From: Microbacterium ureisolvens
Lineage (GTDB): Bacteria > Actinomycetota > Actinomycetes > Actinomycetales > Microbacteriaceae
Direction of reading: 5' to 3'
NCBI RefSeq assembly: GCF_019511645.1
Contig: NZ_JAEUAX010000001.1
Coordinates: 496,001 to 560,000 of the forward strand
Length of the DNA: 64,000 nt
In this document: piece after piece, positions 1-64,000 of the stretch
Numbering within the stretch: the stretch's first letter is position 1
Layout: each line of letters opens with the position of its first letter
Made by a program: the position numbers and the translations under genes
Notes under the pieces: model-generated
The model's database searches: none
What the model saw: the letters and a program-made list of their open reading frames with translations, nothing else
Told to the model about the DNA's origin: nothing

Positions 1-990
1 TTCGGCACCGCGCAGCTTGTCGTCTCGGCGCTTCTCGCCAAGATCCACACCGTGGAATGGACTCCCGCGATCATCGCGCACCCCGTGCTCAAGGTGGCGA
101 TGCGAGCCAACTGGTGGGGGCTCGCAGAGGAGAAGCTCCACCGCATGTTCGGACGTCTGAGCAAGAGCGAGGTCATCAGCGGCATCCCCGGCTCCGCGTT
201 CGACCACCACGGCTCGCCGTACCAGCTCACCGAGGAGTTCGCGGCGGTCTACCGTCTGCACCCCCTCCTTCCCGACACCCTCGAGGTCCACTCGCTCGAC
301 GACGGCACGCTGGTGGACAGCATGGAGTTCCAGGAGATCATCCTGCTCAATGCGCATCGCGTGCTCACCTCGGGCGCGAGGGTCCAGGACCTCTGGTACT
401 CGTTCGGGGTGCAGCATCCGGGAGCCGTCCAGCTGCACAACTTCCCGCGCTGGATGCAGGACCTCACGCTGCCCGACGGGCTCCGCCTCGATCTCGCGGC
501 CCTCGACATCATGCGCGACCGAGAGCGCGGTGTGCCGCGGTACAACGAGTTCCGGCGGCAGCTGCATCTGAAGCCCGCCGAGACGTTCGACGAGCTCACC
601 GACAACCCCGCGTGGGCGAGGGAGCTGGAGGCCATGTACGGGGACATCGAGAAGGTCGATCTGCAGGTCGGCATGCATGCCGAGACGCCGCCACCGGGAT
701 TCGGGTTCAGCGACACGGCCTTCCGCGTCTTCATCCTGATGGCGAGCCGCCGGCTCAAGAGCGACCGGTTCATCACCGACTGCTACACCGAGGAGTACTA
801 CACGAAGACCGGGATGCAGTGGATCGCCGACAACACGATGACCTCGGTGCTGCTCCGCCACTACCCGCAGCTCGCCCCGTCGCTGGAAGGGGTCAAGAAC
901 GCGTTCGCCCCGTGGAAGGTCCAGACGGCGACGCACGCCACCACGCCCGCCGCAGACACGGCGCACGCGACGGCGGTGACGGGGAAGTGA
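1..990 (+). CDS. Alpha-dioxygenase-like haem peroxidase, 3' part
   Basis: The reading frame is open from base 1, so the gene begins before the window and about 329 C-terminal residues are visible. The opening residues (IHTVEWT, then MRANWWGL) and PYQLTEEFAAVYRLHPLLPD (positions 208-279) match the animal-type haem peroxidase superfamily, and specifically plant alpha-dioxygenases. In YRLH the Tyr (250-252) corresponds to the catalytic tyrosyl radical of cyclooxygenases and alpha-dioxygenases, and the His (259-261) to the proximal haem ligand. Family members oxygenate fatty acids to 2-hydroperoxides; that activity is inferred here, not shown. The C-terminal RHYP...FAPW region also fits the family. 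No membrane segment is seen. Its TGA overlaps the GTG of the P450 (GTGA), so the two are probably co-translated. The substrate is unknown. Confidence 0.82.
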   Translation, partial: FGTAQLVVSALLAKIHTVEWTPAIIAHPVLKVAMRANWWGLAEEKLHRMFGRLSKSEVISGIPGSAFDHHGSPYQLTEEFAAVYRLHPLLPDTLEVHSLDDGTLVDSMEFQEIILLNAHRVLTSGARVQDLWYSFGVQHPGAVQLHNFPRWMQDLTLPDGLRLDLAALDIMRDRERGVPRYNEFRRQLHLKPAETFDELTDNPAWARELEAMYGDIEKVDLQVGMHAETPPPGFGFSDTAFRVFILMASRRLKSDRFITDCYTEEYYTKTGMQWIADNTMTSVLLRHYPQLAPSLEGVKNAFAPWKVQTATHATTPAADTAHATAVTGK

Positions 991-2315
991 CGCGCAAGCC
1001 GCTGCCCCCGGGACGCTTCGGGCTGCCCTGGCTGGGCGAGACCCTGTCGATCCTCCGCAACAACCACGGGTTCTACAAGGACCGCGTCGAGAAGTATGGC
1101 CCGATCTTCAAGACGAGGCTGTTCGGGAACAGCTTCGTGATCTTCTCGGGGCACGAGGCGTTCCACACCTTCGCGACCGACGAGCGCATCGTGCGCGGCG
1201 ACGCGGACCCGATCTCGGCGGAGCAGATCTTCGTGAACTCGCTCGCCCTGATGGACGGTTCCGAGCACCACCTCCGCAAGTCCGTCATGCTCCGCGCGGT
1301 GGGCTTCCGCTCGGCGATCGCGTCGTACCTTCCGACGATGCAGGAGCTGCTCCAGCGCACGATCGACCCGTGGCTGACCAGCGGCACGGGCGACGACCTG
1401 CGGGCGGACCTGCAGCGCTTCGCCGCGCGGCTGACCGGTGCGCTCTACACGGGCGACCGCAGCGAGGAGCACGCGGCAGAGCTCGACCGCCACCTCGCGA
1501 ACATGCGCGATGCGTTCATGACGCTGCCCGTGCCGATCCCCGGCACGAAGTACGGGAAGGCCATCGCGGGTCGTAAGCGCCTGGACGAGATCATCGGCGA
1601 AGCACTGGAGAAGCACCAGCGGGGCGGCTACGACGACATCGTGTCGCGGATGATGGTCGCCGCGACCGACGCCGACATTCCGGTCGATGCGCTGCGCGGC
1701 GACATCCGCCATCTCATCTTCGCGGGGCAGGGCGGCTACTTCGTGCCGCTCACGCTCACCACGATGATCGTGGGTCAGCACCCCGACATCATGGAGCGCG
1801 CCCGTGCGGAGGTGCTGGCAGTCTCGCCTGACGGACCGGTGACGATGGAGCAGATCGAGAGGATGGAGTACCTCGAGCAGATCTCCAAGGAGGTGCGCCG
1901 GTACTTCGCGATGAATTCGGCGACCTTCTTCGGGCGCGTGCAGTCCGACATGGAGGTGGGCGGGTACCGCATTCCGAAGGGATGGGGCGCGATGGGCGGC
2001 ATCCACATCAACATGCGCAACCCCGACGTCTTCCCCGACCCCGACCGCTTCGACCCCGACCGCTTCGAGGCGACCGCGGAGGCGGCGCTTCCACCCGGAA
2101 GCTACGTGCCGCATGGCGACGGTCAGAGCACCCACCACCGGTGCCCCGGTGAGAACATCGTGACGGTCGCGGTCAAGATGTACCTCACGCTCCTGCTCCG
2201 CAAGGCGCAGTGGTCGATTCCCGAACAGGATCTGACGCTCACCAACGAACTCTTCCCGCTCCCGGCGAGCGGCCTCACCGTGAGGTTCCGCGAATATGTC
2301 GCGGTCGCGGGGTGA
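987..2315 (+). CDS. Cytochrome P450, atypical oxygen-activation motifs
   Basis: A 442-residue soluble P450. GTG at 987 is chosen because it overlaps the upstream stop and gives the usual Pro-rich start (LPPGRFGLPWLGE). The K-helix ExxR is E302-R305, the PERF-like motif is FDPDRF (355-360), and the haem Cys is C386 in HGDGQSTHHRCPGE. That haem loop lacks the normal FxxGxxxCxG spacing and Phe, and is reminiscent of fatty-acid peroxygenases (CYP152: GGG...HRCPGE). The I-helix (about 239-256, IFAGQGGYFVP) lacks the acid/Thr pair that activates O2. Both features suggest use of a peroxide or a hydroperoxide substrate, which fits the adjacent alpha-dioxygenase-like gene. No ferredoxin or reductase gene is nearby. 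The exact CYP family is not assignable by eye. Confidence 0.88.
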   Translation: MTRKPLPPGRFGLPWLGETLSILRNNHGFYKDRVEKYGPIFKTRLFGNSFVIFSGHEAFHTFATDERIVRGDADPISAEQIFVNSLALMDGSEHHLRKSVMLRAVGFRSAIASYLPTMQELLQRTIDPWLTSGTGDDLRADLQRFAARLTGALYTGDRSEEHAAELDRHLANMRDAFMTLPVPIPGTKYGKAIAGRKRLDEIIGEALEKHQRGGYDDIVSRMMVAATDADIPVDALRGDIRHLIFAGQGGYFVPLTLTTMIVGQHPDIMERARAEVLAVSPDGPVTMEQIERMEYLEQISKEVRRYFAMNSATFFGRVQSDMEVGGYRIPKGWGAMGGIHINMRNPDVFPDPDRFDPDRFEATAEAALPPGSYVPHGDGQSTHHRCPGENIVTVAVKMYLTLLLRKAQWSIPEQDLTLTNELFPLPASGLTVRFREYVAVAG

Positions 2316-3216
2316 CGCCGGCGGCCGCCGGGCCGCGGCCCGTGGCATCGGCGGGCTCGTGCCGCTCACGCGGCTCATGGTCTTCGGCTCCCGGCTGCCC
2401 CTCACGCGCACGCCCGGCGAAGCCGGGCTCGGGTTCGAAGAGGTTGTCTTCGAGGCGACCGACGGCGTCGAGCTGCGGGGATGGTTCGTTCCCGCGGGAC
2501 CGGAGCCCGCCCCGACGGTCGTCTGGGTTCACGGATGGCTCTGGAACCGGCTGGGCAACGTCGCAGGCCTCGTGCCCTTCCCCGACCGCGACGTGGACTT
2601 CCTTCCCGCCACCGAGGCGCTTCACGACGCGGGGTTCCACGTGCTCATGTTCGACCTCGCGAACCACGGTGAGAGCGGGGCACGGCGTCCGCTCACCTTC
2701 GGGCCATGGGAGGCCCGGGACTTCGCCGGTGCAGTGGCGTATGTCCGGTCGCGGCCTGACGTCATCCCCGACCGCGTCGGAGCGATCGGCATGTCGGCCG
2801 GCGGCAACACCGTCCTGTACGGCGCGCCCGGTGCGCAGCCGATGAAGGCGCTCCTCATCGTGCAGCCGACCAAGCTCACGGTCTTCAACGAGCGGTTCGC
2901 GCGCGATCGGCTCGGCCGGTTCGGATCCCTGGCGGCCCGGTCGATGGACCTGCTCTACTTCCTGATGCGCGCGCCGCTGCCCAGCCGGCAGGATCCGGCC
3001 ATCCCCGCACGCCGCATCGCTGACGCGACGGTGCAGTACGTCCAGGGCGTCGGCGATCCCTGGGGCACGATGGAGGTCGTCGAGAACGTCTCGGCGGCGA
3101 CTCCGAAGTCGCTGGGTGTCGTCCGCTACCCGTCGCCGCCCGGCCGCTACGAAGGCTATCGGTACGTGATGGACGACCCCGCCGCCGTCGTCGCCTTCTT
3201 CCGCGCCCACCTCTGA
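2296..3216 (+). CDS. Alpha/beta hydrolase, third gene of the oxygenase operon
   Basis: A 306-residue alpha/beta-hydrolase-fold protein. ATG at 2296 lies inside the P450 end (20-base overlap), so translation is coupled; GTG at 2359 is a possible alternative. The oxyanion strand VVWVHGW (75-81) and the nucleophile elbow IGMSAGG with Ser167 are clear, and Asp254 is the likely acid. The catalytic His expected about 30 residues after the acid is not visible: the segment reads RYEGYRY, and the only C-terminal His is residue 305. Either the His comes from elsewhere or the enzyme is not a classic esterase. N-terminal residues 18-34 are moderately hydrophobic but not a clear signal peptide. A role on fatty acyl or oxylipin substrates is inferred from the neighbours only. 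Confidence 0.8.
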   Translation: MSRSRGDAGGRRAAARGIGGLVPLTRLMVFGSRLPLTRTPGEAGLGFEEVVFEATDGVELRGWFVPAGPEPAPTVVWVHGWLWNRLGNVAGLVPFPDRDVDFLPATEALHDAGFHVLMFDLANHGESGARRPLTFGPWEARDFAGAVAYVRSRPDVIPDRVGAIGMSAGGNTVLYGAPGAQPMKALLIVQPTKLTVFNERFARDRLGRFGSLAARSMDLLYFLMRAPLPSRQDPAIPARRIADATVQYVQGVGDPWGTMEVVENVSAATPKSLGVVRYPSPPGRYEGYRYVMDDPAAVVAFFRAHL

Positions 3217-3276
3217 GGGCACAGCCGGGCGGCCGCAGCATCTCCGCACGGCCCCGATGGCCACCCCATCACCGGG

Positions 3277-4737
3277 TCAGGGGTGCCAGAGCCCGTCGTG
3301 GGCCGCCTGGCGGGTGTACTGACGCGGGTCGAAGAAGCGGTCGTAGTACTCGAGTTCGAGGTGCGAGAACTGCAGCCACATGCCGGGCGTGTAGAACGCG
3401 TCCACGTGGGCGGGGAACCGGCCGTACGTGTCCCAGATGTAGTTGCAGATCTCCTTGGTGTAGGCGATCTCCTCGGGGCCGAATCTCGTGCCCTTCGCGA
3501 GGAACGCGCGCGCGTCGTCGGAGTTGCGGTACGCGCTCGAGAAGACCTTCTCGTTTCCATATGCCGGTCCGGTGGCGCTGTACTTGGACTCGACCACCCG
3601 ATCGACGGCTTCGTCCATCGACGAGACGTACGGGGGAGTCAGGCCCTCCAGGATGCCGTCGATCCCGACCGGGTTCGGCTGGGACGCCGGCACCGGCGGC
3701 CACCTGTGATGCTTCTTCGGCTCCTCGAGCCGGAAGCCGAGGCCATGCCATCCCTTGGCGTCATCCTGCTGCCAGATGTACGGCGGGAACACGGAGCCGT
3801 GGATCCAGCCGCCGAGGCCCATCGCCTGGCCGAGCAGCATGAGGTTCTGGAAGTAGAAGAACGCCTCGTAGTCGGTGCGCAGCGTGTTGCCGAACCCGAG
3901 GGGTGCCTGGCTCTGCTTGTTGAGATAGCCGCTGCGCACGCGGTCGAGCCCGCCGATCGGGTGGTAGGGGATCTTCGGCCCGATGCCGAGTCCGCTTGCG
4001 ATCTTCGCGATCCACTCGACGGCGTTCTTCGGGTGGAAGCTGCGCCAATCGTCGAGGAAGAGCGGGCGCATGCCGCCCGGCTCGGTCAAGAGGATCAGGA
4101 TCGCGTTGATGTACTGCCACGTGCAGTCGACGACGGGGAAGAAGACCGTCGTGCCCGGGGTGTTGGAGGCCTGGTTGTTCCAGCCGAGGTAGTACGGCCA
4201 CTCCCGCGGGAAGTCCAGACGCCGGTCCGACACACGCACCAGGCACTCGTCGGCGGCACTGATCCAGTCGGACTCCGTCCAGTCGCCCCATTTGGGCGGG
4301 AGGTCCTTCAGCAGCTCGAGCGCGCGCTCCCCGCGGGGGCTGCGCAGCAGGAAGATGCCGTCGTCGTTGATCATGAAGAAGTGCGTGGCCTGCGCGTTGT
4401 CGGCGCTGCTGCCGGTCCGGGCCATGATGTTGAGGAACGGAGTGCCGAGTTCGTCGAGCCCGTTGTTCTCCACGAGCGGGCCGTCGTGGGTCGTGATGCC
4501 GGTGATCCCTGTCACGCACGTGATGAGGATCGCCTCCTCGAGCTTGCTCAGCGGCGCCGGAGCGTTGTGGCTCTCGTGGCTGAGCGGACCCGCGTTCACC
4601 GAGAAACCCCGGGGGATGCGGCGCGTACGCCGCTCCGTGAGTGCGGACAGGAACGGATACCCCGCAAGATCAGCGAGCGCCGGGTGGGTCGCGGAAGCCG
4701 TGGCGTCGGTGGCCGGGGACGGGTCGATCGATGTCAT
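3277..4737 (-). CDS. Conserved protein of unknown function (486 aa)
   Basis: I do not recognise a characterised homologue. The N-terminal half has ERRTRRIPRG, PLSKLEEAILITCVTGITG and FFMINDDGIFLL, which faintly recall FMN-dependent nitroreductase-fold proteins (an Arg-rich start followed by a PLS.EE helix); this is a weak remote impression. The C-terminus is rich in aromatics and His (YIWDTYGRFPAHVDAFYTPG, then HLELEYYDRFFD). No signal peptide or long membrane helix is apparent. It is the second gene of a minus-strand pair: the Cys-nucleophile hydrolase ends 21 bases upstream of its ATG. It converges on the peroxidase-P450-hydrolase operon with a 60-base gap. A 5'-GGAGAGC-type site lies just before the ATG. 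Its position suggests a part in the same lipid-oxidation pathway. Confidence 0.75.
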   Translation of the reverse strand: MTSIDPSPATDATASATHPALADLAGYPFLSALTERRTRRIPRGFSVNAGPLSHESHNAPAPLSKLEEAILITCVTGITGITTHDGPLVENNGLDELGTPFLNIMARTGSSADNAQATHFFMINDDGIFLLRSPRGERALELLKDLPPKWGDWTESDWISAADECLVRVSDRRLDFPREWPYYLGWNNQASNTPGTTVFFPVVDCTWQYINAILILLTEPGGMRPLFLDDWRSFHPKNAVEWIAKIASGLGIGPKIPYHPIGGLDRVRSGYLNKQSQAPLGFGNTLRTDYEAFFYFQNLMLLGQAMGLGGWIHGSVFPPYIWQQDDAKGWHGLGFRLEEPKKHHRWPPVPASQPNPVGIDGILEGLTPPYVSSMDEAVDRVVESKYSATGPAYGNEKVFSSAYRNSDDARAFLAKGTRFGPEEIAYTKEICNYIWDTYGRFPAHVDAFYTPGMWLQFSHLELEYYDRFFDPRQYTRQAAHDGLWHP

Positions 4738-4758
4738 GGCGCTCTCCTCGTTCTCGTG

Positions 4759-5841
4759 TCAGTTGTGCAGGTCGAGCCGGCCGGTGATCACGGGATAGAC
4801 GTCGCGCGCGGCATCCTTCCCGATGAAGCAGTCCATGTGGGCGTAGCCGGGGATGACATCGCGGGTGTAGAACTCGTCGCCGTTGCGCTCGCGCAGCACG
4901 TCATAGGTCATCTCGCTGCCCTCGGGGAGGAACAGGCGGTTGTCCGCGCCGTGGAGGAAGGCGATCGGCAGGCGGAGCCCCGACACGTCGTCGAGGTAGT
5001 CGTGCTCGCCGTCGGCGCTCACGGCATGGTCCTCGCGCAGGATCCTGGTGATGTGGCGCAGCGTGGTCATGTTCGCGACGCCGAACGCCTCCTCGAGGTG
5101 GTCGTGCGTCGCTTCGTTCAGCTGCGCGTGGTCGTACACCTCGCCGTACATGAACATGACGCGCCGGCAGAACGGGCGCTCGCACGGCTCGTCGCCGGAG
5201 GGGTACATCGCGAGCGCCTTGTCGTAGAGCGTCTCGCCCCATGAGGGGTCGTCGTCGAACTCCGTGGTGAGGGTATCGAAGCCGAGCGCCTGGAGGATGT
5301 TCCCGGCGTAGATCCCGGCGCGCAGCTCGTTGAGGCTGCCACCGCGAGGGTGCAGCGTCACCTGTGACGCCACCGCCGATCGCACGCGCTCGAGTCCGAG
5401 CCCGAGCGCCATCAGCATCGTGAGGGATCCGACGCAGTGCGCCACGATCTGCACCGACTCGGCTCCCGAGACCTCGCGCACCGTGGCCACCGCGGCCGGG
5501 TAGTCGTAGGCGGCGATGTCGTCGAGCGTGAACTGCGTGCCGCCCGAGGGCAGCGCGGGGCTCGCCCGGTAGTCGAGCACCCACACGTCGTAGCCGTGCT
5601 CGTACAGGTACTCGGGGAAGTTCGTGTCGGTCGTGTCGATCGTGTAGGCGAGAGCCGACGTGCCGAACCCCGGGGTCAGGATCACCGGTCCCTTGGTCCC
5701 GCCCTCGAACCGCGTCAGGCGCAGCGTGACCCCGTCGGCGGTGTCGAACTCGTGGATCGTCGGCTCGCCGCAGCGCAGCGGCCGTCGAACGCGGTCCTCG
5801 GGAGTATCGGCCGCCGTCGAGGCGGTCGGGTGCTCGCTCAT
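4759..5841 (-). CDS. Alpha/beta hydrolase with Cys nucleophile
   Basis: A 360-residue alpha/beta-hydrolase protein. The strand-5 elbow reads IVAHCVGS with Cys136 in the position normally held by Ser. The other triad members look intact: Asp300 in FLHGADNRLF and His335 in PGYAHMD. A Cys nucleophile is known in dienelactone hydrolase and in polyhydroxyalkanoate synthases. A similar AHCVGS box occurs, from memory, in hydrolases linked to GMC-type sterol/choline oxidoreductases. The oxyanion segment is LTPGFGTSALAY. There is no signal peptide. It is the first gene of the minus-strand pair, with ATG at 5841 and the unknown 486-aa protein following after 21 bases. A thioester or lipid substrate is plausible but unproven. 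Confidence 0.82.
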   Translation of the reverse strand: MSEHPTASTAADTPEDRVRRPLRCGEPTIHEFDTADGVTLRLTRFEGGTKGPVILTPGFGTSALAYTIDTTDTNFPEYLYEHGYDVWVLDYRASPALPSGGTQFTLDDIAAYDYPAAVATVREVSGAESVQIVAHCVGSLTMLMALGLGLERVRSAVASQVTLHPRGGSLNELRAGIYAGNILQALGFDTLTTEFDDDPSWGETLYDKALAMYPSGDEPCERPFCRRVMFMYGEVYDHAQLNEATHDHLEEAFGVANMTTLRHITRILREDHAVSADGEHDYLDDVSGLRLPIAFLHGADNRLFLPEGSEMTYDVLRERNGDEFYTRDVIPGYAHMDCFIGKDAARDVYPVITGRLDLHN

Positions 5842-6148
5842 CTCGACCCCCCAGCATCAGCCGTACGGAGATCGTCGCGGCGAGGCGGGACCGGCCCACG
5901 GGCGACGACGGAGTCAGCATATTGCCCGGCAAGCGCTCTCGTCACGAAGTTCAGGAGTCTCACCGGGGACCCCTGATACCCGAGGTACGAGAACCACTGG
6001 CTAGACTCGTCGCGTGGAACTCGTCTGGTCGTCCGCCGCAACGGCAGTGCAGACCGACACGCGAACGCTCGGCGCCTGAGCGGGCGGGGCGCGTCGTGCG
6101 CCCGAAGCTGAGTAGCCTTGACCCCGAGCCATTCCCAGGAGAGTTTCC
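5842..6148. other. Divergent intergenic region, hydrolase / thrS
   Basis: 307 bases separate the two divergent starts. It should hold promoters for both directions. For thrS, TAGCCT at 6113-6118 could be a -10, followed by a strong AGGAGAG ribosome site at 6137-6143. TAGACT at 6002-6007 is a further -10-like hexamer. No convincing -35 boxes, T-box leader, tRNA or coding sequence was seen. A 67-codon minus-strand frame here has mixed third-position bases and is not supported. Confidence 0.5.
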
Positions 6149-8143
6149 GTGACCGACGCTGTGCCTTATCCCGCCGACGGCTTCGCCCTGTTCCCCGACC
6201 GCTCCGTGGTCGCCCTTCGCGTGAACGGCGAGCTCAAAGACCTCGCGACAGTGGTGGAGGAGACGGATGCTGTGGAGCCCGTCACCATCGACAGCCCCGA
6301 CGGCCTCGCGATCCTGCGCCACTCCACGGCGCACGTCCTCGCCCAGGCCGTCCAGCGCATCAACCCGCAGGCCAACCTCGGCATCGGGCCACCCATCACC
6401 GACGGCTTCTACTACGACTTCGGTGTGGAGCACCCCTTCACCCCGGAGGACCTCAAGGCCATCGACAAGGAGATGGCACGCATCATCCGCGAGGGCCAGC
6501 GCTTCGTCCGCCGCGTCGTCAGCGACGACGAGGCGCGCGCCGAGCTCGTCGACGAGCCGTTCAAGCTCGAGCTCATCGGGCTGAAGGGCGGCGCAGCCGA
6601 GAAGACCGAGGGCGCCTCCGTCGAGGTCGGCTCCGGCGAGCTCACCATCTACGACAACGTGGACCGCGACGGCCAGACGGTCTGGAAGGATCTCTGCCGC
6701 GGACCGCACCTGCCGAACACCCGGATGATCGGCAACGGCTGGGCGCTGCAGCGAATCGCAGGAGCGTATTGGCGAGGCAGCGAGAAGAACCCGCAGCTTC
6801 AGCGCATCTACGGCACTGCGTGGCCGACCAAGGACGAGCTGCGCGCCTACCAGACCCGCCTCGAGGAGGCTGCCAAGCGCGACCACCGCAAGCTCGGCAA
6901 GGATCTCGACCTCTTCTCGTTCCCCGACGAGATCGGCTCGGGCCTGTCGGTCTGGCACCCCCGCGGCGGCGTGGTCCGCGGCGAGATGGAGCAGCATGCC
7001 CGCCGTCGTCACATCGAGGGCGGCTACACCTACGTCTACACGCCGCACATCTCGAAGGAGGATCTGTTCCTCACCTCGAACCACCTCGTCACCTACAAGG
7101 AGGGGATGTTCCCGCCGATCCACCTCGACGAGGAGCGCGACGAACACGGGCAGATCACCAAGCACGGCCAGGACTACTACCTGAAGCCGATGAACTGCCC
7201 GATGCACATCCTCATCTACAAGGAGCGTGCGCGCAGCTACCGCGACCTGCCGATGCGCCTCGCCGAGAACGGCACGGTGTACCGCAACGAGCTGTCGGGT
7301 GCGCTTCACGGCCTCACCCGCGTGCGCGGCTTCACCCAGGACGACTCGCACCTGTTCGTCACTCCCGAGCAGCTCGAGGGCGAGGCGACCCGTGTGCTCG
7401 AGTTCGTCATCTCGATGCTGCGCGACTTCGGCCTGGACGACTTCGAACTCGAGCTGTCGATGCGCGACGACGAGAAGGACAAGTGGATCGGCTCGGACGA
7501 GTTCTGGGAGTACTCCACCAACGCGCTGCGCAACGTCGCGGTCGCGAGCGGGCTGAAGCTCACCGAAGTGCCCGGCGAGGCGGCGTTCTACGGTCCCAAG
7601 ATCGACCTCAAGACCCGTGACGCCATCGGCCGCACCTGGCAGCTGTCGACGGTGCAGGTCGACCCGAACCTGCCCGAGCGCTTCGAGCTGGAGTACACGG
7701 ACCGCGACGGCCAGAAGAAGCGGCCGATCATGATCCACCGCGCGCTGTTCGGCTCGATCGAGCGGTTCTTCGCCATCCTGCTCGAGCACTATGCCGGCGC
7801 GTTCCCGGTGTGGCTGTCGCCCGTTCAGGTGGTCGGCATCCCCGTCGCCGAGGACTTCGCCGACTATCTCGGCGGGGTGATCGATCAGCTGAAGGCCGAG
7901 GGCGTGCGCGCCGAGCTCGACCACTCGGACGACCGCATGCAGAAGAAGATCCGCACCCACACCACCCAGAAGGTCCCGCTGCAGCTCATCGCGGGCGCGC
8001 AGGACCAGGCCGGCGGCACCGTGTCGTTCCGCTTCCGCGACGGCTCGCAGGAGAACGGTGTGCCCATCGCCGACGCGGTGCGGCGTGTCCGCGACGCGAT
8101 CGGCTCGCACGCGCTCGTCAACACGGCGGAGGACTTCTCTTGA
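6149..8143 (+). CDS. thrS: Threonyl-tRNA synthetase
   Basis: A 664-residue class II aminoacyl-tRNA synthetase that charges tRNA-Thr. The N-terminal TGS-like part is short and diverged. An editing/second additional domain ([12 protein letters not shown], about residue 68 on) carries the HxxxH metal motif. The catalytic core contains KPMNCPMH (about 347-354) with the zinc Cys, the motif-2 region [12 protein letters not shown], and motif 3 [13 protein letters not shown]. The C-terminal anticodon-binding domain runs from about 565. GTG at 6149 is preceded by AGGAGAG at 6137-6143. The next gene overlaps its stop by four bases. The length is typical for actinobacteria. Confidence 0.98.
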
Positions 8144-8724
8144 CTCCCGTCGACGAGGCCGGGTCGGGCGTCGCGCAGACGGATGCCGCGGACCCGGCCC
8201 TCCTCGACGCCGCCACGCTCGCGGGGGTGCCCGATGAGTTCCAGCGCCTGTGGACGCCGCATCGCATGGCGTACATCCAGGCAGGACCCGAGGTGCTGCG
8301 CAAGGAGTGCCCGTTCTGCGAGGCGCCGCGCAAGTCCGACGAGGACGGCCTCATCGTCTTCCGCGGCCGCACGGCCTACGCTCTGCTGAACCTCTTCCCG
8401 TACAACTCGGGGCATCTCCTGGTGTGCCCGTACCGCCACATCGCGACGTACGACGAGGCGACCGACGAAGAGGTCGCCGAGATCGGGCTGCTCACGCAGC
8501 AGGCGATGCGGGTGCTGCGTCAGGTCTCCCGCTGTGACGGCTTCAACATCGGCATGAACCAGGGTCATGTCGCCGGTGCCGGTGTCGACGAGCACCTGCA
8601 CCAGCACATCGTGCCGCGGTGGGGTTCCGACGCCAACTTCTTCCCGATCATCGCCAAGACCAAGGCCCTGCCTCAGCTGCTCGGCGACGTGCGCCGCGCG
8701 ATCTACGACGCCTGGCACGCGTGA
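8140..8724 (+). CDS. HIT-family nucleotide phosphorylase/hydrolase
   Basis: A 194-residue histidine-triad protein. The triad [11 protein letters not shown] has His152, His154 and His156. A CPFC pair (after KE) may bind zinc. The conserved start [10 protein letters not shown] and the body [20 protein letters not shown] closely resemble the mycobacterial Ap4A phosphorylase Rv2613c, so a dinucleoside polyphosphate substrate is likely. TTG at 8140 is proposed because it overlaps the thrS stop (TTGA) and no ATG or GTG fits better; a GTG near 8227 would remove N-terminal residues. In mycobacteria and many actinobacteria this gene is followed by phospholipid genes (pgsA and others), but here a convergent pdxY follows. 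Confidence 0.88.
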
Positions 8725-8733
8725 GGTGAGGGG

Positions 8734-8762
8734 AACGGATGCCGCGCCCCGCGGCATCCGTT
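8734..8762. terminator. Bidirectional hairpin between HIT gene and pdxY
   Basis: A perfect 13-bp inverted repeat (AACGGATGCCGCG and its complement) with a three-base CCC loop sits between two convergent genes. There is no long T run on either side, so it may act by pairing or protect 3' ends. It has the same GGATGC-GC core as the hairpin at 13990-14031. Confidence 0.7.
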
Positions 8763-8774
8763 GCCTGCGATCTT

Positions 8775-9626
8775 TCAGCGCACCCGCGTGACCTCGAACT
8801 GGAGGCGCGGGTTCGCGTAGGCGTCCTGCGACTCGACGAGCTGCAACTCGCGCTCGCCCGAGGCGTGGGTGCGCTCGAGCAGGTCGTAGACGCTCGACGT
8901 CGTGCGCGCGAGGGCGTCGGCAGCGTCGCCGGTCCGGCGGTAGTGCGCCGTGAAGAGCGCCGCTGTGACATCGCCCGAGCCGTTGGCCTTCATCGGGATG
9001 TGCGGGGTCTGCACGATCCACGCGCCCTCATCGGTGACCGCGAGCATCTCGATCGTGCCCTCGGCGCGATCCGGACGCTCGACGCTCGTGACCAGCACGG
9101 TGCTCGGTCCCATCGCGCGAGCAGCGTCCGCGGAGGCGAGGGTCGAGTCGAGGTGCGTCGGCTCGGTCTCGGTGAGGAACCCGAGCTCGAACTGGTTCGG
9201 GGTGATGATGTCGGCGGCGGGAACGACACGGTCGCGCAGCAGCACCGGGATCGCAGGGGCCACGAAGCAGCCCGACTTGGCGTTGCCCATCACGGGGTCG
9301 CACGCGTAGACCGCGGACGGATTGGCCTGCTTGACGCGGGCGACGGTGTCGAGGATGACATCGGCGATGCCGTCGCCGCCCTGATACCCCGACAGGACGA
9401 CGTCGATCTGCGGGAACACGCCACGCTCCTCGATGCCGGCGACGACGTCGCGGACATCTTCCGGACTGATCATCGGGCCGCGCCACGCGCCGTAGCCGGT
9501 GTGGTTCGAGAAGTTGACCGTGTACACCGGCATCACCTCGACGCCGATGCGCTGCAGCGGGAAGACGGCGGCGGAGTTGCCGACGTGGCCGTAGGCGACC
9601 GCGGACTGGATCGAGAGGATCTTCAC
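8775..9626 (-). CDS. pdxY: Pyridoxal kinase
   Basis: A 283-residue ribokinase-fold enzyme that phosphorylates pyridoxal (B6 salvage). GTG at 9626 begins MKILSIQSAVAYGHVGNSAA, the typical PdxY start; upstream codons in frame are not conserved. Other motifs are VNFSNHTGYG, CDPVMGN, ITPNQFELGFLT and the ATP/anion-hole motif KANGSGDVTAALF near residue 223. The length is close to E. coli PdxY (about 287). It lies seven bases downstream of pdxR on the same strand, so regulator and salvage kinase are probably one transcript, divergent from de novo pdxST. Confidence 0.94.
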   Translation of the reverse strand: MKILSIQSAVAYGHVGNSAAVFPLQRIGVEVMPVYTVNFSNHTGYGAWRGPMISPEDVRDVVAGIEERGVFPQIDVVLSGYQGGDGIADVILDTVARVKQANPSAVYACDPVMGNAKSGCFVAPAIPVLLRDRVVPAADIITPNQFELGFLTETEPTHLDSTLASADAARAMGPSTVLVTSVERPDRAEGTIEMLAVTDEGAWIVQTPHIPMKANGSGDVTAALFTAHYRRTGDAADALARTTSSVYDLLERTHASGERELQLVESQDAYANPRLQFEVTRVR

Positions 9627-9633
9627 CGCTCGA

Positions 9634-10977
9634 TCATGCCACTTCGCGCGTGACGAGCCGTCCACCGGCCGCACGTACGGCGGCGGCCACATCGACGGCG
9701 AGCCGTTCGGCGTCGGCATCGTCCAGGTCGTGGACGGTGAGGCGGAGGCGCCGGGAGGGCCCGGCGCCCGCGAGGGCGAAGTCGTCGCCGGCGCGCGCCA
9801 GCCAGCCGCGTCGCATGAGCTGCTCCGAGACGTCCCGCGCGGGAACAGGGAGCGGGATCCACAGGTTCAACCCGTCTCCGGCGCCCGCCGGCACGCCCTC
9901 GTTCGTGAGCCGCTCGACGAAGGCGGCGTTGCGCGCCGCGTAGTGTGCGCCCGCGCGCTCGATCGCCGCCATGGTCGCGGCATCCGTCACCAACGCGTGG
10001 GTCAGCCGCTGCAGCAGGTGACTCACCCACGTCGTACCGGGCGTGAGCCGGATCGCGAGCCGTTCCGCGGTCTCGGGATCGGATGCCGTCACCGCCAGGC
10101 ACATGTCGGGTCCGAGGAATTTCGACACCGACCGCACGAGCGCCCAGCGGCGATGGCCGCGGGAGATCAGCGAGTGGAAGGGCTGCCGCGACAGGAGCGA
10201 GAAGTGGTCGTCCTCGATCACGAGCAGGTAGGGGTGCTCGCGAAGCACCGCGCGCAGCTCTTCGGCCCGGCGCGCGGAGAGGCTCGCGCCGGTCGGGTTC
10301 TGCGCGCGCGGCGTGTGGACGACGGCCCGCACGCCCTGCTCGATGGCGGACTGCAACCCCTCGACGGTCATGCCCTCGTCGTCGACGGGGACGGGGACGG
10401 GGCGGTAGCCGCCGATCCGCACGGTGTGGATGCTCGTGAGGAAGCAGGGGTCCTCGAGGGCGACGGCGTCGTCGCGGGTGAGTGCCTGGGCGAGCAGCCG
10501 TTCGACGGCGTCCGCGGCACCGCTCGTGACCGTGAGGCGCATGTCGGCGGCGGGGGCGAGCCCGTCGCGCATCCACTCGAGCGCCCAGCGCTCCAGACCC
10601 GGGTCGATGACCGGCTCGCCGTACAGGACAGGCCGGCCGGCCATCGCCGCGAGGGCGCCGGAGAGGTCCGGGATCAGCTCGGGGTCGGGGTTCCCTGTGC
10701 CGACATCGCGCAGCACGCTGCCCGCGGCGAAGCCCTCCTGGGCGACGGGGGAGAGGTCGGCGACGCGCGTGCCGCCCCGGCCCCGGGTGACGATCACCCC
10801 GGCCTGGGTGAGCTGGCGGTACGCCGCGACGATCGTGTTGCGGTTCACGCCGAGCTCGTCGGCGAGAGAGCGCACCGGCGGCAGGACGTCGCCGGGATGA
10901 AGGTCGCCGCGCTCGATGCGGGCCCGCAGGCTGTCGGCGATCTCGGATGCGGATCGGCCGCTGATGTCGAGATCCAT
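9634..10977 (-). CDS. pdxR: PdxR, MocR-type regulator of vitamin B6 genes
   Basis: A 447-residue GntR/MocR protein. Residues 1-75 are a winged helix-turn-helix (PPVRSLADELGVNRNTIVAA). Residues about 90-440 are a fold-type-I aminotransferase domain with NPTG (227-230), the acidic cofactor residue in VIEDDHF, and the PLP lysine K286 in SVSKFLGPD. In related actinobacteria PdxR activates pdxST when PLP is low and represses itself. The divergent position opposite pdxS fits this, with a perfect palindrome in between at 11036-11049. The ATG lies at 10977. It forms an operon with pdxY. Confidence 0.92.
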   Translation of the reverse strand: MDLDISGRSASEIADSLRARIERGDLHPGDVLPPVRSLADELGVNRNTIVAAYRQLTQAGVIVTRGRGGTRVADLSPVAQEGFAAGSVLRDVGTGNPDPELIPDLSGALAAMAGRPVLYGEPVIDPGLERWALEWMRDGLAPAADMRLTVTSGAADAVERLLAQALTRDDAVALEDPCFLTSIHTVRIGGYRPVPVPVDDEGMTVEGLQSAIEQGVRAVVHTPRAQNPTGASLSARRAEELRAVLREHPYLLVIEDDHFSLLSRQPFHSLISRGHRRWALVRSVSKFLGPDMCLAVTASDPETAERLAIRLTPGTTWVSHLLQRLTHALVTDAATMAAIERAGAHYAARNAAFVERLTNEGVPAGAGDGLNLWIPLPVPARDVSEQLMRRGWLARAGDDFALAGAGPSRRLRLTVHDLDDADAERLAVDVAAAVRAAGGRLVTREVA

Positions 10978-11035
10978 GCCCGCCCTCCCTGTGGCCTCCG
11001 TCCCGCCGAGTGCAGGACCCCGCCCATGCTATCTT

Positions 11036-11049
11036 TTGGCCTAGGCCAA
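11036..11049. promoter_or_regulatory. Predicted PdxR operator, 14-bp palindrome
   Basis: TTGGCCTAGGCCAA is a perfect palindrome in the 127-base pdxR/pdxS intergenic region, about 55 bases from each start codon. C. glutamicum PdxR is known to bind the equivalent intergenic region. Assigning this site to PdxR is inference. Confidence 0.6.
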
Positions 11050-11104
11050 TACCCGCATTGTCCTCACCTGTTGCGCCAGCGCGCGCCGATCGAAGGGAAA
11101 GCTC

Positions 11105-11992
11105 GTGACCACCGACACGGGAACCGACCGCGTCAAGCGCGGCCTCGCCGAGATGCTCAAGGGCGGCGTCATCATGGACGTCGTCACGCCCGACCAGGCG
11201 AAGATCGCCGAAGACGCCGGCGCTGTGGCCGTCATGGCGCTCGAGCGCGTGCCGGCCGACATCCGCGCGCAGGGCGGCGTGTCGCGCATGAGCGACCCGG
11301 ACATGATCGACGGCATCATCGAGGCCGTCTCGATCCCTGTGATGGCGAAGGCCCGCATCGGCCACTTCGTCGAGGCGCAGGTGCTGCAGGAGCTCGGCGT
11401 CGACTACATCGACGAATCCGAGGTGCTCTCGCCCGCCGACTACGTGAACCACATCGACAAGTGGAACTTCACCGTGCCGTTCGTGTGCGGCGCGACCAAC
11501 CTGGGTGAGGCGCTGCGCCGCATCAACGAGGGCGCCGCCATGATCCGCTCGAAGGGCGAGGCGGGCACCGGCGACGTGTCGGAGGCCACCAAGCACATCC
11601 GCAAGATCACGAGCGAGATCAACGTGCTGCGCTCGATGACCAAGGACGAGCTGTACGTCGCCGCGAAGGAGCTTCAGGCGCCGTACGACCTCGTGGCCGA
11701 GATCGCCGAGACCGGCAAGCTCCCCGTCGTGCTCTTCGTCGCAGGCGGCGTCGCCACCCCCGCGGACGCCGCGATGATGATGCAGATGGGCGCCGACGGC
11801 GTGTTCGTCGGCTCGGGCATCTTCAAGTCGGGCAACCCCGCGCAGCGGGCCGCGGCCATCGTCAAGGCGACGACGTTCTACGACGACCCCAAGGTGATCG
11901 CCGACGTGTCGCGCGGCCTGGGCGAGGCCATGGTCGGCATCAACGTCGCCGACCTGCCCGCGCCGCACCGCCTCGCCGAGCGCGGCTGGTGA
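11105..11992 (+). CDS. pdxS: PLP synthase, synthase subunit PdxS
   Basis: A 295-residue (beta/alpha)8 enzyme that builds pyridoxal 5'-phosphate from ribose 5-phosphate, glyceraldehyde 3-phosphate and ammonia. [38 protein letters not shown] and [14 protein letters not shown] (with the active-site Lys) are hallmark segments, as is the phosphate-binding [11 protein letters not shown] at 11105 follows GAAGGGAAAG. The stop overlaps the pdxT start (GTGA), matching the 1:1 complex of the two subunits. Expression probably depends on PdxR. Confidence 0.98.
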
Positions 11993-12588
11993 CGACGACA
12001 CCACGCGTCGGTGTCCTGGCGCTGCAGGGAGACGTCCGTGAGCACGTGCGCGTGCTCACGGACCTCGGCGCCGAGGTGACCAGGATCCGCCGCCCCGAGG
12101 AGCTCGCGGCGGTGGACGGGCTCGTGCTCCCCGGCGGCGAGTCCAGCGTCATCGACAAGCTCTCGCGCGCGTTCGGCATGCGCGAGCCCGTGCGCGAGGC
12201 GATCGCAGACGGCATGCCGGTCTACGGTACGTGCGCCGGCCTCATCCTCCTCGCCGACCGGATCACCGACGGCATCGAGGGTCAGCAGACCTTCGGAGGA
12301 CTCGACGTCACGGTGCGCCGGAACGCCTTCGGCAGCCAGGTGGACTCGTTCGAGGTCGACCTCGACATCCCGGCGCTCGGCGGGTCGCCCGTCCACGCGG
12401 TGTTCATCCGCGCGCCGCTCGTCGAGCAGTCGGGCGAGGGCGTCGAGCGGCTCGCAACCCTCGACGACGGCCGCGTCGTGGCCGTGCGGCAGGGCTCGCT
12501 CCTGGGCACCTCGTTCCACCCCGAAGTCACCGGCGAGCACCGCTTCCACGCGCTGTTCCTCGACATGGTGCGCGAGCGGGTCCGATGA
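11989..12588 (+). CDS. pdxT: PLP synthase, glutaminase subunit PdxT
   Basis: A 199-residue class I glutamine amidotransferase that supplies ammonia to PdxS. It starts [13 protein letters not shown] and has the oxyanion loop [11 protein letters not shown], the nucleophile Cys in [11 protein letters not shown], and the His-Glu pair in [13 protein letters not shown]. All triad elements are present. GTG at 11989 overlaps the pdxS stop by four bases. Confidence 0.97.
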
Positions 12589-12612
12589 CGGGGCGCGCGC
12601 GACACGTCGAGG

Positions 12613-12618
12613 TAGATT
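12613..12618 (+). promoter_or_regulatory. -10 box TAGATT before EVE-like gene
   Basis: TAGATT ends eight bases before the first base of the ATG at 12626, and no ribosome site is visible. This spacing suggests a leaderless or nearly leaderless transcript. Confidence 0.45.
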
Positions 12619-12625
12619 CGGAATC

Positions 12626-13147
12626 ATGACGATCAACGACTGGTGGCGCGAGCACCCCGAGGAGCGCTACTGGATGATCGCCCCGTCGCGCGGCATCGTC
12701 GGCGACGCCCTGTCGGCGCCGAAGGCGCAGGACGAACGCCGATTCGAGTGGTCCCACGAGCTCGTCGGCTTCACCGAGCCCGGTGACACGCTGTTCGTCT
12801 GGGACCGCACCCTGCCGGTGCCCGGCATCGCGGCGTGGGGCCGCGTGCTCGGCCCGCTGGGGGAGGAGACCCGCGAGCGGCGCGGCGACGACCTGCCCCA
12901 CTGGCGCATGCCGATCAGCGACACCCTGCGGCTCGCCGCACCGATCACCCTGCCGAGCCTGCGCCGCGTGGGCAGCGAGATCGTCACGGTGCGCGACCGG
13001 GTGGAGGAGCTCACCGAGGGCCCCGTCTACTTCCCCTTCATCGGCTCGGCCGAGACGCTCGCACCGGCTCCCGCGTACCTCACGAAGGTCCCGCGCGACC
13101 TGGTGGCGCTGCTGTCGTCGAGGTTCGGCTTCGAGTTCGCGCTCTAG
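12626..13147 (+). CDS. EVE/PUA-like protein of unknown function
   Basis: A 173-residue soluble protein. ERYWMIAPSRG near the start and the central FTEPGDTLFVWDR...GIAAWGRVLGP recall EVE-domain (PUA-like) proteins, where an aromatic cage binds modified bases or RNA; this is a fold-level impression. LTKVPRDLVALLSSRF near the end is unlike any catalytic motif I know. It lies 37 bases after pdxT and before yebC, with its own likely -10 box, so it need not belong to the B6 operon. No membrane segments are seen. Confidence 0.7.
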   Translation: MTINDWWREHPEERYWMIAPSRGIVGDALSAPKAQDERRFEWSHELVGFTEPGDTLFVWDRTLPVPGIAAWGRVLGPLGEETRERRGDDLPHWRMPISDTLRLAAPITLPSLRRVGSEIVTVRDRVEELTEGPVYFPFIGSAETLAPAPAYLTKVPRDLVALLSSRFGFEFAL

Positions 13148-13220
13148 CGCGGGGATAAACTAGTCCGTCGGGCGAGGCGTTCACACGCCCGCACCCGACG
13201 AGCGTGAATTCAGGAGGACC

Positions 13221-13982
13221 ATGTCCGGGCATTCCAAGTGGGCGACGACCAAGCACAAGAAGGCCGTCATCGACGCGCGCCGTGCGAAGTCATGGGCCAA
13301 GCTCATCAAGAACATCGAAGTGGCAGCCAAGCTCGGCGGACCCGACCTGCAGGGCAACCCGACCCTGTTCGACGCCGTGCTCAAGGCGAAGAAGACGTCC
13401 GTCCCGAAGGACAACATCGACCGCGCCATCAAGCGCGGGGCCGGCATCGGGGGCGAGTCGGTCGAGTACGCCTCGATCATGTACGAGGGCTACGGCCCCA
13501 ACGGCGTCGCCCTCATGATCGAGTGTCTGACCGACAACAAGAACCGCGCCGCGGCGGAGGTGCGCACCGCGCTCACCCGGAACGGCGGCACCCTCGCCGA
13601 CCCCGGCAGCGTCGCCTACAACTTCACCCGCAAGGGCGTCATCGTCGTCGGCGGCGAAGGCACCAGCGAGGACGACGTCATGCTCGCGGTGCTCGAGGCC
13701 GGTGCCGAAGAGGTGGAGCCGCACGCGCAGGGCTTCGAGGTCATCACGGAGGCCACCGACCTGGTGACCGTGCGCTCGGCCCTGCAGGACGCGGGCATCG
13801 AGTACGAGTCGGCCGACGTCGAGTTCGTCCCCAACCTCAAGGTCGAGGTCGACGCCGACACCGCGCGCAAGGTCTTCCGTCTCATCGACGCCCTCGAGGA
13901 CAGCGACGACGTTCAGAACGTCTACAGCAACTTCGACCTCACCGCGGAGGTTCAGGCGGAGCTCGAGAACGACGAGGACTGA
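13221..13982 (+). CDS. YebC/TACO1-family translation or transcription factor
   Basis: A 253-residue YebC family protein. The N-terminal signature [15 protein letters not shown], the central [17 protein letters not shown] and the later [14 protein letters not shown] are diagnostic. The three-domain protein is acidic at the end. The family was called transcriptional regulators; recent work on relatives points to relief of ribosome stalling at proline stretches. ATG at 13221 has a strong AGGAGG site, and TAAACT at 13156-13161 could be its -10. As in many bacteria it precedes ruvCAB, but a strong hairpin separates them here. Confidence 0.96.
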
Positions 13983-13989
13983 CCGGATC

Positions 13990-14031
13990 GACGGATGCTG
14001 CGACCAGGCGCGCCTGGCCGCAGCATCCGTC
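13990..14031. terminator. Long hairpin between yebC and ruvC
   Basis: Outer arms GACGGATGCTGCG and its exact complement (13 bp) enclose a second perfect palindrome (14004-14017, CCAGGCGCGCCTGG), with one A/C mismatch between them. The element starts eight bases after the yebC stop. There is no clear T tract. It shares the GGATGC core with the 8734-8762 hairpin. Confidence 0.72.
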
Positions 14032-14040
14032 TTCCTCGCC

Positions 14041-14046
14041 TAGCGT
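14041..14046 (+). promoter_or_regulatory. -10 box TAGCGT, probable leaderless ruvC promoter
   Basis: The final T lies seven bases before the first base of the ruvC GTG. That is where transcription would start at the initiation codon itself. The same spacing precedes ruvA and rarA. Confidence 0.55.
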
Positions 14047-14052
14047 GGGGGA

Positions 14053-14625
14053 GTGACATCCTCTCGCGGTCGACTGCGCGTGCTCGGAATCGATCCGGGT
14101 CTGACGCGCTGCGGTGTCGGCGTCGTCGACGTCGCGCCCGACCGTTCTGCCGTGCTGGTCCACGTGGGAGTCGTGCGGTCCGATCCCGGCACCCCGATCG
14201 AGGAGAGGCTCGCGGTCATCGCGCGAGGCCTGCGCGCGGTCCTCGACACGCACGATCCCGATGTCGTCGCCGTGGAGCGGGTGTTCGCACAGCACAACCG
14301 CGCCACCGTGATGGGCACCGCGCAGGCCAGCGGGATCGCGCTGCTCGTGGCGGGCGAGCGAGGCATCACCGCGGCCACGCACACCCCGTCCGAGGTGAAA
14401 GCCGCGATCACGGGGTATGGCAACGCCGACAAGCGACAGGTCCAGACGATGGTGGCGCGGGTCCTCCGGCTGGAGGAGCTCCCGAAGCCCGCCGACGCCG
14501 CCGACGCACTGGCACTCGCGCTCTGCCACGCGTGGCGCGGCGCGCCGGCGAGGGCCGCGGCATCCGGTCCGCTGACACCGGCGCAGCGCGCCTGGGCCGA
14601 CGCGGAGCGGCTCGCACGACGATGA
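14053..14625 (+). CDS. ruvC: Holliday junction resolvase RuvC
   Basis: A 190-residue RNase H-fold endonuclease that cuts Holliday junctions bound by RuvAB. Catalytic acids are visible in [11 protein letters not shown] (Asp), VAVERVF (Glu) and the C-terminal [13 protein letters not shown] (Asp pair). [15 protein letters not shown] and [18 protein letters not shown] are family motifs. GTG at 14053 directly follows a -10-like box, without a ribosome site. The ruvA start is 60 bases downstream with its own -10 box. Confidence 0.97.
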
Positions 14626-14672
14626 TCCGGTGCGGGGACCGTGTCGCTCGAACAAACGTCCGAACCGGCGCG

Positions 14673-14678
14673 TAGGCT
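14673..14678 (+). promoter_or_regulatory. -10 box TAGGCT, probable leaderless ruvA promoter
   Basis: The box ends seven bases before the ruvA ATG at 14685. No Shine-Dalgarno sequence is present between them. Confidence 0.5.
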
Positions 14679-14684
14679 CGACGC

Positions 14685-15311
14685 ATGATCTCCTCAGTCC
14701 GCGGCACGGCCGTGCACGTCGATGCGGATGCGGTCGTCGTCGAGGTCGGGGGAGTCGGCCTCCACGTCGCCGTCACGCCGCAGGTCGCGCGCACCACGCA
14801 CCTGGGCGACACCGTCACCCTCCACACTTCGCTCATCGTCCGCGAAGACGCCCTGTCGCTGTTCGGCTTCGAGTCGCGCGAAGAGCTTGTCGTCTTCGGT
14901 CAGCTGCTCGGCGTGACCGGCGTCGGCCCCAAGTCGGCGCTGGGGGTGCTCGCCACGCTGACGGTCCCGCAGATCGCCGACGCCGTCTCCGCCGACGACG
15001 ACGCCCCCTTCCGCCGCGTCTCGGGCATCGGCCCGAAGACGGCGAAGCTCATCGTGGTGCAGCTCGCAGGCAAGATCGCAGTGACGCGCCCCGCTGGTTC
15101 GGCAGGGACGGATGCCACCGCCTCCGCGGCGATCCCCGCCCAGGTCGTGCAGGCCCTCGTCGGCCTCGGCTGGTCCGAGCGCGTGGCGGTGGAAGCCGTC
15201 GAGAACGTGGCCGCCGACGCGTCCGAGTCCGACCGGTCGTCGGTGCCGGCGCTCCTGCGCCTCACGCTCGCCACGCTCGGACCCGCTCGGAAGGAGACCG
15301 TGAGTGGTTGA
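14685..15311 (+). CDS. ruvA: Holliday junction DNA-binding subunit RuvA
   Basis: A 208-residue protein that binds the four-way junction and loads RuvB. An N-terminal OB fold ([14 protein letters not shown]) is followed by two helix-hairpin-helix motifs ([16 protein letters not shown] and [14 protein letters not shown]). A Ser/Ala-rich linker leads to a C-terminal RuvB-binding three-helix domain ([20 protein letters not shown]). The stop overlaps ruvB by eight bases. Confidence 0.97.
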
Positions 15312-16329
15312 CGTACGCGAAGCGGAGGAGCCCGTCGACGAGTCCGAGCTCGCGATCGAGGGAGCACTGCGCCCGACGTCGCTCGCCGAGTTCGTCGGAC
15401 AGCAGAAGGTGCGCGGTCAGATGCAGCTGCTGCTCGACGCGGCGCGGATCCAGCAACGCCCCGCCGACCACATCCTGCTCTCGGGCCCTCCGGGCCTCGG
15501 CAAGACCACGCTCGCGATGATCGTCGCCTACGAGAGCGGGCGTCCGCTGCGGCTGTCCAGCGGTCCCGCGATCCAGCACGCGGGCGACCTCGCCGCCCTC
15601 CTGTCGAGCCTGACGCCCGGCGAGGTCCTCTTCATCGACGAGGTGCACCGCATGGCGCGCTCCGCGGAGGAGATGCTCTACCTCGCGATGGAGGACTTCC
15701 GCATCGACATCATGGTCGGCAAGGGAGCCGGCGCCACGAGCATCCCGCTCGACCTCTCGCCGTTCACCCTGGTCGGTGCCACGACGCGGTCGGGGCTGCT
15801 GCCCAACCCGCTGCGCGACCGCTTCGGCTTCACCGCCCACCTCGAGTACTACGAGCCCGAAGAGCTCGAGCGCGTCATCGAGCGCTCCGCGGTGATGCTC
15901 GGCGTCTCGCTGCCTCCCGCGGCGCGCGCTGAGATCGCGCGCCGATCACGGGGCACGCCCCGCATCGCGAACCGCCTGCTGCGGCGCGTGCGCGACTATC
16001 TGGTCGTCCACGGCCGCACCGGCGCCGACATCGCGGCGGTCGACGCCGCGCTCGACCTCTACGACGTCGACCGGATCGGGCTCGACCGGCTCGACCGCGC
16101 GGTGCTCGACGCCCTGGTGCGACGGTTCCGGGGCGGCCCGGTGGGTCTCAGCACCCTCGCCGTGGCCGTCGGCGAGGAACCCGACACCATCGAGTCGGTG
16201 GTCGAGCCCTATCTGGTGCGCATCGGGTTCATGGGGCGCACCCCGCGCGGACGCATCGCGATGCCCGAGGCCTACGCCCACCTGGGGGTGCCTGCGGCCG
16301 AATCGGTGCTCGGATTCGATGACCTATAA
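15304..16329 (+). CDS. ruvB: Holliday junction ATP-dependent helicase RuvB
   Basis: A 341-residue AAA+ motor that drives branch migration. Walker A is GPPGLGKTT, Walker B is [10 protein letters not shown], sensor 1 is in LVGATTRSG, and the Arg finger is in NPLRDRFG. The C-terminal winged helix includes [12 protein letters not shown] at 15304 gives VDVREAEEP; it lies within ruvA, so expression is coupled. A perfect TATAAT for the next operon overlaps its stop codon. Confidence 0.98.
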
Positions 16330-16330
16330 T
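16325..16330 (+). promoter_or_regulatory. Consensus -10 (TATAAT) for yajC-secDF
   Basis: A perfect TATAAT overlaps the ruvB stop codon, about 83 bases before the yajC ATG. No good -35 was found at the usual distance. Confidence 0.45.
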
Positions 16331-16412
16331 CGCTGAAGGTTTACACCCCTTCCCTCCCTGCAAGGCAGCGCCGCCCTGGCGCGTGCCTGACTCGAAAGGT
16401 GCTTCCGGCTCC

Positions 16413-16874
16413 ATGGATATCGCTACGTTCCTGGGCAACTACGGCCTCATCATCCTGCTGGTGGTGCTCCTCGTCTTCATGTTCTGGAGCTCGCGCCGCC
16501 GCATGCAGAAGCAGAAGGCAGAGCAGGAGGAGAAGGCTCGCCAGACGGTCCCCGGCTCCGAGGTCCTGCTGCAGGGAGGCCTCTACGGGACGATCGTGTC
16601 GTACGACGCCGACAACCTCGACCAGCCGGCCATCGTCGAGCTCGCTCCCGGCGTCGAGATCAAGGTCCACAGCCAGGCGATCCTACGGGTCGTCAACCCC
16701 GGCGAGCACGCGGTCACCGAGGACGAGTACCTCGCCGCCGAGGAGAGCCACGCGGAGTACGCCGAGGGCGTCGCCAACGGCGACATCACGTCGATCAGCG
16801 ACGACAAGAGCTCCGCCGCGGGCAAGGAGAAGACCGACCCCGACGCCGAGACCGGCACCAAGTCGCAGGGCTGA
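16413..16874 (+). CDS. yajC: Preprotein translocase accessory subunit YajC
   Basis: A 153-residue inner-membrane protein of the SecDF-YajC complex. One N-terminal membrane helix (IILLVVLLVFMFW, about residues 10-24) is followed by the basic SRRRMQKQKAEQEEKAR and the conserved core VPGSEVLLQGGLYGTIVSYD. The tail is acidic, about 60 residues longer than in E. coli. ATG at 16413 is preferred over the in-frame GTG at 16383 because the helix then begins about ten residues in; GAAAGG lies 15 bases upstream. secD starts 44 bases later. Confidence 0.93.
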   Translation: MDIATFLGNYGLIILLVVLLVFMFWSSRRRMQKQKAEQEEKARQTVPGSEVLLQGGLYGTIVSYDADNLDQPAIVELAPGVEIKVHSQAILRVVNPGEHAVTEDEYLAAEESHAEYAEGVANGDITSISDDKSSAAGKEKTDPDAETGTKSQG

Positions 16875-16917
16875 CACCCCTCCGTTCGCCCGTTCGGGCT
16901 CTCCAGAAAGCAAAGAC

Positions 16918-18642
16918 GTGGCGACATCCACCCCCGTCCGGCATGCATGGCGCGCGCTGACCGGACTCCTCGCGATCACGGCGCTCCTGTTCGGCATCAA
17001 CGCGCTCGGCGTGTATGTGTTCGGGCAGAGTTCGTGGACCCCCGCGCTCGCGCTCGACCTTCAGGGCGGCACGCAGATCGTCCTCGAGGCCCAGACCGAG
17101 GACGGCGCCGACCCGTCGCCCGAGCAGATGCAGCAGGCCGTGACGATCATCCGTCAGCGCGTCGACGCCTCGGGCGTCGGCGAGGCCGAGGTCACCACGC
17201 AGGCGGGCAATCAGATCGTCGTCCAGATCCCGGGCCAGGCAGACGAGGAGACCCGGAACCGCATCGAAGCCTCCGCCCAGCTGCAGCTGCGCGCGGTGCT
17301 CTACACGGGCGCTCCGGCCAACACCTTCGTGGGGGAGGACGGGAACGAGACGCCCTACCCGACGCCCGACCCGACGCTCCAGGCGACCCCGAGCACCTCG
17401 CCGACCAACGGCAGCGACCCCGCGTGGATCACGCCGGCGCTGCAGGCCGAGTTCCAGGCCTACGACTGCGCCGACCCGGCGAACGATCCCGCCAACGCGC
17501 CGGCCGACGAGCCGCTGATCACGTGCGACGCCGACGGCACCGTCAAGTACATCCTCGGCCCCGTCGAGCTCGACGGGTCGTCGATCGACGACGCGACCTT
17601 CGGCCTTCAGCAGAACAACGGTCTGTGGGCGGTCAACCTCTCGTTCGATGCAGAGGGCACCCAGACGTTCGGCGAGATCAGCCAGCGCCTCTATGGCGCG
17701 CAGGCCCCGCTGAACCAGTTCGCGTTCGTGCTCGACGGCTACGTGCTGTCGGCCCCCTCGATGAACGGCGTGATCCTCGACGGCAAGCCCAGCATCACGG
17801 GCAGCTTCACGCAGGAGAGCGCGAAGGTGCTCGCCGACCAGCTGAAGTACGGCGCGCTGCCGCTCAGCTTCACGGTCGAGAGCTCGAACTCGATCTCCGC
17901 GACGCTCGGCTCGCAGCAGCTGCAGATCGGCCTCATCGCGGGCCTCATCGGTCTGCTCCTGGTCGCGATCTACTCGCTCATCGTCTACCGTGCGCTCGGT
18001 TTCATCATCATCGCCTCCCTCGCGGTGATGGCGGTGCTGACCTACCTCACGCTGTGCATCCTGGCGTGGCGCATGGGCTTCCGCCTGTCGCTCGCCGGCG
18101 TCGCCGGTCTGATCGTGACCATCGGATTCACCGCCGACTCGTTCATCGTCTACTTCGAGCGCATCCGAGACGAGCTCCGTGACGGCAAGTCGATCACCGC
18201 CGCCGTAGAGGACGGCTGGGGACGCGCGAAGCGCACGATCTACATCTCGAAGTCGATCAACATCCTCGCCGCCGTGGTGCTGTACATCCTGGCCGACTCG
18301 ACGGTGAAGGGCTTCGCCTTCACTCTCGGTCTCACGACCGCGATCGACGTCCTGATCTTCATCCTGTTCACGCACCCGGTGCTGCAGCTGCTCGCGCGGA
18401 CCCGGTTCTTCGGGTCGGGGCACCCGCTGTCCGGGCTCGACCCGACCGCCCTGGGCGCCGTCTATCGCGGTCGCGCGCAGTTCCGCGAGCCGGTGCTCGC
18501 CACCGGCGCCGCCGGCCGCCGCAACGCCAAGTCCCGCGGCGAGGCGGCGCGTCGCCAGACCATCGCCGAGCGGAAGCAGGCCGAGCTCGCCGCAGCCGAC
18601 AGCGCGAAACCCAGCACGACCGTCAAGGAGGGAGACGACTGA
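16918..18642 (+). CDS. secD: Protein translocase subunit SecD
   Basis: A 574-residue, six-helix membrane protein of the RND superfamily that uses the proton gradient to complete secretion. TM1 is at about residues 14-36, followed by LALDLQGGTQIVLEAQ, a large extracytoplasmic P1 domain, then five helices after about residue 325. GFTADSFIVYFERIRDE is the conserved loop. The P1 domain carries an actinobacterial Pro/Thr/Asp-rich insertion (about residues 140-200) with two Cys (YDC and ITC) that could pair. GTG at 16918 is chosen because it precedes TM1 by a short basic segment. secF overlaps the stop by one base. Confidence 0.96.
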   Translation: MATSTPVRHAWRALTGLLAITALLFGINALGVYVFGQSSWTPALALDLQGGTQIVLEAQTEDGADPSPEQMQQAVTIIRQRVDASGVGEAEVTTQAGNQIVVQIPGQADEETRNRIEASAQLQLRAVLYTGAPANTFVGEDGNETPYPTPDPTLQATPSTSPTNGSDPAWITPALQAEFQAYDCADPANDPANAPADEPLITCDADGTVKYILGPVELDGSSIDDATFGLQQNNGLWAVNLSFDAEGTQTFGEISQRLYGAQAPLNQFAFVLDGYVLSAPSMNGVILDGKPSITGSFTQESAKVLADQLKYGALPLSFTVESSNSISATLGSQQLQIGLIAGLIGLLLVAIYSLIVYRALGFIIIASLAVMAVLTYLTLCILAWRMGFRLSLAGVAGLIVTIGFTADSFIVYFERIRDELRDGKSITAAVEDGWGRAKRTIYISKSINILAAVVLYILADSTVKGFAFTLGLTTAIDVLIFILFTHPVLQLLARTRFFGSGHPLSGLDPTALGAVYRGRAQFREPVLATGAAGRRNAKSRGEAARRQTIAERKQAELAAADSAKPSTTVKEGDD

Positions 18643-19634
18643 TGCGCTCCATGAGCCAGTTCGGCAACGACCTCTACACGGGCAAGACCTCCTTCCCCTT
18701 CGTCGGCCGCCGCCGCCTGTGGTTCCTCATCGCGGCGATCCTCGTCCTGGGCTCCGCCCTGGTTCCGCTGCTGCGCCCCATCCAGTTCTCGATCGAGTTC
18801 ACCGGCGGCTCGCAGTTCACGGTGAGCGGCGTCGCGTCGCCCATCGACCAGTCGCTGGCAACCGAAGCCGTCCACTCGGTCGTGCCGGATGCCACGACCA
18901 AGGTCGTCACGATCGGCGAGGACGCGGTGCGCGTCCAGACCGACCAGATGACGGATGCCGAGAGCCGCGAGGTGTCGGCCGCCTTGGCCGAGGCGTACAA
19001 CGTGCCCGAGAGCGAAGTCAGCTACGCGTTCATCGGGCCCAGCTGGGGAGCGGACGTCACGCGCCAGTCGCTCTGGGGTCTCGCGATCTTCCTCGCTCTG
19101 ACGGCCATCATCCTCGCGCTGTACTTCCGCACCTGGAAGATGTCGCTCTCGGCGATCATCGGCCTCGTGGACGTGCTCATCATCACGATCGGCATCTACG
19201 CCCTGTTCGGCTTCGAGATCTCGCCCGCCGCCGTCATCGGCTTCCTGACGATCCTCTCGTACGCTTTGTACGACACCACGGTCGTCTTCGACAAGATCAG
19301 GGAGAACACCAGCGAGGACGGCGAGGTCTCCGGACGCACGTTCGGCGAATCCGTAAACCTCGCGGTGAACCAGACCCTCGTGCGGTCGATCAACACGACG
19401 GTGGTCGCGATCCTCCCGACCGGTGCGATCCTGTTCATCGGGATCGTGTGGGCGGGTGCGCAGACGCTCACCGACCTTTCGCTGTCGATCTTCGTCGGGA
19501 CCATCGTGGCCGCGTACTCGACGATCTTCGTCGCGGCGCCGCTGTACTCGCTGCTGCGCGAGAACGAGCCGGCCATCAAGGCGCGCGACGCGCGCGTGGT
19601 GGCGGCGCGTGAGCTGGCGGGCACCCCGGCCTGA
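18642..19634 (+). CDS. secF: Protein translocase subunit SecF
   Basis: A 330-residue partner of SecD. TM1 (LWFLIAAILVLGSALVPLL) is followed by FSIEFTGGSQFTV, a smaller periplasmic-side domain, then five helices beginning with SLWGLAIFLALTAIILALYF. SYALYDTTVVFDKIRENT is the conserved cytoplasmic loop, and VNQTLVRSINTT is also typical. ATG at 18642 overlaps the secD stop (TGATG) and has a strong AAGGAGGGAG site inside secD. Confidence 0.97.
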   Translation: MRSMSQFGNDLYTGKTSFPFVGRRRLWFLIAAILVLGSALVPLLRPIQFSIEFTGGSQFTVSGVASPIDQSLATEAVHSVVPDATTKVVTIGEDAVRVQTDQMTDAESREVSAALAEAYNVPESEVSYAFIGPSWGADVTRQSLWGLAIFLALTAIILALYFRTWKMSLSAIIGLVDVLIITIGIYALFGFEISPAAVIGFLTILSYALYDTTVVFDKIRENTSEDGEVSGRTFGESVNLAVNQTLVRSINTTVVAILPTGAILFIGIVWAGAQTLTDLSLSIFVGTIVAAYSTIFVAAPLYSLLRENEPAIKARDARVVAARELAGTPA

Positions 19635-19688
19635 GGGTTCGCCGTGCGGGCGTAGGATTGTGAGGTCCAGCGGAAGGGAGGGGATCGA

Positions 19689-21938
19689 GTGACCGAGACC
19701 GTCCCTCCCGCCCAATCCTCCTCGCTGCGACGCCTGGTCCCTCGGATCTTCTCGAGGTCCGCGCGCCGCGACGACGTCGAGCAGCTCCTGCGGACGGTGC
19801 GTACGCATCATCCCAAGGGCGACCTGTCGATCGTCGAGCGCGCCTATTCGGTCGCAGAGACGGCGCACACCGGTCAGCTGCGTCAGAGCGGCGAGCCGTA
19901 CATCACGCACCCGCTGGCGGTCGCGCAGATCCTCGCCGATCTGGGTCTCGGGCCGCGTGCGATCGCGGCGGCGCTCCTGCACGACACCGTCGAAGACACC
20001 GACTACTCGCTCGAGATGCTCACGAGCGAGTTCGGCGACGAGGTCGCCATGCTGGTCGACGGCGTGACGAAGCTCGACAAGGTCAAGTACGGGGAGAGCG
20101 CGCAGGCCGAGACGGTCCGCAAGATGATCGTCGCGATGTCGCGCGACATCCGCGTCCTGCTCATCAAGCTCGCCGACCGCCTGCACAACGCGCGCACGTG
20201 GGGTTTCGTGCCGCCCGAGAAGTCACGCAAGAAGGCGACCGAGACTCTCGAGATCTACGCGCCGCTCGCGCATCGGCTCGGCATCCAGGCGATCAAGTCC
20301 GAGCTCGAGGACTTGTCGTTCGCCGTGCTGCATCCGAAGCTGTACGCCGAGATCGACAGCCTCGTGAAGCAGCGCACGCCCCAGCGCGAGCAGTACGTGC
20401 AGAACGTCATCGACGCGGTCGACAGCGACCTGCGGGAGCTGCGCATACGCGGGCGGGTGATGGGTCGTCCCAAGCAGCTGTACTCCGTGTATCAGAAGAT
20501 GGTCGTCCGCGGCCGCGAGTTCGACGACATCTACGACCTCATCGGCATCCGCGTGCTCGTGGGCAGCGTGCGCGACTGCTACGCCGTGCTCGGCGCGATC
20601 CACGCACGGTGGACGCCGCTGCCCGGGCGCTTCAAGGACTACATCGCCACCCCGAAGTTCAACCTCTACCAGTCGCTCCACACCACGGTGATCGGCCCGG
20701 GGGGCCGCACCGTCGAGATCCAGATCCGCACGCACGAGATGCACCAACAGGCGGAGTACGGCGTCGCGGCGCACTGGAAGTACAAAGAGCAGATGAACGG
20801 CGGCAAGCCGGACTCCAAGTCCGTCGACACCGACATGGCGTGGCTCGCCCATATCTCGGACTGGCAGGCCGAGACCGCGGACCCCGGCGAATTCCTCGAT
20901 TCCCTCCGTTTCGAGATCGGCGCCAAAGAGGTCTACGTCTTCACACCGAAGGGCCGCGTCATCGGGTTGCCGTCTGGGGCGACACCCGTCGACTTCGCCT
21001 ACGCCGTGCACACCGAGGTCGGCCATCGCACGATGGGGGCCAAGGTCAACGGGCGCCTCGTGCCGCTGGAGTCCGAGCTCAAGAGCGGCGACGTCGTCGA
21101 GGTCTTCACGTCGAAGAACCCCGACGCCGGCCCGAGCCAGGACTGGCTCGGCTTCGTGCGCAGCACGCGCGCCCGTAACAAGATCCGCGGCTGGTTCACC
21201 AAGGAGCGCCGCGAAGAGGCCATCGAGCAGGGCAAGGAGTCGATCGCTCGCGCGATGCGCCGGCAGAACCTGCCGCTGCAGCGCCTGATGAGCCAGGACT
21301 CGTTCACCGAGGTCGCCCACCAGCTCCGCTACGAGGACGTCTCCGCGCTGTACGCCGCCGTCGGCGAAGGTCACGTGTCGACCCAGTCGGTCATCGAGAA
21401 GGTCACCGCGCTGGTCGCGGCAGGCGACACGACCACCGGTCCGATCGACCTGCCGGTCGTCGGCCGGGCACGTGCACCGCGCAACGGCGATTCCGGCATC
21501 CTCGTGCGCGGCGCCCCCGACATCCTGGTCAAGCTCGCGAAGTGCTGCACCCCGGTGCCCGGCGACCAGATCGTCGGGTTCGTCACGCGAGGCAGCGGCG
21601 TCTCGGTCCACCGCGCCGACTGCACCAACGTCAAATCGCTCATGGAGGACCCCGAGCGCCTCATCGAGGTCGAGTGGGCGCCCACGACGAAGAGCGTCTT
21701 CCTGGTGCAGATCCAGGTCGAGGCTCTCGATCGCTCGGGGCTTCTGAGCGATGTGACGCGTGTGCTCAGCGAGCACCACGTCAACATCCTCTCGGCGACG
21801 GTCTCGACCTCGAACGACCGTCTGGCGCTCAGCCGCTTCGTCTTCGAGATGGGCGACATCGTGCATCTCGATCGCGTCCTCAATGCGGTGCGGCGCATCG
21901 ACGCGGTCTACGACGTGTACCGCGTCACGTCGTCCTGA
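19689..21938 (+). CDS. relA: Bifunctional (p)ppGpp synthetase/hydrolase
   Basis: A 749-residue long RSH enzyme controlling the stringent response. The order is hydrolase HD domain ([16 protein letters not shown], then the HDTVED motif near residue 98), synthetase domain ([37 protein letters not shown]), TGS domain ([20 protein letters not shown]), zinc-finger/helical region ([19 protein letters not shown]) and a C-terminal ACT domain. Hydrolase residues HD and ED are intact, so both activities are expected. GTG at 19689 follows GAAGGGAGGGG. Its last 31 bases are overlapped antisense by the next gene. Confidence 0.97.
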
Positions 21939-22492
21939 CGTGCGGCGACGATCCCCCGGAGGCACGCCAGGGCCGAGCGCTTGTGGGGGAGCGCCCCCGC
22001 CTCCAGCCGTGCGATCGCCCGGTCCGCGGCATCCGTGTCGACGTCCGTGAGGAGGCGCGCGGCCGCCGTATGCTCGTCGTCGCCCACGCGCGCGAGATCG
22101 GCGAGCGTGCGCTCGGGCGTCGTCACGAGCACGCCGCCGATGAGCTGGAGGTCGTCCGCCGGCACCTGCAGGTCGCGGTACACCACGCGACGGTCGGGCC
22201 GGACGTGGATCCGCCGCGGCACCGCGCGCTGCACGGTGTGGCGTGAGGGCGGCGACGGCAGGCCGCCGTGCACCCACGCGGCGGACAAGTGGGTCGCCGC
22301 GAGCGTCTCACCCAGGGTCTCGGCGAGCGAGCCCGCGCGCAGCGCCGTGGTCTCGACGGCGTCCGCCGGGATGTACGCATCGCCGAGAGCCACGAGGTCG
22401 CCGTCGAGGCATGCGGCCGTGAGCTCCGCGCGGGAGAGCCGCTCATCGGCGAAGTAGAGGAAGGGCGATCCCACGGAGGCAGTCTGCCGCAC
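21908..22492 (-). CDS. AbiEi-antitoxin-like protein, no toxin partner
   Basis: A 194-residue soluble protein. [29 protein letters not shown] and [19 protein letters not shown] match the common actinobacterial family annotated as type IV toxin-antitoxin AbiEi antitoxin domain proteins. The N-terminal ~45 residues look like the usual winged-helix segment, somewhat reduced. No AbiEii-like nucleotidyltransferase toxin lies next to it, so an antitoxin role is not supported by context. GTG at 22492 or at 22474 (codon 7) could be the start. The 3' end overlaps relA convergently by 31 bases. Confidence 0.68.
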
Positions 22493-22531
22493 CGCCGAGG
22501 ATGCGGGGATGCCGCACCCGCCGATTGTGGA

Positions 22532-22565
22532 GAACCCGGCCGCCGCGGATGCGACGACCGGGTTC
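22532..22565 (-). terminator. Hairpin after DUF349 gene
   Basis: An 8-bp perfect stem (GAACCCGG and complement) with an 18-base loop lies just beyond the minus-strand DUF349 stop. There is no T run, so it is a weak terminator candidate. Confidence 0.4.
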
Positions 22566-22587
22566 CCGAACGCTCAGGCGGGGCGGA

Positions 22588-24225
22588 TCAGCCGCCCAGT
22601 GCCTTGAGCCACGTGCGACGCGCCTCGAGCGCGTCGGTCGCATTCGCGATCGCCTTCTTGTCTCCCGACTTCTTCGCGGCCTCGAGCTCGTCCTCGAGCT
22701 TCTGGATCGCGTCGTTCAGCTGGCGCGTCATGTCATTCGCGCGCGCCTTCTGCTCGGGGTCGTTGCGCTTCCAGTCGGCGTCCTCACGCGAACGCAGCGC
22801 GTTCTCCACGCGACGCAGCTCGTCATCGAGGGAACGCTCCGTGTCACGGGGGAAGATACGCCCGATCTCGTCCCAGCGGCGCTGGATGCCCGTCAGGATC
22901 GAGCGCGCCTTCGCGATATCGCGCTCGTCTCCGACCGCCTTCGCCTCATCGAGGAGCGCGCGCTTGAGCTCGATCTTCTCGCGGGAGGCCTCGGCGTCCG
23001 CCGCCTCGCGCTCGATGCGCGCGCCGTAGAGCGCGTCACCAGCGGCCTTGAAGCGTGCCCAGAGGGCGTCGTCGACCTTCTTGCCGGCGCGTCCGGCCGT
23101 CTTCCACTGGTCGAGCAGCTCGCGATATGCGGGGATGCCGTCCTCGCCCTTGGGCGCGAGTGCCTCGGCCTTCTCGACGAGGCGCGTCTTGCGGTCGCGG
23201 ACGCCCTTGTGCGCCTCGTCCAGCTCGGCGTAGAACGCACGACGGTGCTTGTCGACCGTGGCGCGTGCGTCGCGGAATCGCTTCCAGAGCTGCTGAGCCG
23301 TGGACTTCGGCAGTCGCGGACCGTTCTGCTGCTGCGACTGCCACTGGTCGAACAGCGCGTTGAGCTCTGCCGTGGCCTGCTTCCACTGCACGGTGCGCGG
23401 GTCGCGGGCGGCGAGGGCCTCCGCCTTCTCGACCAGCTCGGTGCGGGCCTTGACCGCGTCGTCGACGGCTTCGCGCGCCGCGACGGCCTCGGTCGCGGAC
23501 TCGGCGGCGAGCGTCTCGGTGAGGGCGGCTACGCGGGCCACGAGGCTCGCGAGATCGCCGACCGCGGCAGCGCCCTCGAGCTTGCCGTTGATCGTGCGCG
23601 CGGTGGAGCGAAGGTCGGAGGCGGATGCGCCGCCGCGACGATGGCGCACCTCGAGCAGGGTCACCTCGCTGGCCAGGTCGTTGTACTTGCGCTCGAAGTA
23701 CGCGAGCGCCTCTTCGGCGGAGCCGTCGGGGTACTGGCCCACGACACGCCAGCCGTCGGCCTCGCGGACCGAGACGGTGCCGTCCTCGTCGACACGGCCC
23801 CAGGGCTCGTCGGCGGACTGCCCGGTCTCGACGGTGACGTCCACAACCTCGACGGCGACGACCTCGTCGTCTTCGACGACCTCAGCGACGCCGACCACCT
23901 CGACGGCCACGACTTCGGAGTCCTCGACGACCTCCACCACGTCGACCTCGACGAGCTCGATCTCGACGTCCGCCGCTTCGGATCCCTCAGACGCGGCTTC
24001 GTCCGGCGTCTCCTCGGACTTGGACCCGTCGCCTGCGAGAGGGGCCGGCTCGGCCGATTCCGCCTCCGCGGTGTCGTCGGCGGCGGGCGCGGCACCCGCG
24101 TCCGTCGGGGTATCGGCCACGGTCGCGTCGTCGGCGACGGCCGGGGTCTCGTTGTCGTCGGCCCCGGCGGCCTCGGGGGCGTCGGTCTCGGGCGGGAAGT
24201 CTGCTGCGGCAGTCACGGGTTGCAC
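22588..24225 (-). CDS. DUF349 coiled-coil protein
   Basis: A 545-residue protein. Residues 1-135 are Ala/Glu/Asp/Val-rich and low-complexity, with a duplicated stretch at 99-111 and 117-129. A small conserved segment DGTVSVREADGWRVVGQYPDGS follows. The rest is helical, with several DUF349 repeats recognised by W....(A)..(D)..W patterns such as QLWKRFRDARATVDKHRR, ALWARFKAAGDALY and IQRRWDEIGRIF. DUF349 proteins are charged coiled coils; their function in actinobacteria is not settled, though some relatives associate with ribosomes or RNA metabolism. Proximity to relA is a recurrent actinobacterial arrangement as far as I recall. Confidence 0.9.
   Translation of the reverse strand: MQPVTAAADFPPETDAPEAAGADDNETPAVADDATVADTPTDAGAAPAADDTAEAESAEPAPLAGDGSKSEETPDEAASEGSEAADVEIELVEVDVVEVVEDSEVVAVEVVGVAEVVEDDEVVAVEVVDVTVETGQSADEPWGRVDEDGTVSVREADGWRVVGQYPDGSAEEALAYFERKYNDLASEVTLLEVRHRRGGASASDLRSTARTINGKLEGAAAVGDLASLVARVAALTETLAAESATEAVAAREAVDDAVKARTELVEKAEALAARDPRTVQWKQATAELNALFDQWQSQQQNGPRLPKSTAQQLWKRFRDARATVDKHRRAFYAELDEAHKGVRDRKTRLVEKAEALAPKGEDGIPAYRELLDQWKTAGRAGKKVDDALWARFKAAGDALYGARIEREAADAEASREKIELKRALLDEAKAVGDERDIAKARSILTGIQRRWDEIGRIFPRDTERSLDDELRRVENALRSREDADWKRNDPEQKARANDMTRQLNDAIQKLEDELEAAKKSGDKKAIANATDALEARRTWLKALGG
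23839..23931 (-). repeat. Internal duplication in DUF349 acidic region
   Basis: Two 13-residue copies, VVEDSEVVAVEVV and VVEDDEVVAVEVV, are separated by five residues in the acidic N-terminal region. They differ at one residue and probably arose by local duplication. Confidence 0.7.
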
Positions 24226-24324
24226 CTCATCGCGGCTCGCGCCGTCTGTAGGGAGTAGGACGGCTCACAGCCTAGTACGGCGCACGGCCCGCCCGAGGTG
24301 CCGATATGGTGCGAGACGCCGGAC

Positions 24325-24633
24325 TCAGGGGGTCGGCGTGGGCGTCGCGCCGGGTTCCGGCGTGGTCGTCGCCGACGGCGTCGGCTCCGGCGTCGTGGCG
24401 GTGGGCGCCGGAGTCGACGACGGCGAAGGCTCAGGGGCGCCGGGGCCTGCGACGAAGTACAGCGTCTGCGCTCCGATCAGACCGAGCACCAGCATCCCGC
24501 CGACGATGCCCGCGATCAGGTTGTCGCGCGTGCGACGGCGCGACTGGCCGTCGTGGAACTGACGTCGCGCCTCGTACAGCCGCGTGCGCTCGCGCGCAGC
24601 CCGTGCGTCGCGGTCTTTGCCACCGGTCGCCAC
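24325..24633 (-). CDS. Small single-pass membrane protein, unknown function
   Basis: A 102-residue protein. A basic, charged N-terminus (RDARAARERTRLYEARRQ and SRRRTRDN) precedes one membrane helix (IAGIVGGMLVLGLIGAQTLYF, about residues 40-60). The outside tail is Pro/Thr/Ser-rich. The layout resembles the N-terminal anchor of actinobacterial membrane-bound peptidyl-prolyl isomerases found near relA, but no isomerase domain follows, so it may be a reduced relative. ATG at 24633. It is divergent from rarA and upstream of the DUF349 gene on the same strand. Confidence 0.68.
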   Translation of the reverse strand: MATGGKDRDARAARERTRLYEARRQFHDGQSRRRTRDNLIAGIVGGMLVLGLIGAQTLYFVAGPGAPEPSPSSTPAPTATTPEPTPSATTTPEPGATPTPTP

Positions 24634-24756
24634 GTGACCTCCTCGTTCCGTTCATGTCGGGCGCATCCGCCCGTGCCAGGCAGCGCCCGGGCGGGTTGAT
24701 CCTACGGGCCCGCACTGCGGCCGCCAAACCGCGGATCCGGTGTCGTGGCCGCGGGA

Positions 24757-24762
24757 TAGCCT
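24757..24762 (+). promoter_or_regulatory. -10 box TAGCCT, probable leaderless rarA promoter
   Basis: The final T lies seven bases before the first base of the rarA GTG, the same spacing as at ruvC and ruvA. Confidence 0.5.
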
Positions 24763-24768
24763 GGTGGA

Positions 24769-26115
24769 GTGACCGGTCCTTCCGCGCTCTTCCAGGGCCT
24801 GACGCCTCTCGCCGTGCGCATGCGTCCGACCTCGCTGGACGAGGTCGCGGGGCAGTCGCACCTGCTGCGTGCGGGGTCGCCGTTGGTGACGCTCGCGAAT
24901 CCGGATGCCGCGGCTCGGGCCGCGACGTCGGTCATCCTGTGGGGACCACCCGGTACGGGCAAGACCACGCTCGCGCAGGCGATCGCCCGCTCTTCGGGGC
25001 GGCGGTTCGTCGAGCTCTCCGCCGTGACCGCGGGTGTGCGCGACGTGCGCGAGGTGATGCAGGAGGCGCTGACCCAGCGAGATCTCTACGGCCAGTCCAC
25101 CATCCTCTTCCTTGACGAGATCCACCGCTTCACGAAGGCCCAGCAGGACGCCTTGCTGCCGGGCGTGGAGAACGGCTGGGTCGTGCTCATCGCGGCGACG
25201 ACCGAGAATCCGTCGTTCTCCGTGATCTCGCCGCTCCTGTCGCGGTCGCTCCTGCTGACGCTCAAGCCCCTCACCGACGAAGACCTCGGCATGCTCCTCG
25301 ACCGCGCGGTCACCGATGCCCGTGGCCTCTCGGGCAGCGTCGTGCTCGGCGACGAGGCGCGCGCCGCCCTGGTGCGACTCGCCTCGGGCGACGCGCGGCG
25401 AGCCCTCACGGCACTCGAGGCGGCGGCCTCCCTCGCGATCCCGGACGATGACGATGACGACGACGACGTGCGGACGATCCCCGAGATCTCAGCCGACAAC
25501 GTCGCACAGGCGGTCGATCGGGCGCTGCTGCGCTACGACCGCCAGGGCGACGAGCACTACGACGTCATCAGCGCCTTCATCAAGTCGATCCGCGGCTCGG
25601 ATGTGGATGCCGCGATGCACTACCTCGCCCGGATGATCGAGGCGGGAGAGGACCCGCGATTCATCGCCCGCCGCCTCATCATCTCCGCCGCGGAGGACAT
25701 CGGTCTCGCCGACCCCCAGGCGCTGCCGATCGCCGTGGCCGCCGCCGACGCCGTGCAGTTCATCGGGATGCCGGAGGGCCGGATCCCGCTGGCGGAGGCG
25801 ACCGCGTACCTAGCGACGACCGCGAAGTCGAACGCTGCCTACCTCGCGATCGACGCGGCGATCGCCGACGTCCGCTCCGGCGGCTTCGGCCGCGTTCCGA
25901 TCCACCTGCGCGATGCCCACTATCCGGGGGCGAAGCGCCTGGGGCACGGCAAGGGGTACGTGTACCCGCACGACGCCGAGATCGGCATCGCGGCGCAGCA
26001 GTACCTGCCCGACGAACTGCGCGGCCGTCGCTACTACGAGCCCAAGGCCCTCGGCGCAGAGCGCGACGTCCAGGCCCGCCTCGAGAAGATCCGGCGCATC
26101 CTCGACGGCCGCTGA
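24769..26115 (+). CDS. rarA: Replication-associated recombination protein RarA
   Basis: A 448-residue AAA+ ATPase of the RarA/MgsA/WRNIP1 family acting at stalled replication forks. An opening LAVRMRPTSLDEVAGQSHLL precedes Walker A GPPGTGKTT and Walker B ILFLDEIHRF; sensor AATTENPSFSV and RALTALE follow. The C-terminal tetramerisation domain (SAFIKSIRGSDVDAAMHYLA, SAAEDIGLADP, HYPGAKRLGHG) is complete. A run of eight Asp (about residues 227-234) forms an acidic insertion between the ATPase and C-terminal parts. GTG at 24769 seems to be leaderless. Confidence 0.96.
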   Translation: MTGPSALFQGLTPLAVRMRPTSLDEVAGQSHLLRAGSPLVTLANPDAAARAATSVILWGPPGTGKTTLAQAIARSSGRRFVELSAVTAGVRDVREVMQEALTQRDLYGQSTILFLDEIHRFTKAQQDALLPGVENGWVVLIAATTENPSFSVISPLLSRSLLLTLKPLTDEDLGMLLDRAVTDARGLSGSVVLGDEARAALVRLASGDARRALTALEAAASLAIPDDDDDDDDVRTIPEISADNVAQAVDRALLRYDRQGDEHYDVISAFIKSIRGSDVDAAMHYLARMIEAGEDPRFIARRLIISAAEDIGLADPQALPIAVAAADAVQFIGMPEGRIPLAEATAYLATTAKSNAAYLAIDAAIADVRSGGFGRVPIHLRDAHYPGAKRLGHGKGYVYPHDAEIGIAAQQYLPDELRGRRYYEPKALGAERDVQARLEKIRRILDGR

Positions 26116-26348
26116 ACACCCGTCCGTCGACTCGATGCGCGCTTCGCCGCCGCGCCCCACGGTCGTGCGGGATGCCCGCCGACCGCGTCTGGTAAGCTTG
26201 AGCGGCTCGAAACGCCGTTTTCGGGCATCCCCTCTCTTCCAGACCTACCTTCCGGCATGCCCCGGCGTGCAGTCCGGACAGGGCGAAGACAGGGTGATAC
26301 GTCCGCGAGCCGTGAAAGACACGGCAGCGTCATCGAAAGGAACACTTC
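26116..26348 (+). other. rpsD leader region
   Basis: 233 bases between rarA and rpsD. TAAGCT at 26193-26198 could be a -10, giving a leader of about 140 bases. The leader could carry ribosomal-protein autoregulation, as S4 does in other bacteria, but I could not recognise a specific S4-binding structure. GAAAGGA at 26335-26341 is the ribosome site. Confidence 0.4.
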
Positions 26349-26978
26349 GTGGCAACGAAGTCCCAGGACCGCCGCAAGGTCCGTCTGTCGCGCGCCCTCG
26401 GCGTCGCGCTCACCCCGAAGGCCGCCCGCTACCTGGAGAAGCGTCCCTACGCTCCGGGCGAGCACGGCCGCACCAAGCGCAAGCAGGACAGCGACTACGC
26501 CGTCCGCCTCCGTGAGAAGCAGCGTCTGCGCGAGCAGTACGGCATCCGCGAGAAGCAGCTGCGCATCCAGTTCAACGAGGCCCGCCGCACCCAGGGCCTG
26601 ACCGGTGAGAACCTCGTCGAGCAGCTCGAGATGCGTCTGGACGCCCTCGTGCTGCGCGCCGGCTTCGCCCGCACCACCGCGCAGGCACGTCAGCTCGTCG
26701 TGCACCGCCACATCCTCGTGGACGGCCAGCTCGTCGACCGCCCGTCGTTCCGCGTGAAGCCGGGTCAGCTCATCCACGTCAAGGCGAAGAGCGAGGGCCT
26801 CGAGCCCTTCCAGGTCGCAGCTCTCGGCGGCCACGCCGAGGTCCTGCCGCCCGTCCCGGGCTACCTCGAGGTCGAGCTCGACAAGCTCCAGGCCCGTCTC
26901 GTGCGCCGCCCCAAGCGCGCCGAGGTCCCCGTGGTCTGCGACGTCCAGCTCGTCGTCGAGTACTACGCAGCTCGCTGA
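26349..26978 (+). CDS. rpsD: 30S ribosomal protein S4
   Basis: A 209-residue primary 16S rRNA binding protein. KSQDRRKVRLSRALG, the basic YAPGEHGRTKRKQDSDYAVR, EKQLRIQFNEA and the S4 RNA-binding domain LDALVLRAGFARTTAQARQL are conserved. No zinc-type Cys cluster is present (the C- form). GTG at 26349 follows AAAGGAACACTTC. It is monocistronic here and ends in a good terminator, unlike organisms where rpsD is in the alpha operon. Confidence 0.98.
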   Translation: MATKSQDRRKVRLSRALGVALTPKAARYLEKRPYAPGEHGRTKRKQDSDYAVRLREKQRLREQYGIREKQLRIQFNEARRTQGLTGENLVEQLEMRLDALVLRAGFARTTAQARQLVVHRHILVDGQLVDRPSFRVKPGQLIHVKAKSEGLEPFQVAALGGHAEVLPPVPGYLEVELDKLQARLVRRPKRAEVPVVCDVQLVVEYYAAR

Positions 26979-26994
26979 TCTTCAGCAAGTGACG

Positions 26995-27030
26995 AAGGGC
27001 GTCGGGGTCACCCGGCGCCCTTTGTCTTTG
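26995..27030 (+). terminator. Rho-independent terminator after rpsD
   Basis: A 12-pair stem (AAGGGCGTCGGG with CCCGGCGCCCTT, one G-T wobble) with a GTCA loop is followed by the T-rich TTTGTCTTTG. It is the clearest classic terminator in the window. Confidence 0.85.
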
Positions 27031-27107
27031 CCTGCCGGGTGCCTCGGGTCGTTTCCGCATACGATGGGGGGATGCCGCGTCCCGGCGGCCCGCGAGGAAG
27101 TGGTGAC

Positions 27108-27404
27108 ATGAAGAACCTCCTGTGGTTCCTGCTCGGCATCGCCGGCGGATTCGTTCTCGCGCACCTGGTCAACAAGGACCCGCGCGGCCACGAGATCCTC
27201 GCGGACGTCGACGCCCGCATCACGGAGTTCACCGACCGCATGGGCGACGCGTACCGCGAACAGGAGGCCCGCTTCGCAGGCCTCGTCGACGACGTGAGGG
27301 ATGCCGCCGCCGACGCGGCGTCCAGCGCCCGGGCCGTGGCATCCGATGCCGTCGCGAACGTCGCGGACGCCGTCGACGACGCGGCCCGCAAGATCGCCGA
27401 CTGA
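27108..27404 (+). CDS. Small membrane-anchored helical protein
   Basis: A 98-residue protein. The N-terminal membrane helix NLLWFLLGIAGGFVLAHLV (about residues 3-21) is followed by an amphipathic, Ala/Asp-rich helix (DVRDAAADAASSARAVASDA). Such small proteins resemble YtxH/DUF948-like envelope proteins, and one commonly sits just upstream of alaS in Microbacteriaceae. ATG at 27108 has GAGGAAG nine bases upstream; the longer GTG frame from 27039 lacks conservation-like sequence before the helix. Function unknown. Confidence 0.82.
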   Translation: MKNLLWFLLGIAGGFVLAHLVNKDPRGHEILADVDARITEFTDRMGDAYREQEARFAGLVDDVRDAAADAASSARAVASDAVANVADAVDDAARKIAD

Positions 27405-27498
27405 GCGGCACCCGCACCCGGCGAGCACCGCCGGCCCGCTCGAACCTCCCCAGATACCCCGAACACGCACGCATTCGCACGCACACGCAAGGACCCGC

Positions 27499-30156
27499 AT
27501 GAAGACCGCCGAGATCGCACAGCGCTTCCTCGATTACTTCGAGAAGAACGGCCACACCATCGTCCCCTCCGCATCGCTGGTGACCGACGACCCGGCGCTG
27601 CTGTTCACGGTGGCCGGCATGGTGCCCTTCATCCCGTATCTCTCGGGCGACGTGCCGGCGCCGTACCCCCGCGCGGCAGACAACCAGAAGTGCATCCGCA
27701 CCAACGACATCGAAGAGGTCGGAAAGACGCCGCGCCACGGCACGTTCTTCCAGATGCTCGGCAACTGGTCGTTCGGCGACTACTTCAAGGAAGGCGCGAT
27801 CCGCTACGCGTGGGATCTGCTGACCAGCCCGGAGTCCGAGGGCGGTCTCGGGTTCGATCAGAAGGACCTGTGGGTCACCGTCTACGAAGAGGACGACGAG
27901 GCGCACGACCTCTGGCTCCAGCTGACCGACCTTCCCGCGGAGCGCATCCAGCGCCTGGGCAAGGACACGAATTACTGGAGCACCGGGCTCCCGGGTCCTG
28001 CCGGCCCCTGCTCGGAGATCTTCTTCGACCGCGGCCCGGAATACGGCATCGACGGCGGTCCTGCGACCGACGACGACCGGTACGTCGAGATCTGGAACCT
28101 CGTGTTCATGCAGTACGAGATCACCAACGTGCGGTCGAAGTACGACTTCGACATCGTCGGCGAGCTGCCGAACAAGAACATCGACACCGGCATGGGTCTG
28201 GAGCGCATCGCGTTCATCAAGCAGGGCGTCGACAACATGTACGAGACCGACCAGGTGCGTCCGGTGCTCGACAAGGCCGTGGAGCTCTCGGGACGCACGT
28301 ACGGCGCGAACCACGACGACGATGTGCGCTTCCGCGTGGTCGCGGACCACGTCCGCTCATCGCTCATGCTCATGTCGGACGGCGTCACGCCCTCCAACGA
28401 CGGCCGCGGCTACATCCTGCGACGCCTGATGCGTCGTGTGATCCGCTCGATGCGTCTGCTCGGTGTCGACGGCCCGACCTTCGAGGTGCTGTTCACGGCG
28501 TCGCGCGACGCCATGAAGGACGCCTACCCGGTCGTCGAGACCGACTGGGCCCGCATCTCGCAGTACGCCCTCGCCGAGGAGGCGACGTTCCTGCGCACCC
28601 TTGCCGCGGGGGAGTCCATCCTCGACGAGTCGCTCACTCAGGCGAAGGCGGCGGGCGGCACGACGCTCACGGGTGCCGAGGCGTTCCTGCTGCACGATAC
28701 CTACGGGTTCCCGATCGACCTCACCCTGGAGATCGCCGAAGAGGCGGGGCTGAGCGTCGACCGCGCCGCGTTCGACGGCCTCATGCAGGAGCAGCGCGCA
28801 CGCGCCAAGGCCGACGCGCGGGCCCGCAAGCGCCAGCTCGCCGACACCAGCGTGTACCGCGACCTGCGTGCGCAGGGCGAGACGGTGTTCACGGGCTACA
28901 CCGACCTCGAGGCCGAGTCGCAGGTGCTCGGAATCCTCGTCGACGGCGTGTCGGTCGACCGCGCAAGCGTCGGTCAGATCGCCGAGGTGATTCTCGCCGA
29001 GACCGCGCTGTACGCCGAGTCGGGCGGCCAGGTCGCCGACAAGGGCGTCATCGTCGGCCCGGGCTACGAGCTCGAGGTGCTCGACGTGCAGAAGCCGGTC
29101 CCGGGGCTCATCAGCCATACCGTCGAGGTGTCGACGGGCGAGGTGGGCGTCGGTCAGGCGGCGACGACGGTGGTGGATGCTGCGAACCGCCGCGCCGCTC
29201 GTCAGGCGCACTCCGCGACGCACCTGGTGCACGCCGCACTCCGCGACACGCTCGGCAAGACGGCGACGCAGGCAGGCTCGCTCAACCGTGCCGGCTACAT
29301 GCGCTTCGACTTCGCGTGGGGGCAGTCGCTGTCGGACGAGACAAAGACCGAGATCGAGGAGATCGCCAACAACGCGGTTCGCGACAACCTCGAGGTGACC
29401 ACGCGCGTGCTCCCGCTCGACGAGGCGCGCTCGCTCGGAGCGATGGCGCTGTTCGGCGAGAAGTACGGCGACACCGTGCGCATGGTCGACATCGGCGGCC
29501 CGTGGTCGCGTGAGCTCTGCGCGGGCACGCACGTCTCCACGAGCGCCGAGATCGGGCTCATCAACCTCATCGGCGAGTCGTCGGTCGGCGCGTCGAACCG
29601 CCGCGTCGAGGCGCTGGTCGGTCTCGACGCCTTCCGCTCGCTCGCGGCCGAGCGCGCGCTCGTGTCGCAGCTGACGACCTCGCTCAAGGCACCGCGCGAT
29701 CAGCTTCCCGCGCGGATCGCGGAGCTGCAGGCGAGCCTGAAGGCCGCCGAGAAGAAGATCGCCGCCTTCGAGGCCAAGGCGCTCGGAGACCGGCTTCCCG
29801 CTCTTGCCGCATCCGCGACGCGGGTGGGCGACACCGTCGTGGTGGCCGAGTCGCTCGGCAACGCCGCATCCGCCGACGACGTCCGCTCGCTGGCCCTGCA
29901 GGTGCGCGAGCGCCTCGGCTCCGACGCGGCCGTGGTCGCGCTGGGCGCGGTCGTCAACGACCGGCCGGTCGTGATTGTCGCCACCAACGACGCGGCCCGC
30001 GCTGCAGGCGCCCGGGCGGGGGTGCTCGCGAAGGGCGCCGCAGGTGTGCTGGGCGGCGGTGGCGGCGGCCGCGACGACGTCGCACAGGGCGGCGGAACGG
30101 ATGCCGCGGCCCTGCCGGCGGCACTGGGCTCGGTGAAGGACGCGCTCGGCGCGTGA
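27499..30156 (+). CDS. alaS: Alanyl-tRNA synthetase
   Basis: An 885-residue class IIc synthetase. The catalytic domain begins KTAEIAQRFLDYFEKNGH; it holds motif 2 (GTFFQMLGNWSFGDYFKEGA) and the motif 3 region NKNIDTGMGLERIA. The editing domain carries the zinc motif HSATHLVHAALR (about residue 571) and the downstream CAGTHV. The C-terminal oligomerisation domain includes GGGGGRDDVAQGGG. ATG at 27499 follows AAGGA. ruvX overlaps its stop by four bases (GTGA). Confidence 0.98.
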   Translation: MKTAEIAQRFLDYFEKNGHTIVPSASLVTDDPALLFTVAGMVPFIPYLSGDVPAPYPRAADNQKCIRTNDIEEVGKTPRHGTFFQMLGNWSFGDYFKEGAIRYAWDLLTSPESEGGLGFDQKDLWVTVYEEDDEAHDLWLQLTDLPAERIQRLGKDTNYWSTGLPGPAGPCSEIFFDRGPEYGIDGGPATDDDRYVEIWNLVFMQYEITNVRSKYDFDIVGELPNKNIDTGMGLERIAFIKQGVDNMYETDQVRPVLDKAVELSGRTYGANHDDDVRFRVVADHVRSSLMLMSDGVTPSNDGRGYILRRLMRRVIRSMRLLGVDGPTFEVLFTASRDAMKDAYPVVETDWARISQYALAEEATFLRTLAAGESILDESLTQAKAAGGTTLTGAEAFLLHDTYGFPIDLTLEIAEEAGLSVDRAAFDGLMQEQRARAKADARARKRQLADTSVYRDLRAQGETVFTGYTDLEAESQVLGILVDGVSVDRASVGQIAEVILAETALYAESGGQVADKGVIVGPGYELEVLDVQKPVPGLISHTVEVSTGEVGVGQAATTVVDAANRRAARQAHSATHLVHAALRDTLGKTATQAGSLNRAGYMRFDFAWGQSLSDETKTEIEEIANNAVRDNLEVTTRVLPLDEARSLGAMALFGEKYGDTVRMVDIGGPWSRELCAGTHVSTSAEIGLINLIGESSVGASNRRVEALVGLDAFRSLAAERALVSQLTTSLKAPRDQLPARIAELQASLKAAEKKIAAFEAKALGDRLPALAASATRVGDTVVVAESLGNAASADDVRSLALQVRERLGSDAAVVALGAVVNDRPVVIVATNDAARAAGARAGVLAKGAAGVLGGGGGGRDDVAQGGGTDAAALPAALGSVKDALGA

Positions 30157-30620
30157 GCGGCTTCCGGCGCGGCACGCGGCTCGGCATCGATGTCGGCAAG
30201 GCCCGGGTCGGGGTCGCGAAATGCGATCCCGACGGCCTGCTCGCGACACCGGTGGAGACGGTGCCCCGCGACGACGCCTCGGTGACCCGCATCGTGGCGC
30301 TGTCCGACGAGTACTCGGCGGTCGAGCTCTACGTCGGCCTGCCGCTGAACATGCGCGGCGAGGACACCGCATCGACCCAGGACGCCCGGGACTTCGCCGC
30401 GGCGCTGGCGGCAGCATCCGGGCTTCCCGTACGCCTCGTCGACGAGCGTCTTTCCACCGTCTCGGCACACGCGGCGCTGCGCAGTTCGGGCAGAACCCAG
30501 CGTTCGTCGCGTAACATCGTGGACCAGGTCGCCGCGGTCGTCCTGCTCCAGCAAGCGCTCGACGTCGAGAAGAGCACCGGACGACCTCCCGGAACCCCCG
30601 TCCCCCAGGAGCCAGCCTGA
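30153..30620 (+). CDS. ruvX: Putative Holliday junction resolvase / pre-16S rRNA nuclease
   Basis: A 155-residue YqgF/RuvX RNase H-fold protein. LGIDVGKARVGVAKCDPDG carries the first catalytic Asp, YVGLPLNMRGEDTAS the middle motif, RLVDERLSTVSAHAAL the Glu and NIVDQVAAVVLLQQAL the last Asp. Relatives process the 5' end of 16S rRNA or act on branched DNA. GTG at 30153 overlaps alaS, and mltG overlaps its stop by one base. Confidence 0.95.
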   Translation: MSGFRRGTRLGIDVGKARVGVAKCDPDGLLATPVETVPRDDASVTRIVALSDEYSAVELYVGLPLNMRGEDTASTQDARDFAAALAAASGLPVRLVDERLSTVSAHAALRSSGRTQRSSRNIVDQVAAVVLLQQALDVEKSTGRPPGTPVPQEPA

Positions 30621-32362
30621 TGCCCGACTCATCGCCCGACGGCGAAGCCGTTCCCCGGTCGCGCCGCGCTGCCCGCGAGGCGGCCGCGCGACAGGCGGCG
30701 ACGGGGGAGACGCCGACGACGCCGGCGTCCGTTGCACCGTCGGCCCCGGCAGCGGCTCCCGGCGCCCAGCCCGGCACGTGGGAATCCCTCATCACGGGCT
30801 CCACGCCGGTGTCTGGGAACGCTCCCGGCGCGACGGCTCCCGGCGCAACCGCTCCCGGCGCAACCGCTCCCGGCGCAACCGCTCCTGCGTCGCCGCCCGC
30901 GGCGCCCGCCGTCGACCAGCCGGCATCCGGCAGCGGCTTCCAGCCGGTGCCGCTGCGCACACCACGCCCCCAGACGCAGCCGATCGACGTCGAGGCGCCG
31001 GTCGACGACGACCCCTGGATCTTCGCCGCCGCCGGTGCGAGCCCCGCGATGCCCTACAGCCGCGGCGGCGCCGCGCCCGCGGGCGCCCCTGCGACAGCCG
31101 TGGCCGCCGCGACCCCCGCAGCGCGCGGGACGAGCGCTCCCCGCGACGAGGACCACGAGCGGTCGGCGCCCTCCGGCTCGCTCGAGGACCTGTTCAGCGG
31201 GTCGGCCTCGACGAACGACATCGGCCATGCCCCTCCACCGCCGAACAAGAAGCGCAGGCGCATCGGGGGCTGGATCGCCCTCGGCGTCGTGCTGCTGATC
31301 CTCGGCGGCATCGCGGCCGGCGGCTTGTACGTGTGGAACACGTATGAAGACAAGATCCGCGAGGTCATGGGCTGGGAAGAGCCGAAAGACTACGAAGCAG
31401 GCCTCGCGAACGGCGAGGCGTTCGTCACGATCGCGCAGGGCGACACCGGCTCGCCTATCTCGCAGTCGCTCTACGACGCGGGGGTGACGAAGACGCCCGA
31501 CGCGTTCTACGACTACCTCATCACGAGCGGGCAGAACCCCACCTTCCAGCCGGGCGTCTACCGGCTGCAGCAGAAGATGACCAGCGAGGCCGCTCTGGCG
31601 ATGCTTCTGGATCCTGCCAACAAGCAGGAGTTCACCGCGCAGATCCCGGAGGGCTTCACCGTGGAGGGCACGCTTCAGCGGATCTCCGAGGGCACGGGCA
31701 TCCCGCTCGAGGAGCTCACGGCGGCTGCAGCCGACCCGGCGGCCTACGGTGTCCCCGCCGACCCGGCCATCGCCGCGGCAGGGGGTCAGCCGCTCGAGGG
31801 CTGGCTGTTCCCGGCGACCTACACCTTCGACCCCGGCGTGACCGCGCAGTCGGCCATCCAGACGCTCGTGGACCGCACGAAGCAGTCCCTCGATGCCGCC
31901 GGCGTGCCGCAGGAGCGTCGTCAGGAGATCCTGACGACCGCCTCGATCATCCAGCGCGAGGCCCGCTTCGAGGTGGACATGCAGAAGGTCGCCCGCGTCA
32001 TCCTGAACCGCCTCGACCCGAACAACCAGGAGACCTTCGGCCTGCTGCAGATGGACTCGACGGCCCAGTTCGGCTTCGGCGAGCTCCATGAAGGGTCCGC
32101 AAGCACCTCCGAGGAGGCGCAGTACGACCCGAACCCGTGGAACACCTACGTCCACGCGGGGCTGCCGATCGGGCCGATCGCCAACCCGGGCGACGTCGCG
32201 ATCAATGCCGCCATGCACCCGGCCGACGGCCCTTGGATGTACTTCGTGACCGTCGACATGGATTCCGGCGAGACGATCTTCTCGGCCACGTACAACGAGC
32301 ACCTGAAGTACGTCGAGCAGATGCAGCAGTGGTGTTCCGAGCACCCGGACTCGGGGTGCTGA
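30620..32362 (+). CDS. mltG: Endolytic murein transglycosylase MltG
   Basis: A 580-residue membrane enzyme that cleaves nascent glycan strands and may set their length. Residues 1-200 are a cytoplasmic Pro/Ala/Thr-rich region with a five-residue tandem repeat (PGATA). KKRRRIGG then precedes one membrane helix (about 216-237). The outside part has a LysM-like segment and the YceG domain. The catalytic Glu lies in ASIIQREARFE near residue 447, followed by ARVILNRL and HAGLPIGPIANPG. It is longer than E. coli MltG (340) because of the cytoplasmic tail, as is usual in actinobacteria. ATG at 30620 overlaps the ruvX stop; aroE starts within its end. Confidence 0.95.
   Translation: MPDSSPDGEAVPRSRRAAREAAARQAATGETPTTPASVAPSAPAAAPGAQPGTWESLITGSTPVSGNAPGATAPGATAPGATAPGATAPASPPAAPAVDQPASGSGFQPVPLRTPRPQTQPIDVEAPVDDDPWIFAAAGASPAMPYSRGGAAPAGAPATAVAAATPAARGTSAPRDEDHERSAPSGSLEDLFSGSASTNDIGHAPPPPNKKRRRIGGWIALGVVLLILGGIAAGGLYVWNTYEDKIREVMGWEEPKDYEAGLANGEAFVTIAQGDTGSPISQSLYDAGVTKTPDAFYDYLITSGQNPTFQPGVYRLQQKMTSEAALAMLLDPANKQEFTAQIPEGFTVEGTLQRISEGTGIPLEELTAAAADPAAYGVPADPAIAAAGGQPLEGWLFPATYTFDPGVTAQSAIQTLVDRTKQSLDAAGVPQERRQEILTTASIIQREARFEVDMQKVARVILNRLDPNNQETFGLLQMDSTAQFGFGELHEGSASTSEEAQYDPNPWNTYVHAGLPIGPIANPGDVAINAAMHPADGPWMYFVTVDMDSGETIFSATYNEHLKYVEQMQQWCSEHPDSGC
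30821..30880 (+). repeat. Four tandem 15-bp repeats in mltG
   Basis: Copies of GCTCCCGGCGCAACC (first copy ends GCGACG) lie head to tail, in frame, encoding APGAT repeats. Three of the four are identical, which suggests recent slippage and likely length variation between strains. Confidence 0.9.
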
Positions 32363-33207
32363 GCGGCCGCGCGTCGCGTCTGGAGGTCTGGGGCGACCCG
32401 ATCGCGCACAGCCGCTCACCCCAGCTGCACGCCGCGGCGTACGAGGTGCTCGGGTTCGACTGGACCTACGGTCGCCGCCGGGTCGACGTGGCGTCGTTCG
32501 GCGACGAGCTGGCCGCTCTCGACGACAGCTGGCGCGGCCTCTCGCTCACCATGCCGCTGAAGGGCGTCGCCTTCGCGGCGGCCTCTTCGCTCGACCGTCG
32601 GGCCCAGCTGACCGGTGCGGTCAACACGCTGCTGCTCGACTCCGGCGGCCCCCGCGGCTTCAACACCGACGTGGGCGGCATCGTCCGCGCCCTCGCCGAC
32701 GACGGCGTCGCCGAGATCGCACGGGCCCGCATCGTCGGTGCCGGCGCCACGGCGACCTCGGCGCTGGCCGCCCTGTCCGAGCTCGGCGCGCGTGAGGTGG
32801 AGGTGGTCGCCCGCCGCCCCGAAGCCGCCGCGCCCCTTGCCGACCTCGGCCGCCGCCTCGGCATGACGGTCGAGACCACGCCGTTCGCAGCATCCGTCCA
32901 CGAAGACGTGCCTCTCACGATTGCGACGCTGCCGGGCGACGCACCGGTTCCGGATGCTGCGGCCGACGCGCTCGCCCGCTCCGGCGGCCTGCTGCTCGAC
33001 GTCGTGTACGGACATTGGCCGACCGCGCTGTCTGCCGCGTGGGAGCGCACGGGCGGAACTGCCCGATCGGGGCTCGGGATGCTGCTGCACCAGGCTCTCC
33101 TGCAGATCCGCATCTTCCGCCACGGCGACCCCGCAACCCCGCTGGATCGCGAGGCGGAGGCCCTGCGGGCGATGCGCAGGGCGCTTGAGGAACCCGCGGC
33201 GGCGTAA
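32356..33207 (+). CDS. aroE: Shikimate dehydrogenase, biosynthetic
   Basis: A 283-residue NADPH enzyme reducing 3-dehydroshikimate to shikimate. LEVWGDPIAHSRSPQLHAAA is the substrate-binding start, SLTMPLKG holds the catalytic Lys, NTLLLDSGG and FNTDVGG hold the Asn and Asp, and RIVGAGATATSALAAL is the dinucleotide-binding loop (GAGATA rather than GxGGxx). GTG at 32356 overlaps mltG by seven bases. A second, different shikimate/quinate dehydrogenase lies at 38017-38892; this copy belongs to the aro biosynthetic operon. Confidence 0.92.
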   Translation: MLSGRASRLEVWGDPIAHSRSPQLHAAAYEVLGFDWTYGRRRVDVASFGDELAALDDSWRGLSLTMPLKGVAFAAASSLDRRAQLTGAVNTLLLDSGGPRGFNTDVGGIVRALADDGVAEIARARIVGAGATATSALAALSELGAREVEVVARRPEAAAPLADLGRRLGMTVETTPFAASVHEDVPLTIATLPGDAPVPDAAADALARSGGLLLDVVYGHWPTALSAAWERTGGTARSGLGMLLHQALLQIRIFRHGDPATPLDREAEALRAMRRALEEPAAA

Positions 33208-33237
33208 CGGCCCGCTGGGGCGTGGGAGACTGGACCA

Positions 33238-34467
33238 ATGCTCCGCGTGCTCACGGCCGGCGAATCGCACGGCCCCGAACTCGTCGCCGTCATGGAGGGC
33301 CTGCCTGCGGGCGTCCCCGTCTCCCGCGCCGCGATCCAGGCGGATCTCGCGCGCCGCAAGCTCGGCTACGGCCGCGGTTCGCGCATGAAGTTCGAGGAGG
33401 ACGAGCTCACCATCTCCTCCGGCGTCGTGCACGGCACGACTCTCGGGAGCCCCATCGCGCTGCGCATCGGCAACACCGAGTGGCCGAAGTGGGTCGAGGT
33501 GATGAGCGCGGAGCCCGTAGAACTCACCGAGAAGTCGCGCGGACGCGGTGCGGCGCTCACGCGTCCTCGCCCTGGCCACGCCGATCTCGTCGGCATGCAG
33601 AAGTACGGCTTCGACGAGGCGCGTCCGATCCTGGAGCGCGCGAGCGCCCGCGAGACGGCCGCGAGAGTCGCCCTGGGTGCGCTCGCTCGCGCGTTCCTGG
33701 CGGAGCTCGGCATCCGTCTGGTCAGCCACACCCTGTCGATCGGACCCGTGCGGGTGCCGGAAGGCTCCGCCGTGCCCACGCCTGACGACGTGGACGCACT
33801 GGACGCCGACCCGCTGCGCTGCTTCGATCCCACCACGAGCGCGGCAATGGTGGCCGAGGTCGACGACGCCCGCAAGGAGGGCGACACGCTCGGCGGAATC
33901 GTCGAGGTGCTCGCCTACGGGCTGCCACCGGGGCTCGGCTCTCACGTGCACTGGGACCGCCGCCTCGACGCGAAGCTCGCGCAGGCGCTCATGAGCATCC
34001 AGGCCATCAAGGGCGTCGAGGTCGGCGACGGCTTCGAGACCACCCGTCGCCGCGGCTCAGCCGCCCACGACGAGCTGTTCGTCGCCGGCGACGGCATCAC
34101 CCGGTCGAGCGACAAGGCGGGCGGCACGGAGGGCGGGATGTCGACCGGCACAGTGCTGCGCGTGCGGGCGGGCATGAAGCCCATCGCCACCGTGCCTCGC
34201 GCGCTGCGCACCGTGGACGTCGCGACCGGCGACGCCGCGTCAGCCCACCACCAGCGCTCCGACGTGTGCGCCGTTCCCGCCGCCGGTGTCGTCGCCGAGG
34301 CCATGGTGGCGGTCGTGCTCGCCGACGTCGTGCTCGAGAAGTTCGGGGGCGACAACGTCGCCGAGACGCGCCGCAATCTCGAGGGCTACCTCGCGGCGAT
34401 CCCCGACGCGCTGCGCAGTGCGGCGGAAAGCGATTCCGGTCTCGCCGACCATGACCTCGCGCTCTGA
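33238..34467 (+). CDS. aroC: Chorismate synthase
   Basis: A 409-residue FMN-dependent enzyme making chorismate, the last common step. Signatures include [66 protein letters not shown] and [13 protein letters not shown]. The length is usual for actinobacteria. ATG at 33238 lies 30 bases after aroE. aroK begins 17 bases before its stop, in another frame. Confidence 0.98.
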
Positions 34468-35011
34468 CGCCGTCGTGCTGATCGGTCCGATGGGGGCCGG
34501 CAAGACCAGCATCGGCAAGAAGGCGGCCCGCGCGCTGGGCGTGCCGTTCTTCGACACCGACGCAGCGGTCGTCCGCGACCACGGCCCCATCGAGCAGCTC
34601 TTCGTCGAACGCGGCGAAGCCCACTTCCGTGCCGCCGAGCGGGCGGCCGTGATCGAAGGACTCGCCACCGGCGGCGTCATCTCCCTGGGCGGCGGAGCCG
34701 TGCTGAATCCCGAGACGCGCGCCGACCTCGCCGGGCACCGCGTCGTGCTGCTCACCGTGTCGCCACGGGTCGTCGCGGGCCGCGTCCGCGACTCGAACCG
34801 GCCGCTGCTGCAGGGCGGCGACGACGCGATCGAGCGCTGGACGGCGATCTTCGAAGAGCGCCGGCCCGTCTACGAGGAACTCGCCGACGTCACCTTCGAC
34901 ACCTCCACGGGTCCGCTGCAGGACGTCGTCGACGCCCTGGTGGCGTGGGTGCGCGGCACCGCCGACCCGATGGCCGCCACGGGCGACGAGCACAAGGAGC
35001 ACACCGCATGA
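34451..35011 (+). CDS. aroK: Shikimate kinase
   Basis: A 186-residue P-loop kinase. The loop [17 protein letters not shown] begins about residue 10. [13 protein letters not shown] binds shikimate, FRAAERAAV holds the Arg, and [10 protein letters not shown] is the central GGG motif. LID region SNRPLLQG follows. ATG at 34451 overlaps aroC by 17 bases; the aroB ATG overlaps its stop (ATGA). Confidence 0.95.
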
Positions 35012-36084
35012 CGGATGCCACGACCATCACCGTGAGCGGAGACGCGAGCTACGACATCACCGTCGGACACGGCATCCTCTCGTCCCTGGGCGATGCCCTT
35101 CCGCCCGCCGCCCGCAAGGTGCTCGTGATCCACCCGCCGACCCTCGCGGAGCAGGCCGAGCGGCTGCGCGCGCAGCTCGTGGGCGACCGCGAGGTGCTGC
35201 TCGCCGAGATCCCCGATGCGGAGGCGGGCAAGCGGATCGAGGTCGCCGCGTTCTGCTGGCAGGTGATGGGCAAGGCCGACTTCACCCGCACCGACGCCGT
35301 CGTGGGCTTCGGCGGGGGAGCGGTGACCGACCTCGCGGGATTCGTCGCGGCCACGTGGCTGCGCGGCGTCGAGGTGGTGCAGGTGCCGACGACGGTGCTC
35401 GGAATGGTCGACGCCGCCGTCGGCGGGAAGACCGGCGTCAACACCGCCGAGGGCAAGAACCTCGTCGGCGCGTTCTGGGCGCCCCGTGCCGTGATCTGCG
35501 ACCTCGACCTGCTCGACACGCTGTCGCGCAACGAGCGTGTCGCGGGCTACGCCGAGGTCGTCAAGGCCGGCTTCATCTGGGCGCCCGAGATCCTCGAGCT
35601 GATCGAGGCCGATCCCGAGAACGCCGTCGAGCCGCGGAGCGCCGCGTTCCGCCGCACGATCGAGCTCGCCATCGAGATGAAGGCGCGCGTGGTGGGGGAG
35701 GACCTCCGCGAGGCGGGCCTGCGCGAGATCCTCAACTACGGCCATACGCTCGGCCACGCCATCGAGCACGCCGAGCGCTACCGGTGGCGCCACGGCGCCG
35801 CCATCTCCGTGGGCATGGTGTTCGCCGCCGAGCTCTCGCGATTGGCAGGTCGCCTGCCGGATGCCGCTGCCCAGCGCCACCGCGACATCCTCGAGTCGCT
35901 CGGCCTGCCGACGGGCTACCGCCCCGGCGCGTGGCCGCAGCTGCTGTCGACGATGCAGCGCGACAAGAAGAGCCGCGGCGGCATGCTGCGCTTCATCGTG
36001 CTCGACGACATCGCCAAGCCCACAGTGCTCCAGGCGCCCGACGAGTCGCTGCTGTTCGCCGCGTACCAGGAGGTCGCGGGGTGA
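35008..36084 (+). CDS. aroB: 3-Dehydroquinate synthase
   Basis: A 358-residue NAD- and metal-dependent enzyme of the shikimate pathway. Key segments are GFGGGAVTDLAGFVAATWLR, QVPTTVLGMVDAAVGGKTGV, NLVGAFWAP, EVVKAGFIW and the metal site LNYGHTLGHAIEHAERYRWRH split over two His. ATG at 35008 is in an ATGA overlap with aroK. The next gene starts in its stop (GTGA). Confidence 0.97.
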   Translation: MTDATTITVSGDASYDITVGHGILSSLGDALPPAARKVLVIHPPTLAEQAERLRAQLVGDREVLLAEIPDAEAGKRIEVAAFCWQVMGKADFTRTDAVVGFGGGAVTDLAGFVAATWLRGVEVVQVPTTVLGMVDAAVGGKTGVNTAEGKNLVGAFWAPRAVICDLDLLDTLSRNERVAGYAEVVKAGFIWAPEILELIEADPENAVEPRSAAFRRTIELAIEMKARVVGEDLREAGLREILNYGHTLGHAIEHAERYRWRHGAAISVGMVFAAELSRLAGRLPDAAAQRHRDILESLGLPTGYRPGAWPQLLSTMQRDKKSRGGMLRFIVLDDIAKPTVLQAPDESLLFAAYQEVAG

Positions 36085-36614
36085 CCGCGCCGATCGTGCG
36101 CCGCATCCGCTCCGACGAGTGGCAGGCGGTGCGCGAGCTGCGGCTCGAGTCGACGAGCGATCCTGACGCGAACATCGCCTTCCTCGAGACGCCCGAGCAG
36201 GTCGCGGCCCGTCCGGAGCAGTTCTGGCGCGACCGCGCACAGCTCGCCGCCGAGAGTGAGACCGCGGCGCAGTTCGTGGCCGTCGTCGACGACGTCTGGG
36301 TGGGAAGTGTCTCCGTGCTCGTCCGCGCGAGCGGGCAGACCGACCACCTGGGCCGTTTCGTCGACGACCGCCGGGCGGATGTCGTCGGGGTGTACGTCAA
36401 CCCTGCCCATCGGGGCACGGGAGCCATCGACCTCCTGCTCGACGCCGCCGCGGAGTGGGTGACCGCCCTCGGGCTCACCCGGCTCAGCCTCGACGTCCAT
36501 CGGGAGAACCTCCGCGCGCAAGCGGCCTATCGCCGGGCCGGGTTCGGGCCGACGGGCGAGACCTTCACGAGCGTGATCGGCCCTGAGATCGTGATGGCCC
36601 GGCCCCTGCCGTGA
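36081..36614 (+). CDS. GNAT-family N-acetyltransferase
   Basis: A 177-residue acetyltransferase-fold protein. IVRRIRSDEWQAVRELRLES is the usual start; VVGVYVNPAHRGTGAIDLLL carries the acetyl-CoA pyrophosphate loop (R-G-T-G), and LDVHRENLRAQAAYRRAGF is motif B. The substrate is unknown. GTG at 36081 overlaps the aroB stop, so it is the last gene of the aro operon, though an aro role is not implied. A strong hairpin follows. Confidence 0.88.
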   Translation: MTAPIVRRIRSDEWQAVRELRLESTSDPDANIAFLETPEQVAARPEQFWRDRAQLAAESETAAQFVAVVDDVWVGSVSVLVRASGQTDHLGRFVDDRRADVVGVYVNPAHRGTGAIDLLLDAAAEWVTALGLTRLSLDVHRENLRAQAAYRRAGFGPTGETFTSVIGPEIVMARPLP

Positions 36615-36618
36615 CGCG

Positions 36619-36654
36619 ACGGACCCCGCCCCGGCGAACCGGGACGGGGTCCGT
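36619..36654. terminator. Bidirectional terminator hairpin
   Basis: Arms ACGGACCCCG / CGGGGTCCGT (10 bp, perfect), then one mismatch and five more pairs around a CGAA loop. It lies between the convergent acetyltransferase and transporter genes. No T tract. Confidence 0.7.
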
Positions 36655-36667
36655 GCGACGGCCGCCG

Positions 36668-37993
36668 TCAGACGGCCGGCGCGAGCGCTTCGTGCTTCTC
36701 GGACTCCCGCCCGAGCTCTGCGGTCGGGATGCCCTTCGACTCGCGTGCGGTGAGGGCGCTCACGGTCGCGATGAGCGAGATGACCGCGGTGAAGACGCTG
36801 ATGACGACCCAGCCGCCCTCTTGCACACCACCGAGCGCGGTGACGATGGACGGCGCGAAGCCCGCCATCAGGAACCCGAGCTGCGTGCCGATCGCCATGC
36901 CCGAGAACCGCACGCGCGTGCTGAACATCTCGCCGTAGAACGAGGGCCACACCGCATTGGCGGCGGCATACCCGCATGAGAACGTGAGCACCGCCAGCAG
37001 GAACGTCACAAACTCGTTCCCGGCCCCCATCGACAGCATGTAGAAGGGCATGAAGGCGGCCGACGACAGCGCGCCGTAGATGAACACCGGCTTGCGGCCG
37101 ATGCGGTCCGCCAGCGCGCCGAACAGCGGCTGCGTGCCGAGGGCGACGAAGTTCGCGACGACGACCAGCCAGAGGGTGATCGCGGCGTTGAGCCCGACCT
37201 CCACTCCATAGGCGATGGCGAGGTTGCCGAACACCGTCGAGACGGCCGCGATGAAGGCGCAGCAGATCACGCGCAGCACGTCGCGCCAGTGGTCGCGCAG
37301 GAGAGGGATGAGCGGCATCCGGGCGATTCGCCCATCAGCCTTCGCCTGCTCGAACTCGGGGGTCTCGTGCAGCGTCCGCCGGATGAAGAAGGCGACGAGC
37401 ACGACGATCGCACTCAGCCAGAACGGCACGCGCCAGCCCCATGTGTACTTGATCTCGTCGGGGAGGGCCACGACGGGGATGAAGATGAGCGCAGCGAGGA
37501 TCTGCCCGCCCTGCGTGCCGGTGAGCGTCCACGAGGTGTAGAACGACCGGCGGTCGTCGGGTGCGTGTTCGAGCGTCAGCGACGAAGCGCCCGCCTGCTC
37601 GCCCGCTGCGGAGAGGCCCTGCATGAGCCGGCACAGCACGAGGAGCGCCGGGGCGGCCCAGCCGATCTGCTCGTAGCCGGGGAGGCAGCCGATCGTGAAG
37701 GTCGAGATGCCCATGAGCAGCAGGGTGAACATGAGCACCTTCTGACGACCGATGCGGTCGCCGAAGTGGCCGAGGATGACCGCGCCCACGGGCCGCGCGA
37801 TGTAGGCGAAGCCGAACGTCGCGAACGACATGACGAGAGCGGCCTGGTTGTCGGAGGGGAAGAACACGGTGGGGAAGATGAGCGCGGCGGCGGAGCCGAA
37901 CAGGAAGAAGTCGTAATACTCGACGGCGCTGCCCATGAAGCTGGCGACAGCGGCCTTCACGGGGGTCTTCCGCGTCGTTGCGGTGGTTGTCAT
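36668..37993 (-). CDS. MHS-family transporter, probable shikimate/quinate uptake
   Basis: A 441-residue, 12-helix major facilitator of the metabolite:H+ symporter (ShiA/KgtP-like) type. The opening SFMGSAVEYYDFFLFGSAAA is characteristic, as are GHFGDRIGRQKVLMFTLLLM and the later ADRIGRKPVFIYGAL. ATG at 37993 begins TTTATTRKTPVKAAVAS; upstream frame is not conserved. It follows the quinate/shikimate dehydrogenase by 23 bases on the same strand. Substrate is inferred from this neighbour and from the operator at 38920-38939. Confidence 0.88.
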   Translation of the reverse strand: MTTTATTRKTPVKAAVASFMGSAVEYYDFFLFGSAAALIFPTVFFPSDNQAALVMSFATFGFAYIARPVGAVILGHFGDRIGRQKVLMFTLLLMGISTFTIGCLPGYEQIGWAAPALLVLCRLMQGLSAAGEQAGASSLTLEHAPDDRRSFYTSWTLTGTQGGQILAALIFIPVVALPDEIKYTWGWRVPFWLSAIVVLVAFFIRRTLHETPEFEQAKADGRIARMPLIPLLRDHWRDVLRVICCAFIAAVSTVFGNLAIAYGVEVGLNAAITLWLVVVANFVALGTQPLFGALADRIGRKPVFIYGALSSAAFMPFYMLSMGAGNEFVTFLLAVLTFSCGYAAANAVWPSFYGEMFSTRVRFSGMAIGTQLGFLMAGFAPSIVTALGGVQEGGWVVISVFTAVISLIATVSALTARESKGIPTAELGRESEKHEALAPAV

Positions 37994-38016
37994 CGGTCGT
38001 CCTTCTGTGGTGAGTG

Positions 38017-38892
38017 TCACGCCGGCACGCGGTCCGGCGCAACAAGGTGGTGGAAATGGCGGATCATTCGGTCGGGGTCCGGCTCGTGACCGGTGATGAG
38101 GCGGAAGGCGTCGGCGGCCTGGTGGACCGCCATCCGACCGCCGTCGAGCGTCGCGCACCCGGCATCCCGGGCGGCGCGCAGGAGCGCGGTGTCGAGGGGC
38201 CGGTACACGATGTCGGCCACCCAGATCTCGGGCCTGAGCAGGTGAGGGGAGAACGGCGTCCCGGGATGCTCCTTCATCCCCGTCGGCGTGCAGTGCACGA
38301 GCCCGGACGCCGACGCGAGGAGGCGCGGGAGCGCGTCCGTCGTGGCGTTGCCGACCTCGAGGGCGTGACGACGGGTGAGGTCTGTCGCCAGCTCCGCGGC
38401 GCGCTCGGCATCGATGTCGACGATGGTGAGCCTTCCGGTTCCGACGCGCAGCAGGGCGTCGGCGACCGCCGAGCCGGCGCCGCCCGCGCCGAGCAGGACC
38501 ACGTCGTCGACGGCCACGTCCGGCAGGCCCGTGCGGAAGGCCGTCTCGAACCCGGTCGTGTCGGTGTTGTAGCCGGCGAGCCCGTCCTCGGTGAAGAGCA
38601 CGGTGTTCACCGAACCGAGCGCCTGGGCGAGGGGGTCGATGCGGTCGAGATACTCGACGACGAGACGCTTGCACGGGTGGGTGATGTTGAGGGCGTCGAA
38701 GCCGAGTCGGCGCGCCCACGCCAGGATGTCGGGCAGCTGGTCGGGGGCGAGGCCCAACGTCGTGAGGTCGATGGTGCGGTAGACGTAGTCGATGCCCAGC
38801 GCGCGAGCCTCCGCCATATGCAGCGCCGGTGTGAGGGACGGTGACACGCCCGTTCCGACGAGCCCGACGAGATACGGCGGCGTCTGGTTCAT
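38017..38892 (-). CDS. Quinate/shikimate dehydrogenase, catabolic
   Basis: A 291-residue AroE/YdiB-fold enzyme. GLVGTGVSPSLTPALHMAEA, FDALNITHPCKRLVVEYLD (catalytic Lys; the HPCK form is typical of quinate/shikimate dehydrogenases such as QsuD), VNTVLFTEDG, NTDTTGFETAF and LLGAGGAGSAVADALL are visible. It is only distantly like aroE at 32356-33207, and probably oxidises quinate or shikimate with NAD. It is the first gene of a minus-strand operon with the MHS transporter. An inverted-repeat operator lies 28 bases upstream of the ATG. Confidence 0.9.
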   Translation of the reverse strand: MNQTPPYLVGLVGTGVSPSLTPALHMAEARALGIDYVYRTIDLTTLGLAPDQLPDILAWARRLGFDALNITHPCKRLVVEYLDRIDPLAQALGSVNTVLFTEDGLAGYNTDTTGFETAFRTGLPDVAVDDVVLLGAGGAGSAVADALLRVGTGRLTIVDIDAERAAELATDLTRRHALEVGNATTDALPRLLASASGLVHCTPTGMKEHPGTPFSPHLLRPEIWVADIVYRPLDTALLRAARDAGCATLDGGRMAVHQAADAFRLITGHEPDPDRMIRHFHHLVAPDRVPA

Positions 38893-38919
38893 GGCACTCC
38901 TTCGTCCGACAGATACATC

Positions 38920-38939
38920 AATGTACTAACTGGTACGTT
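38920..38939. promoter_or_regulatory. TetR-type operator before catabolic dehydrogenase
   Basis: AATGTACTAACTGGTACGTT: arms AATGTAC / GTACGTT around TAACTG, one mismatch. It matches the core of the longer repeat at 39726-39759 in 19 of 20 bases. On the minus strand TACATT within it could serve as the -10. Confidence 0.75.
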
Positions 38940-39043
38940 CAGAGGAAACCACGACCATTTGACGATGTCAAGGGGAACGTCGCAGGCCGGTGGGCAGCAG
39001 GAGAGGCGCCGACCGACGCGGCGCGCGACCGACGGCGCCCTGG

Positions 39044-39667
39044 CTACCGTGGGAAGTTCGTGAGCCAGCCGACGACGACGTCGCCGATGAGCGACCGCAG
39101 GTGGCGGCGGCGCTCGGGATCGGTGAACGACATGTCGAAGAGGTAGCCGAACGTGTACTGATTCGCGATCTGGAACACGCAGTAGGCGCTGATGACGAGG
39201 TGGACGTCGATGGCGTCGACGTCGGCGCGGAAGACTCCTGCGTCGCGTCCGCGTTCGAGGATCTCGTCGAGGAGGGTCTTCGCCGGCTGCGCGAGCGTCC
39301 GGAGCGAGTCGATGCGCCGGATGAACTCGCCGCGGTGGATGTTCTCGATCGCCACGAGCCGGATGAAGGCGTCGTGCGTCACGTGGTGGTCGAAGGTGAG
39401 CTCGGCGAGCTGGCGGATCGCGGCGACGGGATCCGTGTGGTCCACGTCGATCGCCCGCTCGGCCTCCCGGATGCCCTGGTAGGCGTTCTCCAGCACCGCG
39501 AGGTAAAGCTGCTCCTTGCCGCCGAAGTAGTAGTAGATCATCCGCTTCGTCGTGCGTGTGCGCTCGGCGATGTCGTCGACGCGGGCGCCGGAGTACCCCT
39601 CCTCGGCGAACACCTCGGTCGCGACCGCGAGGAGTTCGGCTCGCGTGCGCTCGGCGTCGCGCGTCAT
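39044..39667 (-). CDS. TetR-family regulator of the quinate/shikimate module
   Basis: A 207-residue repressor-type protein. The N-terminal helix-turn-helix is ERTRAELLAVATEVFAEEGY, ARVDDIAERTRTTKRMIYYY, FGGKEQLYLAVL. The C-terminal ligand-binding part includes THDAFIRLVAIENIHRGEFI. ATG at 39667 fits the family's usual start; the frame runs upstream to 39817 but that part would cover the operator. It is divergent from the dehydratase gene, with a 34-bp operator between them. Its ligand is probably a pathway intermediate; this is inference. Confidence 0.9.
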   Translation of the reverse strand: MTRDAERTRAELLAVATEVFAEEGYSGARVDDIAERTRTTKRMIYYYFGGKEQLYLAVLENAYQGIREAERAIDVDHTDPVAAIRQLAELTFDHHVTHDAFIRLVAIENIHRGEFIRRIDSLRTLAQPAKTLLDEILERGRDAGVFRADVDAIDVHLVISAYCVFQIANQYTFGYLFDMSFTDPERRRHLRSLIGDVVVGWLTNFPR

Positions 39668-39725
39668 GGGGGGCACGATCGTCAGGATAGTGGGCGCCCC
39701 CGAGGCGAGCTGCGAGGAGGGGGGT

Positions 39726-39759
39726 GCGTCACAATGTACTAACTGGTACATTGTGACGC
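39726..39759. promoter_or_regulatory. 34-bp TetR-type operator, divergent promoter region
   Basis: Perfect 14-bp arms (GCGTCACAATGTAC and its complement) flank TAACTG. The element ends one base before the ATG at 39761. TACATT (39747-39752) inside it fits a -10 for a nearly leaderless dehydratase mRNA, so binding would block initiation directly. Confidence 0.82.
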
Positions 39760-39760
39760 C

Positions 39761-41596
39761 ATGAGGACCTCCATCGCGACGGTGTGCATGAGCGGAACCC
39801 TCGTCGAGAAGCTTCACGCAGCGGCCGCGGCCGGCTTCGACGGCGTCGAGATCTTCGAGCCAGACCTCGTGTCGGCGCCGGAGAGCCCTGAGGAGATCCG
39901 CGCGCTAGCAGGACGGCTCGGGCTGACCCTCGACCTGTACCAGCCGATGCGCGACGTCGAGGGAGTCGACGAGCCGACGTTCCAGGATGTGCTGCGGCGC
40001 GCGACGGCCAAGTTCTCGCTCATGGCGCGCCTGGGCATAGACGTCGTGCTCTGCTGCAGCAACGTGGCGACCGCGACGGTCGACGACGACGCGGTCTCGG
40101 CATCCCAGCTCCGCCGGCTCGGCGATCTCGCGCAGGACCACGGCATCCGGATCGCGTTCGAGGCGCTGGCCTGGGGGAAGTACGTCGACGACTACCGCCG
40201 CGCCTGGCGGATCGTGCAGCTCGCGGACCATCCGGCGGTGGGCATCTGCCTGGACTCCTTCCACATCCTCTCGCGCGGCCACGACCCGCAGGCGATCGAG
40301 GCGATCCCCGGCGACCGCATCTTCTTCCTGCAGCTCGCAGATGCTCCCGCGCTCTCGATGGACGTGCTCTCGTGGAGCCGGCATCATCGCCTCTTCCCCG
40401 GGGAAGGCAGCTTCGACCTGACGCGGTTCCTCACCCACGTCCTGCGCGCCGGCTACGACGGACCGGTCTCGCTGGAGGTCTTCAACGACACCTTCCGGCA
40501 GGTCGACGTGCGGGGCACCGCCGTCCACGCCCGCCGCTCTCTGCGGTGGCTGGAGGATGCCGTCGCGCGCGCCCTCGGCAGCGCCGCGCCGCCCGATTTC
40601 GCCACGCTCGCCCACGGCGGGAGCCCTCGCGGCTTCGATTTCGTAGAGATCAAGGCCGAGGACACATCCGACATCGAGGCGCTCCTCGAGACGGTGGGGT
40701 TCACGCCGCGCGGCAAGCACCGGACCAAGCCGGTCACCCTGTGGACGGCGGGCGAGGCCCGCGTAGTGCTCAACGAACAGCACGCCCGCGCCCTCGATCC
40801 GCACATCGCGGCCGTCGGATTCGACGTCCCGGACGCCGCCGCCCTCACCGCGCGCGCCGTGGAGCTCGAGACGCCGCTCGCATACAGGCGGACGTATTCG
40901 GGGGAGCAGCTGCTCCACGGCGCCACGGCTCCCGACGGCACCGAGATCTTCTGGTGCTCGCGCCGCACGGAGGGCGAACCCGCATGGGCCGCCGAGTTCG
41001 AGCATGGCGAGCCCCCGCGCGAGGGCCCCATCGTCGCCGTCGATCACGTGAGTCTGGGCCAGCCCTGGCAGGTCGTGGACGAGGCGATCCTGTTCTTCTC
41101 CTCCGTGCTCGAACTCCCGGCGGCGAGCTCGACGGAGGTGGCCAGCCCGCAGGGCCTCGTGCAGAGCCGCGTCATCCAGTCTCCCGACGGCTCCATCCGC
41201 ATCCCGCTCAACGTGTCGCCGCCGATCCTCTCAGGTCGCCCGGGGGCGTCGCCCCAGCACGTCGCCTTCGCGTGCGACGACATCGTGGCACTCGCGCGCG
41301 CGGCGAGGACGAAGGGACTTCGGCCGCTGCCGATCCCGCGCAACTACTACGAGGACCTCGCGGCGCGGTTCGACCTCGACGACGAGTTCCTGGCGACGCT
41401 CCAGGAGCTCGACCTCGTCTTCGATCGCGACGCGCACGGCGAGTACCTGCACTTCTACACCGGCACGGTCGGCGACCTGTTCTGCGAATTCGTCGAGCGC
41501 CGTGGGCGGTACGACGGGTACGGCGCAGGAAACGCGCCCGTGAGGCTCTCAGCGCAGCGAGCCGGCGCCATCCGCGCTGATATCGTGCGAGCATGA
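39761..41596 (+). CDS. 3-Dehydroshikimate dehydratase with VOC domain
   Basis: A 611-residue two-domain enzyme of the QsuB/QuiC1 type, turning 3-dehydroshikimate into protocatechuate. Residues 1-280 form a xylose-isomerase-like TIM barrel. The metal ligands fall at E134, D165, Q191 and E239, the same positions as reported for Pseudomonas QuiC1. The C-terminal half is a vicinal-oxygen-chelate (hydroxyphenylpyruvate dioxygenase-like) module with candidate iron ligands in VDHVSLG, PQHVAFA and LFCEFVER. No ribosome site is seen before ATG 39761. The next gene, aroQ, overlaps its stop (ATGA). Confidence 0.93.
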
Positions 41597-42051
41597 CCAC
41601 CCCTCGCCGCCTCCTGCTCGTCAACGGCCCCAACCTGAACCTCCTGGGCACGCGCGAACCCGAGATCTACGGGACGGCGACGCTGGCCGACGTCGTGCAG
41701 GTGGCGACGGATGCTGCCGCCCGCCGCGGCTTCGAGGTGCGGGCGGTGCAGAGCAACCACGAGGGCGTTCTCCTCGACGCGATCCACGACGCGCGCGAGG
41801 ACTGCGCCGGCATCGTCATCAACCCCGGCGGCTTGACCCACACGTCCGTCGTGCTCCGCGACGCCCTGTCGGGCGTCGCGCTGCCGGTGGCCGAGGTGCA
41901 CATCTCGGACGTGATGGCACGCGAGGAGTTCCGCCACCACTCCTACGTCGCGGACGTCGCCGTCGTCCATGTGATCGGCGAAGGGGTGCCCGGTTACGCG
42001 ACCGCCGTCGCGCGCCTCATCGACATCGTCACCGGGCAGGCCGACGGCTGA
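41593..42051 (+). CDS. aroQ: Type II 3-dehydroquinate dehydratase
   Basis: A 152-residue dodecameric-type enzyme. [17 protein letters not shown] holds the catalytic Arg and Tyr, VQSNHEG follows, [17 protein letters not shown] contains the Asn and His, and [17 protein letters not shown] binds substrate. It serves both shikimate biosynthesis and quinate catabolism. ATG at 41593 is translationally coupled to the catabolic dehydratase rather than to aroB, so it is likely to be co-regulated by the TetR operator unless an internal promoter exists. Confidence 0.97.
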
Positions 42052-42167
42052 CGAATCGGCCGGGGACCAGGCATCCCGTAGAATCGAACGTCGGCAGGTC
42101 CGGCCCCGAGCTCGTTCACGGGGCGGCGATCGCCTCCTTAACTTCAACGAAACGGATTCGTACCCTC

Positions 42168-42728
42168 ATGGCTTCCACCGCAGACATCAAGAACGGCGTC
42201 GTCCTCAGCATCGACGGCCAGCTCTGGAGCGTCATCGAGTTCCAGCACGTCAAGCCGGGCAAGGGCGGCGCATTCGTCCGCACGAAGCTGAAGAACGTCG
42301 TCTCGGGCAAGGTCGTCGACCGCACCTACAACGCGGGAGCGAAGATCGACATCGAGAACGTCGACCGCCGCGACTTCACGTATCTCTACAACGACGGCGA
42401 CAACTTCGTCTTCATGGACGTCGAGGACTACGACCAGATCAACGTGGGCGCGGCGACGGTCGGCGACGCGGCGCACTTCCTGCTCGAGAACCAGCAGGTG
42501 CAGATCGCGCTCAACAACGGCAACCCGCTGTACGTCGAGCTGCCTGCATCGGTCGTCCTCGAGATCACGTACACCGAGCCGGGCCTGCAGGGCGACCGCT
42601 CGTCGGCCGGCACGAAGGCTGCGACCGTCGAGACCGGCTACGAGATCCAGGTTCCGCTCTTCCTCGAGACCGGGACCAAGGTCAAGGTCGACACCCGCAC
42701 GGGCGACTACCTCGGCCGCGTCAACTGA
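42168..42728 (+). CDS. efp: Elongation factor P
   Basis: A 186-residue translation factor that relieves stalling at proline runs. Three beta domains: N-terminal KOW-like ([18 protein letters not shown]), with the tip loop [12 protein letters not shown] whose Lys is the usual modification site, then OB domains ([31 protein letters not shown]). ATG at 42168. TAGAAT at 42079-42084 in the 116-base gap after aroQ may be its -10. nusB follows after 19 bases. Confidence 0.98.
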
Positions 42729-42747
42729 CGCGCGGGGCAGCTGACCG

Positions 42748-43158
42748 ATGAGTGCCCGTACGAAGGCGCGCAAACGCGCGCTCGACATCCTCTTCCAGGC
42801 GGACGTGCGCGGCGACACGCCGGCGACCGTGCTGGCGGCCGAGGCCGCGCGTGCGGCCAACGAGCCGGCGCGTCAGGCCTCGTGGCTGTACGCGCGCGAG
42901 ATCGTCGACGGCGTGATCGACAACCAGGACGCCATCGACGAGCAGATCACGACGTTCGCGAAGGACTGGACGCTCGCCCGCATGCCCGCGGTCGACCGCG
43001 CCGTGCTGCGCATCGGCACGTGGGAGATCCTCTTCAACGACGAGGTGCCGACGGCGGTCGCGATCGACGAGGCGGTCGAGCTGGTCAAGGAGTTCTCGTC
43101 CGACGAGTCGGGTCCCTTCGTCCACGGCGTCCTCGCGCGCATCGCCCGCGCGAGCTGA
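42748..43158 (+). CDS. nusB: Transcription antitermination factor NusB
   Basis: A 136-residue all-helical RNA-binding protein of the rRNA antitermination complex. ARTKARKRALDILFQADVRG is the Arg-rich start; WTLARMPAVDRAVLRIGTWE and VAIDEAVELVKEFSSDESG are family hallmarks. ATG at 42748. The efp-nusB pairing is common in actinobacteria. Confidence 0.96.
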   Translation: MSARTKARKRALDILFQADVRGDTPATVLAAEAARAANEPARQASWLYAREIVDGVIDNQDAIDEQITTFAKDWTLARMPAVDRAVLRIGTWEILFNDEVPTAVAIDEAVELVKEFSSDESGPFVHGVLARIARAS

Positions 43159-43201
43159 CGACGAGCGGGCACCCGCCCGCGTGTCGGCGGGAGCGGGCAG
43201 G

Positions 43202-46200
43202 ATGGATGCCGTGACCCCGCCGTCCGCCGGACTCCCTCCGTACGTCGACCCCGGGCACATCCGCCGGTTCGTCGACAGCGGCACGTACGAGCGCGGCGTC
43301 GGGTACTTCGCCGACGGCGCCGTGGAACGCGTCGAGTGGGATCCTCTCACCTCCGTCATCGAGGCGGTCGTCGCGGGAAGCGGCGGACGCACGTATCGCT
43401 GTCGCGTGCGACTCGACGTGCAGCGCGCGGACCACCCGATCGCAGCGACGTCCTGCACGTGCCCCGTGCAGTTCGACTGCAAGCACACCGTCGCGACGCT
43501 GCTCGCGAGCAATCGGCTCGCCGCCGCCGCGCCGGCGTCCGAGCGCGGGTCCTCGTGGCGCGACGTGTTCGCGCCCTCTCCGGTGACCGAACGCGCGTGG
43601 ACCCCGCTCGCCCTCGGTGTCGAACTCCGCCAGCGGATCCGGCGCGGAGCGTCGACATGGGCACCGGCGCGCGTCGAGTCCGCGACGCCGCGCGGTCTGC
43701 ACCAGCACGGCGCCGACGTCCTCGTCGGCCTTCGCCCGCTCGCGCGCTCCGCTCGCTCCGAGGCCTGGATCAAGGGCGGCGTCTCGTGGGACGCCCTGCG
43801 CCGGCCGACCACCGCCTTCGACCCCGCGCAGGCGCGCTGGTTCGCGGAGCTGCACAGCATCGGCCGCGACGTGCGCTCGTTCGGCGCTTTCTCCGACGTC
43901 TCGGAATGGCTCACGCTCGATGACATCGAGTCGAGCCTGGTCTGGGCGCACCTCGCGGGCGCCCAGGATCGCGGCATCCCGCTCGTTGCGACCAAGCGCT
44001 CCGCCACCGTCACCCTCGCGGGCTCGGCGACGGTCACCGTGCAGGCCGTCCGCACCGGCCGCGGGCTCGAGATCGCGCCGCTCCTCACGATCGACGGCGA
44101 GCGAGCGGATGCTGCGGCCCTGCGCCCGGTCGGGCGCACCGGCGTCTACCGGTTCACGGTCGCGCGCGAGCGCATCGACCTGGTGCTCGCCGCGGTCAGC
44201 CTGCCCGACCCCGTCCCCGCGCTCCTCATGGCCCGCGAGCCGGTCGTGGTGCCGGGCGCTGAGGCCGAGGAGTTCGCCCGCGAGCACCTGCCCCGTATCG
44301 CACGCCGGGTCGAGGTCGACGCCCCGGGCATCGACATCGCCCCGCCGCCACGACCGCGGCTCGTCGCGCGCGTGCACTTCGAGCCGAATCACCGACTGGT
44401 CTACACGCTGTCGTGGCGCTACGGCGACGGTGACCTTCTGGGGCTCGAGTCGACCGCAGGCGACCGCGACCCCGCGGCCGAGACGGCGATCCGCGCCCGC
44501 GTCGAGGCGCTGTGGCGCGACCATGCTCCCGTCGACTTCGCCTCGGCCGATACGCTCACCGGCCTCGACGCCGCGGAGTTCGCGTCCCGGCTGCTGCCGC
44601 TGCTCGAGGCCGACACCGACGTGCGGGTCGAGATCTCGGGGGAGCGCCCGCAGTACCGCGAGCTCGCCGGCGATCCGCGCATCGACATCACCACGGTCGA
44701 GACGAACGATCCGGACTGGTTCGACCTCGGCGTCGTCGTGACGATCGACGGACGCCGCATCCCGTTCGGTGCACTTTTCACCGCCCTTTCGCGCGGACGC
44801 AAGAAGATCCTCCTGAGCGACGGCGCCTACTTCTCGCTGTCGCACCCCGCACTCCAGCGGCTGCGGGAGCTCATCGACGAGGCCGGCGACCTCGACGAGT
44901 GGGAGACCGGTCCCCGCATCAGCCGCTACCAGACCGCACTCTGGGCAGACTTCGAGGACCTCGCCGACGAGGCGCAGCCGGCGGTGTCATGGCGCGCGAC
45001 CGTCGAGGCGCTGCGCGACGCCGACGGCGTCCCCTCGGCCCCGCTGCCGTCGGCGCTCCACGCGGAGTTGAGGCCGTACCAGCGCGCCGGCTACGACTGG
45101 CTCGCCTTCCTGTGGGAGCACCGCCTCGGCGGCATCCTCGCCGACGACATGGGCCTCGGAAAGACGCTGCAGCTGCTGGCGCTCATCGCCCACGCCCGCG
45201 AGCAGGGCGAGGCGCGACCGTTCCTCGTGGTGGCGCCGACCTCCGTGCTGTCGACGTGGCGCGGCGAGGCAGCCCGGTTCACGCCCGATCTGCGGGTCGC
45301 CCTCATCGACGCGACGCGCGCGAAGCGCGCGGCGGCGGTGACGGATGCTGCCGCCATCGCCGACATCGTCGTCACGTCGTACACGCTGCTCCGGCTCGAC
45401 GAGCGCGAGTTCGGCGCCGTGGACTGGGCGGGCCTCATCCTCGACGAGGCGCAATTCGTCAAGAACAGCCAGACCAAGGCATACCGGGCGGCGCGCGACC
45501 TGTCGGCGGACGTCGTGTTCGCGGTGACCGGCACGCCGCTGGAGAACAGCCTCACCGAGCTGTGGGCGCTGCTCTCGCTCACGGCGCCCGGGCTGTTCGC
45601 CTCGAGCCGCCGGTTCCGCGAGGAGTACGTGGGGCCGATCGAGAAGGGGAAGGTGCCCGAGAACCAGGAGGGCGGCGTGTACCGCGCCGGCCGCCTCGCG
45701 CGGCTGAGGCGCCGCATCCGTCCGCTCGTGCTGCGCCGCACGAAGGAACTCGTGGCCGCGGACCTCCCTGCCAAACAGGAGCAGGAGGTGCGCATCGAGC
45801 TGGGCGCCGCGCACCGCGCCCTCTACGACACGGTGCTGCAGCGCGAACGCCAGAAGGTGCTCGGACTCCTCGACGACCTCGACCGCAACCGGTTCATCGT
45901 CTTCCGATCGCTCACGCTGCTGCGCATGCTGAGCCTGGCGCCCGAGCTGGTCGATCCGGCGTATGCGAGTATCGCTCCGAGCAAGCTCGCCGCGCTGTTC
46001 GAGCAGCTCGACGAGGCGCTGGCGGAGGGGCACCGGGCGCTCGTCTTCAGTCAGTTCACGTCGTTCCTCGGTCTGGTCGCGGCGCAGCTCGAGGCACGCG
46101 GCATCCCATACGCGTACCTCGACGGATCGACGCGCGACCGCGATGCCGCCGTCGCCGCCTTCCGCGGGGGAGAGGCGCGGGTGTTCCTCATCAGCCTGAA

Positions 46201-46483
46201 GGCGGGCGGGTTCGGGCTCACGCTGACCGAGGCGGATTACGTCTTCCTGCTCGACCCGTGGTGGAACCCCGCGGCCGAGGCGCAGGCGGTCGACCGCGCG
46301 CACCGCATCGGGCAGCACCGCAGCGTCATGGTCTACCGCCTCATCGCGAACGGCACGATCGAGGAGAAGGTGATGGCGCTGCAGCAGCGCAAGGCGCGCC
46401 TCTTCCGGTCGGTCATGGACGACGATGCGCTGTTCGGCCAGGCGCTCACCGCCGACGACATCCGCGGGCTGTTCGAGGACTGA
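43202..46483 (+). CDS. SWIM zinc-finger SNF2-family ATPase
   Basis: A 1093-residue Swi2/Snf2 ATPase. The N-terminus has a SWIM zinc finger (C85-T-C87 ... C93-K-H95). A long middle region of unknown fold follows. The helicase core begins near residue 625 (LRPYQRAGYDWLAFLWEH), with Walker A DDMGLGKT near 650 and DEAQ near 745. C-terminal motifs are VFSQFTSFLG, LISLKAGGFGLTLTEA, DPWWNPAAEAQAVDRAHRIG. It probably remodels protein-DNA complexes; partner unknown. ATG at 43202 has GGGAG eight bases upstream; an in-frame GTG at 43181 is possible. Confidence 0.94.
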   Translation: MDAVTPPSAGLPPYVDPGHIRRFVDSGTYERGVGYFADGAVERVEWDPLTSVIEAVVAGSGGRTYRCRVRLDVQRADHPIAATSCTCPVQFDCKHTVATLLASNRLAAAAPASERGSSWRDVFAPSPVTERAWTPLALGVELRQRIRRGASTWAPARVESATPRGLHQHGADVLVGLRPLARSARSEAWIKGGVSWDALRRPTTAFDPAQARWFAELHSIGRDVRSFGAFSDVSEWLTLDDIESSLVWAHLAGAQDRGIPLVATKRSATVTLAGSATVTVQAVRTGRGLEIAPLLTIDGERADAAALRPVGRTGVYRFTVARERIDLVLAAVSLPDPVPALLMAREPVVVPGAEAEEFAREHLPRIARRVEVDAPGIDIAPPPRPRLVARVHFEPNHRLVYTLSWRYGDGDLLGLESTAGDRDPAAETAIRARVEALWRDHAPVDFASADTLTGLDAAEFASRLLPLLEADTDVRVEISGERPQYRELAGDPRIDITTVETNDPDWFDLGVVVTIDGRRIPFGALFTALSRGRKKILLSDGAYFSLSHPALQRLRELIDEAGDLDEWETGPRISRYQTALWADFEDLADEAQPAVSWRATVEALRDADGVPSAPLPSALHAELRPYQRAGYDWLAFLWEHRLGGILADDMGLGKTLQLLALIAHAREQGEARPFLVVAPTSVLSTWRGEAARFTPDLRVALIDATRAKRAAAVTDAAAIADIVVTSYTLLRLDEREFGAVDWAGLILDEAQFVKNSQTKAYRAARDLSADVVFAVTGTPLENSLTELWALLSLTAPGLFASSRRFREEYVGPIEKGKVPENQEGGVYRAGRLARLRRRIRPLVLRRTKELVAADLPAKQEQEVRIELGAAHRALYDTVLQRERQKVLGLLDDLDRNRFIVFRSLTLLRMLSLAPELVDPAYASIAPSKLAALFEQLDEALAEGHRALVFSQFTSFLGLVAAQLEARGIPYAYLDGSTRDRDAAVAAFRGGEARVFLISLKAGGFGLTLTEADYVFLLDPWWNPAAEAQAVDRAHRIGQHRSVMVYRLIANGTIEEKVMALQQRKARLFRSVMDDDALFGQALTADDIRGLFED

Positions 46484-46594
46484 CGGGCAGGGCGAGCGGT
46501 CCCGAGCGGAGCGGATCACGTTTTGCACGGCGGGCGATCCGGTGCGCCCCGCGAGCCTCACCTAGACTCGTCTGGTTCGACAGGAGGGCAACCC

Positions 46595-48172
46595 ATGCGC
46601 ATCACGGGCCTCGGCCACGCCGGAATGTTCATCGAGACGGCCGGAGGGAGCATCCTCTGCGACCCGGTGATCGGGCCGACCTTCTTCGGGTCGTGGTTCC
46701 CGTTCCCCGACAACCGGGCGCTCGACTGGGAGAGGTACGGCAAGGCCGACTTCCTGTACATCTCGCACCGCCACCGCGACCACTTCGACCCGGCGCTCAT
46801 GCACAAGTACGTGCCGAAGGACATCAAGGTCCTGCTGCCGGACTATCCGACGGACGACCTCGAGCAGGATCTGCGGGGGCTGGGGTACGACAACATCGTC
46901 TACACCCAGGCCGGCGTGCCGCTGGAGTTCGGCGACCTCAAGATCATGGTGACACCGCTGCGCGCTCCGAGCGACGGCCCGATCGGGGATTCGTCGCTGA
47001 GCGTCGACGACGGCACCGCGAGCATCCTGAACCAGAACGACTCCCACCCGCTCGACCTCGAGAAGCTGATGTCCTTCTCGAAGCCGGAGGCGTATTTCAC
47101 GCAGGTGTCGGGCGCGATCTGGTGGCCTATGGTCTACGACCTTCCCCAGGACGCCAAGCAGAATTTCGCCAAGCTCAAGCGCGACGCGCAGAACAAGCGC
47201 GCCATGTACTACATCGAGAAGGTCGATGCCGAGCACGTCTTCCCGATGGCCGGACCCCCGATGTTCCTGCGGGAAGAGCTCTTCAAGTACAACGGCTACG
47301 GCATCGACGACGACGCGATCTTCACCGACCAGCGCCAGTTCCTCGCACACATGGCCCAGCTGCGCCCCGAGCAGAAGGGGTACGAGTTCGTCCCCGGCAC
47401 GGTGGTGGAGCTGAACGGCGGCGAGATCTCGGTGACCCAGACGCTCTACACCCAGGCCGAGATCGACCGCGTCTTCGACGACAAGTGGGCCTACCTCGCC
47501 GAGCAGCGCGATTCCCGTCAGGACGAGGTGCGCGCCGAAGAGGCGTCGCGCGCCGCCGTGCTGCCGCCCGCCGAGATGCTCACCGCGATCAAGGAATGGT
47601 GGGAGCCGCTGCTGCGCCGCGCGCGGACCATCCGCAACGGCGTCGGCGGCGTGGTGCGCTTCCGCATCGGCGAGCTCGACATGGTCGTCGATTTCCCGAA
47701 GGCGAAGGTGCGCGAATTCGCCGAGGGCGACGAGTGCATCTACTGGTACACGATCCCGGCGGACCTCGTCTCGACCAACATCGCCGACCATGAGATCGAC
47801 TGGTCGAACTCGATCTTCCTGTCGATGCAGTTCGAGGTCGGGCGCAGCGGGAAGTTCAACGAGTTCCTCACCACGTTCCTCAAGTGCCTGTCGCGCGACC
47901 GCATCGAGTATGTCGAGAACTGGTACGCGGAGCAGACCGACCAGACCGAGGACGCACAGCTGGGGGACTGGATCGTGCAGCGCCGCTGCCCCCATCTGCG
48001 CGCCGACCTCACCAAGACCGGGAAGATCGAGGACGGCGTCCTCACGTGCTCGCTGCACGACTGGAAGTGGGATCTCGCCACCGGCAAGTGCCTGACGAGC
48101 CAGGGGCACCCGATCCGGGCGTCGCAGGTCGAGGACGACCTGTATCGCGCGGCGACGACCCCCGCCGCCTGA
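46595..48172 (+). CDS. Metallo-beta-lactamase fold and Rieske fusion protein
   Basis: A 525-residue protein with an N-terminal UlaG-like metallo-hydrolase domain (metal motif SHRHRDHFD, His58, His60, Asp62, His63) and a C-terminal Rieske [2Fe-2S] domain (C465-x-H467 and C485-x2-H488). The middle (about 300-440) is of unknown fold. CMP-sialic acid hydroxylase combines the same two folds in the opposite order, so an oxygenase role is possible, but the substrate cannot be read from sequence. A strong AGGAGGG site precedes ATG 46595; TAGACT at 46563-46568 may be its -10. Confidence 0.88.
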   Translation: MRITGLGHAGMFIETAGGSILCDPVIGPTFFGSWFPFPDNRALDWERYGKADFLYISHRHRDHFDPALMHKYVPKDIKVLLPDYPTDDLEQDLRGLGYDNIVYTQAGVPLEFGDLKIMVTPLRAPSDGPIGDSSLSVDDGTASILNQNDSHPLDLEKLMSFSKPEAYFTQVSGAIWWPMVYDLPQDAKQNFAKLKRDAQNKRAMYYIEKVDAEHVFPMAGPPMFLREELFKYNGYGIDDDAIFTDQRQFLAHMAQLRPEQKGYEFVPGTVVELNGGEISVTQTLYTQAEIDRVFDDKWAYLAEQRDSRQDEVRAEEASRAAVLPPAEMLTAIKEWWEPLLRRARTIRNGVGGVVRFRIGELDMVVDFPKAKVREFAEGDECIYWYTIPADLVSTNIADHEIDWSNSIFLSMQFEVGRSGKFNEFLTTFLKCLSRDRIEYVENWYAEQTDQTEDAQLGDWIVQRRCPHLRADLTKTGKIEDGVLTCSLHDWKWDLATGKCLTSQGHPIRASQVEDDLYRAATTPAA

Positions 48173-48180
48173 CGGCGCGG

Positions 48181-48223
48181 GAACGCCGGCTCGTTGTAGA
48201 TGATCCACAACCGGCCGGCGTTC
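48181..48223 (+). terminator. Hairpin after MBL-Rieske gene
   Basis: GAACGCCGG / CCGGCGTTC arms (9 bp) enclose a second stem GTTGT / ACAAC. It starts eight bases after the stop codon. There is no T run. Confidence 0.55.
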
Positions 48224-48241
48224 TGCTCCCGGGTGATGTGT

Positions 48242-48267
48242 GGAATCGACGCTGAATCGGGGCGGTT
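48242..48267 (+). promoter_or_regulatory. ECF-sigma-like promoter before DoxX gene
   Basis: GGAAT (48242-48246) and GGTT (48264-48267) are separated by 17 bases. This resembles SigH/SigE-type promoters of actinobacteria (GGAA..., GTT). It would give an 80-base leader containing a palindrome at 48307-48320. Confidence 0.4.
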
Positions 48268-48346
48268 CGTATCACCCTGTGGTCTCGCGGGGTCCTGATC
48301 ACCGTGCCCGCGATCGCGGGCGATCAGAACCCGAAGGAATCACGCC

Positions 48347-48880
48347 ATGACCACCGTTCCCATCCACGGCGCCGGCGGCGTCGTCCCCGCGTCCACCGGT
48401 CGTCCGACCCCTTTCACCACGCTTCTCACGTGGGAGGCGCGCGCCGAGGCGGCGCTGAAGGCCTCGCTGCAGCGTTGGAGCATCCCCGCTCTGCGCATCG
48501 CCCTGGGCGCCGTCTTCGTCGTCTTCGGCGCCCTGAAGTTCTTCCCCGGGGTGAGCCCCGTGGAGGAGCTCGTCAGCCGCACATGGGAGAAGCTCACGTT
48601 CGGACTCGTCAGCGGGCAGGCCGCGCTCGTGGCCACCGCCGTGATCGAGGTAGCCGCGGGTGCGCTCCTGATCGCCGGCGGCGCGTTCGCCCGCGTCGGC
48701 CTCGTGGTGCTCGCTCTCGCGTTCGTCGGCATCCTGTCGCCGATCGTGCTGCTGCCCGCCGAGGTCTTCGGTCCAGTCGGTCCGACGCTCACCGGCCAGT
48801 ACATCTTCAAGAACGCCGTGCTGATCGCCGCCGCGCTCGTCGTGGCATCCCGCGTGCTGCGCGGACCCGCGCGCCGCTGA
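48347..48880 (+). CDS. DoxX-family membrane protein
   Basis: A 177-residue integral membrane protein with four hydrophobic helices (RIALGAVFVVFGALKFF; ALVATAVIEVAAGALLIAGG; VGLVVLALAFVGILSPIVLL; AVLIAAALVVASRVL). The first helix ends in the FGALKFFPG motif typical of DoxX/DUF417-like proteins. In mycobacteria a DoxX protein joins a thiol-stress complex; whether this one does is unknown. ATG at 48347. It is followed after about 73 bases by pyrR with its own promoter. Confidence 0.82.
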   Translation: MTTVPIHGAGGVVPASTGRPTPFTTLLTWEARAEAALKASLQRWSIPALRIALGAVFVVFGALKFFPGVSPVEELVSRTWEKLTFGLVSGQAALVATAVIEVAAGALLIAGGAFARVGLVVLALAFVGILSPIVLLPAEVFGPVGPTLTGQYIFKNAVLIAAALVVASRVLRGPARR

Positions 48881-48925
48881 GCCGTGTCGTAGACTGGACG
48901 CCGATCACAGCAACCTTTAACACCG

Positions 48926-48935
48926 TCCCGTGAGG
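48926..48935 (+). promoter_or_regulatory. PyrR-binding RNA element in pyr leader
   Basis: TCCCGTGAGG fits the core of the PyrR-binding loop (UCCnGnGAGG). Flanking C-C-G / C-G-G bases can pair around it with a bulged U. It ends a few bases before the AAGGGAG ribosome site (48941-48947) of pyrR. TAGACT at 48890-48895 is the likely -10. Repression of translation, as shown for Mycobacterium smegmatis pyrR, is the likely mechanism. Confidence 0.72.
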
Positions 48936-48953
48936 CGGAGAAGGGAGCGGCGG

Positions 48954-49487
48954 ATGAGCACGCGAACCGTGCTGCATGAGGCCGACATCGCCCGGGCCCT
49001 GACCCGGATCTCCCACGAGATCCTCGAGTCCAACAAAGGTCCCGAAGGACTGGTCCTCCTCGGCATCCCCACGCGCGGCGTGACCCTCGCCCACCGCATC
49101 GGCGCGCTCGTCGCCGAGTTCAGCGGCGCCGCCGTCCCGGTCGGCTCTCTCGACGTCACGATGTACCGCGACGACCTGCACCGCAATCCGACCCGCGCGC
49201 CGCAGCCGACGCAGATCCCGGCCGGCGGGATCGACGGCAAGGTCGTCGTGCTCGTGGATGACGTGCTGTTCTCGGGCCGCAGCATCCGTGCCGCACTCGA
49301 CGCCCTGCAGGACATCGGCCGTCCGGCCGCCGTGCGGCTGGCGACGCTGGTCGACCGCGGGCACCGCGAACTGCCCATCCGGCCCGACTTCGTCGGCAAG
49401 AACCTGCCGAGCGCCCGGGACGAGCGCGTGAACGTGCACCTCGCCGAGACCGACGGCTCCGAATCGGTCACGATCGAGGGACGGTGA
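48954..49487 (+). CDS. pyrR: PyrR, pyr operon regulator / uracil phosphoribosyltransferase
   Basis: A 177-residue phosphoribosyltransferase-fold protein. The PRPP-binding loop is [33 protein letters not shown] and DVTMYRDDL are family features. It binds pyr mRNA when UMP is high. ATG at 48954 is preferred over an in-frame GTG at 48930, which would lie inside the RNA element. It heads the pyrimidine operon; pyrB follows after ten bases. Confidence 0.97.
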
Positions 49488-49497
49488 CGTCCGGGAG

Positions 49498-50505
49498 ATG
49501 AGACACCTGCTCGACACCCAGACTCTCTCGCGCGAGGAGGCGCTGCGCATCCTCGACGTCGCGGAGGACATGGCCGATACGCAGCGGCGCGAGGTCAAGA
49601 AGCTCCCGACGCTGCGCGGCAAGACCGTCGTGAACCTCTTCTTCGAGGACTCCACGCGCACCCGCATCTCGTTCGAGGCTGCCGCGAAGCGGCTCTCGGC
49701 CGATGTCATCAACTTCTCGGCGAAGGGCTCCAGCGTCTCGAAGGGCGAGTCGCTGCAGGACACCGCGCAGACGCTGCAGGCGATGGGGGCGGATGCCGTC
49801 GTCATCCGCCACGGCGCGTCGGGGGCGCCGCGCACCCTCGCCACCAGCGGCTGGATCAGCGCCGGCGTCGTCAACGCGGGCGACGGGACGCATGAGCACC
49901 CGACGCAGGCACTGCTCGACGCGTTCACGATCCGCAAGCGCCGCTTCGGCGACCACAGCCGCGGGCGCGACCTCGCCGACGTCAAGGTCACCATCGTCGG
50001 CGATGTGCTGCACTCGCGGGTCGCGCGTTCGAACGTGTGGCTGCTGACCAGGCTCGGCGCGAAGGTCACCCTCGTGTCGCCGCCCACGCTGGTGCCGCAG
50101 GACATGTCGAACTGGCCGGTCGACGTCGTGTACGACCTCGATGAGGCGATCGCGGCGGGCCCCGACGCGCTGATGATGCTGCGCATTCAGCTGGAGCGCA
50201 TGAACGCGGCGTATTTCCCTACTGAACGGGAGTATTCGCGCCGCTGGGGCCTGGACGCGCGCCGACTCCAGGCACTCGGAGCGGATAGCATTGTCATGCA
50301 CCCCGGACCCATGAACCGGGGCCTGGAGATCTCCGCAGAAGCCGCTGACTCGCCGCGCTCGACCGTGCTCGAGCAGGTCGCCAACGGCGTCTCGGTGCGC
50401 ATGGCGGCGCTTTACCTGCTGCTGGCGGGCGCGGAGCGCACCCCGGCCGAGAACCCGTCGGCGGCCGGCGCCCCGGACGGCGAAGAGAAGGAGAACACCC
50501 GATGA
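49498..50505 (+). CDS. pyrB: Aspartate carbamoyltransferase, catalytic subunit
   Basis: A 335-residue enzyme joining carbamoyl phosphate and aspartate. [19 protein letters not shown] binds carbamoyl phosphate, [16 protein letters not shown] and [15 protein letters not shown] are active-site parts, and MLRIQLERM and [11 protein letters not shown] the C-domain. There is no pyrI regulatory subunit next to it. The pyrC ATG overlaps the stop (ATGA). Confidence 0.98.
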
Positions 50506-51812
50506 GCGAGACCCTTCTCTTCCGCGGAGCGCTGGTCGAAGGATCGACGGCCGCAGACGTCCTGGTCGAGAACGGCGTCATCGCCGCCATCGGCGCGGGG
50601 GTCGACCGCGCCGGCGCGACCGAGATCGACGTCGACGGACTGGTGCTCCTGCCCGGCCTCGTCGACCTCCACACGCACCTGCGCGAGCCCGGCTACGAGG
50701 CATCCGAGACGATCCTCACCGGATCGCGCGCCGCCGCCGCCGGCGGGTACACCGCCGTGTTCGCGATGCCCAACACGTCTCCGGTCGCCGACACCGCGGG
50801 CGTCGTCGAGCAGGAGCTGGCGCTCGGCGAGGCCGCCGGCTACGTCACCGTTCAGCCGATCGGGGCCGTGACCGTCGGGCAGAAGGGCGAGCGCCTCGCC
50901 GAGCTCGGCGCCATGGCCGACTCCCGAGCCCGGGTCCGCGTCTTCAGCGACGACGGCTTCTGCGTGTGGGACCCGCTGATCATGCGGCGCGCGCTCGAGT
51001 ACGTGAAGGCGTTCGACGGCGTCATCGCCCAGCACGCACAGGACCCTCGACTGACCGAGGGTGCGCAGATGAACGAAGGCGCCGTGTCGGCCGAGCTCGG
51101 GCTCGCCGGCTGGCCGGCCGTCGCCGAGGAGTCCATCATCGCGCGCGACGTGCTCCTCGCCGAGCATGTCGGCTCGCGCCTGCACGTGTGCCACCTCTCG
51201 ACCGCCGGGTCGGTCGAGATCATCCGCTGGGCCAAGCGCCGCGGCGTGAATGTCACGGCCGAGGTCACGCCCCACCACCTGCTCCTCACCGACGAGCTGG
51301 TGCGCGACTACGACGCCCGGTTCAAGGTGAATCCGCCGCTGCGCCGCGAGGAGGACGTCCTCGCCGTGCGGGAGGGGCTGGCGGACGGCACGATCGACAT
51401 CGTCGCCACCGACCACGCGCCACACCCGGCCGAGGCCAAGGCGTGCGAGTGGCACGCGGCCGCGAACGGCATGGTCGGGCTCGAGAGCGCCCTGCGCGTC
51501 GTCCAGCAGTCGATGGTCGACACCGGACTCATCACGTGGGGCGACGTCGCACGCGTCATGTCCCGCGAGCCCGCCCGCATCGGCCGCCTCGCCGGCCACG
51601 GAACCCCCCTCACCGAGGGCCAGCCCGCGTCGCTCGCCTTCTACGACCCGGCCCCGCGCCGCACCTTCACCACCGACGACCTGCGCGGTCGCAGCGTGAA
51701 CTCGCCCTACCTCGGTCGCGAGCTGCCCGGCGAGGTGCGCTGGACGCTGCACCAGGGGACCGTCACCGTCGCCGACGGCGCACTGCTCGACACACCCGGG
51801 GTGCGCGCATGA
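50502..51812 (+). CDS. pyrC: Dihydroorotase
   Basis: A 436-residue amidohydrolase of the third pyrimidine step. The zinc motif is [13 protein letters not shown]; further metal His and Asp residues lie in [17 protein letters not shown] and [11 protein letters not shown]. It is of the longer, AllB-like class found in Gram-positives. The next gene starts in an ATGA overlap. Confidence 0.97.
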
Positions 51813-52318
51813 CCCGCGAGGGCGCCCTCGGTGTCATCGTGGCCGTCACGGTCGTGCTCCTCGGCGTGCTCGTGTGGGCGTGGTGGCGACGAACCCGGCG
51901 CGACGCCGACCTGGTGGCCCCGGTCGGCGAGATCCCCGCCGGCGCCGCCACCCTCTCGGCGTGGCCGGCGCTGTACGTCGCGACCACGCGTCACGGCGAG
52001 CCGCTCGAGCGTCTCGCGATCGGCGGCCTCGCCTTCCGCTCGCGCTCCGACGTGACCGTGACCGACGCCGGGGTCGCGCTCGATCTCACCGGCAGGCCGC
52101 GCGTGTTCGTCGCCGCCGACCGCATCGAGGACGTCGCCCAGGCGACGGTCGCGATCGACCGCGTGGTCGAACCCGACGGCCTCGTGCGCCTCGCGTGGCG
52201 CCTCGACGACGGCACCGTCGTCGACTCCTATCTCCGACCCCAGGATGCCTCCGCCCGCGCCCTCGCGGACGCCGTGGCCGGCATCCTTCCCCCGACCCAG
52301 ACGGGAACCGACGCATGA
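51809..52318 (+). CDS. Conserved membrane-anchored protein of the pyr operon
   Basis: A 169-residue protein with one N-terminal membrane helix ([20 protein letters not shown], about residues 6-25) followed by RRTRRD, so the rest is likely cytoplasmic. The C-terminal part ([16 protein letters not shown] ... [17 protein letters not shown] ... [13 protein letters not shown]) looks like a small beta-rich, PH-like domain. A membrane protein in the same place between pyrC and carA occurs in mycobacteria (Rv1382). Both neighbours overlap it by four bases. No pyrimidine enzyme activity is expected; a membrane tether for the complex is a guess. Confidence 0.85.
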
Positions 52319-53471
52319 CATCCCTGTTCCAGACCGACCCGGCCGTCCTCGTGCTCGAGGACGGGACCCGCCATGTCGGGCGCGCCTACGGCGCCCTCGG
52401 CACCACCATCGGCGAAGTGGTCTTCGCCACCGGCATGACCGGCTACCAGGAGACCCTGACCGACCCGTCGTACGCCGGCCAGATCGTGCTCCAGACGGCG
52501 CCCCACATCGGCAACACCGGCATGAACGACGAGGATCCTGAGTCCCGCCGCATCTGGGTGTCGGGCTACATCGTGCGCGACCCGTCCCGCGTCGTGTCGA
52601 ACTGGCGTGCCGACGAGTCCCTCGACGACGCCCTTGTCAACGACGGCGTCGTCGGCATCAGCGGCATCGACACCCGCGCGGTCACCCGCCACATCCGCTC
52701 GGCCGGCAGCATGCGCGGCGCCATCTTCTCCGGCGAGGCCGCCGCGATCGACCCTGACGAGCAGCTCCGTCTCGTGCGCGAGGCGCCCCAGATGGCCGGC
52801 CGGAACCTCTCCGCGCAGGTCTCGGTCGCCGCCGCCGAGGTCACGCCCGCGAAGGGCGAGCGCATCGGCAACCTCGCGGTGCTCGACCTCGGCGTGAAGC
52901 AGGCCACGGTGGACAACCTGGCGGCCCGGGGCTTCGAGGTGCACGTCCTCCCGCAGGACGTCACGATCGACGGCATCCGCGCCATCGACCCGGTGGCCGT
53001 GTTCTACTCCAACGGCCCCGGCGACCCCGCCGCATCGGGCGACCACGTGGAGCTCCTGCGCGGTGTGCTCGACGACGGCCTGCCGTTCTTCGGCATCTGC
53101 TTCGGCAACCAGCTGCTGGGCCGCGCCCTCGGCCTCGGCACGTACAAGCTCCCGTTCGGCCACCGCGGCATCAACCAGCCCGTGCTCGACAAGGCCACCG
53201 GCCGCGTCGAGATCACCGCGCACAACCACGGCTTTGCAGTCGACGCGCCGGTCGAGGGGGAGTTCGACAGCCCCAACGGCTACGGCAAGGTCGAGGTCAG
53301 CCACGTCGGCCTCAACGACCAGGTCGTCGAGGGCCTGCGCGCGCTCGACATCCCGGCGTTCTCGGTGCAGTACCACCCCGAAGCCGCCGCCGGACCCCAC
53401 GACGCCAACTACCTGTTCGACCGGTTCCGCGACCTGGTCGTCGCCCACAACTCCACGAAGGATGCGAAGTA

Positions 53472-53472
<1 letters not shown>
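52315..53472 (+). CDS. carA: Carbamoyl phosphate synthase, small subunit
   Basis: A 385-residue glutamine-hydrolysing subunit. The N-terminal domain has [18 protein letters not shown] and [19 protein letters not shown]. The class I amidotransferase part has the Cys in [15 protein letters not shown] and the His-Glu in [15 protein letters not shown] at 52315 overlaps the preceding gene; carB overlaps its stop by one base (TAATG). Confidence 0.98.
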
Positions 53473-56752
<3,280 letters not shown>

Positions 56753-56756
<4 letters not shown>

Positions 56757-57586
56757 GCTCATTCGGCGAGCGCATCCGCGCGGGGATGACGGCGCACGGC
56801 CAGCTGTGCGTCGGCATCGATCCGCACGCCCACCTGCTCGCGGAGTGGGGATTGGATGCCTCCGCCGCCGGAGTGCGCGAGTTCGGCCTGCGCGTGGTCG
56901 AGGCAGCCGCCGGCCGGGTCGCGGTCGTCAAGCCTCAGGTCTCATTCTTCGAGGTGCGCGGCTCGGCGGGCTTCGCCGCCCTCGAGGACGTGCTCGCGGC
57001 GGCGCGCGATGCCGGACTCCTGGTGATCGCGGACGCCAAGCGGGGCGACATCGGCACCACGATGGACGCGTACGCCAAGGCATGGCTCACACCCGGCTCG
57101 CCGCTCGAGGCCGACGCGCTCACGGTGAACCCATTCCTGGGCGTCGGCGCGCTCGACGGCACGTTCGACCTCGCGCTGCGCCACGGCAAGGGCGTGTTCG
57201 TGCTCGCCGCGACGAGCAACCCCGAGGCCCTCGGACTGCAGCGAGCACACGATGGGAATGGCGACACGGTCTCCGCCGGCATCGTGCGCGAGGTCTCCGA
57301 ACGCAACGCCCGCACCGCGGGGGACGGCGAGTGGGGGAGCCTCGGCTTCGTCGTCGGAGCAACGGTGGACTGGGCGGATGCCGGCCTCCGGCCGTTCGTT
57401 CCGGTCGCGCCGATCCTCGGCCCGGGCTTCGGTCACCAGGGCGCGGAACCGCGTCATCTGCGTGAGCGCTTCGGCGTCCTGCAGGAAGCGGTGGTAGCGT
57501 CTGAGAGCCGCAGCATCCTGGCTGCCGGACCCGACCGGCTCGCCGCGCGCATATCCGAGCGCGCCCTTCTCTACCGTGGTGATTGA
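56753..57586 (+). CDS. pyrF: Orotidine 5'-phosphate decarboxylase, type 2
   Basis: A 277-residue TIM-barrel enzyme forming UMP. The catalytic loop is [20 protein letters not shown], the form seen in actinobacterial type 2 enzymes; [13 protein letters not shown] is the start and [14 protein letters not shown] the phosphate loop. pyrD and pyrE are not in this operon. It is followed directly by the gmk fusion. Confidence 0.97.
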
Positions 57587-57587
57587 A

Positions 57588-58541
57588 ATGCCCGATTCGC
57601 GCACCCTTGATCAGGAAACCCCTGATAAGGCACCGACCCGCATCCCCGGCGCGCAGGGGAGGCCTCCCGAGGTCGACCGCGTCGCCGCCTCGCGCCGTGC
57701 CGTCGCCGCCCGCCGGGAACGCGCCGCCCTCAAGAAGGACGTGGCGATGCGGGTGATCACGCCGCAGGAGCTGCTGCGGCGTGCCCTCGCCGAGCCGACG
57801 TCCCCCGCCGGCGCGATGCGCGTGCCCGAGTTCCTCACGGCGATCCCGGCGATCGGCGAGGGCAAGCGCGACCGCATCCTGCACGACCTCGAGATCTCGC
57901 CGGTCAAGCGTCTGGGCGGCCTCGGCTCGCGCCAGCGCGAGGATCTGCGACATTTCCTCGACAGCCGCTGGCCCGAGCCCGAGCCCCGCGCCGGCCGCAG
58001 CCGCCTCATCGTGCTGGCCGGTCCCACCGCCGTGGGCAAAGGCACCGTGGCCGCGCACATCAAGCAGCACCACCCCGAGATCCTGCTGTCGGTATCGGCG
58101 ACGACCCGCGCCCCGCGCCCCGGCGAGGTCCATGGCGAGCACTACTTCTTCGTCGACGACGCCGAGTTCGACCGCATGATCGCCGACGGCGAGCTGCTCG
58201 AGCACGCGACCGTCCACAACGCGTACCGCTACGGCACGCCGCGCGGCCCCATCGAGAAGGCCCTCGCCGAAGGGCGTACAGTGCTCCTCGAGATCGATCT
58301 GCAGGGTGCGCGCCAGGTGCGCGAGGCCGACCCCTCCGCCACCCTCGTGTTCCTCCTGCCGCCGAGCTGGGACGAGCTCGTTCAGCGTCTCGTGGGCCGT
58401 GGCACCGAGGACGCCGCAGAGCGGGCCCGGCGCCTGCGCACCGCGAAGAGCGAACTGGCCTCGCAGGGCGAGTTCGACTACCGAGTCGTGAACGACGACG
58501 TCGCCCACGCAGCAGACGAAGTCGCCCGCCTCGCGCGGTGA
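57588..58541 (+). CDS. gmk: Guanylate kinase with N-terminal integration-host-factor domain
   Basis: A 317-residue protein. Residues about 139-317 are guanylate kinase: P-loop [48 protein letters not shown]. Residues about 41-124 match the actinobacterial integration host factor Mih[20 protein letters not shown], the helix-two-turn-helix [16 protein letters not shown] and [17 protein letters not shown]. In most actinobacteria mihF is a separate gene just before gmk; here the two share one frame with no stop. ATG at 57588 is two bases after pyrF; GTG at 57576 is an alternative. A separate start near 58000 for gmk alone is not obvious. Confidence 0.95.
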
Positions 58542-58556
58542 CGCCCGCCCGTCCCT

Positions 58557-58562
58557 TAGAAT
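58557..58562 (+). promoter_or_regulatory. -10 box (TAGAAT) for rpoZ
   Basis: TAGAAT lies 68 bases before the rpoZ ATG, just after the gmk stop. No good -35 was found. Confidence 0.45.
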
Positions 58563-58629
58563 GGTGGGATGCCTCGGCACCCCGAGGCCCCGCAGACTCT
58601 CTTTCCCATCCGATCCAGGAGGTTTCGCC

Positions 58630-58884
58630 ATGGCCGGAACGAACCAGGGCATCATCGAGCCCCCCATCGACAGCCTGCTCGAGAAGGTCGACTCGAAGTA
58701 CCAGCTCGTGATCTTCGCGTCCAAGCGCGCGCGCCAGATCAATGACTACTACTCCGACCTCCACGAGGGCAACCTGTTCGACAACGTGGGCCCGCTCGTC
58801 GACTCGACCGTCGAGGACAAGCCGCTCACCATCGCGATGCACGAGATCCACGAGGACAAGCTGCGCCTGCGCCGCGCGGAGTAA
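58630..58884 (+). CDS. rpoZ: RNA polymerase omega subunit
   Basis: An 84-residue subunit. [34 protein letters not shown] and the C-terminal [17 protein letters not shown] are conserved. ATG at 58630 has a strong AGGAGG site at 58617-58622; the longer frame from 58561 includes the leader. It usually is followed by coaBC in actinobacteria, which is missing here. Confidence 0.96.
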
Positions 58885-58900
58885 TCCGTCACACCCTCGA

Positions 58901-58936
58901 TGCCCCCGACGACGGCCGTGTCCGTCGTCGGGGGCA
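58901..58936. terminator. Strong hairpin between rpoZ and metK
   Basis: A perfect 15-bp stem (TGCCCCCGACGACGG and complement) with a six-base loop begins 16 bases after rpoZ. No T tract follows. It probably ends the pyr-gmk-rpoZ transcripts. Confidence 0.7.
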
Positions 58937-59002
58937 TACTGGTGTCCGCCCCCTCGGCGCCCGGGCACCACGACGACCGGAGCCACGACAACTGGAGTAC
59001 CG

Positions 59003-60196
59003 ATGACCGACCTGCGTCTGTTCACGTCCGAATCCGTCACCGAGGGCCATCCCGACAAGATCTGCGACCAGATCTCGGACTCGATCCTCGACGCGATCCT
59101 GGACGCCGACCCGAACGGACGCGTGGCGGTGGAGACCCTCGTCACGACCGGCCTCGTCCACGTCGCCGGCGAGGTCTCGACCTCTGCGTACGTCGAGATC
59201 CCCGCGATCGTCCGCGACGTCGTCAACCGCATCGGCTACACCTCCAGCGAGACCGGGTTCGACGGCGACTCGTGCGGTGTGAGCGTGTCGATCGGCGCGC
59301 AGTCCTCCGACATCGCGGCCGGCGTCGACAAGGCGTTCGAGCGCCGCGAGGACGGCTCGGAAGACCCGCACGACCTGCAGGGCGCGGGCGACCAGGGCAT
59401 CATGTTCGGCTACGCGACGACAGAGACGCCCGAGCTCATGCCCATGGCCGCGTGGACGGCGCACCGCATGGCCGAGCGGCTCGCCGAAGCGCGTCGGTCG
59501 GGCGCGCTGCCGTTCCTGCGTCCGGACGGCAAGACCCAGGTCACTCTCGGCTACGACGGTGCGACACCCAAGACGGTCGAATCCGTCGTGCTGTCGACGC
59601 AGCACCACCCCGACATCTCGCAGAAGGCGCTGCGCGCTGCCGTCCGCGCCGAGGTCATCGATCCGGTCCTCGAGGCCACGGGCCTCGACCTGCCCGACGT
59701 GAAGTTCTACATCAACCCCGCCGGGCCGTTCGTGATCGGCGGTCCGAAGGGCGATGCCGGCCTCACCGGGCGCAAGATCATCATCGACACGTACGGCGGC
59801 GCTTCGCGCCACGGCGGCGGCGCGTTCAGCGGCAAGGACCCGTCGAAGGTCGACCGATCGGCCGCCTACGCGATGCGCTGGGTGGCGAAGAACGCCGTCG
59901 CCGCGGGGCTCGCCGACCGCCTCGAGGTGCAGGTCGCGTACGCGATCGGCAAGGCGAAGCCCGTCGGGCTCTACGTCGAGACGTTCGGCACGGGCCGCGT
60001 GGCCGACGACGTGATCACGCAGGCGATCCTCGACGTCTTCGATCTGCGCCCCAAGGCGATCATCGACTCCCTCGATCTGCTGCGGCCGATCTACGCGCAG
60101 ACTGCGGCGTACGGCCACTTCGGCCGCGAGCTGCCCGACTTCACGTGGGAGCGCACCGACCGCGCCGACGCGTTGCGCACGGCAGCCGGGCTCTGA
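59003..60196 (+). CDS. metK: S-adenosylmethionine synthetase
   Basis: A 397-residue enzyme making AdoMet from methionine and [23 protein letters not shown] is the start, [13 protein letters not shown] and [20 protein letters not shown] the two signatures, [10 protein letters not shown] the third motif. ATG at 59003 follows GGAG. No SAM riboswitch was recognised upstream. Confidence 0.98.
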
Positions 60197-60206
60197 CGCC
60201 GGCCGC

Positions 60207-62225
60207 GTGACCGCGGTGCACGACGAACCCGACTCCGGCGATCGGCCGCGGCGTTCCCGCCACGTCGCGCGCGTGCTGATCGACTCGCCGCTGCCACAGC
60301 TCGACCGTCTGTTCGACTACGAGATCCCGGAGCAGCTCGTCGCGGACGCGGTGCCCGGCGTGCGGGTGCGCGTGCCGCTGCGCAGCGCCGGACGGATGGT
60401 CGACGCGTTCCTCGTCGAGGTGGGGGAGCCGGATGCCTCCGACCGCCCGCTCTCGCAGCTCGAGGCCGTCGTATCGCCTTTGCCCGTGCTGACGCCACCG
60501 CTCTATGCGCTGGCCCGGCGCGCCGCCGACCGCTCGGCGGGCTCGGCGGTCGACATCCTGCGTCTGGCGATCCCGAAGCGGATGGTGCGGGCCGAGAAGG
60601 CGTGGCTCGCCGCCGACCCGCCGGCGCGACCGGTGGTCGACGACGCGGATCGCGCGTGGGCCGACGGCGTCCTCGCCGTCTACCCGGGTCTCGCCGACGC
60701 CCTCGACGGCGCGGAGCGCCTCGCGCTGGACGCGCCGCCCGTGCCCGTGACGCTCGACGACGGCACCGTCGTCGGCTCCTGGGCGGTCCTCCTCGCCGCG
60801 GCGGCGACGCACACCCTGGCGGCGGGGCGGAGCGCCGTGATCGCCGTGCCGGATCACCGCGACCGCGCGCAGCTCGAAGCGGCGCTGGCGGCCCGCATCC
60901 CCGCCGGCGCGCTCGTCCGCGACGACGCGAAGCAGAGCGGCCCGGCACGGTACGCGGCATTCCTGCGCACCCTGGCCGCAGCACCGTGCGTCGTGATCGG
61001 CAACCGCTCCACCGTGTACGCGCCCGTCTCCGAACTCGGGCTGGTCGCGCTGTGGGACGACGGCGACCCGCTGCTGGGCGAACCCCTCAGCCCCGGCGTC
61101 CACGCCCGCGACGCGGCGCTGCTCCGGCAGGAGCTTCACGGCGGCGCCCTTGTGTTCGCGGGGCACACCCGCACCACCGACGTCGAGCGCCTCGTGGCCC
61201 TGCGCTGGGTGCGCGACCTCCCCGCGGCACGGCGCGTGAGCCCGCGTGTCGTGCTGAGCGCGAACCGCGAAGGAGAGTCGCGCGGCGCGCGGGTGCCGTC
61301 GTCGGCGTTCGCGGCCGCGCGCGAGGCGCTCACCGAGGGTCCCGTGCTGGTGCAGGTCGCCCGCCCCGGGTACGCGCCCGTGCTCGTGTGCGCCGACTGC
61401 CGGCGCCCCGCGCGCTGCGCGCACTGCGGCGGGCCGCTCCACGCCGCCCGGCAGGGCGCCGTGCCGACCTGTACATGGTGCGGTCGTGCCGCGAACGCCT
61501 GGGCGTGCCCCGAGTGCCGCTCGACCATGCTTCGCATGGCCTCGTCGGGAAGCGAGCGCACGGCCGACGAACTGGGGCGCGCCTTCCCGGGCACGCGGGT
61601 GATCGTCGCCGACGGCGACCACCCGGTGGCCGCGGTCGATGCGCGTCCCGCGCTCGTCGTCGCGACGCGCGGCGCCGAGCCGCTCGCCGCCGGCGGGTAC
61701 CGCGCGGTGATCCTGCTGGACGGGGATCGGATGCTGATGGCCGACGACCTGCGCATCGGCGAATCGTGTCTGCGCTGGTGGTCGAATGCGGCGGCCCTCG
61801 CCGCACCCGGTGCCCCCGTACACCTCGTCGGCGTGGGCGGAGAGATCGCCCGCACGCTCGCGACGTGGACACAGGCCGCGTACGCGCGTGCCGAGCTCGC
61901 GGACCGCGCACCGCTGCGCATGCCGCCCACCGTGCGCGTGGCCTCCGTCGACGGCCCGCGCGGCGCCGTCGACGCCGCAATCACCGAGTTGCGCGCCGCC
62001 GTCCCCGAGCTCGACGCGGAGGCGGTTCTCGGTCCGATCGCGTACGACGAGTCGGTGCGCGCCCTGGTGCGGTTCGACTACGGTCTCGGCGCCCGCGTCA
62101 CCGAGAGCCTGCGCGCGTCCGTCGTGGGCCACGCCGTGAAGGGGCGCCGGCCCGCGAAGGGTCGCACCCCCGGCCCCGCCCATACACTGAAGGTTCGGGT
62201 CGACGTGCCCGATCTCGACCTCTGA
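60207..62225 (+). CDS. priA: PriA-like primosomal protein N', helicase motifs degenerate
   Basis: A 672-residue protein. The N-terminal DNA-binding domain (VARVLIDSPLPQLDRLFDYE, VRVRVPLRSAGRMVDAFLVE) is typical. Where PriA has GxTGSGKTE there is LLAAAATHTLAAGRSAVIAV, and where it has DEEH there is VALWDDGDPLL, so it should not hydrolyse ATP. The zinc region (about 394-440) keeps eight Cys (CADC, CAHC, CTWC, CPEC). GTG at 60207 follows metK by ten bases. Loss of ATPase motifs is a known property of actinobacterial PriA proteins. Confidence 0.9.
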   Translation: MTAVHDEPDSGDRPRRSRHVARVLIDSPLPQLDRLFDYEIPEQLVADAVPGVRVRVPLRSAGRMVDAFLVEVGEPDASDRPLSQLEAVVSPLPVLTPPLYALARRAADRSAGSAVDILRLAIPKRMVRAEKAWLAADPPARPVVDDADRAWADGVLAVYPGLADALDGAERLALDAPPVPVTLDDGTVVGSWAVLLAAAATHTLAAGRSAVIAVPDHRDRAQLEAALAARIPAGALVRDDAKQSGPARYAAFLRTLAAAPCVVIGNRSTVYAPVSELGLVALWDDGDPLLGEPLSPGVHARDAALLRQELHGGALVFAGHTRTTDVERLVALRWVRDLPAARRVSPRVVLSANREGESRGARVPSSAFAAAREALTEGPVLVQVARPGYAPVLVCADCRRPARCAHCGGPLHAARQGAVPTCTWCGRAANAWACPECRSTMLRMASSGSERTADELGRAFPGTRVIVADGDHPVAAVDARPALVVATRGAEPLAAGGYRAVILLDGDRMLMADDLRIGESCLRWWSNAAALAAPGAPVHLVGVGGEIARTLATWTQAAYARAELADRAPLRMPPTVRVASVDGPRGAVDAAITELRAAVPELDAEAVLGPIAYDESVRALVRFDYGLGARVTESLRASVVGHAVKGRRPAKGRTPGPAHTLKVRVDVPDLDL

Positions 62226-62246
62226 CCCTCGACATCCAGGAACGTC

Positions 62247-63170
62247 ATGCGTCTCGTCTTCGCCGGCACTCCGGCGCCGGCTGTGCCGTCGCTGCGCCGG
62301 CTCGCGGCATCCGCCCACGACATCGCCGCGGTCATCACCCGCCAGGACGCCCCGCTCGGGCGCAAGCGCGTGCTGACGCCGTCGCCGGTGGCGGCAGCCG
62401 CCGAGGAGCTCGGCCTGCGGGTGATTCGCGCCGACCGGCTCGATTCCGCCGTCACGGCGGAGATCGCGGCACTCGAGCCGGACCTCGGCGTGATCGTCGC
62501 CTACGGCGGTCTCGTGCGCGAGCCGCTCCTGTCGACGCCGGCGCACGGCTGGATCAACCTGCACTTCTCGCTGCTGCCGCGCTGGCGCGGTGCCGCACCG
62601 GTGCAGCACGCGCTCATCGCCGGTGACGCGCGCACCGGGGCGAGCGTCTTCCAGCTCGTGCCCGAACTCGACGCGGGCGACGTGTTCGGCGAACTCGCCG
62701 TCGACATCCCCGCGAACGCCACCGCCGGCGACCTCCTCGCGTCTCTGGCCGACGACGGTGCGGGGCTCCTGTCCGACGTCGTCGACGCCATCGCCGCAGG
62801 CACCGCCGTCGCACGCGCCCAGCAGGGCGCGACGACGTATGCGGCGAAGCTCGGCGACGACGACGGCCGCATCCGGTGGGACCAACCGGCCGCGGCTGTG
62901 CTCGGCCGCATCCGCGGGGTCACCCCCGAGCCCGGCGCGCACACCACCATCGACGGTGCCCGGTTCAAAGTCCTCGCCGTCGCCGCGGCTCCCGATGACG
63001 CGCCGCTGCTCGCGCCGGGGACACTTGCGCTGCACGGCAAGCAGGTGATCGCCGGAACCGCGTCCACGCCGATCGCGCTCGAGACGGTGCAGCCCGCCGG
63101 CAAGGGCGCGATGCGCGCCGCCGACTGGTGGCGCGGGCGTCGCGAAGCGACCACGGCGGCGGGCTCGTGA
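62247..63170 (+). CDS. fmt: Methionyl-tRNA formyltransferase
   Basis: A 307-residue enzyme formylating initiator Met-tRNA. RLVFAGTPAPAVPSLRRLA is the start, VAYGGLVREPLLSTPAHGWI and NLHFSLLPRWRGAAPVQHAL the active site (Asn, His), TGASVFQLVPELDAGDVF the loop with the Asp. The C-terminal tRNA-binding domain follows from about 205. ATG at 62247. rsmB overlaps its stop (GTGA). Confidence 0.97.
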   Translation: MRLVFAGTPAPAVPSLRRLAASAHDIAAVITRQDAPLGRKRVLTPSPVAAAAEELGLRVIRADRLDSAVTAEIAALEPDLGVIVAYGGLVREPLLSTPAHGWINLHFSLLPRWRGAAPVQHALIAGDARTGASVFQLVPELDAGDVFGELAVDIPANATAGDLLASLADDGAGLLSDVVDAIAAGTAVARAQQGATTYAAKLGDDDGRIRWDQPAAAVLGRIRGVTPEPGAHTTIDGARFKVLAVAAAPDDAPLLAPGTLALHGKQVIAGTASTPIALETVQPAGKGAMRAADWWRGRREATTAAGS

Positions 63171-64000
63171 GCCGCACGGTCGCGGCGCGCCGCGTCGCAT
63201 ACGAGACGCTGCGGGCCGTCCACGAGTCGGACGCGTACGCGAACCTGCTGCTGCCGACCGCGATCTCCCGCGCCGCGCTCTCGACGGCCGACGCCGCGCT
63301 CGCGACCGAGCTCACCTACGGCACGCTCCGCCGCCAGGGCACATACGACGCGGTGATCGCGATCGCCGCCGACCGCCCCGTCTCCGACATCGATCCGGCC
63401 GTGCTCGACGCCCTGCGACTCGGCGTCCATCAGCTCCTGTCGACGAGAGTGGCCTCCCACGCGGCGGTGAACGAGTCCGTCGAGCTCGCCCGCGGGGCGG
63501 GCGGGCGCGGCGCCGCGGGGTTCGCGAACGCCGTGCTGCGCCGGGTCTCCCGCGACACCCCGGGGGACTGGATGACGCACGTGGCCGCCAGCGCGCGGTC
63601 CGACGACGAGCAGCTCGGACTGCTGTTCTCGCACCCCGTGTGGGTCGTGCGCGCCTTCCGCCGGGCGCTGGCGGCGGAGGGCCGGGTCGAGGAGCTCGAG
63701 GCGCTCCTCACGGCCGACAATGCATCGCCCCGCGTCACGATGGCGGCCCTTCCCGATCTTGCGGGCGTCCCCGACGACGGGCGGCGGACGCCGTTCTCGC
63801 CGATCGGCTTCCGCCTCGGCGGCGGCGACCCCGATGCGCTGGTGCGCACCTCGCGCGGCCGCATCCGCGTGCAGGACGAGGGCTCCCAGCTCGCCGCACT
63901 CGCACTCACGCGCGCCCTGCCGATCGCCGAGGGGGAGCGCTGGCTCGATCTGTGCGCCGGTCCCGGCGGCAAGACCGCGGTACTCGCCGCCGAGGCTCGG
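63167..64000 (+). CDS. rsmB: 16S rRNA m5C967 methyltransferase RsmB, 5' part
   Basis: The first 278 residues; the gene runs past the window end. The N-terminal NusB-like RNA-binding domain (AARRVAYETLRAVHESDAYANLLL, ALRLGVHQLLSTRVASHAAVNE) is followed by VQDEGSQLAALAL and the AdoMet-binding motif LDLCAGPGGKTAVLA. The catalytic Cys lies beyond the end. GTG at 63167 overlaps fmt. Confidence 0.95.
   Translation, partial: MSRTVAARRVAYETLRAVHESDAYANLLLPTAISRAALSTADAALATELTYGTLRRQGTYDAVIAIAADRPVSDIDPAVLDALRLGVHQLLSTRVASHAAVNESVELARGAGGRGAAGFANAVLRRVSRDTPGDWMTHVAASARSDDEQLGLLFSHPVWVVRAFRRALAAEGRVEELEALLTADNASPRVTMAALPDLAGVPDDGRRTPFSPIGFRLGGGDPDALVRTSRGRIRVQDEGSQLAALALTRALPIAEGERWLDLCAGPGGKTAVLAAEAR

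Follow-up and report, generated by a model that had tools for sequence, protein, structure and literature searches.

The seven-gene island of ~10.7 kb found in Microbacterium ureisolvens probably, though by no means assuredly, arrived by horizontal transfer and serves fatty-acid alpha-oxidation of the oxylipin type. Judging from sequence, its atypical cytochrome P450 would use the hydroperoxide made by an alpha-dioxygenase (aDOX) as oxygen source. Neither the island, the P450 partner, nor the link of its fourth gene to aDOX is described in the open-access literature searched, and no pathway with these genes was found there, as an earlier note on this DNA had supposed; bacterial aDOX as such are already known.

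Extent and Gene Content of the Island

The island occupies nt. 1–5996 of the window (the whole stretch of DNA analysed, 64,000 nucleotides) and its left end lies ~4.7 kb further left, as delimited by presence/absence against 14 congeners (read out of 18 with thrS) and by an empty site in the congener L170. In this comparison, the seven genes are present or absent together. Five of them are the genes of the earlier note, all of which were found in the window as it described them: aDOX, the P450, and an alpha/beta hydrolase (HydA) on the forward strand, faced by a leftward pair comprising gene 4 and a Cys-type hydrolase (HydB). The other two lie left of the window on the reverse strand, namely a GMC oxidoreductase (L003:8376–10820) and a second Cys-type (HCxGS) hydrolase (HydC; L003:7339–8379), with a tRNA block next beyond HydC in the leftward direction. 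No redox partner is encoded among the seven genes. Comparison of the two end stretches revealed no repeat-flanked integration, the longest common direct repeat being 10 bases, with no inverted repeat of ≥10 bases, and an Rfam search of the window returned no match.

HydA (nt. 2296–3216, forward strand) carries the Ser nucleophile motif GMSAGG (S167) and overlaps the P450 gene by 20 bases (nt. 2296–2315), in agreement with the overlap reported earlier. HydB (nt. 4759–5841, reverse strand) is likewise an alpha/beta hydrolase and, by motif, of the Cys-nucleophile kind noted earlier, its predicted nucleophile C136 (nt. 5434–5436) lying in the motif HCVGS, or AHCVGS with the preceding residue. Among the Cys-type hydrolases (HydB and HydC), the motif HC[VIQ]GS was present in six of seven homologous ORFs, the one without a match to this pattern being a Gemmatimonadota ORF (L018).

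The Alpha-Dioxygenase

Only the 3′ part of the aDOX gene falls inside the window (nt. 1–990, forward strand); the gene starts 845 bases to the left and was completed from the same genome (L003:11155–12990, 611 a.a.), its identity following from homology and residues. The full protein aligns with rice aDOX over residues 10–588 (E = 2.6e-121), including the PYQLTEEF...VYRLHPLLPD block previously taken as a match to plant aDOX, and is 50.8% identical to the plasmid copy of Calothrix PCC 6303, the comparison being with this copy rather than with CalDOX. In rice aDOX, according to the accessible part of PMC8720084, Y379 is catalytic, H382 is the proximal and H157 the distal His, H311, R559, and T316 lie at the carboxylate and alpha-carbon, and F375 and F552 surround the Tyr. 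All eight of these residues, checked by alignment, are present in the island aDOX: Y366 (nt. 250–252; rice Y379), H369 (nt. 259–261; rice H382), H142 (left of the window; rice H157), H298 (nt. 46–48; rice H311), T303 (nt. 61–63; rice T316), F362 (nt. 238–240; rice F375), F526 (nt. 730–732; rice F552), and R533 (nt. 751–753; rice R559), all on the forward strand. The His and Arg that bind the fatty-acid carboxylate are thereby retained. Given that the distal His and the seven other residues are in place, the 2-hydroperoxy fatty acid proposed in the earlier note is a well-supported prediction for the aDOX product.

The Atypical Cytochrome P450

The P450 gene (nt. 987–2315, forward strand, GTG start; Pfam p450, 1e-39) begins within the aDOX stop, the two genes sharing the four bases GTGA (nt. 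987–990) as had been noted. Its best PDB match is cytochrome P450 120, with the C-terminal part also matching CYP152. By alignment, helix I (A246–P254, nt. 1722–1748, forward strand) reads AGQGGYFVP where cytochrome P450 120 (2ve3) has AGHETLTSA, so the acid-alcohol pair ([AG]Gx[DE]T) is missing from helix I, and the earlier description of a P450 devoid of O2-activation residues stands. The pair is likewise missing from the 63% identical P450 of Nocardioides (AGQAGFFVP). The haem-ligand Cys386 (nt. 2142–2144, forward strand) sits in an enlarged loop, VPHGDGxxxHHRCPGE, of the CYP152 type (PxGxGxxxxHRCxGE), in which VPHGDGQSTHHRCPGE aligned with IPQGGGDVDFGHRCAGE of 5yhj_A ('Cytochrome P450'), an entry that we take to be CYP152-like. 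CYP152 peroxygenases carry Arg-Pro in helix I; there is no Arg in AGQGGYFVP, and the protein scored 113.5 bits against NCBIfam CypC (cut-off 600). The CYP74A motif in helix I is FNxxGG, with the Asn near the haem (PMC13049297, accessible part), and AGQGGYFVP has no Asn of the CYP74-clan kind either. Both assignments, to CYP152 and to CYP74, were rejected because of helix I.

Two further P450 relatives (L005 and L006, 33% identity) are unusual in the same way in both helix I and the Cys loop, with no aDOX in the stretch covered around them, indicating that loss of the acid-alcohol pair is not special to the aDOX partnership. The other P450s near aDOX (L015, L046, L087, and L019) are of different types, one having GDT in helix I, and a general P450–aDOX link was rejected on this basis. 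AF2 models built from two-row alignments reached a pLDDT of 37 for the P450 and 30 for gene 4 and were left unused.

Distribution of the Gene Set

Six of the seven island families recur in Nocardioides agariphilus, which has all five genes and part of the GMC oxidoreductase at 57–72% identity and brings the genomes found with the set to two. In Nocardioides, HydA is tandemly duplicated, HydB shares one open frame with a domain resembling the C-terminal part of GMC, and aDOX and the P450 are separated by about 0.4–0.5 kb, so the overlap of these two genes is not conserved. The pattern for aDOX gave >592 matches; confirmation was obtained for 588, of which the 80 best were analysed, many loci ending at contig ends; the counts that follow therefore lean towards aDOX resembling that of the window, and rare neighbours were missed since ORF neighbours were clustered with cut-offs. 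Outside the source genome, the five genes co-occurred in one of these 80 loci (best 80 of 588). The co-occurrence anticipated by the earlier note thus holds in Nocardioides agariphilus but finds no support in the host's own relatives: in the host order, the P450 (E ≤ 1e-50) is missing from 296 of 297 genomes, and in the host family, gene 4 is missing from 99 of 100. Neither of the outcomes that the note had named as speaking against its reading was observed.

Gene 4 and the Catalase-Related Domain of Relatives

Gene 4 (nt. 3277–4737, reverse strand, 486 a.a.) had been called an unknown conserved protein; by profiles it is weakly nitroreductase-like. The window protein has no Pfam match, while Pfam Nitroreductase was hit by two of seven family members (best 0.0034), and a PDB search returned seven matches, the best five being nitroreductases or flavin reductases at weak E-values (0.14–1.2). 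Using hhalign, the gene-4 profile (25 of 28 rows) aligned with nitroreductase at E 5e-4 and a probability of 31%, whereas 11 control profiles gave E ≥ 0.14; shortened members gave a weaker match (E 0.0018, 15%), and full segments were used instead. Profile A1 was built without the Phyllobacterium gene 4, which is broken across two frames. Gene 4 may have a nitroreductase fold and bind FMN.

The tie of gene 4 to aDOX was found in two far-apart aDOX clades. Close relatives of gene 4 lay near aDOX in all 19 records (16 of 16 plasmid records, the window, L017, and L126), many of them near-identical and including rhizobia and Nonomuraea. Of the 19 plasmid records containing a gene-4 match, seven were retrieved, the others being placed near aDOX by coordinate comparison. 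For 20 of 29 listed matches the surroundings were retrieved, several on short contigs.

A catalase-related haem domain is joined to aDOX in one protein in the loci retrieved from Nonomuraea, Rhizobium, and Phyllobacterium and in L126. The profile of this domain (A5) matched 3e4w (4.5e-19), catalases (from 1.5e-9), and coral allene oxide synthase (1u5u, 4.2e-5) in the PDB, and H70, K72, R344, and Y348 are invariant in all six sequences, with a distal-type His and RxxxY present. A relative of the fused domain lay ≤1 kb from aDOX in 14 of 80 loci and a lipoxygenase-like gene ≤400 bases from it in five of 80 (best 80 of 588 in both cases). Profiles of the separate catalase-like neighbours matched no solved catalase in the PDB for eight genes and did so weakly (E 0.5) for four, so the catalase label is firmer for the fused domain than for these neighbours.

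Proposed Pathway and Alternatives

In the pathway we favour, the hydrolases would free or transfer acyl chains, and aDOX would add O2 at carbon 2 to give an (R)-2-hydroperoxy fatty acid, a step for which residues and homology give good support. The P450 would then take oxygen from this hydroperoxide, not from O2 and a reductase, yielding a 2-hydroxy, 2-oxo, or dihydroxy acid. Later flavin-dependent redox steps on this product may fall to the GMC oxidoreductase and to gene 4, the nitroreductase-like protein. We infer hydroperoxide use from the missing acid-alcohol pair, from the fact that none of the seven genes encodes a redox partner, and from the catalase-related haem domain found in its place in relatives, a domain that the P450 would here replace.

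It is also conceivable, if rather unlikely, that aDOX acts alone to give Cn-1 aldehydes and 2-hydroxy acids; the P450 would then be a peroxygenase or hydroxylase in its own right, driven by H2O2 or a peroxide and acting on some later intermediate or a different lipid. The products of aDOX decarboxylate spontaneously, with no second enzyme (PMC8720084, accessible part), and the CYP152 match of the P450's C-terminal part, its relatives without aDOX, and the overlap lost in Nocardioides all fit such an account; it sits less well with the overlap in the window, the neighbourhood kept in Nocardioides, and the other haem domain, of a hydroperoxide-handling type, that fills the same role beside gene-4 relatives. 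A catabolic cassette for a sterol-/terpenoid-like or unusual acyl lipid, where the GMC and hydrolases do the main work and aDOX and the P450 trim a side chain or fatty ester, appears improbable. The closest match of the GMC is cholesterol oxidase in both the PDB (2e-26) and NCBIfam (6.2e-59, though with a score of 199.9 bits where the cut-off is 850), and the GMC-tail-like domain in the Nocardioides HydB frame points the same way, as do the GMC and HCxGS-family genes beside aDOX in five of 80 loci (best 80 of 588 confirmed). However, no such GMC was seen in the other 75 of these 80 within the stretch covered, there is no steroid-ring catabolic gene among the seven, and aDOX keeps its carboxylate-binding residues. 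That unrelated genes were joined by one insertion, finally, is very hard to credit when six of the families recur jointly in a second species (57–72% identity) and gene 4 is tied to aDOX in two distant clades, even though the set is rare (one of 297 order genomes) and P450s near aDOX need not exceed what the many P450 genes per genome would lead one to expect.

Returning to the proposed hydroperoxide-using P450, a broader proposal that we offer tentatively is a bacterial two-haem relay for alpha-oxygenated lipids, independent of fungi and animals, where the recipient of the aDOX 2-hydroperoxide would be a self-sufficient P450, as yet unassigned to a family, whose helix I resembles that of prostacyclin synthase, and where the seven genes would form a mobile island. 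At the second haem step, a P450 and a catalase-related domain would be interchangeable, while the dioxygenase and the unassigned flavoprotein-like gene 4 family stay the same. Bacterial aDOX have been characterised as biocatalysts, and with an island this compact, expression of two or three genes can put their cellular role to the test. Should the P450 use 2-hydroperoxides, it would offer a bacterial parallel to the pairing of COX with prostacyclin synthase and to that in Ppo, as well as a catalyst for 2-functionalised fatty acids that needs no reductase.

Comparison with Known Systems

Plant and cyanobacterial aDOX (rice and Arabidopsis aDOX; CalDOX, LepDOX) are among the closest known enzymes, the island aDOX sharing homology and the eight residues with that of rice. 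The difference is its setting, a seven-gene island that includes a P450; the text of PMC8720084 contains none of the words operon, fusion, P450, and catalase. Fungal linoleate diol synthases (Ppo) likewise pair a dioxygenase of the cyclooxygenase superfamily with a P450 acting on its hydroperoxide (PMC13049297, accessible part). In Ppo these form one polypeptide with 8/9/10-dioxygenase activity and NQxQ in the P450, whereas the island has separate genes (4-base overlap), an alpha-dioxygenase, and AGQGG in helix I. The earlier suggestion of a split Ppo counterpart survives only as a working analogy, Ppo being likened by description; by sequence, the dioxygenase goes with alpha-dioxygenases, and P450 120 is the match for the P450, joined in its C-terminal part by CYP152.

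Prostacyclin synthase (CYP8A1) and the CYP74 hydroperoxide P450s also have a helix I without the usual pair, and WATQGNMGPA of prostacyclin synthase (PMC13049297, accessible part) resembles FAGQGGYFVP of the island P450, a comparison of helix I and not of whole proteins, in which the island P450 has no Asn at the catalytic place. The same division of labour between a dioxygenase and a second haem enzyme is seen in the coral lipoxygenase fusions and in Nostoc 10S-DOX with its separate catalase-related lyase (accessible parts of PMC5617202 and PMC13049297), where the partner is a catalase-related hydroperoxide lyase or allene oxide synthase; the corresponding haem enzyme of the window is a P450 and not catalase-related.

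Alpha-Dioxygenase and Its Overlap with the P450

The window opens within the gene for the fatty-acid alpha-dioxygenase (aDOX), the 5′ remainder of which was recovered from the same genome (L003, a stretch reaching left of the window). The full-length protein (611 residues) matched Pfam An_peroxidase (5.6e-109) and, over residues 10–588, rice alpha-dioxygenase (4kvj, 2.6e-121). The roles of the rice residues, including the distal His157, catalytic Tyr379 and proximal His382, are taken from PMC8720084. By alignment, rice His157, His311, Thr316, Phe375, Tyr379, His382, Phe552 and Arg559 correspond to H142, H298, T303, F362, Y366, H369, F526 and R533, respectively, and, judged by its sequence, the window gene encodes an alpha-dioxygenase with its catalytic residues. 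According to that paper, which covers known bacterial aDOX, the products of these enzymes are (R)-2-hydroperoxy acids, which break down to Cn-1 aldehydes and are a source of 2-hydroxy acids as well.

The P450 start codon (GTG, 987) overlaps the aDOX stop codon (GTGA), and HydA, a Ser-type alpha/beta hydrolase, overlaps the P450 by 20 bases. In Nocardioides agariphilus (L017), the aDOX end at 11773 precedes the start of the P450 match at 12273, so the aDOX/P450 overlap is not conserved; the P450/HydA overlap there is 4 bases.

Atypical P450

The closest solved structure to the P450 was cytochrome P450 120 (2ve3, 1.6e-58), while matches to CYP152 peroxygenases were best in the C-terminal part. 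Helix I reads AGQGGYFVP in the window P450, compared to AGHETLTSA in 2ve3; given that the Nocardioides P450 (63% identical) reads AGQAGFFVP, the loss of the usual motif has been kept. Like 5yhj_A, the window P450 has an enlarged Cys loop (VPHGDGQSTHHRCPGE). By sequence, the P450 lacks the O2-activation pair; no redox partner was found among the seven island genes, and the genome holds one further P450 match. PMC13049297 gives helix I as LQlWATQGN287MgPA in prostacyclin synthase and FATcFN321TwGGMKI in CYP74A; the window motif is similar to that of prostacyclin synthase as given there, but without its Asn.

At E ≤ 1e-50, the P450 was missing from 296 of the 297 order genomes, and the sole match to P450 profile A4 at 1e-70 among 394 class genomes was the window's own genome. 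Relatives at 33% identity (L005 and L006) occurred in 2 of 395 other phylum genomes at 1e-40. The stretches examined contained no aDOX, though helix I and the Cys loops are odd there too, which counts against a special link between the P450 and aDOX. In these two P450s (L216, L217), from two other genomes of the host's phylum, helix I is shortened and free of the motif and the Cys loop is long; they perhaps represent a wider peroxide-using P450 family.

Island and Its Insertion Site

Left of aDOX, on the opposite strand, lie a cholesterol-oxidase-like GMC oxidoreductase (814 aa) and HydC, a second HCxGS (Cys-type) hydrolase, followed by tRNA genes. Among congeners, thrS was present in 18, and the region upstream was read in 14. 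In L170, the congener with the best thrS match (88% identical), ~90 bases separate the end of the tRNA block from the thrS-side sequence, versus ~10.7 kb here. This insert (19271 to 29996 in own-genome reference coordinates) comprises HydC, GMC, aDOX, P450, HydA, gene 4 and HydB, and none of the 14 congeners read showed a nucleotide match inside it. No flanking repeats of >10 bases were found at the insert. The site holds ~0.25 kb in the congener L183, while the stretch read in L177 did not include the tRNA block. Given that 11 of the 14 congeners carry other sequence of ~0.9–9.6 kb there, the gap between the tRNA block (L003:6501-7032) and thrS (window 6149) may be an insertion hot spot.

An aDOX profile scan (one genome per species) gave at least 588 confirmed relatives, of which the best 80 loci were analyzed. 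Six of the island's families recurred together in one of the 80, the Nocardioides locus, with identities to the window of 70% (aDOX), 63% (P450), 59% (HydA), 71% (gene 4) and 72% (HydB), a tandem second HydA copy (55% identical) and an N-terminal GMC stretch (57% identical). Its first five genes are arranged and oriented as in the window, with GMC at the opposite end, past HydB, and the locus read stops inside GMC. There, a single open frame of 733 codons covers both HydB and a domain with 35% identity to the C-terminal part of GMC. On the sequence evidence, the island genes constitute one inherited unit. GMC- and HCxGS-family genes accompany aDOX in five of the 80 loci (L017, L018, L071, L084 and L088), and the island GMC (E ≤ 1e-80) matched only 19 of 296 class genomes, own included.

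Gene 4

Gene 4 (window 3277–4737, minus strand; 486 aa) was missing from 99 of 100 family genomes and was not seen in 79 of the best 80 aDOX loci. Nineteen plasmid records matched it: all 16 at ≥36% identity, including many near-identical Rhizobium plasmids, have aDOX within 2.5 kb, and the remaining three (26–30%) were absent from the aDOX records. The two genes are 2–5.5 kb apart in the window, L017 and L126 (a genome of the host's class), placing close gene 4 relatives near aDOX in 19/19 cases, many near-identical. Of 20 regions fetched around gene 4 matches in 396 phylum genomes, one (L126) contained aDOX; the 19 at 26–31% identity had none in the stretches examined. In the aDOX tree (89 rows), the window/Nocardioides clade is far from the gene 4/catalase-fusion clade, which places gene 4 with two widely separated aDOX lineages.

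The protein is likely nitroreductase-like. The best five of seven PDB matches to its profile were nitroreductases or flavin reductases, all weak (E 0.14–1.2); Pfam Nitroreductase was matched by two of seven members (best 0.0034), the window protein being unmatched; and hhalign gave E 5e-4 (31% probability) against nitroreductases, versus ≥0.14 against 11 control profiles.

Partners of aDOX in Other Bacteria

In the Nonomuraea, Rhizobium (two), Phyllobacterium and L126 loci fetched, aDOX forms the C-terminal part of a ~950–1030-codon frame, the N-terminal ~350 residues of which are catalase-related; Calothrix NIES-4105 (L062) carries such a fusion too, without gene 4. The frames lie at L007:7030-9954, L008:4798-7626, L010:7065-9911 and L011:5062-7911 (rhizobial plasmids, Phyllobacterium and Nonomuraea), L126:4210-7308 and L062:8891-11788. 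Both annotated records fetched (L008, L011) label them 'peroxidase family protein'. Pfam Catalase matched the two fused domains scanned (1.4e-6 and 4.2e-6), and a profile of all six matched 3e4w (4.5e-19) as well as catalases (from 1.5e-9) and the coral enzyme 1u5u, an allene oxide synthase-lipoxygenase (4.2e-5), with H70, K72, R344 and Y348 invariant across the six.

Among the best 80 loci, relatives of the fused domain (26–39% identity) lie <1 kb from aDOX in 14 and 1–10 kb away in eight, a twelve-fold higher density in the nearer interval, the 14 being non-independent (about five lineages on the aDOX tree), which makes the p-value computed for this difference too small. In eight of them (Nocardia, Mycolicibacterium), the neighbors carry HAKS and NRxKxxVYEASS motifs, and their profile had no PDB match up to E 10; for four more (Streptomyces, Pseudonocardia), the sole matches were catalases at E 0.5. 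Two representatives of the separate neighbors matched no Pfam family. A search of the window genome, of little probative weight, found no homologue of the catalase-related domain. A lipoxygenase-like gene lies ≤400 bases from aDOX in five loci (L027, L043, L059, L077 and L095), from Sorangium, two Pseudonocardia, Nitrospira and Archangium; the one scanned (L059:8473-9978) matched Pfam Lipoxygenase at 6.9e-9. At the sequence level, other bacteria repeatedly pair aDOX with a second protein of haem type.

Proposed Pathway and Further aDOX Gene Sets

In the window, the P450 would take the aDOX hydroperoxide and steer it to a defined product ahead of decarboxylation, with GMC and gene 4 possibly performing later redox steps and the hydrolases supplying or re-esterifying acyl groups; candidate products are 2-hydroxy, 2-oxo or diol acids. 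We found no description of this gene set in the open-access papers searched, and the text of PMC8720084 contains none of the words 'operon', 'fusion', 'P450' and 'catalase'. What is new is the arrangement of already known enzyme classes, together with an unassigned P450 and an unassigned protein family.

A possibly more complete alpha-oxidation set is seen at L015:1793-9764 and L046:5040-13493, where aDOX occurs with a benzoylformate-decarboxylase-like ThDP enzyme, a GlcD-like FAD oxidase, another P450 type and an alpha/beta hydrolase. Loci with both aDOX and a ThDP enzyme are L010, L011, L015, L046 and L126; together with the GlcD-like oxidase, these enzymes would be consistent with steps from 2-hydroxy through 2-oxo compounds to aldehydes. 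We also noted RoxA-like cytochrome c proteins ≤7 kb from aDOX (L008, L016, L020, L033, L044, L060, L074 and L076) and old-yellow-enzyme-type flavin oxidoreductases near aDOX in fourteen loci, both labels denoting gene clusters with one representative each scanned with Pfam.
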